A DNA stretch of 29,555 nucleotides from a virus. The position numbers were made by a program, and so were the translations under genes. Numbering within the stretch: position 1 is the stretch's first letter; each line of letters begins with the position of its first letter. Positions 1 to 29,555 of this stretch are shown here, one piece after another. The notes beneath the pieces are model-generated. The model ran no database searches. It was not told the origin of the DNA and saw nothing but the letters and a program-made list of their open reading frames with translations. The stretch is taken from positions 1 to 29,555 of the IMG/VR virus record IMGVR_UViG_3300048440_000283. One strand, 5' to 3'.

Positions 1-3
1 TCT

Positions 4-16
4 TTTATTATAAATA
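4..16 (-). promoter_or_regulatory. Candidate phage promoter for the next gene to the left
   Basis: Read on the minus strand this is TATTTATAATAAA preceded by GA. It matches the element found ahead of most transcription units in this window. It lies just after the stop codon of the small hub gene and points out of the window, so the gene it would serve is not visible. Confidence 0.4.
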
Positions 17-20
17 TCGT

Positions 21-182
21 TTATCTAGATTTCTGTCGTTGTTTTTCTATCTGTTCGTTTTTTTCTTGGAATTCAGAAGAAAGTTTATCAATAAAAAACT
101 TTCTCTCAAAGGTGGGCATTAATTGTAGGTCTGAGTAAGACATATTAACATGTTTACTTAGATAATAGAACTCATCGAGCAT
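21..182 (-). CDS. Small baseplate-hub-linked protein (gp51-like?)
   Basis: A 53-residue, highly charged, mostly helical protein with a Met-Pro-Thr-Phe-Glu-Arg core (MPTFERKFF) and a basic Gln/Glu/Lys tail. It directly follows the gp26-like hub gene, where T4-type and cyanophage genomes often carry a small hub-assembly protein such as gp51; that naming is inference from position. The frame stays open upstream to an ATG at 227, but that start would overlap the hub gene by 32 bases. The ATG at 182 has a good AGGA ribosome site and lies just past the hub gene's stop, so I chose it. It could instead be a tail-assembly chaperone. Confidence 0.55.
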   Translation of the reverse strand: MLDEFYYLSKHVNMSYSDLQLMPTFERKFFIDKLSSEFQEKNEQIEKQRQKSR

Positions 183-186
183 AATT

Positions 187-191
187 TTCCT
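187..191 (-). promoter_or_regulatory. Ribosome binding site deciding the start at 182
   Basis: On the minus strand AGGAA lies a few bases before the ATG at 182. It is one of the few clear Shine-Dalgarno-like sites in the window and supports the shorter start of the small hub-linked gene. Confidence 0.5.
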
Positions 192-195
192 ATAG

Positions 196-945
196 TTAGA
201 AGAAAGGACGAAAAAACTCTGCCCCAAAAGTGATACGCATAGTCACTTTTTCTCCTGACGGGGCTGTAGTAGTTCTATTAAGGTCCAACTTAGGTTCACA
301 ATCTTTCATTGTGTTTCTAATAAATTTTGAATCCATAATAGGTAGCGTACTTATAAAGGTTGATATTTTTTCTCTATTTTCATCCCCATCTATGGAAATG
401 ATTAACTTTTCTAACCGTTTAGTAACAAGAGGTACCGTTACTCCGTCAGGGTATAAATCAGGTAATTCAGATAACTCATTAGTATCTTGAATATTTAAAA
501 GTCGACATACAACATTGACACCTGTTTTTGGTAAATTAAATTCAAATAAGCCCTTTTCATTAGGTTTTATCTTAGTTTTTTCAATGTTTAATTCATCTAA
601 AGCCACCTTAAAATTAAAATCCTTACCTGTTTTTGGGTCTTTTAATACAAAGTTATAGTCAGAACCAAACGCAGTATTTCTTAAAAATATTAATACAGCC
701 TCGGCGTCCCCATCTAATAATTCGTTAACATTAAAATCAGGTTCGTAAATTTTATTTTTTAGTAATGTCATCACTAAGTTTTTACTTCCTGAATTAGATA
801 ATAATAAGTTTTCATCCTGAGCGGTTAAATAACCGACTTTAAGTGATTTTTTCTTATTAGTGTAAAAAATACCTTGCGATGGTAATGGTACCACATCGTG
901 TGGTAAATTCATATTTGCTTGTCCGTATTGTTTTCCTTGGTCCAT
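196..945 (-). CDS. 26: T4-type baseplate hub protein, gp26-like
   Basis: This 249-residue protein resembles the T4 baseplate hub family that includes gp26 (Pfam T4_baseplate, PF12322), which acts in building the central hub of the contractile tail. Typical features are the early LPSQGIFY segment (about residues 22-29), LTAQDENLLL (about 41-50), a mid-region leading to an FNFKVALDEL stretch, and a C-terminal half rich in Leu/Ile and charged residues ending in FGAEFFRPFF. It lies downstream of the tail tube gene, separated by a hairpin terminator, and upstream of a small hub-linked gene. No Shine-Dalgarno is visible before the ATG; an AT-rich TATTTAAATAAA stretch just upstream may be a weak promoter. 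The assignment rests on remembered family motifs. Confidence 0.7.
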   Translation of the reverse strand: MDQGKQYGQANMNLPHDVVPLPSQGIFYTNKKKSLKVGYLTAQDENLLLSNSGSKNLVMTLLKNKIYEPDFNVNELLDGDAEAVLIFLRNTAFGSDYNFVLKDPKTGKDFNFKVALDELNIEKTKIKPNEKGLFEFNLPKTGVNVVCRLLNIQDTNELSELPDLYPDGVTVPLVTKRLEKLIISIDGDENREKISTFISTLPIMDSKFIRNTMKDCEPKLDLNRTTTAPSGEKVTMRITFGAEFFRPFF

Positions 946-960
946 AATAGTTTATTTAAA

Positions 961-998
961 TAAAAAACCATAGAAGTTCAATGACCTCTATGGTTTTA
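961..998 (-). terminator. Rho-independent terminator after tail tube gene
   Basis: Arms 965-974 (AAACCATAGA) and 987-996 (TCTATGGTTT) pair perfectly over 10 bp, with two further pairs inside past one mismatch and a 6-base loop. Read on the minus strand the stem runs into TTTTTTATTT. It follows the tail tube stop by about 40 bases, as expected for a late structural gene whose transcript must end before the hub genes. The stem is flanked by A/T tracts on both sides, so some activity on the plus strand is possible. Confidence 0.75.
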
Positions 999-1039
999 AA
1001 TATACAATTGATTGGTTTATTATCAATACTTGTTTTATA

Positions 1040-1528
1040 TTAGTATACCAAAATACATCTATCAGGACGTAATGTAGCTGTAATAGTAGCTAACGCATCA
1101 TCACTATATCCTAAACTATCGAAATTAACATCAGTTAAAAATGTTCCTTGTAGAATCCATTTTTCAACCGCCACACCTGTTGGGTCTAACATCTCTAGGT
1201 CTAAGTCTTTCTTATAACCTGCAGCATATCCCATACGTCCTGTTACGGACTCTGAATGTAATCTAACCCACTCCATTAACGCTTGTGACGCTGATGGTCC
1301 AATTGGGTCACGGAATGTAACGTTTATCGTGTTCCACACGAATCTACCTGCTACGTATGTAGAGGTGTTTAAAAAAGGAATCTCTGTTGACCCGATTTGG
1401 ATGTTAGGTCTTGATGTAGACTCAACATACCAAGAATTAATACCCAATGAAGATGGAAACGATAGTATAAATCGGTTCTTCCTTTTTGGTTCATAGGGAA
1501 CGGGCATTTTCATTAATAAGTCTGCCAT
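1040..1528 (-). CDS. 19: Tail tube protein, gp19-like
   Basis: A 162-residue protein with the size and pattern of T4 gp19, which forms the hexameric rings of the inner tail tube inside the contractile sheath. Family-like features are the basic N-terminus followed by a beta strand (NRFILSFPSSLG), WYVESTSRP near residues 33-41, the IGSTEIPFLNTSTYVAGR segment, VTFRDPIGPSASQAL with the WVRLHSESVTGRMGYAAGYKKDL helix region, and WILQGTFLTDVNFDSLGYSDDALATITATLRPD near the C-terminus. It has its own upstream promoter element at 1565-1572 and a hairpin terminator downstream, so it can be made as a separate abundant transcript. A HAD phosphatase gene and a small gene separate it from the sheath gene. 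Confidence 0.85.
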   Translation of the reverse strand: MADLLMKMPVPYEPKRKNRFILSFPSSLGINSWYVESTSRPNIQIGSTEIPFLNTSTYVAGRFVWNTINVTFRDPIGPSASQALMEWVRLHSESVTGRMGYAAGYKKDLDLEMLDPTGVAVEKWILQGTFLTDVNFDSLGYSDDALATITATLRPDRCILVY

Positions 1529-1564
1529 TGTATTTTGGTTTTATATTTCTTTAGTTTATTTAAT

Positions 1565-1572
1565 TATAAATA
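1565..1572 (-). promoter_or_regulatory. Candidate late promoter of tail tube gene
   Basis: Minus-strand GATATTTATAATTAAATAAA closely matches the elements at 4-16 and 10149-10156. It lies 36 bases before the tail tube start codon, in the 120-base gap after the HAD gene. This is the best-spaced example for a conventional leader. Confidence 0.5.
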
Positions 1573-1648
1573 TCCAGTTTAAAAGTTTTTCTATTTACTT
1601 TTATTTTTTTTTCAGTAATCTACTAGAGCAAATAAAATATAATAATAA

Positions 1649-2500
1649 TTATACTTCTTTTTTATCTCCTCCTTTAGTTAAATACATTTTAACTGGTTTA
1701 TCTTTATATTCTTTATCTAAAAATGCTTTAATCTTTTCTACATTGCCTGGGTCATCGTCAGAAAACCCAATCATAGGTATGAAATTATTTTTTATATCAT
1801 TTTTAAGAAAGGCTTTTTTACCAATTCTTTCACTCATTTCTTTCACATACGCGATAAAACTCCTTAAAGCTTTAATTTTACCCTCTTCAGGGTCAGCAGC
1901 GTTACCTTCACCATATGTTACAGGATGGTATTTATTTAAATCCAAATAATCATTAATCATTACGGACGAATCCTTTTCCTCGTCACCCGACATATTACGA
2001 TACTTTTTAAGATTGTCAATTAAAGACTCCTTGCTAATACCGTTATGGTTAGTCACAATCATATTATAAATCGCTTCACGTAATACCGATGGTGTGTGAC
2101 CTCTTGCAGTGATTATTGAAAAAATTGACCCCCCGTTTATCGCTTCAACAAAATCATTCCACGATGGACCTGGTTTTGCTAATAGGGAGTCCACTATAAA
2201 GGCGTTATCACCCTTAACTCCGAAATTTCTGTAAGGGTCATCGGCATACCCTACAATCATTTTACCCTTATATTCAAAAGGTTCTTTACCAATCATACCT
2301 CGATAGTCGGCGAAGTCTTCTGTTGACATTCCCACCTCCTCGTCCTCATCGGACAAAAGTATGATTTGTGTCGGCATAGTCGCAATATTATCATCCCAAT
2401 CAAAAGCATAATACTTTAAATCGGGATTACCTTCAGGGTCAAACCCTTCTTGTAATTTTTTTTCGTGATAAAATTCTCTAATAACCTTCTTTAAACTCAT
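1649..2500 (-). CDS. HAD-superfamily phosphatase-like protein
   Basis: A 283-residue protein carrying HAD-superfamily motifs: motif I FDWDDN at residues 33-38 (nucleophile Asp34, with Asp36), motif II in SIITARG (Thr131) and an acidic motif IV GFSDDDPGN around residues 246-253. A lysine in the FLKNDIKN stretch (about 231-238) may serve as motif III. Families with these motifs hydrolyse phosphate esters using Mg2+; the substrate is unknown, and a nucleotide or nucleic-acid end is possible. The N-terminal 18 residues are basic and helical and end in Leu-Gln-Glu before the enzyme domain begins, which may be a leader. It lies between sheath and tube genes and follows a 47-codon gene by only 8 bases, so it is probably co-transcribed with it. 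It is not a recognised T4 structural gene. Confidence 0.65.
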   Translation of the reverse strand: MSLKKVIREFYHEKKLQEGFDPEGNPDLKYYAFDWDDNIATMPTQIILLSDEDEEVGMSTEDFADYRGMIGKEPFEYKGKMIVGYADDPYRNFGVKGDNAFIVDSLLAKPGPSWNDFVEAINGGSIFSIITARGHTPSVLREAIYNMIVTNHNGISKESLIDNLKKYRNMSGDEEKDSSVMINDYLDLNKYHPVTYGEGNAADPEEGKIKALRSFIAYVKEMSERIGKKAFLKNDIKNNFIPMIGFSDDDPGNVEKIKAFLDKEYKDKPVKMYLTKGGDKKEV

Positions 2501-2508
2501 CTTTCTAC

Positions 2509-2652
2509 TTAGTTTTTCTTATTAATTTTTACCATTAGTCTCTCTAATTGTGACTCAGATATAACAATATTCTGAGGTTTTTTAGAAAAAGACTTTTTTC
2601 CGTCAGACTTTACGTTTAACGACTCGTTAAGTGTTTTTTTCTTGAATTCCAT
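2509..2652 (-). CDS. 47-residue basic phage protein
   Basis: A short minus-strand frame starts MEFKKKTLNES and ends ISESQLERLMVKINKKN before a TAA. It fills the gap between the sheath and HAD genes. It has a very basic N-terminal half with many Lys and Ser, and a C-terminal amphipathic helix (SESQLERLM). A promoter element (2711-2718) and a strong hairpin (2684-2705) lie just upstream, and the HAD gene starts 8 bases after its stop, so a real gene in a two-gene operon is plausible. Leu-Asn-Glu at residues 8-10 resembles a T4 prohead protease site. The function is unknown; it could be a small capsid-internal or DNA-binding peptide. Confidence 0.5.
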   Translation of the reverse strand: MEFKKKTLNESLNVKSDGKKSFSKKPQNIVISESQLERLMVKINKKN

Positions 2653-2683
2653 TTTATTTTTGTTTAAACGTTTAATTGGCTAA

Positions 2684-2705
2684 GAGGAGGGAATTAACCC
2701 TCCTC
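2684..2705 (-). terminator. GC-rich hairpin between sheath and small gene
   Basis: Arms GAGGAGGG (2684-2691) and CCCTCCTC (2698-2705) pair perfectly around the loop AATTAA. Nothing else in this AT-rich intergenic stretch is this GC-rich. It begins 24 bases after the tail sheath stop codon. No T-run follows on the minus strand, so it may be a transcript-end stabiliser or attenuator, or the 5' hairpin of the transcript from 2711-2718, rather than a classical terminator. Confidence 0.5.
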
Positions 2706-2710
2706 CTTAA

Positions 2711-2718
2711 TATAAATA
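2711..2718 (-). promoter_or_regulatory. Candidate promoter of the 47-codon/HAD operon
   Basis: Minus-strand AACTATATTTATATTAAG fits the window-wide element. It lies between the sheath stop and the hairpin at 2684-2705, so a transcript from it would begin almost at the hairpin. Confidence 0.4.
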
Positions 2719-2728
2719 TAGTTAGTTA

Positions 2729-5700
2729 TTAAATATCTTCAAAAGATGCTCCTGTAGGAGTAATCAAGAATTCAATATCTATAAATTCAAGTGCTCTTGT
2801 TGGTTTCAAGTAAATTTTACCTGTTAACGTATTAGAGTCTAAATCTTCAGGTGTATTTGAAACTGTAACTCTAAAGTCAATCAAACCTCTGTCTCTTCTA
2901 ATACTATCTAAGATAGGATTAACTGAGTCTAAGAACTCTTGTCTAACTTGTTCATCGTTTTGTTCGAATAATAATCTTACCGCTACTGCCGAAATTAACT
3001 TACGTGCTTGTAGTAATAATCTTCTAACATTTATTCTATCAAGTGCAGATTCTTTAATCTGTAAAGTTTTGTTACCCCAAATAACTGTACCAACATCAGA
3101 GAAGGTTGCTATCGGGTTTAATCTACCTTGATAAAGTGTATCTCTATCTTCTTGTGTTAGTTTTTTACGTGCTTTAACAGAATTAACTAAACCTCTCGTG
3201 TAACCCGCTGATGCGAACCATGGGAAAGCGATGTTGTCTGTTAATGCTAAGTTTCTAACAACTTCACCTGTTGGTGGAAGATAAATCTGTGTATTATTAA
3301 CCGTATCTCTTGTAAGAATCCATGGGTAATAAGTTGCAGTGTAGTTAGAGTCAATTCCTGTATCCTCTAAATTATCTACCGCCTCTTCAGGATAAATGAA
3401 GTCCGTATCGAAATTCCCTAAAGAAGGTGTAAACATATTATAATCAGGTGTTGTACAAATATAAACTGAATCCGCTCTGTCCTGTTCAATCATGTCAATT
3501 GCTGACTCAACTAAATTTGAGTTGTTAACATAATCAATACCAGGTGTAGTAAACACGTTAATGTTAACTGATTCAGGATTATTGAATGTGTACTGACCCC
3601 ATAAGTAAGCGTAATAATCAGTGTTAGCCCAAGTTAATTTATCTGGACCTACAATTTGTTTAAATGCTCCCCACCCTGTTGCGGTTGGATAAGTTATTGA
3701 TGGTGCAGCACCTGCTCTAAATCCAGCAGCTCCTAATTGGTACCTGTCACCATTAGTTCTATATTGCCTGTAAATGTCCCATCCGTCAAAACCTCCTGAT
3801 GGTACAACAGTGAACTTACGTGCATTTAATCTATAATATGGGTTACTTTCACTTTGAGGTTCCCCGTCAAAACTAGCGTCACCAACTTCAAAAGCGGTTT
3901 CACCTGAAGTAATATAGTTAGATGAAATTAAAATAACCGTTGCTCCTGAATCCATATGGTAACCTTTAGTTAGGTAAGACCATGGTTGTGAATCAGTAGC
4001 GGTTGCTAAATTAGTAGGATTTTGTTTTCCTTTATATGATAAGAAATCCGCATCTATACCTGCGGTGTTAGAAACACCTAAGTATGTTCTTCTTACTCTA
4101 TCACCTGAACTTCTTGTTTCATTGTCTGTACCTGAAGCCGCACCAAATGGTGGGTTCCAAATAACTTCACCCGGTGTGTCATATTTTGTTTTATATTCTA
4201 AGAATGGTGATTTAACCCCTGAATACTGTCTAGTTTGATATCCTCTAAACCCACAAGGTAGTGAATCCATAGGTGCATCTTCATTCATTTCTAACATTAT
4301 AAATCTTGACCTTAATTCAAATTCACCATTAGATGTACCAATTTTCTTAGCTACAAAACTATTTTGGTTGATATCCATCGTACAGTTAGTGAATTTCTCT
4401 AAAACTACAGGATTTGCGTCTGTATCGAAGAAATCACGTACTACAACATCAAAGGTTCCATTATTAAATGAGATATTCATAATTGAAACTTTTACCTCTC
4501 TGTTTGCAGCATTACCGTCAGATATTGTTATAACTTTAAACATATCATAAACTTGGTTACCTCTCAGTTCTGAAACAAAATATGGAGTTTCAGGTGTTTG
4601 ATATTGTTCTAAATACCAACCAATACTTGTGTTAGTTCCTAAATCTTGTCTCGCACTTGGTAAATCAGTTAGTGTACAATTTAAACCACGAACACGACCT
4701 AATCTATAACCAGTATTTAATAAGTTATAATATTCTTCTTCTACGAATAAAGGTACTTCAGATTTTGGTTTTGCAAAATTCGATTTTCCGAATACCTTTG
4801 ATAGGTAATTGGAATTAGATACGTTAAATGATGTTTGGAAAAAGAAATTATCTCCATTTGCAGTTGTTGCTGAAAGACCAAATGTAGAGAAAGGGTTAGT
4901 ATTAACCTCCGAGTAAACACCCGTACAATCCATGTTAACATCAGTTAATCCTGATACTTCATATACAGGACCATCATCAGAAGTATATGTATCGATACCT
5001 CGTGAACGTAAAGTTGCTACTACCACATCATGATAATCATTATACGGTGTACCTGTATAATTAGTTACGTAAACTTGAGCGGTCCCTTGATATTCGAGAC
5101 CAACCGTATTTACTAACGTGGTTACACCAAAGCCGAAACCTGTACCATTATAAACACCATTAGATTCTGTAAATAATGCGTAATACCATGGGTCGTTTAC
5201 TGAGTCAGTTAATTCTATTGATTCAAACTGTATATTTTCAACACCTAAAACATTTACGTTACTTACGTAATTAGGTGTAGTAGTTACTCCTGTAATATTA
5301 TCATATGTGGTCGAATCGACTGCTCCCCAAAAATAGGAGGTTTGTCCCGAATTTGCGTTGTTTACAATTTCAGAATAGAAATAACCTTCCATATCTGATT
5401 GTAAAGTTGATTCACCGCCAGTATATGTTGTATATGAATCTGTTATCACACCTTGAATTGAAGCGGGTAGACCACCATAATTGGTGATAGCCACACTTGT
5501 AGATGTTCCTGAAACTCCGGAGAATGACACTGTAAATGGTCCAGTTTGTCCCGTAGCGGTCGTTCCTGAACTATCTAAGTTACCGATAGTTGTTATTGAC
5601 CATGAAGGTCCTGCGTCATACCCTGATAATCCAAGTACCCTTGTTACAAACAATTGATTTGATTGTTGTAGATAAGACTTAGCTATATAAGCCGCCTCAT

Positions 5701-5923
5701 ACTTAGGTATCTGAGTATTTACAAATTTAGTTGGATTTGTACCACCAAAATAGGATTGGAACTCATCGTAATTAGTAATGAAAATCGGCTCGAATGCTGG
5801 TCCCGAAATTGTTTCACCTACTAACCCAAGAGTTGTTACTCCTACACTTTGTGCTACAAAACTTAAATCTCTTTCTGATGTATAAACACCCGGAGATACG
5901 AATACTTTGTTAGATGTCGCCAT
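2729..5923 (-). CDS. 18: Contractile tail sheath protein, gp18-like (very large)
   Basis: The 1064-residue product is a contractile tail sheath subunit. The N-terminus has the classic SPGVYTSERDLSF (residues 9-21), then LGLVGETISGPAFEPIFITNYDEFQSYFGG. The C-terminal domain carries the conserved RRLLLQARKLISAVAVRLLFEQND region, DSIRRDRGLIDFRVTV and LTGKIYLKPTRALEFIDIEFLITPTG, which in gp18 families forms the inner ring and the strand-exchange arms. T4 gp18 is about 660 residues, so some 400 extra residues sit in the middle (roughly 110-800), rich in Ser, Thr, Gly and Tyr, and probably form surface-exposed sheath decorations. It has its own promoter element at 5950-5963, and a hairpin follows the stop. 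Sheath monomers polymerise around the tube and contract on infection. Confidence 0.9.
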   Translation of the reverse strand: MATSNKVFVSPGVYTSERDLSFVAQSVGVTTLGLVGETISGPAFEPIFITNYDEFQSYFGGTNPTKFVNTQIPKYEAAYIAKSYLQQSNQLFVTRVLGLSGYDAGPSWSITTIGNLDSSGTTATGQTGPFTVSFSGVSGTSTSVAITNYGGLPASIQGVITDSYTTYTGGESTLQSDMEGYFYSEIVNNANSGQTSYFWGAVDSTTYDNITGVTTTPNYVSNVNVLGVENIQFESIELTDSVNDPWYYALFTESNGVYNGTGFGFGVTTLVNTVGLEYQGTAQVYVTNYTGTPYNDYHDVVVATLRSRGIDTYTSDDGPVYEVSGLTDVNMDCTGVYSEVNTNPFSTFGLSATTANGDNFFFQTSFNVSNSNYLSKVFGKSNFAKPKSEVPLFVEEEYYNLLNTGYRLGRVRGLNCTLTDLPSARQDLGTNTSIGWYLEQYQTPETPYFVSELRGNQVYDMFKVITISDGNAANREVKVSIMNISFNNGTFDVVVRDFFDTDANPVVLEKFTNCTMDINQNSFVAKKIGTSNGEFELRSRFIMLEMNEDAPMDSLPCGFRGYQTRQYSGVKSPFLEYKTKYDTPGEVIWNPPFGAASGTDNETRSSGDRVRRTYLGVSNTAGIDADFLSYKGKQNPTNLATATDSQPWSYLTKGYHMDSGATVILISSNYITSGETAFEVGDASFDGEPQSESNPYYRLNARKFTVVPSGGFDGWDIYRQYRTNGDRYQLGAAGFRAGAAPSITYPTATGWGAFKQIVGPDKLTWANTDYYAYLWGQYTFNNPESVNINVFTTPGIDYVNNSNLVESAIDMIEQDRADSVYICTTPDYNMFTPSLGNFDTDFIYPEEAVDNLEDTGIDSNYTATYYPWILTRDTVNNTQIYLPPTGEVVRNLALTDNIAFPWFASAGYTRGLVNSVKARKKLTQEDRDTLYQGRLNPIATFSDVGTVIWGNKTLQIKESALDRINVRRLLLQARKLISAVAVRLLFEQNDEQVRQEFLDSVNPILDSIRRDRGLIDFRVTVSNTPEDLDSNTLTGKIYLKPTRALEFIDIEFLITPTGASFEDI

Positions 5924-5949
5924 TGTGTAATTTTTTTCTTAAGTTTTTA

Positions 5950-5963
5950 TTTATAGATAAATA
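5950..5963 (-). promoter_or_regulatory. Candidate late promoter of tail sheath gene
   Basis: Minus-strand AATATTTATCTATAAATAAAAA. It shares TATTTATCTATAAA with the element at 23057-23063 before the other long minus-strand virion gene. It lies about 26 bases before the sheath start codon. Confidence 0.5.
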
Positions 5964-6000
5964 TTAGCAAAAAGATGAAAAAACTATTACATAAAGAGTA

Positions 6001-6008
6001 TATTTATA
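6001..6008 (+). promoter_or_regulatory. Candidate promoter of the small RHH-like gene
   Basis: Plus-strand GAGTATATTTATATAG fits the window-wide element. It is divergent from the sheath promoter at 5950-5963 and lies about 50 bases before the start codon at 6058, the longest plus-strand leader seen for this motif. Confidence 0.4.
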
Positions 6009-6012
6009 TAGA

Positions 6013-6045
6013 GTAGGAAAAAATTCTACCTTTTTTCTACTTTTT
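6013..6045 (+). promoter_or_regulatory. Leader hairpin followed by T-run (possible attenuator)
   Basis: Arms 6013-6022 (GTAGGAAAAA) and 6031-6040 (TTTTTTCTAC) pair over 10 positions with one G-U, and are followed by TTTTT. It lies between the promoter element at 6001-6008 and the start at 6058. The form is terminator-like but weak and AT-rich, so it may attenuate or protect the leader of the small regulator-like gene. Confidence 0.35.
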
Positions 6046-6057
6046 AAAAAAACATGG

Positions 6058-6207
6058 ATGAGTAAAATAAAAAACATAAAAATTTCACCTGAGTCACATA
6101 AGACTTTAAAACTATACTGCGAAAAACACGGTTTAAAGATTTATAAATTCTTAGAAAAGTTAATTGAGGATAATTGTAAAGAAGTTAGAGATATCTACGG
6201 AGAGTAA
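6058..6207 (+). CDS. 49-residue ribbon-helix-helix-like protein
   Basis: A short plus-strand frame, MSKIKNIKISP then ESHKTLKLYCEKHGLKIYKF and LEKLIEDN, has the shape of a ribbon-helix-helix (Arc/CopG/MetJ-type) DNA-binding protein: a short beta strand (IKNIKIS), a helix (ESHKTLKLYCEKHG), a turn and a second helix (KIYKFLEKLIEDN). Such dimers bind operators and often autoregulate; that role is inferred. It has its own promoter element and a leader hairpin, and its TAA abuts the convergent stop of the gp15-like gene. An overlapping ATG at 6054 opens a three-codon frame (ATG GAT GAG TAA) just before the real start, which could affect translation. It stands alone between two minus-strand late operons. 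Confidence 0.65.
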   Translation: MSKIKNIKISPESHKTLKLYCEKHGLKIYKFLEKLIEDNCKEVRDIYGE

Positions 6208-7248
6208 TTATAGAAGTCTAGCTTTAGATTTTAATACTGACTGTTTGGTTATATCTATTTTAACTACATCAATCTTAATCTCATCATTAGTTGATACCTT
6301 TATTGTTGCGATATCATCACCAATATAGTTATCATTAATATAAACGGAATAACTATCTACATTAGACGTTTCTAATATTGTTAAATCAATTTCATATCTG
6401 TAAGTTTCAGTTAAAGATTCTAAACCACTAACAAAAATAATGTCTAAATCAAAATCACTTGGATTCGAAGGTAATTTCTCAACTCTCTTACCAGTATTAA
6501 GTAAATCAACCTCAAATATAGTTGCGGTTCTAGATATTGCAGGAGACACCTCAAACTCTTCTTCATCTAATAAGAATCCCATCATTAAGAATTCGTAGTT
6601 TTGTACGTAGTATTTTCTTTTCTCAAGTTCTAAAACGGATTCGTCAGATGAACTGTTTAATATCATTGGTATATAGTGACCCTTTATTTCTGTATACGCT
6701 TGTCTAGATGAAAATTTCTGTAATACCTTTTTATTAAAGTCATTTAACTCTCTCATTCTATTACAGAATATTTTTACATTGTAAGTAATATCTACAGGAA
6801 CGGGTTGAGGTATTTTATATATGTCCATTCCTTTTCTTTGTCCGTCCCACGTTGGTACTTTAGCGTAATAGAATTGTCTTCTATTTGGTATTGTATATTG
6901 TAATGATGGATTTGTCCCAAACTTAACATCGGGGTTTCTAACCGTGGCAACAAAAGGGGGTTTAATATTTTTATCTAAATCCTGAAAATTCCAAGTCTCA
7001 GTAAACTGAGCCCAATTTTGTGTGGTTATAATTAAATCTATATTTTTTATATTCTTCCCGTTTACTGAAATACCTAATTCGTCTCTAACAAAATCTAACA
7101 TACCCCTATCTAAATCTGCATGTAAAATGGATTTTGGTAAATAGGTACCATCTTCTTGAATTTGTTCAAGTAGTTCCTCTCTTCTCTGATGTAAAATTTT
7201 ATCAGGAGTTAAAGGTAAATATTTTTTTACATTTTTAGGTAGTCCCAT
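6208..7248 (-). CDS. 15: Tail sheath stabiliser / tail completion protein, gp15-like
   Basis: A 346-residue protein whose central part resembles T4 gp15, the hexameric cap on the tail that binds the neck. The resembling parts are a Pro-rich strand followed by a conserved beta strand and helix (PQPVPVDITYNVKIFCNRMRELNDF, about 150-175), then a helix and an acidic stretch leading to RRKYYVQN-like KRKYYVQNYEFLMMGFLLDEEEFEVSP (about 230-255) and a TATIFEVDLL strand. T4 gp15 is about 270 residues; this one has a longer N-terminus and a C-terminal beta-rich extension (about 285-346) that looks like an extra small beta-sandwich. It is the last gene of a three-gene operon and overlaps the zinc-ribbon gene by one base (TAATG). 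Co-operonic position with a gp14-like candidate supports the call. Confidence 0.55.
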   Translation of the reverse strand: MGLPKNVKKYLPLTPDKILHQRREELLEQIQEDGTYLPKSILHADLDRGMLDFVRDELGISVNGKNIKNIDLIITTQNWAQFTETWNFQDLDKNIKPPFVATVRNPDVKFGTNPSLQYTIPNRRQFYYAKVPTWDGQRKGMDIYKIPQPVPVDITYNVKIFCNRMRELNDFNKKVLQKFSSRQAYTEIKGHYIPMILNSSSDESVLELEKRKYYVQNYEFLMMGFLLDEEEFEVSPAISRTATIFEVDLLNTGKRVEKLPSNPSDFDLDIIFVSGLESLTETYRYEIDLTILETSNVDSYSVYINDNYIGDDIATIKVSTNDEIKIDVVKIDITKQSVLKSKARLL

Positions 7249-7808
7249 TATTTTACAGTTTCACTTATAAAAAATACTTTATTCTTAGAGTTAATCATTT
7301 CAACCTCGTTAGCATTGTAAATTGGTTCCTCACCATCTTTTCTAACGAATGAGTCATACTTATACGGATTATACGTTATCACATTCTCATTTGGCTCATC
7401 AGGTAAGTTTTCACACGGAAACGTACAAAAATCCATTAAAGTTCCAATCACAAAGGCATGTACATTTTTTCTCATTTCATCTCTTACTTTTTCTTTACCT
7501 CCTTGTCGTACTCTAAATTCAACATCTTTTAATTTAACATAATCGGCATACATTACAATTTTATTTTTATATGATACTGAAAATGTGTGTTTATGTAAGT
7601 TATAGTATACCATAACTTTTTTACCTATATAATTAACTTCTTGATTATCGTTACCACATTTATGACAGATATACGGGTCGTGGCCACCGTCACTTAAATC
7701 CCAAGACCACCCACAATCATCACACACAACTTTTTCACCTTCAATACCTTCACACATATGTGACATACGGGTTTTAATAAAATTTATTTCTTTTAGTAAT
7801 TTTTTCAT
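7248..7808 (-). CDS. Zinc-ribbon phage protein of unknown function
   Basis: A 186-residue protein. An N-terminal basic helix (MKKLLKEINFIKTRM) is followed by a four-cysteine zinc ribbon: Cys29-x2-Cys32, then Gly/Trp-rich CGWSWDLSDGGHDPYICHKCG with Cys48-x2-Cys51. The rest (about 60-186) looks like a compact mixed alpha/beta domain with a basic helix (GGKEKVRDEMRKNVHAFVIG). It overlaps the upstream gene by 4 bases and the downstream gp15-like gene by 1 base, so it is translated with neck and tail-completion proteins and may be a virion or assembly component. Zinc ribbons of this GWSWDLSDGG type recur in large phage proteins, to my recollection, with no assigned role. The function is unknown. 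Confidence 0.6.
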   Translation of the reverse strand: MKKLLKEINFIKTRMSHMCEGIEGEKVVCDDCGWSWDLSDGGHDPYICHKCGNDNQEVNYIGKKVMVYYNLHKHTFSVSYKNKIVMYADYVKLKDVEFRVRQGGKEKVRDEMRKNVHAFVIGTLMDFCTFPCENLPDEPNENVITYNPYKYDSFVRKDGEEPIYNANEVEMINSKNKVFFISETVK

Positions 7809-8320
7809 ATTCCTCTAAATTCCCCGTCATTAACAGGTGCTGCAATTATACTTCGGTAAAATGGTTTATATCCACCATAAGTATGTTTATTGTCGCTAAC
7901 AACACGACCATCATTAACAACAGAGTAATACCTTACTCGGTCCTCAGTTTCATAATAACCTAAATAATCGCCATAATCGATGTCAATATTTAACTCGTCT
8001 AACGCGTCTTGGTAAACACCAACCTTTAAGTTACCTGGTTCTAATTGTGATAAATTAGCATTAGAATAATTTTGATTTTCAGGTGTCTCGATAGTTACGT
8101 ATCCTTTAAATTCAACAGGAGGTAAAAACTGTATTCCGTCCTCTAAAGATTCTCCATACACATCATCGGTTTTAGTTTTTTGTCTATCGACCTTATATAG
8201 AACAACGGTGAAATGCATATCACCTTCAAGCCATTCACGACCCATATTTTGTTCTAATCCAAAATCCTCGGAACCGAAAAACTTTTCTAAACGCGTTATT
8301 GGTATCTTTCTATTACTCAT
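7805..8320 (-). CDS. Probable neck / head-tail connector protein, gp14-like
   Basis: A 171-residue protein, first in an operon with a zinc-ribbon protein and a gp15-like tail completion protein. The sequence reads as a beta-rich protein with a Tyr-Gly-Glu pattern (DVYGESLEDG), a PPVEFKGYVTIETPE strand pair, DYGDYLGYYE and RVRYYSVVNDGR. Position and the YGE...strand pattern suggest the gp14-like neck protein that closes the head after packaging, but the match is weak and it could be another connector. Two promoter-like elements lie directly upstream (8327-8333 and 8352-8359), the nearest only 6 bases from the start codon. T4 gp14 is about 256 residues, so this would be a shorter form. Confidence 0.45.
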   Translation of the reverse strand: MSNRKIPITRLEKFFGSEDFGLEQNMGREWLEGDMHFTVVLYKVDRQKTKTDDVYGESLEDGIQFLPPVEFKGYVTIETPENQNYSNANLSQLEPGNLKVGVYQDALDELNIDIDYGDYLGYYETEDRVRYYSVVNDGRVVSDNKHTYGGYKPFYRSIIAAPVNDGEFRGI

Positions 8321-8326
8321 ATATTG

Positions 8327-8333
8327 ATAAATA
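8327..8333 (-). promoter_or_regulatory. Promoter-like element close to start of neck gene
   Basis: Minus-strand AACTATTTATCAATAT. Its 3' edge is 6 bases before the ATG at 8320. If it is a -10 element the message would be leaderless or nearly so. Confidence 0.35.
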
Positions 8334-8351
8334 GTTAGTTTATAGTTATAT

Positions 8352-8359
8352 TATAAATA
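8352..8359 (-). promoter_or_regulatory. Candidate promoter in divergent neck/helicase gap
   Basis: Minus-strand CTAATATTTATAATATAAC fits the consensus and gives the neck operon a leader of normal length. On the plus strand the same bases read TATAAATA, the T4 late box, 7 bases before the helicase start at 8367, so it may serve either direction. Confidence 0.4.
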
Positions 8360-8366
8360 TTAGATT

Positions 8367-10130
8367 ATGGAAAGTAATAAAGATAAATTATCTAAGATAC
8401 CTGAAGTTAGGGCGCAACGTACATTAGAAGTATACGATGGGTTCAATAATTATATACAATCTATTCAAAAAAAATTTAAAGAACAAAAACATTTTAAATT
8501 AACAAGGGCTCAAGCCGACTACATCAATAGTTATCATGAGTTAGTCCCTAAAATAGCCAGAAAGTGGGTGGACTTAGATAGTTACTTCGGTAAGAAGATG
8601 ATGGAAGATAAACTTCTTACAAAAGTACCTGAAAAAGTTTACATTGAAAAACTTTTGGTCGAAAAAGATAAATCTTTTCACATATGGGGTAAAATATTTG
8701 AAAATGAAAAATTACATTCATTTTGGTTACCTCGTGTTGCACTAATAAAATCACAGGAAATTGAAAAGGTTCAAATAGATTATACTAAATACTCTCATAG
8801 ACCTCCGTTAGAACATCAAATAGAATCTATTGAAAAATTAGCGAGTCATAAGAAATATATCTTAGCTGATGATATGGGGTTAGGTAAGACTACCTCAACC
8901 GTCATTGCTGCTTTAGAGTCGGGAGCCGAAAGAGTATTAATTGTTTGTCCAGCATCTTTAAAAATTAATTGGAAACGTGAAATTCAAAATTATACCGAAA
9001 AAAGCATATCAATAGTCGAAGGTAAGAAATGGGAAAGTGCCGATTTTGTTATTATTAACTATGACATATTAAAGAATTTTCATGATATAAAAAACAAAGA
9101 AGAATCAATAATATTGCAAGAAGGGTTTGATTTAGTTGTTGTCGATGAGGCACATTACATTCAAAATGTTCAAGCAAAAAGAACTAAATTAATTAACGAC
9201 ATAATAAATTCAATAGGTAAGGTATGGTTACTAACGGGTACTCCAATGACATCAAGACCAATTAATTATTATAATTTATTAAATTTAGTAGAATCACCTG
9301 TGGCTTATAATTGGATGGCGTACGTAATTAGGTACTGCGAAGGTTATCAATTTAATGTGGGTAATCGTAAAGTGTGGAACGTAAATGGGGCGTCTAACTT
9401 ATTAGAGTTAAGAGATAGAACCAAAACGCATGTTCTTAGAAGATTAAAACAGGATATTTTAGATTTACCTGATAAGATTATCACTCCCGTTTATTTAAAT
9501 TTAAAATCTAAAGAGTATATGGCACTTATGGGTGAATACTACGATTGGATGGAGGATGATAGGGAGAAAAAATCATTAACCGTACAATTTTCTATGTTAA
9601 TGAAAGTCAGACAAATAATTGCCGAAAATAAAATAAAAGAAACTTGTGAGTTAGTTGAAAACATTATTGAACAAGGAAAGAAAGTAATTGTCTTTACCAA
9701 CTTTACTGACACACTAAATAGAATTGCGGACCACTTTGGTAAAAAGGCAGTTAAATTAGACGGTAAGATGAGTAAAGTTGCTCGTCAAAACTCTGTAGAC
9801 CAATTTCAAGAAAATGATAAAATAAAAGTTTTTGTTGGTAACTTAAAAGCTGCAGGTGTTGGTATAACTCTTACCGCAGCAGAGGCAGTAGTTATGAATG
9901 ATTTATCATTTGTTCCTTCTGACCATTCACAAGCCGAAGACAGAGCGTATAGGTACGGACAAAAATCTAATGTTTCCGTATTCTACCCAATTTTTGAAAA
10001 CTCAATAGAAGGTATCATATATGATATTTTATCTAATAAGAAAAATATTTTTGAAACGGTTATGGGTGATAATGAGGAGAGAGGGGACATAATGGAACAA
10101 ATTATTAATGAAATATCAGTTAGAAGATAA
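8367..10130 (+). CDS. SNF2-family DNA helicase/translocase
   Basis: A 587-residue SNF2-type superfamily 2 ATPase. Motifs in order: a LEHQIESI Q-like motif near residue 148, Walker A DDMGLGKTT (168-176), VCPASLKINWKRE (193-205), DEAH box (260-263), LTGTPM (289-294), then the second RecA lobe with VIVFTNFTDTLNRI (440-453), KAAGVGITLTAA (494-505) and QAEDRAYRYGQ (522-532). The N-terminal 140 residues include a small beta-rich part that resembles the HARP-type region of SMARCAL1-like annealing helicases, though this is only a hint. In T4-like phages UvsW is a helicase used in recombination and replication restart; this could fill that role. The start follows a divergent promoter region with no Shine-Dalgarno. 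The SOD fusion gene follows 38 bases later. Confidence 0.85.
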   Translation: MESNKDKLSKIPEVRAQRTLEVYDGFNNYIQSIQKKFKEQKHFKLTRAQADYINSYHELVPKIARKWVDLDSYFGKKMMEDKLLTKVPEKVYIEKLLVEKDKSFHIWGKIFENEKLHSFWLPRVALIKSQEIEKVQIDYTKYSHRPPLEHQIESIEKLASHKKYILADDMGLGKTTSTVIAALESGAERVLIVCPASLKINWKREIQNYTEKSISIVEGKKWESADFVIINYDILKNFHDIKNKEESIILQEGFDLVVVDEAHYIQNVQAKRTKLINDIINSIGKVWLLTGTPMTSRPINYYNLLNLVESPVAYNWMAYVIRYCEGYQFNVGNRKVWNVNGASNLLELRDRTKTHVLRRLKQDILDLPDKIITPVYLNLKSKEYMALMGEYYDWMEDDREKKSLTVQFSMLMKVRQIIAENKIKETCELVENIIEQGKKVIVFTNFTDTLNRIADHFGKKAVKLDGKMSKVARQNSVDQFQENDKIKVFVGNLKAAGVGITLTAAEAVVMNDLSFVPSDHSQAEDRAYRYGQKSNVSVFYPIFENSIEGIIYDILSNKKNIFETVMGDNEERGDIMEQIINEISVRR

Positions 10131-10148
10131 AAAATTATAATTAACCAT

Positions 10149-10156
10149 TATTTATA
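10149..10156 (+). promoter_or_regulatory. Candidate promoter of the SOD-fusion gene
   Basis: Plus-strand CATTATTTATAATAAAAAAA is one of the clearest copies of the element. It lies in the short gap after the helicase gene and ends 12 bases before the ATG at 10169, so the SOD gene probably has its own transcript. Confidence 0.5.
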
Positions 10157-10168
10157 ATAAAAAAATAA

Positions 10169-11731
10169 ATGAAGTTCAAAAGATTAATAAATAAAATCTC
10201 AACGATTGAACATAAAATTAATAGCCGAGAAAAGTTAACAGAAGTTAACGTTAATATCTCGCACACTCCCAAACAAATTTTAACAGAAATGAAAAAAATT
10301 GGTATAGAAACATTACCGTACTCTTATTCTGCCTTAGAGAGATTTATAGATTCAGAAACTATGGATACTCACTATAACAAACATTATAAAGGATACGTTA
10401 AGAAATTAAATAATGCATTGTCGAGTAGAGTTGACGGTAACATTGAATTAGAACAATTAATAAGAGGTATTTCACGATACAATAAAACAATTAGAGACAA
10501 TGCGGGCGGAGCATTCAACCACGCACTTTTTTGGAAAATAATGTCACCCAAAAAACAAAGAGCTCAAGGTGAAATTTATGACAAAATAATTAAGGATTTT
10601 GGTAATTTTCCTAAATTCAAAAAAATATTTAGTAATGAGGCAATAAAAAACTTTGGTTCAGGATGGACTTGGTTAGTCTTAACTAAGAATGGTAAATTAA
10701 AAATAATGTCCACCCCAAATCAAGACAACCCATTAATGAATGTGGTTAAAAATGGTGGATACCCATTATTGTGTTTAGATACATGGGAACATGCTTATTA
10801 CTTGAAATACCGTAATAAGAGAGATGAATATGTTAGAAATTTTTGGACAATAATCAATTGGGATTATGTTAATGAATTATATTTAAATCAAACATCAAAA
10901 AAACTAACTGAAACGAAGATAGTTAAAAGTATTATTTCTGAAGGTGCGAGTGCAGGATGTAATAGAAATCAAGTACAGACGTACCGCAGATTATTTAATA
11001 CTAATCCTGAGATAAAAAAACGTTTTATGTATACGATAATGGATATACTAAAAGAAGTATTTTCAGAATATTGGTATGAAAAAAACAAATACTCTAAAGG
11101 TCAAATGTCAGGGATTTATGATTATGAACAAAAAGGTCGCTCAGTGATTAATAAGTTAAATACCAACTACACAGCTTTTTGTACATTAGTGAGTGACACA
11201 AATAAATATTTAAGAAAATATGGTATTGATGCAATTAATTTTAATGATAAAAATCACAAACAACAACTAACTGAAGTTGATAGACTTAACAAATATTTGA
11301 TAGAATTAAGGTACTCTATTTTTAACGCAGATTCACCAACGTTTAAAACTCTAATGTCTGGTTTAGATAAAACAAATAAGTTTGGAGATAAAAGAGAGGT
11401 TGACGCTGTTGTAAGTTTAAAAAAAATATTTAACACTTCTGATGTCAAAAAAGTTGGGGAACTAGGTGACGTAGATGATATGATTAAAGGTATAGACGCA
11501 GTCGTCACATTACCTGAAGGTACTAAAACAATACAAATTAAACCATTTAATCGTATTAATAAAAAAGACGGTAAAGTTATTGTTTACGGTACAGGAAACG
11601 TTAAACCCTATAAAACGGATTATTTAGTTTTTCATAGTGATAAGTTAGGAACTGAAGTTTTTGAGAATAAAAATACTAAAATAGTTAACGGAAGATACGT
11701 TTTTAACGAGTCATCACAATATATTAATTAA
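10169..11731 (+). CDS. Fe/Mn superoxide dismutase fused to a putative PD-(D/E)XK-type nuclease domain
   Basis: A 520-residue fusion. Residues about 44-240 are an iron/manganese superoxide dismutase: IETLPYSYSALE start, metal ligands His68 (in DTHYNKHY), His118 (GGAFNHALFW), Asp204 and His208 (DTWEHAYYL), plus FGSGWTWLV. Ligand spacing (50, 86, 4) matches the family, so it is likely active in turning superoxide into peroxide and oxygen. The remaining ~280 residues are not part of any SOD; near the end Asp443 (GIDAVV) and Gln456-Ile-Lys458 (TIQIK) fit the D...(E/Q)xK core of PD-(D/E)XK nucleases, with Glu410 as a possible helper. Leu-Thr-Glu occurs at 23-25, 38-40, 246-248 and 367-369, which bracket the domains and fit T4 prohead protease sites (L/I-x-E). 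It lies between helicase and neck genes. The SOD call is firm, the nuclease call tentative. Confidence 0.8.
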   Translation: MKFKRLINKISTIEHKINSREKLTEVNVNISHTPKQILTEMKKIGIETLPYSYSALERFIDSETMDTHYNKHYKGYVKKLNNALSSRVDGNIELEQLIRGISRYNKTIRDNAGGAFNHALFWKIMSPKKQRAQGEIYDKIIKDFGNFPKFKKIFSNEAIKNFGSGWTWLVLTKNGKLKIMSTPNQDNPLMNVVKNGGYPLLCLDTWEHAYYLKYRNKRDEYVRNFWTIINWDYVNELYLNQTSKKLTETKIVKSIISEGASAGCNRNQVQTYRRLFNTNPEIKKRFMYTIMDILKEVFSEYWYEKNKYSKGQMSGIYDYEQKGRSVINKLNTNYTAFCTLVSDTNKYLRKYGIDAINFNDKNHKQQLTEVDRLNKYLIELRYSIFNADSPTFKTLMSGLDKTNKFGDKREVDAVVSLKKIFNTSDVKKVGELGDVDDMIKGIDAVVTLPEGTKTIQIKPFNRINKKDGKVIVYGTGNVKPYKTDYLVFHSDKLGTEVFENKNTKIVNGRYVFNESSQYIN

Positions 11732-11750
11732 AGAAATGTAGTTTTCTGAA

Positions 11751-11758
11751 TATTTATT
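11751..11758 (+). promoter_or_regulatory. Candidate late promoter of gp13-like gene
   Basis: Plus-strand GAATATTTATTAAGAAAA. It fits the common element with one changed base and ends 14 bases before the ATG at 11773. Confidence 0.45.
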
Positions 11759-11772
11759 AAGAAAACACACAT

Positions 11773-12885
11773 ATGTCAGTAATAGTTGAACCACAAAGAA
11801 CAAAACTTTATACCCGTGTAAAACACCTATTAGGTGCACCAATACGTAGTATTGAAATAGAAGATGAAATGATGGACTCTTTATTAGAGTTATCTATTCA
11901 GGATTACGCTCAATATGTGAATGATTGGTTAATAGAGTCTCAATGGACATCACTTTACGGTATGAACTTAGATGAACAATCTGTCACAAGAGCATTCACT
12001 ACTCGTTCATTAGACTGGGAAACTCAATACACCTATTCTTATTCTAAAATAGTTGGACTTCAAGCCGGTGGAGACTCAGTACTCAAAAAAGATTATATCG
12101 ACTTAAAAACAAACCAACAAATTTATGAAATACCAGCAGGTAGAGAATTAAATGAATTATTATGGTTTTCAAGAGCAGAATTAGACGCAGCCTTTTTCGA
12201 CCCATTTATGGGTGGATTTGGAGGTATGGGTGGTGTAGGTTTAGGTGGTGGTGCCGGATTTTCACAAATGGGACAAACAGGTAATTACATGATAACACCC
12301 GCTTTTGACATTTTACTTAGAATGCAAGACATAAATTTAAAACGAAGACTTATTGGTGGTGAATTAACGTATAGAGTAACTGCGTTACCTGAAGGAAAAA
12401 AAGCCGTACATCTTTATAATGTCCCTGGAGGTAAATTTGATTTTGGTACAATAGAAAATAACGAATATAGAGTATGGTATTGGTATTACGAAACTAATGA
12501 TAGGGAAGATTGTTTAGCTAAAAACCCTGATGTAGTGAGACTACCTTCTGATATTCCAATTGATGAAATGTTATGGGCAGAACTAAATAATCCAGCACAA
12601 GCTTGGGTTAGAAAGTGGTTTGTTGCTTATGTTAAAGAAACTTTAGGACGTGTAAGAGGTAAATTTAGTGGTAATTTAAAAACTCCAGATTCTGAAGTAA
12701 CAATGGATTACGATTCTTTACTCACTGAAGCTAAAGACGAAAAGAGTAAATTAATGGAAGAATTAATGAATCGATTAGAAAGGTTAAGACCTGATAAGAT
12801 GATGGAAAGAGAAGCTAATTTAGCTGAAAATTTAAATAAATCATTACAATACAGAGCGTTACCGAGACAAATGTACGTAATTTAA
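11773..12885 (+). CDS. 13: Neck protein, gp13-like
   Basis: A 370-residue protein with the pattern of T4-type gp13, which sits at the portal and joins head to tail. The N-terminal half is helical with an acidic DEMMDSLLELSIQDYAQYVNDWL segment (about 31-53), then WETQYTYSYSK and LKKDYIDLKTNQQIYEIPAGRELNELLWF (about 105-132). A Gly/Met-rich loop (about 143-166) sits where T4 gp13 is shorter, and the C-terminal half has VWYWYYETND, a WAELNNPAQAWVRKWFVAYVKETLGRVRGKFSG helix pair and a charged C-terminal coil. T4 gp13 is about 309 residues. A promoter element precedes it and the next gene starts 2 bases after its stop. The family call is from remembered patterns, helped by gp14-, gp15- and gp18-like genes nearby. 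Confidence 0.6.
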   Translation: MSVIVEPQRTKLYTRVKHLLGAPIRSIEIEDEMMDSLLELSIQDYAQYVNDWLIESQWTSLYGMNLDEQSVTRAFTTRSLDWETQYTYSYSKIVGLQAGGDSVLKKDYIDLKTNQQIYEIPAGRELNELLWFSRAELDAAFFDPFMGGFGGMGGVGLGGGAGFSQMGQTGNYMITPAFDILLRMQDINLKRRLIGGELTYRVTALPEGKKAVHLYNVPGGKFDFGTIENNEYRVWYWYYETNDREDCLAKNPDVVRLPSDIPIDEMLWAELNNPAQAWVRKWFVAYVKETLGRVRGKFSGNLKTPDSEVTMDYDSLLTEAKDEKSKLMEELMNRLERLRPDKMMEREANLAENLNKSLQYRALPRQMYVI

Positions 12886-12887
12886 CT

Positions 12888-13226
12888 ATGGGAATTATAA
12901 AAACACGACCGATTAAAAAAATTATTAATGGTAAAGAAACTATTTTTTCTGAAACTATTATGGTAATTAATATGCCTTTTTATAAGACAAATGGTGAGAG
13001 CGCTATTGTGGTTAAAAATAGTAATTCAGAATGTGTCATTTTATTAGATGAAACCACCACAGAACATATTACCGTAAAATCTATGTCAGACTCTATAGTA
13101 AAAACAGACAAACTAATCGATGAACAATATGAAGAAATTAGACTCGAAAAGTTTGCCTCTGTTGAACTAAGATATATAAATAACTACTGGTACGTTATGT
13201 CTTCTGATGGTCTAAAGAATTCATAA
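12888..13226 (+). CDS. Small beta-rich phage protein, probable virion component
   Basis: A 112-residue protein dominated by short beta strands: IIKTRPIKKIINGKETIF, a TETIMVINMPFYKTNG-like pair, AIVVKN, CVILLDETTTEHITVKSM, then an acidic helix (KLIDEQYEEIRLEK) and a VELRYINNYWYVMSSDGLK ending. The repeated Thr in TTTEHITVKSMS and the final aromatic WYVMSSDGLK look like those of small phage decoration or fibre-tip proteins, though I cannot name the family. It follows the gp13-like gene by 2 bases, so it is probably a late structural gene. Its last 32 bases overlap the 3' end of the convergent DNA polymerase gene. Confidence 0.55.
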   Translation: MGIIKTRPIKKIINGKETIFSETIMVINMPFYKTNGESAIVVKNSNSECVILLDETTTEHITVKSMSDSIVKTDKLIDEQYEEIRLEKFASVELRYINNYWYVMSSDGLKNS

Positions 13227-16026
13227 TATTCATATTTTTATTAACGTATTCCATATCCACTAATTTAGTTGTATTCTCAAGATACATGTAATATGGGTTT
13301 ATGTTAACGTCATCCCAAAACCTAATTTCGGGGTCAGATAATGTTAATACTTCATCTAAATTATCCTGACTACCTTCTTTCATGGGGAATCCTCTAACCA
13401 ACTTAGTTTGTGATTTAGTAAAAAACGGTCTATCATCTGGATTATCCACTAATATTTCACTACGAATTTCAGGAGAAAACACTACCAACAAAGGTTCAAT
13501 ACGTTTATTAAATGCTGCCATATAACGAGGAATATTGTATTCACCTAATTTGTCAGGTGTTTCACTAATATATTTATCATCAATTAAATAACAATTCAAT
13601 ACGATTTCTGTAGAATCTGGAGGCATTGGCTTACCATTATTTATTGCATATTCTCTCTTTTCTGCCGCAGTTGCATTCCACTTATTCTTTTTTTGAACAT
13701 CACCGTGAGATTTTCGTTCACCATTATTGACATAATAGATAGTATCACCTAATCCCACATTTAAGTTATGTTTTATAGCTAATTCCATATGTGCCTGTCG
13801 AGACATTAAAGACCCTGATTTGGTTCGTTTTTTTACGTGTAATTTATAATCACTTATACTTTGTTTAACACGAGATTTATTGGCGATTTTAGAAATCGGT
13901 ATCTCCAAGTTATAAATTTTATTTACATACTCATAATAAAAGTCTAAAAACTCATGACCTTTACCGTCCAATAATAGACGTAACCCTTGGTCCAAAAACT
14001 CTGCGACATACGTTTGAAGCTTTTTAGATTTAATACTATTACCTGTTAATTTAACCTTACCTGTATCAGTGAGTAGTGCGTAGTTTTTACGTGCAACATT
14101 TATAGTAGACGGCCATACACCGTCAGTATCTAACCCCATTTCACCTCTCATGAAAATATCATTATACTCCGCTACGTCCGCCTCAGTACCAATATACTCT
14201 TTACCTTCTTCAACCAACCCGTTTAATCCTTTACCGATATATGTGTGTTTTTCACGTTCAGGTGGAGATGAAAAGTTTACACCATCCGTATCCATCACTA
14301 ATGGTTTGTAACCTCTCTTCATAAACCACATTATCATTTGTCTAAGATATTGTCTACCCGTACAGGTAATTTGTTCTCCCATATCCATATCACCCCACGG
14401 AAATACGTGTGGAGCGGATAATGACCCGAAAAATGCGTTAATGAATATTTTAATTGGTAATTGTTTACGATTATACTTTTTAGATTGTTCTGGGTCTGAA
14501 ACGTATAAATCTGAAGCCAATTTTTTATAAGTGATACGAGTATCTCTAAAATACTTTAACATACTCTTCATGGCTCCCGTTACATCACATTTAGGGAAGA
14601 TATCATGAACTAACTGTATCGATGGGTATAGTGATGAGTAATCGAGTTTTAAAACGTCTGTAGAGTACCCTACTGCCATCAATCTTGACAATCCACCTGT
14701 AAATGGTCGTTTTTCACCTTTCTTAGGAATTGCTAAGTTATGTTTATATGACCAAGCGGCCATAATCATTTTCCATAATGTTGCGGTACCCATTGTTGAT
14801 AGCCTCTCATATGTGGTAGGTACTAATTTAGATAGAAGGAAGTTTGCTTGATTAAACTCCTCGTCTACAACCATAGTCTCCCATATATCATCATAGAGAT
14901 ACCTTTCAATAATGTAGTTCCCATTTACCTTTTCATAGTGTCCTGGAAATCTTTCCATTAGGTTTTCAGTACCTATTGAACCAACTTCTTTGTAACCACC
15001 TGTCTTTGGGTTGAAATAATAATCTTTGTTGTCAAAATAAATTTTACCAATTTTATCTCCTTCAACATAAACACGGTTTTCTTTTTCCGCCCCAATAAAT
15101 TGAGTTATGTATTTAAGACCCCAACTTTTAATGTCTGAGTTAATTGCTTGTGTTCTTCTAACTGCATGTGCGATATCAATGATATTGTAACCCCACATCA
15201 TTGTTTGAGTGTATGGTTCCATTTCATTCGCTAACTTCAACATACCCTCCTTCTGTCTTAACTTTTGTTTGGGATTTAATGTTTTAGATATTTTTTTGAC
15301 ATCTAACCCTAATATTTCCGCTCTACGAAGAATAAAAGGAAAATCGAAAAAGGCTGAGTTATAACCACCAATCAAGGTCGGTTTTATACTTGCGATTGTA
15401 TCAAAAAATTCAATAATAACTTTACGTTCCTCTTCATCGTTTTCACAAGCGATAACCTTTTCGAAACCTTTATTATCTTTCATCCCTATAAGGAATATTT
15501 TACTATCCTCAGGAGATAGTCCTGTAGTCTCAATATCAAATACAAAACGATGTACCTCATCGTATTCATCGAAACCTTTAAAAAGTCTTTTATTTTTTTG
15601 TATTAAATATTGTTCGGCAGGTGCTAGAATCATTATGTAGTCTGAATTACCACGACCCCATGGGTCTAATCCACCACCTTTAAAAAAGTTTACTAAATTA
15701 CTATATGATTTAGTTGTCTTAACTAAATACTTTAAACCCTGTTCCATTCGGGTATCATTATGAGTATCTAATGTCTCAATAATTATTCCATGTGTAGACA
15801 TAGCTTGTTTTTGAGCTGCCTTAGAACCGCCATAAAAGTTGAGTCCTTGTAGGTTACCTACCCATGCAAATGGAATAAATGTGTCTGATTTTATTGATTT
15901 ACCCTGTATTGGGTCTTGAATTACTTTGAATATTTTTCCTGACGCGTAATCATATTCTAACGCTACAATATATTTTTCAGGGTCCTCTCCATTGAGGAAC
16001 GTTTCAATTTGTTCTTGTGATACCAT
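13195..16026 (-). CDS. 43: Family B DNA polymerase, gp43-like
   Basis: A 943-residue replicative DNA polymerase. The 3'-5' proofreading exonuclease is intact: Exo I FVFDIETTGL (Asp164, Glu166), Exo II GYNSAFFDFPF (about 221-231) and a WGLKYITQF region leading to Exo III. Polymerase motif A is KLDYSSLYPSI (460-470), motif B is KIFINAFFGSLSA (526-538) and motif C is VMDTDGVNF (577-585) with the catalytic DTDG. T4 gp43 is about 898 residues. It is the last gene of a long minus-strand block whose other members look structural, and a 100-base leader with a hairpin precedes it, which suggests separate control. Its 3' end overlaps the convergent small gene by 32 bases. Confidence 0.95.
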   Translation of the reverse strand: MVSQEQIETFLNGEDPEKYIVALEYDYASGKIFKVIQDPIQGKSIKSDTFIPFAWVGNLQGLNFYGGSKAAQKQAMSTHGIIIETLDTHNDTRMEQGLKYLVKTTKSYSNLVNFFKGGGLDPWGRGNSDYIMILAPAEQYLIQKNKRLFKGFDEYDEVHRFVFDIETTGLSPEDSKIFLIGMKDNKGFEKVIACENDEEERKVIIEFFDTIASIKPTLIGGYNSAFFDFPFILRRAEILGLDVKKISKTLNPKQKLRQKEGMLKLANEMEPYTQTMMWGYNIIDIAHAVRRTQAINSDIKSWGLKYITQFIGAEKENRVYVEGDKIGKIYFDNKDYYFNPKTGGYKEVGSIGTENLMERFPGHYEKVNGNYIIERYLYDDIWETMVVDEEFNQANFLLSKLVPTTYERLSTMGTATLWKMIMAAWSYKHNLAIPKKGEKRPFTGGLSRLMAVGYSTDVLKLDYSSLYPSIQLVHDIFPKCDVTGAMKSMLKYFRDTRITYKKLASDLYVSDPEQSKKYNRKQLPIKIFINAFFGSLSAPHVFPWGDMDMGEQITCTGRQYLRQMIMWFMKRGYKPLVMDTDGVNFSSPPEREKHTYIGKGLNGLVEEGKEYIGTEADVAEYNDIFMRGEMGLDTDGVWPSTINVARKNYALLTDTGKVKLTGNSIKSKKLQTYVAEFLDQGLRLLLDGKGHEFLDFYYEYVNKIYNLEIPISKIANKSRVKQSISDYKLHVKKRTKSGSLMSRQAHMELAIKHNLNVGLGDTIYYVNNGERKSHGDVQKKNKWNATAAEKREYAINNGKPMPPDSTEIVLNCYLIDDKYISETPDKLGEYNIPRYMAAFNKRIEPLLVVFSPEIRSEILVDNPDDRPFFTKSQTKLVRGFPMKEGSQDNLDEVLTLSDPEIRFWDDVNINPYYMYLENTTKLVDMEYVNKNMNIMNSLDHQKT

Positions 16027-16057
16027 ATTATTTGTTTTTTCGTTTGAGACATTTTAC

Positions 16058-16076
16058 TCACATCGTATTGATGTGA
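16058..16076 (-). promoter_or_regulatory. Leader hairpin before DNA polymerase (possible operator)
   Basis: TCACATC (16058-16064) and GATGTGA (16070-16076) form a perfect 7-bp stem with a 5-base loop (GTATT). It lies about 32 bases before the polymerase ATG and no T-run follows on the minus strand, so it is not a terminator. In T4, gp43 represses its own translation by binding a leader hairpin; a similar role here is possible but the loop differs and it does not cover the start. Confidence 0.35.
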
Positions 16077-16128
16077 TTACTCTTTAACACTTAAACAAAT
16101 TATAGGTAATGATTATAGAATTGTCAAA

Positions 16129-16584
16129 CTATTTTGTGTTTCTTTCTTGCCATTCGTAAGATACTGAATCTTCATCTATCGGACCACCTTTAGCCCAAGT
16201 ATAACAAGTTCTAGCTGAGTGACATTTGAAGTTGTGCATCCAACAGTAACCTAAACGACCATCATCATCTGATGTAACTCCAGGCATACATTCATCCATT
16301 CGTTTTGATATGTCAAATGCAACACAATTACCACATAAAGATTTTTTAGCTGCCTCTTCAGTAGTATCCCAATGTTTCGATAAGTCTTGCCAATAATCAC
16401 CAGGTTCATCTACATTTAATGGTCCATATTTTATATGTTCTGACTTTATAGATGAGTCTCGATTTTTCGTATTTAATTCTAAATCTTGAGTGGCTTTTGG
16501 ACAGTCCATTTCTGATTCGCCTAATAATCTACGATTTAATCTTTCGATTACTAAATTTTTTTGCCTCCTTATACTATTACTCAT
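16129..16584 (-). CDS. Six-cysteine phage protein, possible metal or Fe-S binder
   Basis: A 151-residue protein. The N-terminal third is basic and flexible (RRQKNLVIERLNRRLLGE), then an acidic linker with PGDYWQDLSKHWDTTEEAAKKS, then a compact Cys domain: Cys84-x2-Cys87, Cys99, Cys114, Cys121 and Cys127 (also His117 and His122), with DGRLGYCWMHNFKCHSARTC and a WAKGGPI end. The spacing could bind iron-sulphur or zinc, and small high-potential iron-sulphur-like proteins have been annotated in marine phages, but I cannot tell which. It follows the Pro/Thr-repeat fibre gene and precedes DNA polymerase. Leu21-Gly-Glu23 lies just after the basic leader. The function is unknown. Confidence 0.55.
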   Translation of the reverse strand: MSNSIRRQKNLVIERLNRRLLGESEMDCPKATQDLELNTKNRDSSIKSEHIKYGPLNVDEPGDYWQDLSKHWDTTEEAAKKSLCGNCVAFDISKRMDECMPGVTSDDDGRLGYCWMHNFKCHSARTCYTWAKGGPIDEDSVSYEWQERNTK

Positions 16585-16615
16585 AGATTATAATAAGTTA
16601 ATTTATTTTACCATT

Positions 16616-18391
16616 TTAGTCACATGGTATTATGCTTGTAACCATTCCATTAGTTACAATAAGTATATCAGTACTACCATCAACAGCTATACGACCGTTA
16701 TCGAACGGGAATTCACCATTAGGGTCTGTAAATATTGGGTTATTTTGTGCTGGAGTAGTATTAGTCTCGTCTTTAAATTTAGCGAAGTAATACGTTTCAG
16801 TTTTAACCGCCGCACATTGTGTTACTCCTGATGCACCTATAAATGAAGGTAACGCCGCAGGACATGAAATATCCATATCCCATACTGTATTACTATAAAA
16901 TCCAATACTTTCTAGTCTTAGGTCAGATGCAAGAGTATTTGTTTTCGGTATCACCATAAGGTTCCATGTTCTTGGGTCACCAGCATCAGTACCTGTGTTC
17001 GCCACATAATCCCCATTTTGGAATGTTGCGTTGGCAGTACCGTTTACTACCCAAGCTTCGTTAGCATCTAAATAATATTGGGTTAATTCATATGATACTC
17101 CCGCAGTAATACTTGTAGGTGCCTCGGTTGGTGAACTTGTTCCAACATATGTGAAGTTTCCGGTACCTGGACTTGTTGACTTGACTGGGTTTGTTACTGC
17201 AAGATTTGGACTAAACAATGTATTGTAGGTTGCTAAGTTATGACGTACTCTAATACCATCTGGAATTGAACGAGGCCCGAAATAAATAACAACCGCACCT
17301 GTGTCAGTACCAACACTAAAGTCAACAAGATACTTACCTTGTGTACCTATAGGTATACTTGGGGCTCTATTACACGGTTGTAAAGGTATTGCTGGCTCAG
17401 TTGGTGTCGGAGTTGGTGTTGAAGTACTAGTTGGTGTCGGGCTGACATCTCCACCTCCACCTGTTGTTGGTGTTGGAGTCGGAGTCGTAGTATTAGTTGG
17501 TGTTGGAGTCACATTTTTATCATCTGTAGTTGGTGTCGGAGTTGGTGTTGAAGTACTAGTTGGTGTTGGGCTGACATCTCCACCCCCACCTGTAGTTGGT
17601 GTCGGAGTTGGTGTTGAAGTACTAGTTGGTGTTGGGCTGACATCTCCACCTCCACCTGTTGTCGGTGTTGGTGTTGGGGTTGAGGTATTAGTTGGTGTCG
17701 GGCTTGGAGCTATATCACATATACAATTTCCATTTGTATTTGCTGACCCACCACATGATGGACTATTGTTTATTACACTCAGAGCACAAATTGTTTTTGA
17801 ATCGTATCGGTCGAGTATGATTTGTGTAGTTATACCCTCACAATCTACTACTGTAAATGTTGTACCAGATTCACATTCCATACCTCCATATAAGGACCAC
17901 GTATTACAACATGGATTCGTTGGTGTTGGTGTCGGGGTTGATGTGTTAGTTGGGGTATTAGTTGGAGTAGACGTGGGAGGAAGACCTGTTGTTACTGTCG
18001 GTGTCGGTGTTACAGTATTAGTTGGCGTATTTGTCGGTGTTACAGTATTAGTTGGAGTATTTGTCGGTGTTACAGTATTAGTTGGCGTATTTGTTGGGGT
18101 AGACGTGGGAGGAAGTCCTGCCGTTACTGTTGGTGTTGGTGTTTGAGTTGGCGTACTAGTGGGTGTTGGGGTGACAAAAGATACTGTTGCAATAACATCA
18201 CACGGAGAATCACTTGCACATATATATACGTTATGAGTATCAACATCAACAAATGAATACCCATCAATTAATTGTTGTCTAGTTACCGTAGCAATTAGAT
18301 TTCCAGCATCTATTGAGGTATGATAAATATTAATCACCGAGATATTTGTCCCGACCGTTAATCCTGTTAATGTTACTGTTCTATTCGCCAT
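16616..18391 (-). CDS. Pro/Thr-repeat fibre or adhesin-like virion protein
   Basis: A 591-residue modular protein. Residues about 1-72 form a small beta domain; then a Pro/Thr-rich linker (74-159) built of TNTPTNTVTP-type units; a Cys-rich module (160-226, with six or more Cys and CCNTW, GNCICD); a second Pro/Thr linker (229-332) with three 22-residue GGGGDVSPTPTSTSTPTPTPTT units and one variant; and a C-terminal beta-rich domain (about 333-591) with aromatic patches (ELTQYYLDANEAW, YYFAKFKDET). Such beads-on-a-stalk proteins are typical of fibres and adhesins, and the C-terminal domain may bind host glycans; this is inferred. Two promoter elements precede it. No collagen-like repeat or chaperone domain is visible. 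Confidence 0.65.
   Translation of the reverse strand: MANRTVTLTGLTVGTNISVINIYHTSIDAGNLIATVTRQQLIDGYSFVDVDTHNVYICASDSPCDVIATVSFVTPTPTSTPTQTPTPTVTAGLPPTSTPTNTPTNTVTPTNTPTNTVTPTNTPTNTVTPTPTVTTGLPPTSTPTNTPTNTSTPTPTPTNPCCNTWSLYGGMECESGTTFTVVDCEGITTQIILDRYDSKTICALSVINNSPSCGGSANTNGNCICDIAPSPTPTNTSTPTPTPTTGGGGDVSPTPTSTSTPTPTPTTGGGGDVSPTPTSTSTPTPTPTTDDKNVTPTPTNTTTPTPTPTTGGGGDVSPTPTSTSTPTPTPTEPAIPLQPCNRAPSIPIGTQGKYLVDFSVGTDTGAVVIYFGPRSIPDGIRVRHNLATYNTLFSPNLAVTNPVKSTSPGTGNFTYVGTSSPTEAPTSITAGVSYELTQYYLDANEAWVVNGTANATFQNGDYVANTGTDAGDPRTWNLMVIPKTNTLASDLRLESIGFYSNTVWDMDISCPAALPSFIGASGVTQCAAVKTETYYFAKFKDETNTTPAQNNPIFTDPNGEFPFDNGRIAVDGSTDILIVTNGMVTSIIPCD
17399..17707 (-). repeat. 66-base coding repeats of the second Pro/Thr linker
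   Basis: Three near-identical units and one shorter variant encode GGGGDVSPTPTSTSTPTPTP-type blocks in residues 229-332 of the fibre-like protein. On the plus strand the same bases give Val/Gly-rich open frames that are only shadows. The unit number probably varies between strains by slippage. Confidence 0.8.
17915..18172 (-). repeat. 30-base coding repeats of the first Pro/Thr linker
   Basis: This encodes residues 74-159 of the fibre-like protein, with three tandem ten-residue TNTPTNTVTP units (around 18000-18095) flanked by two GLPPTSTPTNTPTNT blocks. It is a different repeat family from 17399-17707 but of similar composition. Confidence 0.75.
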
Positions 18392-18398
18392 CTTAAAT

Positions 18399-18406
18399 TA
18401 TAAATA
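18399..18406 (-). promoter_or_regulatory. Promoter-like element close to fibre gene start
   Basis: Minus-strand AACTATATTTATAATTTAAG runs straight into the ATG at 18391, with 7 bases between the TATTTATA core and the start. Confidence 0.4.
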
Positions 18407-18436
18407 TAGTTGATTTTATTATTCTTGTCATATTAT

Positions 18437-18444
18437 TATAAATA
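18437..18444 (-). promoter_or_regulatory. Second promoter-like element before fibre gene
   Basis: Minus-strand GGATATATTTATAATAATATG. It would give the fibre gene a leader of about 40 bases, so the closer copy at 18399-18406 may be an alternative start. Confidence 0.35.
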
Positions 18445-18485
18445 TATCCACTTTTAGTAATCTTATTATATTTTTATTTACCTTT

Positions 18486-18839
18486 TTAAATTATATTAAT
18501 ATACAAATTTTCTCTTATTGGAGCAATTAACTTACCCATTGAGTTATGTATATGGAACTCACCAATGAACCTACCTTTAGTGTTCGTATCCTTTTTACGC
18601 CACTTATAATAAATATAATATTCATAAGGAGCATCGGGGTTATTTTGTATTTTTTCAGTTATATACGCATTTTCCATTAAAATTTTAGGAATACCATTCG
18701 ATTCATTTTTCATCGAAAATCTAATTGTTGCGGTATCTAAATCCGTATCAAATATTTTATATGCGTCTGTTCGCCCATCTCTGACGACCTGCATTTTCAA
18801 TATTGGTAACTCACTATTTTGTCTTATAAAAAATTCCAT
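18486..18839 (-). CDS. Stand-alone baseplate-type N-terminal domain (paralogue)
   Basis: A 117-residue protein that aligns end to end with the first ~117 residues of the adjacent metalloprotease protein: both start MEFFIR(Q/K)NS.LPI.K, share DGR.D, T.I.FSM.NE, EYY(I/V)YY, G.(F/Y)IGEF.I.NS.G..I.P and end LFINI/LYINI. The pattern of alternating strands and a final GEF...G...P...I resembles the N-terminal attachment domain of baseplate upper proteins of BppU type, which is a guess. It probably anchors on the same site as the protease protein, competing with it or forming mixed assemblies. The start ATG is only 7 bases after a promoter-like element. Confidence 0.6.
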   Translation of the reverse strand: MEFFIRQNSELPILKMQVVRDGRTDAYKIFDTDLDTATIRFSMKNESNGIPKILMENAYITEKIQNNPDAPYEYYIYYKWRKKDTNTKGRFIGEFHIHNSMGKLIAPIRENLYINII

Positions 18840-18846
18840 ACTATCA

Positions 18847-18853
18847 ATAAATA
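18847..18853 (-). promoter_or_regulatory. Promoter-like element close to paralogue start
   Basis: Minus-strand AACTATTTATTGATAGT precedes the ATG at 18839 with 7 bases between. It lies between the stop of the protease gene and the start of the paralogue. Confidence 0.35.
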
Positions 18854-18872
18854 GTTTTTATATTTAATTAGG

Positions 18873-20930
18873 TTATTGATTACTTCCGTAACATTCCATA
18901 CTAATCTCATTAGATGTTATTTTATACTCATAACACTCACTACTACCTGATGGTAAGTTACTAACTAAAACATATAATGGAAAGTCGTTATATGTTAATC
19001 CGGTACCGTAAATTTCCCATGGACCACCAACACAGTCTCTAAACTGTACAGTAAAGGTAAATGAAGGGGAAGACATATTGGACTCAATAGATAACTCACA
19101 ATATGGTTCTTCAGGAGTATCTTGACATATCATATGTTGACCATACGTGGACGCGTAACTATATCCATCTGCAATTCTTTCAGGTCTAAATTCAAGATTA
19201 ATAAAAGTAATTCCAAAATTAGCACAATATGACATAATAGTATGACAATCAGAATTTGGTATGTTACAAGGAAAGTTTGGGCAATCAGAAATATATGTAC
19301 CATCGAATGTACCTAAAGGAATGGTCCATGTACCATAGTCCCATGTGTGGAATCCAAGAACAGCATGACCCACTTCATGAGCATGTAAAAAATTATCAAA
19401 TAAATTACCTGTAACTCCCGACATAACATAAGGTAAGTCTACGTTAACATTATATGCAACTGCAACATTATTAATTGTATTATCAATATCAGGATAATAA
19501 ATTCCTAAGAAATTAGATATCCCTTGTAACCCCGTATTATTAAAACTTCTTCGATTTATCTGATAAATGAAGTTATAGTCAATACCCGGTAATAAAGTAT
19601 TATGGTTATTTTTATAATAAGTACCAATAGTATCTCGATATTGTACTTCATTAGGATTTCCCGCAACATTCCATGGTTCTGAGGTTTGAGTAGTCCATTC
19701 TACGATACCTTTAACTTTAAAAGTGAAATCACCATTAAAACTTGGTTCATAGAAGGCATTAAGGAATAAATTCATCGATTCAATATAAAGTTGTGAATTA
19801 CCACCATTTTGCTGTATTCTATTATATGAATTAAACGGTAAATCATATATCATATCGACACAATAATATTGTGACCCACTTAAGGACTGTGACATTACCG
19901 ACTCTCTGAATTGATTAATTTCTCTTTCTTTAGGGTTTACAGTACTACCACAATTAAAATTAGGACCTTCGATAAATGATTTAAACGCAGTATAAAGTTT
20001 ATCTGTCGTTTCAGTTAATAAAACTGTAGTACTATTCTTTTCGTATAAACAATAAACCGTAGTTTCACTAATACCTAAACTACCAATACTCTTATTACCG
20101 TCTTTAATTCGATAAGTTCTAAGTATTGGGCTAACTGACTCTATTATAGAATTTTCACCCTGACTTGACAATGTTATTTCAGGATTAGAATACTCAGTTT
20201 TTTCTAATCTCATTATCGCCATAGTTCCATCCCAATTAGGAATTGCCATTTCAAAGGACTCGTAATTATTATCGTAGATATTTTTTAGAGTTTCTGAATT
20301 GTAAGTAAATTCTGATAGGTTTTCACCTGTAGAATTAAATGTAAATAAACCTATAGGTGTATCACCTGAGTTAGTAAATTCACAATTTAACTCACAACTT
20401 AACGAATAATTAGGTGTTTGAGATATTGTGGGGGTGGGGGTAGGGGTAATACTTGAAGGTGATGGTGTAGGGGGTATCGGTGTATTAGACGGTGTAGGGG
20501 GTATTCCTCCTCCAGATGAGCCTCCTCCAGATGAACCTCCACCATACGGTTTACAACATAGTTCAGGCTTGCTAATTGAATCTGTTATATTTATAAATAA
20601 TTTTTTTCTTCTTGGTAAAATTATTTCACCCTGACTATTTGATATTTTAAATTCACCTATATAACCACCGATATGTCTTGTTTCGTGAGAAGTTAATTGG
20701 TAATAAACATAGTACTCCACTTCTTCAGTGTCTATCGTTGATGGTTTAACCATAACTGAGGCAGGTTTATTCATAATGTAATAAACATTAGTTTCTTCAT
20801 TCCACATACTAAAAGTGATAGTCGAGTCTTTAGTTAAGTTATCAAACTCTCTAAAGTCAACTCTACCATCTTTTACTATTTGTACCTTTATAATAGGTAA
20901 CGTACTATTTTTTCTTATAAAAAATTCCAT
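18873..20930 (-). CDS. Tail-associated metzincin metalloprotease with baseplate-type N-terminal domain
   Basis: A 685-residue modular protein. Residues 1-118 are the baseplate-type domain shared with the downstream gene; 129-175 a flexible Gly/Ser then Pro/Thr linker; 176-330 a Cys-containing beta domain; 331-610 a zinc metalloprotease domain. The latter has the metzincin zinc site HAHEVGHAVLGFH (His518, Glu519, His522, His528) and, 38 residues on, a Met-turn HTIMSYC (Met566), just as in serralysin- and pappalysin-type enzymes. Several Cys (550, 555, 562, 569) surround the site. A C-terminal beta domain (611-685) follows. It likely cuts a surface protein, matrix or S-layer component of the host on arrival; the substrate is unknown. 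It overlaps the upstream gene at 20930 by one base, so they are co-transcribed. Confidence 0.8.
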   Translation of the reverse strand: MEFFIRKNSTLPIIKVQIVKDGRVDFREFDNLTKDSTITFSMWNEETNVYYIMNKPASVMVKPSTIDTEEVEYYVYYQLTSHETRHIGGYIGEFKISNSQGEIILPRRKKLFINITDSISKPELCCKPYGGGSSGGGSSGGGIPPTPSNTPIPPTPSPSSITPTPTPTISQTPNYSLSCELNCEFTNSGDTPIGLFTFNSTGENLSEFTYNSETLKNIYDNNYESFEMAIPNWDGTMAIMRLEKTEYSNPEITLSSQGENSIIESVSPILRTYRIKDGNKSIGSLGISETTVYCLYEKNSTTVLLTETTDKLYTAFKSFIEGPNFNCGSTVNPKEREINQFRESVMSQSLSGSQYYCVDMIYDLPFNSYNRIQQNGGNSQLYIESMNLFLNAFYEPSFNGDFTFKVKGIVEWTTQTSEPWNVAGNPNEVQYRDTIGTYYKNNHNTLLPGIDYNFIYQINRRSFNNTGLQGISNFLGIYYPDIDNTINNVAVAYNVNVDLPYVMSGVTGNLFDNFLHAHEVGHAVLGFHTWDYGTWTIPLGTFDGTYISDCPNFPCNIPNSDCHTIMSYCANFGITFINLEFRPERIADGYSYASTYGQHMICQDTPEEPYCELSIESNMSSPSFTFTVQFRDCVGGPWEIYGTGLTYNDFPLYVLVSNLPSGSSECYEYKITSNEISMECYGSNQ

Positions 20931-23041
20931 TATGTTATTACGTTAAAGTTAGGGTTACAATCTGTTTCGGATATATCAAAACCGAAATCACAAGTTATTT
21001 CATCAGTTACAAAATCAAAATCACATACTGCCTCTTCCGCATCAAAATCAAAGTAACATCCCAATAAACAAGGGAAACAGTTACTACACCAAAAGTCATA
21101 TAAATTATATCTACCTTTTAGTTCTCTATAATTATGTTGAACTTGCGGAGTTGATAATGGTTCGGTATACATCCTAAACTGAGATATCCCACCCATAAAA
21201 GTTCCCCCAAAATTAGGTTCAAGTAAGATATCAGTGGTTAAACCAGATAATGAAGTACCCGATAAAGTTTGGTTTGGCATCGATTCTGGGTCCTGTATAT
21301 ACTTTCCTTCTGTGGCGGTACATGCGCTAAACATTAAACTCTCTCTAAGTCCTTGGGTACCTCCGCCCCAACTTACATTAAATGGTACTCCAAGTTGTTT
21401 TTCTTTTTGAGTATTTAATTCACGAGGTATAATTTCTTCAAAATCCTCAATAACCATAAATAGGTAACCATTAACATATAATTTTAATAACCCTCTTCTT
21501 CTGTCTTTATTACGTAACCATTTTCTATTTAATTCAATTAAACTTTCCTTTTTCTCTTTTTTACTACCTATATGTGTTTGTGGTGGCATTATTAAATTGT
21601 ACGCGGCACCATTTATTGCTGACGGGTAAACCACATCTCTTATATCACCTAAACCTCCCCAATTAATTAAATCACAGTCCTCTAATGTTTGATACCTCTC
21701 AAATACGGCAGAAAACATTACCCATCTTTCTTCAGTATTAGCAGTTAAACAAACTAATGAGTCGTACCCACAATCATCATATATTCCCCTAACTGAACAA
21801 ATCTCATTAATACAATAACCTGAAGAATATGTTAATCCTGTTGTTCCACAGCTACCTGTTGTAACACAGTCACCTGTTAATTTAATGTATTTAACACATA
21901 AGTGTGGGTTTTTAGGGTCCCCCGATAATCTTATTGACATTGCATTTGAAAGTGCATCAACCCCTGGGTCCACCGGTGGGTTAACTATTGTAGTATCATA
22001 TGCTCCGCAAGGTCCCGTATTATGTTTAACTGTGGTACCTGTAGTTGGAAAAACTTTAAAACAATCTGAATTGGTTACTCCTGTGTCGGCACAAGCACAT
22101 GTTCTTATACAATCATCTAATCCGGTGGTAACTCTTTTATATGTCCATTCTGTACTACTTTTACCTGAGGTATCAACATTAAACCCGCAATTATAGTTAT
22201 AACAACCTAAACCGTCTGAACCTTGATTACCTCTTTTAGATTCTACTTTACCTGAAGCAGGGTGGTAATATTTATTTTCAGCCCTCGTACCAAAATAAAA
22301 GAACATACCCGCATTTTCAGGGTAGACATCATTTAAATAAACTTCAGAAGGTTGTATATTAAATTCTTCTCTTTGCCTTGGTTTAATCACAGTCTCCATA
22401 GTCCATCCTTTATTTACTCTTTCAGGAAAAACTTCGTAATCATAACCAAATAATTTATAAAAACCTTGATAAAATCCTCCGTATAACTCATTATAGTAAC
22501 CTATCGAATCAAAATTATTTTTAGATACTATATTATAAATTGTTTTTGAATTACCCGAAAACCTATGGTTTGGATAATCGGCATATGAAGTTACTGGATG
22601 AAATTTCATTCTACGGTCATAGTAATGTGGGTTCCATTTTTCAAAATCATTAATACCCATTGTAAATGTTATGGTTTCACCTGTCATTTTATCATATAAC
22701 CCGTTATCGGTTGCAACCAAACCTATATCACACAAAGTAGTCGCCGATTCACAGAATAAATCAACATTTTTAGGGTTATAATAATTTTCAGACACTAAAG
22801 TATTTCCGGTATAATTAACATTCCACAACAATTTCATTTTTTGGTTAGATATATTTGATGATAAATCAATATACACGGGTAACCTATCTCCATCGTCTTC
22901 CGCAATAAGTTTTTTAGAAAATACTACCTCCTCATCATAATCTCTTTCATCTGAAGCGATTGTAAGGTCAAAGTAACTACTACTATCTAAACGGATATCG
23001 TATCGATTAAAATTATAATTATTAATATTCTGACTTGCCAT
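20930..23041 (-). CDS. Cys-rich LamG/ConA-like virion protein
   Basis: A 703-residue protein. I count 25 Cys, many in the middle (about 275-445) and at the C-terminus, far more than in the sheath, tube and neck proteins here. The part with KGWTMETVIKPRQREE, FYFGTRAENK, MSIRLSGDPKNPHLCVKYIK, LLKLYVNGYLFMVIEDFEE and GGISQFRMYTEPLSTPQVQHNYRELKG is the pattern of LamG/concanavalin-type beta-jelly-roll domains, common in phage tail proteins that contact sugars. The last ~42 residues are an 11-residue repeat starting with Cys (662, 673, 684, 695). It is the first gene of a minus-strand virion block with its own promoter element, and the metalloprotease gene follows at once. Probably a baseplate or fibre component. 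Confidence 0.6.
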   Translation of the reverse strand: MASQNINNYNFNRYDIRLDSSSYFDLTIASDERDYDEEVVFSKKLIAEDDGDRLPVYIDLSSNISNQKMKLLWNVNYTGNTLVSENYYNPKNVDLFCESATTLCDIGLVATDNGLYDKMTGETITFTMGINDFEKWNPHYYDRRMKFHPVTSYADYPNHRFSGNSKTIYNIVSKNNFDSIGYYNELYGGFYQGFYKLFGYDYEVFPERVNKGWTMETVIKPRQREEFNIQPSEVYLNDVYPENAGMFFYFGTRAENKYYHPASGKVESKRGNQGSDGLGCYNYNCGFNVDTSGKSSTEWTYKRVTTGLDDCIRTCACADTGVTNSDCFKVFPTTGTTVKHNTGPCGAYDTTIVNPPVDPGVDALSNAMSIRLSGDPKNPHLCVKYIKLTGDCVTTGSCGTTGLTYSSGYCINEICSVRGIYDDCGYDSLVCLTANTEERWVMFSAVFERYQTLEDCDLINWGGLGDIRDVVYPSAINGAAYNLIMPPQTHIGSKKEKKESLIELNRKWLRNKDRRRGLLKLYVNGYLFMVIEDFEEIIPRELNTQKEKQLGVPFNVSWGGGTQGLRESLMFSACTATEGKYIQDPESMPNQTLSGTSLSGLTTDILLEPNFGGTFMGGISQFRMYTEPLSTPQVQHNYRELKGRYNLYDFWCSNCFPCLLGCYFDFDAEEAVCDFDFVTDEITCDFGFDISETDCNPNFNVIT

Positions 23042-23056
23042 GAATGGTTTTTATAG

Positions 23057-23063
23057 ATAAATA
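23057..23063 (-). promoter_or_regulatory. Candidate late promoter of the LamG-like gene
   Basis: Minus-strand AAAGTATTTATCTATAAAAACC. It shares AGTATTTAT and the following A/T run with the divergent element at 23076-23083, and TATTTATCTATAAA with the sheath promoter. Confidence 0.5.
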
Positions 23064-23075
23064 CTTTGTTCGTAG

Positions 23076-23083
23076 TATTTATA
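23076..23083 (+). promoter_or_regulatory. Candidate promoter of the 23098 operon
   Basis: Plus-strand GTAGTATTTATATTAAAAAAG. It ends 14 bases before the ATG at 23098. Because it lies within the longer reading frame opening at 23044, it argues that the true start is 23098. Confidence 0.5.
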
Positions 23084-23097
23084 TTAAAAAAGAATCT

Positions 23098-23850
23098 ATG
23101 AAGTCGTATCTTTATAAAACAAAGGAGGGTGCTGAGAAAGCCTCAAAGGAATTGGGTTGTGAGGGTTCTCACAAACATAAAAGAAAAACATTTATGCCGT
23201 GTAAAACACATAAAGAGTTTTTAGATGTTACTCAGACCTCAAAACCTGAAGGAGAAATGGATGAGATAATTGACTATGACGGTACTATGTTAAATTCTAA
23301 AATACCGATTTTAGACCCTAATGTTAGTGCGGATGGTAATACAACTATGGATAAGACTGTTGCGATGGCTCGTATTACACAAGACCCGTTAACAAGAGGG
23401 TATAGAACATATTATGGTGAGAGTATCGAAAAACGAGAAGTTAGTGAAGAAGATATGGAAGACGCTTTTGGTTATGACGAAACCAAATTTATGGATGCCG
23501 ATGAAACTATAGATTTCTTTATGGATGAATTAGGTTTTGATGAAGACGACGCTAAAGGTAGGTCTGAAGAAATGGGTAAAGACCCTAAATTAGATGATAG
23601 TTCAGAGTTTAAAGATAAGAAAAATTTTGTCATGAAAGGTCGACTTACAGAAAAAGGAAAAGTTTTAAGTAAAGAAGACTTAATTAAGATGGCTGACGAT
23701 ATGTTAGTTAGTAAATCTGAAGATAAAGATTTAAAAATTGACCGTAAACTTTCACCAATATTAGTTAGAAATATAAAGGCATTAAAAAAATTGGCATTAT
23801 TAGATGGTATATCAACATCCGAATTAGTTAAAATTTTAAAAAATGAATAA
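23098..23850 (+). CDS. Acidic phage protein of unknown function
   Basis: A 250-residue protein from the chosen start. The N-terminus has a Cys/His pattern, GCEGSHKHKRKTFMPCKTHKEF (two Cys, three His), that could bind a metal and recurs in large phage proteins by my recollection. The rest is strongly acidic with EEDMEDAFGYDETKF and FFMDELGFDEDDAKG helices, then a basic helical C-terminus (VRNIKALKKLALLDGISTSELVKIL). An in-frame ATG at 23044 would add 18 residues but would place the promoter element inside the gene, so I prefer 23098. It starts a plus-strand operon; the next gene overlaps its end by 8 bases. Scaffold- or assembly-type roles fit its acidic composition but nothing proves it. Confidence 0.55.
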   Translation: MKSYLYKTKEGAEKASKELGCEGSHKHKRKTFMPCKTHKEFLDVTQTSKPEGEMDEIIDYDGTMLNSKIPILDPNVSADGNTTMDKTVAMARITQDPLTRGYRTYYGESIEKREVSEEDMEDAFGYDETKFMDADETIDFFMDELGFDEDDAKGRSEEMGKDPKLDDSSEFKDKKNFVMKGRLTEKGKVLSKEDLIKMADDMLVSKSEDKDLKIDRKLSPILVRNIKALKKLALLDGISTSELVKILKNE

Positions 23851-24307
23851 GGAATTATATAACAGAAAAGTTAAAGTACCTGAATCACTTTGTAATCACC
23901 TATCTCAGTGTTTTGATTCTGTTGACGCCGATAGTAATGTCGAAGGGTTTAATAGAAACCAAGACTTAAGAAAAAGTGGTGTGGCCACTTACCAACAAAT
24001 TAAAAGAATTAAAAATTGGTTTGAAGGTTATGAGGGTAATAAAGAAGATTCACCATACATTTTAAATGGTGGTGAAAGAATGGAAAAATGGTGTGATAGT
24101 GTTTTAGACCATTGGAGAAAAACATTAGATATCGGTAAAAAGGCCAAATCAGAAGGTGGTATGGAAAATGAATATATAAAATATCATACTAAAGATGGAA
24201 TAGTTGTTAGTCCTAATCAAAAACATGAGAAAGGTATTAACAAATTTGACACGTCTGTAACTGAACAAATAAAACAAATAAACGATATAATGAAAACATT
24301 AATATAA
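23843..24307 (+). CDS. Phage protein of unknown function
   Basis: A 154-residue, mostly helical protein. Recognisable stretches are ATYQQIKRIKNWFEGYEGN (about 49-67), DSPYILNGGERMEKWCDSVLDHWR (about 69-92) and a late SVTEQIKQINDIMKTLI helix. I recall this TYQQ.KRIKNWF...LNGG..M..W pattern from other large phages, without a known role. It overlaps the previous gene by 8 bases and the next by one base (TAATG), so it is translated as part of the operon. The function is unknown; it may bind nucleic acid or act in head assembly. Confidence 0.6.
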   Translation: MNKELYNRKVKVPESLCNHLSQCFDSVDADSNVEGFNRNQDLRKSGVATYQQIKRIKNWFEGYEGNKEDSPYILNGGERMEKWCDSVLDHWRKTLDIGKKAKSEGGMENEYIKYHTKDGIVVSPNQKHEKGINKFDTSVTEQIKQINDIMKTLI

Positions 24308-24606
24308 TGGCAACACAAAATGACAAATTAGACTTCGCACAACCAGCTAACTCATTATCTGAATACGCTGAAGCGGAAAGAGCAAAGTTATTCCCTAAGA
24401 ATGATTTTTCACCAAAAAGTGACCTTTACTCACCTCAACATCCCGATGCGATGGCAGATGGTGATAATATTGGTAGAGGAACTGCTCAATTTTTAGATGT
24501 CTACAACGAAACTGCTGGTACTTCAACAGATATACAAGCAAGGGTTGAAAACACAAAAATTGATAAATATAGTCCTAATAAACCCTACCCTAACTTCGAC
24601 TTGTAA
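24307..24606 (+). CDS. Small Asp/Pro-rich phage protein
   Basis: A 99-residue hydrophilic protein with little predicted structure: an N-terminal ANSLSEYAEAERAKLFPKNDF helix, YSPQHPDAMADGDNIGRGTAQFLDVYNETAGTSTDIQARVENT and a KYSPNKPYPNFDL end. Overlaps of one base at both ends (TAATG) tie it to neighbours in the operon. It could be a minor virion or chaperone protein. I do not recognise the family. Confidence 0.55.
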   Translation: MATQNDKLDFAQPANSLSEYAEAERAKLFPKNDFSPKSDLYSPQHPDAMADGDNIGRGTAQFLDVYNETAGTSTDIQARVENTKIDKYSPNKPYPNFDL

Positions 24607-24989
24607 TGAAATTACTTACCACGGTTAAAGGTCTTATAAATGAAATTGCGTCTCTTAGTGATATTGAAAAATCAATTAGAGACCGAAAAGTTGTAGTTAT
24701 TAATTACGATGGTAAGGAACCCGGTGGTAAGGGATATAGAACAATAGAACCTGTTTGTGTGGGTAGAAGTAAGGGTGGTAATAATATGGTACTCAGAGCA
24801 TGGGATACTGAAGGTGCGTCACATACCGCAACTATAGGTGAAAAACCATTACCCGGATGGAGGTTATTCAGAGTTGATAAAATATTTACTTATAAGTTAA
24901 CTAATGATACCTTTAATGAACCTAGACCTAACTACAACCCTAACGGTGATAACAGTATGTCTAGTGTAATTTTAAACGCAAAATTTTAA
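24606..24989 (+). CDS. WYL-like domain protein
   Basis: A 127-residue protein, probably a stand-alone WYL-type beta domain: VVVINYDGKEPGGKGYRTIEPVCVG, NNMVLRAWDTEGASHT and PGWRLFRVDKI have the pattern of such domains, which bind nucleic acid or small ligands and act as regulators. The C-terminal 25 residues (NEPRPNYNPNGDNSM) are a flexible tail. The N-terminal helix MKLLTTVKGLINEI includes Ile-Asn-Glu at 11-13. It overlaps the previous gene by one base and the next starts 11 bases on. In phages WYL proteins appear among regulators and also among virion-linked genes; which applies here is not clear. Confidence 0.55.
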   Translation: MKLLTTVKGLINEIASLSDIEKSIRDRKVVVINYDGKEPGGKGYRTIEPVCVGRSKGGNNMVLRAWDTEGASHTATIGEKPLPGWRLFRVDKIFTYKLTNDTFNEPRPNYNPNGDNSMSSVILNAKF

Positions 24990-25000
24990 TATAAAATAAT

Positions 25001-25612
25001 ATGAGTGACTTAATGCAAAAATTAGCAGTTTCTAAAAAAATAATGGATAAACACAATGGAACACCTAGGAATCAAGGTGGAGGGTCACTACCTATGTCCG
25101 AAAATATAAACGCGACATATAATGTGCCTCAAGATATGATACAACAACAAGTACCTCAACAACAAGTACCTCAACAGGCTCAACCAATTAGTAATGGTGA
25201 ACCTGTAAGTGAAAATGCGATTAAAAATTCTAAATTACCGGATGAAATAAAAAAATTAATGTTAGAAAATCCTATAGTTCAGCCACAGTCTAATGGTCCA
25301 GTATTAACTGACGAATTAATACAAGGAGCCACACGACTAATGAATAATAATACACCTCCTCAAACAGGTCCTTTACAAAATGAAGGTAATACTGTTATCT
25401 CTAATTCTTCAACAATACCAAACAATGGGGATTTAAAACAAATGATTAGAGATGTAGTTCGTGACACAGTTAGAGATGTTGTTAGAGAAGAATTAAAAAG
25501 TTCGGGTATTGTTACTGAAGGAAACCAAAAAGTTAATGAAACATTATCTCTTAGAGTAGGTAAACATGTGTTTGAAGGAAAAGTCCTTAAAGTAAAAAAA
25601 GTAAAACAATAA
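25001..25612 (+). CDS. Gln/Pro-rich low-complexity phage protein
   Basis: A 203-residue protein with a low-complexity first half. VPQDMIQQQVPQQQVPQQAQ (about 42-61) includes a 15-base direct repeat in the DNA, followed by Asn/Pro/Ser-rich linkers, then a charged helix with repeats of RDVVRDTVRDVVREELK (about 148-164) likely to form a coiled coil, and a C-terminal basic beta segment (LSLRVGKHVFEGKVLKVKKVK). It follows the WYL-like gene by 11 bases with no Shine-Dalgarno. I do not recognise its function; the composition suits an assembly or internal virion protein. Confidence 0.5.
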   Translation: MSDLMQKLAVSKKIMDKHNGTPRNQGGGSLPMSENINATYNVPQDMIQQQVPQQQVPQQAQPISNGEPVSENAIKNSKLPDEIKKLMLENPIVQPQSNGPVLTDELIQGATRLMNNNTPPQTGPLQNEGNTVISNSSTIPNNGDLKQMIRDVVRDTVRDVVREELKSSGIVTEGNQKVNETLSLRVGKHVFEGKVLKVKKVKQ

Positions 25613-25667
25613 CAATACCTTTTCTTATTAAAAATCTTTTACTATATTTTGATTAAAATTAAATTAT

Positions 25668-26876
25668 ATGTCAAAGATAAGAGTATTAGTCCTACCATCC
25701 GATAGAACAGGTGTCGGTAAATTTCGTTCAGTTGAACCTCACATTTTTCTACAAAATCAAAATCCTGATGACTTTCATGTAGATATAGATTACGACCCAA
25801 AAATTAATGATGATAACTTTTGGAAAGGTTATGATATGGTTCATTTTCATAGAACAATCACTAAAGATTATGATAGTACACCGGCCTTAATCGATAAATT
25901 ACATAAATGGGGCATAGTAACAGTTGCCGATATTGATGATTATTGGTTACCAACTAAAGAACATCCCGCACATGCTATGATTCAAAATAATAAGTTGAAT
26001 CTAAAAATTAGAGCAAACTTAAAAGCTGCTCAATATGTGACAACAACTACAGAGATTTTTGCTCAAGAAATAAAAAAGTTTAATAAAAATGTTTTTGTTT
26101 TACCAAACGCGATTAACCCTAATGAACCTCAGTTTAAACATAAGACAGAACCCTCAGATAAATTAAGATTTGGGTGGTTAGGTGGTTCTTCACATTTACA
26201 CGATTTAAAAATATTAGATAATTGTTTTAGTAAATTAGGTAACTTAAAAGAAAAATATGAGTTATATTTATGTGGTTTTGATACAAGAGGCTCAGTAACT
26301 GAAATTGACCAAAAAACAGGTAATCAAAAACAAAGAGATATTAAACCAGAAGAAACGGTATGGGCGGAGTATGAAAAAATATTCACAAAAAACTATCAGG
26401 ATGTACCTGAAGAATATAAAAAATACCTTTTAACGTATAATCAACAACCTTACAACGATGAAAAATATTATCATAGAGTTTGGACACAACCCGTCACTTC
26501 GTACGCTAAAAACTACGCAAAATTTGACGTATCTTTAGCTCCGATTAAAAATCATATCTTTAATAGAATGAAATCTCAATTAAAAGTAATTGAAGCGGGG
26601 TTTTATAAAAAGGCAATTATAGCCTCAAATATTGGACCTTATACCATCGATTTAAAACACGCACTTAAATATGGTGAATTTGTTGATGGTAATGCATTAT
26701 TAGTAAATGAAGGTAGAAATCATTCAGATTGGGCAAAATATATTAAGAAATTGGTTAATAACCCAACATGGGCTGAAGATTTAGGTGAAAGGTTATATGA
26801 AACAGTAAAAGACACTTATGATTTAAATGTAGTAACAAAAACGAGAGCAGAAATATATAAAACAATAACAAAATGA
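25668..26876 (+). CDS. Glycosyltransferase, GT-B (GT1/GT4-like)
   Basis: A 402-residue glycosyltransferase of GT-B type. It starts IRVLVLPSDRTGVGKFRS with the typical N-terminal Rossmann strand and Gly loop; has MVHFHRT (about 57-63), FVLPNAINP (143-151), LRFGWLGGSSHLHD (166-179) at the start of the second lobe, and the C-terminal LAPIKN...MKSQLKVIEAGFYKKAIIASNIGPY motif with the Lys/Glu donor-binding pattern. It overlaps the following exonuclease gene by 4 bases. Phage GTs modify virion proteins, modified DNA bases or host surface glycans; with another GT 1.3 kb downstream a shared glycan pathway is likely, but the acceptor cannot be told. Confidence 0.75.
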   Translation: MSKIRVLVLPSDRTGVGKFRSVEPHIFLQNQNPDDFHVDIDYDPKINDDNFWKGYDMVHFHRTITKDYDSTPALIDKLHKWGIVTVADIDDYWLPTKEHPAHAMIQNNKLNLKIRANLKAAQYVTTTTEIFAQEIKKFNKNVFVLPNAINPNEPQFKHKTEPSDKLRFGWLGGSSHLHDLKILDNCFSKLGNLKEKYELYLCGFDTRGSVTEIDQKTGNQKQRDIKPEETVWAEYEKIFTKNYQDVPEEYKKYLLTYNQQPYNDEKYYHRVWTQPVTSYAKNYAKFDVSLAPIKNHIFNRMKSQLKVIEAGFYKKAIIASNIGPYTIDLKHALKYGEFVDGNALLVNEGRNHSDWAKYIKKLVNNPTWAEDLGERLYETVKDTYDLNVVTKTRAEIYKTITK

Positions 26877-27574
26877 TAGATTTACCATTAAACAAACTTT
26901 TATTTTTCGATTTAGAAACTGTAGGTATTGAAAAAGACTTACCGACACTTAAGAAAAATAAACCAGAATTAGCAAGATTATTTGAGAGTTACTTAGATTG
27001 GTTTATTAGGAAATATCCTGACCAAGAAGGTAAAACACCTGAAGAGATTTTTATTAATAAGGCCGCATTAGTTGCTGAGTTCTCTAAAATTATAGTAGCA
27101 TCTTTTTCTTTTATAACTCCAAGTGATGAGGTACATACTCAAACATTTGCCGAAGATGACGAGAAAGAATTATTACTTAAGGTTAGAGACTTATTAAATA
27201 AAGTTCAAAAATTAGATTTTCACTTATGTGGACATAATATTAAATTTTTTGATATACCAACCTTAGGTAAAAGATTTTTAACTAATAATATTTTACCACC
27301 AAAAATATTACCTTCATACGAAACTAAACCGTGGGAGGTAAAGGCTCTTGACACTAAAGATATTTGGCAGTTTGGTAACAATTTTGGGATATCATCGTTA
27401 GATTTAATGTGTGTGTCAATGGGTATTGAAAGTCCTAAAACGGGGGAAGTAAGTGGTAATTTAGTACACGACACATATTGGAACGCAAATGGATTATCGC
27501 CAATAGCGGAATACTGTGAAAAGGATGTAAATGTACTTGTCGAATTAATTAGAAAAATTTACAATTTAAAATAA
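26873..27574 (+). CDS. Predicted DEDDy 3'-5' exonuclease
   Basis: A 233-residue DnaQ-fold exonuclease of the PolB-exonuclease-like type (PF10108-like). Exo I is LLFFDLETVG (Asp13, Glu15), Exo II is LCGHNIKFFDIPTL (Asn122, Asp127), Exo III is IAEYCEKDV (Tyr214, Asp218), giving the DEDDy set. The sequence begins at MIDLPLNKLL and has an unusual ~45-residue helical insertion (residues 20-62) between Exo I and II. The phage polymerase already has its own exonuclease domain, so this may trim single-stranded ends in repair or recombination. It overlaps the GT gene by 4 bases and the dUTPase gene follows by 3 bases. Confidence 0.85.
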   Translation: MIDLPLNKLLFFDLETVGIEKDLPTLKKNKPELARLFESYLDWFIRKYPDQEGKTPEEIFINKAALVAEFSKIIVASFSFITPSDEVHTQTFAEDDEKELLLKVRDLLNKVQKLDFHLCGHNIKFFDIPTLGKRFLTNNILPPKILPSYETKPWEVKALDTKDIWQFGNNFGISSLDLMCVSMGIESPKTGEVSGNLVHDTYWNANGLSPIAEYCEKDVNVLVELIRKIYNLK

Positions 27575-27577
27575 GAT

Positions 27578-28177
27578 ATGTTTAAAAAATTTAATGAATT
27601 AAAAAATGATATGTCTAAATTAAAAGACATACAAAAGCAACTTAGTGATGTGGATATGTCTGACCCTAAAGCGATGTTAGAGTCTTTCGGTGTTGATTAT
27701 GATGAGTTAGAAAAATCATTTACTCACACAGGATTTGAACCAACACAAATAGACTATACTTTTAAGTCCGTTAATCCTGAACCTAAATATCACTATGGTA
27801 GTGATTCGGGGTTCGACTTACGAGCTAATGAAAAAGTGACATTAGAACCATTTGGTAGAGCTTTAATCCCAACAGGCTTATACATTGATGTACCACAAAG
27901 GAGTGAGGTACAAGTAAGACCTAAAAGTGGTTTAGCTATTAAGAAAGGTTTAACCGTCCTTAACACACCAGGTACTGTGGACGAAGGATACACAGGGGAA
28001 ATAAAAGTTATATTAATTAATCTTAGTAATGAAACTCAAGTAATCGAATTTGGAGATAAAATTGCACAAGCGGTAATATGTCCCGTAATTCAAGGTCGAG
28101 ACGTTAAGTTAAATAGAGTTAAAGAAATTAAAGAAAAAGACCGTAACTCAAACGGATTTGGTTCTACAGGAAATTAA
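27578..28177 (+). CDS. dut: dUTPase with N-terminal helical extension
   Basis: A 199-residue trimeric-type dUTP pyrophosphatase, which keeps uracil out of phage DNA and yields dUMP for thymidylate synthesis. All five motifs are intact: I SDSGFDLRA (75-83), II RPKSGLA (114-120), III GTVDEGYTGEI (132-142, with catalytic Asp135 and Tyr138), IV GDKIAQAV (159-166) and V NSNGFGSTG (190-198). Typical proteins are about 150 residues; the first ~55 residues here are an added charged helical region (FKKFNELKNDMSKLKDIQKQ) that may be a coiled coil. It follows the exonuclease by 3 bases and precedes a glycosyltransferase by 10. Confidence 0.93.
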   Translation: MFKKFNELKNDMSKLKDIQKQLSDVDMSDPKAMLESFGVDYDELEKSFTHTGFEPTQIDYTFKSVNPEPKYHYGSDSGFDLRANEKVTLEPFGRALIPTGLYIDVPQRSEVQVRPKSGLAIKKGLTVLNTPGTVDEGYTGEIKVILINLSNETQVIEFGDKIAQAVICPVIQGRDVKLNRVKEIKEKDRNSNGFGSTGN

Positions 28178-28187
28178 ATAAAATTTT

Positions 28188-29555
28188 ATGATAACAATTG
28201 GATATTGTACTAAAAAAATTGACCCTAAGTTTAAAGAATATATAGAACAGTCTTGCGGTGTTCATAAAATGGAGGTCATACCTTTTGAAAATCCAGGTAC
28301 CCATTCATTAAGTGAGGCTTATAATATAATTTTAGAAAAGGCAAGTAACGATATAGTAGTATTATGTCACGATGACCTTTACTTCGAAAAGAAGAATTGG
28401 GGAAATAAGGTACTTAAACATTTTAAAAGAAATCCTGAATATGGTATTTTAGGGGTCGCAGGTACTAAATTTTTTCCTAAGTCGGCAAGATGGTGGGAAA
28501 TTACCGAAGAGATGTTAGGTATAGTTAACCACCAACAAGGTGAAAAAAAATGGACTAACCAATATAGTGAATCAAAGGGTAGTAAATTAGATGAAACCGT
28601 CATTGTTGATGGTCTTTTCATCGCTTTAGATAAAACTAAAATAAAACATACTTTTGATGAATCTTTTAATGGATTTCATTTTTATGATTTAGGTTTTAGT
28701 TTTAAAAATCACATTAGTGGAGTTAAGATTGGAGTATTTTATGATGTGAGAATAACCCACCTTTCAATAGGTCAGACAAATAATGAATGGGAAAATAATA
28801 GGTTAAAATTCTTAAGTATGTACGAGGATAAATTACCTATACTTTTACCTACTAAATTTAATAAAAAACCAATAAAGAAAGGTGAACCCTTAGTAACTTT
28901 AGCGATGCCAATTTATAATTATGCTAAAAGGTTAAATCCTACTTTACAATCCGTTTATAACCAAGATTATACTAATTTCGAAATTACTTTAGTTAATGAT
29001 GGTTCAGATGATGAGTACTGTTTAATGAAATTAGATTCATTAGAAGGTCAGGAAGGTATACGAATTATACATAAAGAGAATACTGGAGTTTCTGACACTC
29101 GAAACGTGGCGGTTAGAGAAGGTAAAGGTGAATACATTTTACCTTTAGATGCTGATGATATGATTTATCCTGGTTACCTTAAAACAGGTGTTAACATTAT
29201 AAAGAAAAACCCTAAAATAAGTCCTGTTTATTGCGATACTGTTCATGTTGGTGAAATGCAGGGGTTAGAAAAAAGACCTGAGTGGTCAAAAGAAAGACTT
29301 TTACAGGGTCCATTTATAGTTAATAGTTCTATGTATTCCCGTGAAGCTTATAATTCAATAGAGGGTTACAGTACAGAAATGAAAGGATGGGTAGATTATG
29401 ACTTATGGGTACAAATGATGGATGCCGGTTTTATTGGTAAAAGAATCCCTAAGGGACTATTTATTTATTTCCACCATGAAAGTGAAGGTAAGGGGTCAGT
29501 CTCTACATCTGCACGACAAAATATGGGGGAATTACATAAAACAGTCTTGGAAAGA
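28188..29555 (+). CDS. Two-domain GT-A (GT2-like) glycosyltransferase, runs off window
   Basis: An open frame of 456 codons with no stop before the window ends. The first domain (1-215) has a GT-A-like fold: IGYCTKK, SLSEAYNIIL, VVLCHDDLYF with Asp62-Asp63 where DxD would lie, GVAGT, VDGLF (140-144) and HFYDLGF. The second (234 onward) is a classic GT2 domain: PLVTLAMPIYNYAKRLNPTL, LVNDGSDDE (268-276), TGVSDTRNVAVREGKGEYI and LPLDADDMIYPGYL with the DxD at 321-323. Such tandem GTs add sugars to phage or host glycans. With the GT-B enzyme upstream this may be part of a glycan locus that continues past the window. The start ATG at 28188 lies 10 bases after the dut stop. Confidence 0.8.
   Translation, partial: MITIGYCTKKIDPKFKEYIEQSCGVHKMEVIPFENPGTHSLSEAYNIILEKASNDIVVLCHDDLYFEKKNWGNKVLKHFKRNPEYGILGVAGTKFFPKSARWWEITEEMLGIVNHQQGEKKWTNQYSESKGSKLDETVIVDGLFIALDKTKIKHTFDESFNGFHFYDLGFSFKNHISGVKIGVFYDVRITHLSIGQTNNEWENNRLKFLSMYEDKLPILLPTKFNKKPIKKGEPLVTLAMPIYNYAKRLNPTLQSVYNQDYTNFEITLVNDGSDDEYCLMKLDSLEGQEGIRIIHKENTGVSDTRNVAVREGKGEYILPLDADDMIYPGYLKTGVNIIKKNPKISPVYCDTVHVGEMQGLEKRPEWSKERLLQGPFIVNSSMYSREAYNSIEGYSTEMKGWVDYDLWVQMMDAGFIGKRIPKGLFIYFHHESEGKGSVSTSARQNMGELHKTVLER

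Follow-up and report, generated by a model that had tools for sequence, protein, structure and literature searches.

In bacteriophage T4, gp21 removes N-terminal peptides from the core proteins IPI-III and Alt, and injection is described for IPI (PMC9958956). The gp21 motif is given as L/I-X-E, cut on the C-terminal side of the glutamate, and Alt is cut at both ends, its C-terminus included (PMC9026906). Leaders of T4 head proteins are 10–20 residues long (PMC5694885), and the internal proteins of T4-type phages are described as diverse defence proteins with a capsid-targeting sequence as their only common feature (PMC3012670).

The window, that is the whole stretch of 29,555 bases analysed here, is itself a virus record and a fragment of a larger phage: bases 1801–31355 of a 198.8-kb record (G001) are 99.97–99.99% identical to its entire length. 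Sequence comparison and structure modelling place in one of its gene products a leader, a superoxide dismutase (SOD) with a full metal site, a linker with two predicted cleavage sites and a nuclease of PD-(D/E)XK type with a full active site (Table 1), and gp21 and gp23 genes are present in the same phage. The most economical reading is a capsid-targeted polyprotein, in the manner of the T4 internal proteins and Alt (PMC9958956, PMC5694885). We give a probability of roughly 0.6 to such a product, which would be cleaved within the prohead to yield the SOD and the nuclease, both probably ejected with the DNA.

Table 1. Features of the SOD-nuclease locus, in window coordinates (arrows mark predicted cuts).
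Feature	Position	Strand	Residues	Remarks
DNA helicase (phrog_62)	8367..10130	+		upstream neighbour in 157/159 loci
TATTTATA, candidate late promoter element	10149..10156	+		over-represented upstream of ORFs; picked after the fact
SOD-nuclease preprotein ORF	10169..11731	+		520 aa plus stop
Charged N-terminal leader, candidate capsid-targeting propeptide	10169..10288	+	1–40	
Predicted prohead-protease site A	10280..10288	+	38–40	LTE↓M
Fe/Mn superoxide dismutase domain	10304..10888	+	46–240	Pfam, PDB match, ligands
Predicted prohead-protease site B	10904..10912	+	246–248	LTE↓T
Predicted prohead-protease site C	10934..10942	+	256–258	ISE↓G
Nuclease domain	10943..11728	+	259–520, core about 403–520	model, fold match, E410/D443/Q456/K458
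Neck / head-tail adaptor protein (phrog_211)	11773..12885	+		downstream neighbour in 151/159 loci
DNA polymerase	13195..16026	-		convergent; order same in loci shown

A scan of viral contigs with the whole protein gave 26 loci. An alignment of the nuclease matched 456 stretches and a second nuclease query 427, and the best 80 of 456 and the best 80 of 427 were analysed. These two nuclease scans yielded 159 loci, 108 of them with SOD and nuclease in one frame, 49 without an SOD match and two with the SOD in another frame, due to a broken frame in L111 and to a split gene in L180. A third query added 78 loci, many in contigs already sampled (56 fused, 21 without an SOD match, one with the SOD out of frame). 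Copies at 100% to less than 50% identity occupy many contigs, so that a chimeric assembly or a chance joining was ruled out.

The position of the gene, with the helicase gene on its 5' side and the neck gene on its 3' side, is constant in many uncultured T4-like phages, as the sequence-only reading had correctly described it for the window. Among the 159 loci, no more than 900 bases separate the helicase gene from the nuclease gene downstream of it, except for one locus at 910 bases and one without a match near a contig end. The neck gene follows within 500 bases in all but eight loci, in three of which it is farther away and in five of which it had no match. The only match of the neck protein in the phage collection was to one uncultured 484-kb record. 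In all seven long relatives (G001 and six others), both a Peptidase_S77 protein, i.e. a gp21-type prohead protease, and a gp23 major capsid protein were detected over the Pfam cut-offs.

Other features of the window and its parent record were observed as well. The reverse-strand ORF at 18873–20930 contains HAHEVGHAVLGFH, by eye a zinc-metallopeptidase-like HExxH motif, and ORF 16616–18391 has TPTPT-type repeats at about 17400–18100 that align to shifted copies of themselves. Pfam matches were found to Phage_L5_gp82 (PF25735, E 5e-30) at 7248–7808 (reverse strand) and to DUF3721 (PF12518, E 2e-11) at 23044–23850 (forward strand). Six tRNA genes lie in G001 at positions 1216–3166 of piece L158.

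The SOD part was assigned by two Pfam families, Sod_Fe_N (PF00081, residues 47–126, E 3.6e-21, 75.9 bits against a cut-off of 27) and Sod_Fe_C (PF02777, residues 133–236, E 6e-39, 132.7 bits against a cut-off of 20.9), and no other family matched the 520-residue protein up to E 10. Its best match among the sequences of solved structures is an SOD (E 6e-57 over residues 48–238). The NCBIfam Mn profile scored higher than the Fe profile (186.9 versus 172.2 bits), both under the strict equivalog cut-offs. We take H68, H118, D204 and H208 to be the metal ligands by correspondence to E. coli MnSOD. The sequence-only reading had placed four such ligands in residues 44–240, and this holds: H68 and H118 are kept in 83/83 covering proteins and D204 and H208 in 84/84 distinct fused relatives. 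H72, Y76, W166, W168 and Gln185 are likewise present in every covering protein among these 84; presumably they have the roles assigned to these residues in SOD, with Gln185 at the Mn-type position. The domain is very probably an active SOD.

For the rest of the chain, a full-length structure model from 12 close sequences was poor (pLDDT 52) and was set aside. A model of the 262-residue C-terminal domain, built from an alignment of 42 diverse members, reached a pLDDT of 92.2 and a pTM of 0.84. Foldseek against the PDB placed the homing endonuclease I-Ssp6803I on top (E 9.5e-4, the only match below 0.001), followed by Hjc resolvases. With VIA-align the best match was an Hjc resolvase (Z 8.3, 3.4 Å over 102 residues, 14% identity), and next came Eco15I, I-Ssp6803I, SPARDA, NhoI, HhaI and DpnI, with Z from 7.3 to 6.3, a range below 8 that taken alone can reflect a common arrangement. 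Hjc-type resolvases, restriction and homing endonucleases, SPARDA, tRNA-splicing endonucleases and RecU-type chains make up the first 30 matches, which we take to be enzymes of the PD-(D/E)XK superfamily. The VIA-align matches from Hjc to DpnI all cover about residues 140–262 of the model, i.e. about residues 400–520 of the protein; the helical part 259–402, within the whole model, is covered by almost no listed structure.

E410, D443, Q456 and K458 are identical in 110/110 distinct proteins, and residue 457 is I or V. This gives the active-site pattern E...D-x(12)-Q-x-K, where Gln replaces the Glu of the (D/E)xK motif. The same four residues are found in L057, a standalone protein of a 735-kb phage that is 24–26% identical. 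The earlier proposal of a C-terminal half that is not SOD and has a PD-(D/E)XK core at D443 and Q456-I-K458 is thus borne out by the modelled fold and the invariant residues, to which E410, absent from that proposal, has to be added. Nuclease activity is quite likely. Nothing credible was found for this domain in Pfam, PHROGs, NCBIfam, PADLOC or PDB sequences, and weak, scattered matches to ArsA_ATPase (2e-4, 1/42 members) and ABC-3C MC4 (0.002, 5/42 members) were taken as chance. Pfam gave no Hjc match up to E 10; the likeness to Hjc seen here is one of fold. None of 77 pattern matches in cellular contigs was confirmed as a relative, in a pattern-seeded search that distant ones may escape. 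In a single virus collection the family is represented by 456 matching stretches or more, with no credible match in four family libraries.

The predicted cleavage sites were examined in the same relatives. When 84 distinct fused proteins are compared over linker columns 236–264, every column varies except K245, E248, E258 and C264, and E248 and E258 are the two predicted cut points. Residue 256 is I or L in 84/84, residue 257 takes nine residue types and residue 259 is G in 72/84. Of 109 distinct fused proteins, 108 have [LI]xE ahead of the nuclease (the exception, L317, reads MKE), 96 have it behind the SOD (109 if V is allowed), and 95 have both linker sites in the strict L/I form. In the last 24 residues before LPY, 93/103 complete leaders have [LI]xE and 103/103 have [LIV]xE, a count which leaves out six fused proteins with an incomplete or frame-shifted leader. 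Sequences were also grouped into 17 clusters sharing less than 75% identity, and shuffled. [LI]xE within ten residues before C264 was present in 17/17 clusters, versus a mean of 3.0 and a maximum of 9 with shuffled linkers (2000 rounds), and 16/17 clusters have it among the final 20 leader residues, versus a mean of 9.0 and a maximum of 15; the shuffles overstate independence because the 17 clusters are related.

Site A falls in one shared alignment column in only 12/17 clusters. In T4, gp21 cuts usually have A or G at P1'. At sites A and B, P1' is mostly M, S or T among the relatives, M and T in the window, and some distant members have E↓A at their sites, e.g. LHE↓A, LLE↓A or LTE↓A. The gp23 relatives of all seven long records read LINE↓A at the place that we presume to be the T4 cut position. 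In the G001 proteome, N-terminal [LI]xE[AG] is only mildly enriched (18/216 ORFs versus 31/644 other windows). We regard cleavage of the preprotein by the prohead protease as likely. In L018, L019 and L020 the reading frames of leader and SOD differ by one base, with a frame break near a C run at about 5095–5125 and an ATG at the SOD start, which may reflect frameshifting, a second start or an assembly error.

Variants without a fused SOD showed what stays with the nuclease. L205 and L210 lack the SOD and retain, in a 309-residue protein, the leader, INE↓M and ISE↓G. In L180, the SOD ORF keeps its leader, including LITE↓M, and its end reads KINNLKK in place of the K[LIV]xE of fused members; an LLTE↓K stands at the start of the nuclease ORF. 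Twenty of the 28 distinct frames that have no fused SOD keep [LIV]xE three to seven residues before the first Cys; the eight that do not are L129, L130, L135, L178, L192, the jumbo-type L255 and L257, and L278, whose frame is cut short. Members without the SOD have thus, for the most part, retained the leader and sites on the nuclease. PF02777 was found in 9/15 long records, eight with the fusion plus that of L180, and in 0/6 others.

When 42 nuclease domains are placed on a tree, the starred branches force the two changes that the SOD label requires, with L180 labelled "none" despite the SOD gene next door and L111 labelled SOD. One loss is forced because L205 sits inside SOD-fused members, and a 13-member clade without a fused SOD, which includes L180, would mark another loss provided that the midpoint rooting is correct. 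Standalone nuclease homologues without a leader occur in other phages, at 5743–6615 of L057, at 5001–5852 of L255 and in L257, and no helicase or neck protein match lies near the latter two. A single-sequence query gave no relative of L057; an alignment query gave L255 (66%). In BFVD, a 1113-residue protein of an uncultured marine phage has the nuclease fold (TM 0.83).

Signals of expression were sought upstream of the ORFs. TATTTATA, 20 bases ahead of the SOD-nuclease gene, is the most over-represented 8-mer on the coding strand (40 versus 16 of 216 in G001), and we take it to be the reverse complement of the T4 late promoter TATAAATA. The form TATTTAT[AT] was found upstream of neck, protease, scaffold-region and tail-tube genes (59/228 ORFs in all), and was absent upstream of the gp23, sheath, helicase and polymerase genes. 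Its placement agrees loosely with late expression of the SOD-nuclease gene. Weak hints suggest a host among the Bacteroidota. Shine-Dalgarno-like sites are few (10/216 ORFs), and among 24 pattern-seeded cellular SODs the best match was from Sphingobacterium, then Fluviicola, Parapedobacter and Clostridia. TAnnTTTG, presumably a Bacteroidota promoter motif, showed no clear enrichment upstream of ORFs (24 versus 18 of 216).

Under the polyprotein reading, a preprotein made late in infection would be brought by its leader into the prohead core, where the gp21-type protease of the phage would cut after Glu40, Glu248 and Glu258. This would leave a free SOD (about 41–248) and a free nuclease (259–520) among the packaged DNA, and both would enter the next host upon ejection. 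In that cell, removal of host-made superoxide by the SOD would spare iron-sulphur enzymes and the DNA that comes in, whereas the targets of the nuclease would be host DNA, competitor DNA or branched DNA. The presence of the products in the virion is fairly likely; their ejection is somewhat favoured. The roles of the two enzymes in the cell are the least certain step, and we regard as evenly balanced the complete scheme, in which a late-gene polyprotein would be separated by the prohead protease inside the capsid into an oxidative-stress shield and a DNA-cutting effector, both delivered with the genome, with an SOD that may be dropped or split off while the signals are kept. The suggestion of the sequence-only reading that the protein could be delivered with the DNA gains indirect support from a leader and three [L/I]-x-E sites that fit a gp21-type protease, delivery itself being what we still infer. 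That one fused enzyme would both shield the DNA and act on it is unlikely, because the domains are probably cut apart at head maturation.

Another reading takes the C-terminal domain as a nuclease with which the phage resolves branches or packages DNA, in place of T4 endonuclease VII or gp4, and which would work in the cell or at the portal with the adjacent helicase, the SOD being a passenger that guards the enzyme or the DNA. It agrees with the nearest folds (I-Ssp6803I and the Hjc Holliday-junction resolvases), with a helicase gene within 900 bases upstream in 157/159 loci and with the persistence of the nuclease where the SOD is missing. It also agrees with the failure to find endonuclease VII (PF02945 over cut-off, 0/9 records), RuvC (no match at all, 0/9) or, with one exception, gp4 (PF08722, 0/7 records; phrog_218, 1/9), but these negatives cover only those three proteins in records that are possibly incomplete. 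Furthermore, the window protein had no Pfam match to T4 gp4 (PF08722) and an hhalign probability of only 0.4%, where T4 gp4 itself, as a positive control, matched PF08722 at E 2e-21. The reading also leaves unexplained a conserved leader and cleavage sites that L205 keeps without the SOD, and we consider it improbable, if worth weighing. The phrog_218 match (E 3e-11, in a 303-residue ORF) lies in L253, an SOD-less relative (G009, 16638–16955), and a separate gp2 (phrog_429) was found in 0/9 records. T4 gp4 is a virion-associated nuclease required for packaging (PMC7824862). A junction or packaging role and the packaging of the nuclease in the head are compatible, and both could hold.

The protein might also work uncut, as a two-domain cytoplasmic enzyme whose SOD would shield the genome during replication, or a nuclease sensitive to radicals, [L/I]xE being ordinary linker composition. 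The motif is indeed short, columns with [LI]xE are conserved inside the folded domains too (residue 207, in the constrained WEH of the SOD, in 15/17 clusters; 369 in 13/17; 296 in 11/17), and the leader is out of frame in L018–L020. However, both linker glutamates are invariant in 84 proteins over columns that otherwise vary except for K245 and C264, the shuffles fall short of the observed site counts, and L205 keeps both sites without an SOD, as L180 keeps one per half. An uncut enzyme is unlikely in our view. Finally, the SOD domain could be a non-enzymatic carrier that dimerises or stabilises the nuclease. It is dispensable, because some members keep the nuclease without it, but a carrier has no need of the ligands and of His72, Tyr76, Trp166, Trp168 and Gln185, which are kept throughout, and this idea is very improbable.

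Further head cargo is possible. The reverse-strand ORF at 1649–2500 of the window has a leader MSLKKVIREFYHEKKLQE↓G like a prohead-protease propeptide, and its remainder is HAD-like by eye, with no Pfam match. The forward-strand ORF at 24606–24989 has a propeptide-like leader MKLLTTVKGLINE↓I, and after it a stretch that matches WYL only weakly (PF13280, E 0.0012, under the cut-off). Both ORFs might be such cargo. Similarly, the G001 ORFs with N-terminal [LI]xE[AG] make a candidate list of virion cargo; ORFs 71201–73117, 82913–83584, 108987–110048 and 159149–160579 (pieces L156–L161) read LLNE↓G, IISE↓G, KLNE↓A and LIE↓G at the N-terminus.

The polyprotein reading, if true, would mean that an antioxidant enzyme is carried inside a phage head. 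This would imply that phages are truly under pressure from superoxide at DNA entry, possibly a sign that host defence has an oxidative arm, and the T4 internal-protein principle would extend to a polyprotein with modular cargo. The cleavage hypothesis can be tested directly on the variants that occur in nature without an SOD or with a split gene.

SODs are annotated or matched in other phages too, and in two of them, Vibrio phage 2.275.O and Pseudomonas phage PA5oct, the match is confined to the SOD part (29.1% and 25.4% identity). With Hjc and I-Ssp6803I the nuclease shares the core fold of about residues 403–520, and differs by its Gln variant, the extra helical part 259–402 and the want of a credible family model. 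Among the open-licence PMC papers matched by our searches, no title or abstract beginning describes a phage SOD-nuclease protein, and to that extent the earlier claim that none is described stands. It does not extend to databases: A0A6J5L953 (UniProt/BFVD), a 501-residue protein of an uncultured Caudovirales phage, was deposited as "superoxide dismutase", and its model covers the nuclease model (TM 0.90, 33% identity), so that by name and match it appears to have the same architecture.

Polyvalent proteins of phages and conjugative elements, for which entry into the host along with the DNA is predicted, join several unlike domains in a single polypeptide (PMC5512222), and the SOD-nuclease chain shares this trait of disparate domains in one phage polypeptide. 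Embedded peptidases were proposed for the release of polyvalent-protein domains (PMC5512222), whereas none is seen here by Pfam and a prohead protease would act instead. The word "superoxide" does not occur in the main texts of the polyvalent-protein survey (PMC5512222) and of the jumbo-phage surveys.

A further close likeness is to IPI-III and Alt of T4, in an N-terminal propeptide ending in L/I-x-E and a phage that has a gp21-type protease and gp23, and also, by inference, in late expression and in delivery, IPI and Alt being injected. Unlike these, the chain described here joins two enzymes that are not related to each other and that a double site separates, its leader is about 40 residues long versus 10–20 in T4 (PMC5694885), and its cargo is an SOD and a nuclease. 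SOD would be a new cargo among the gp21-processed internal proteins.
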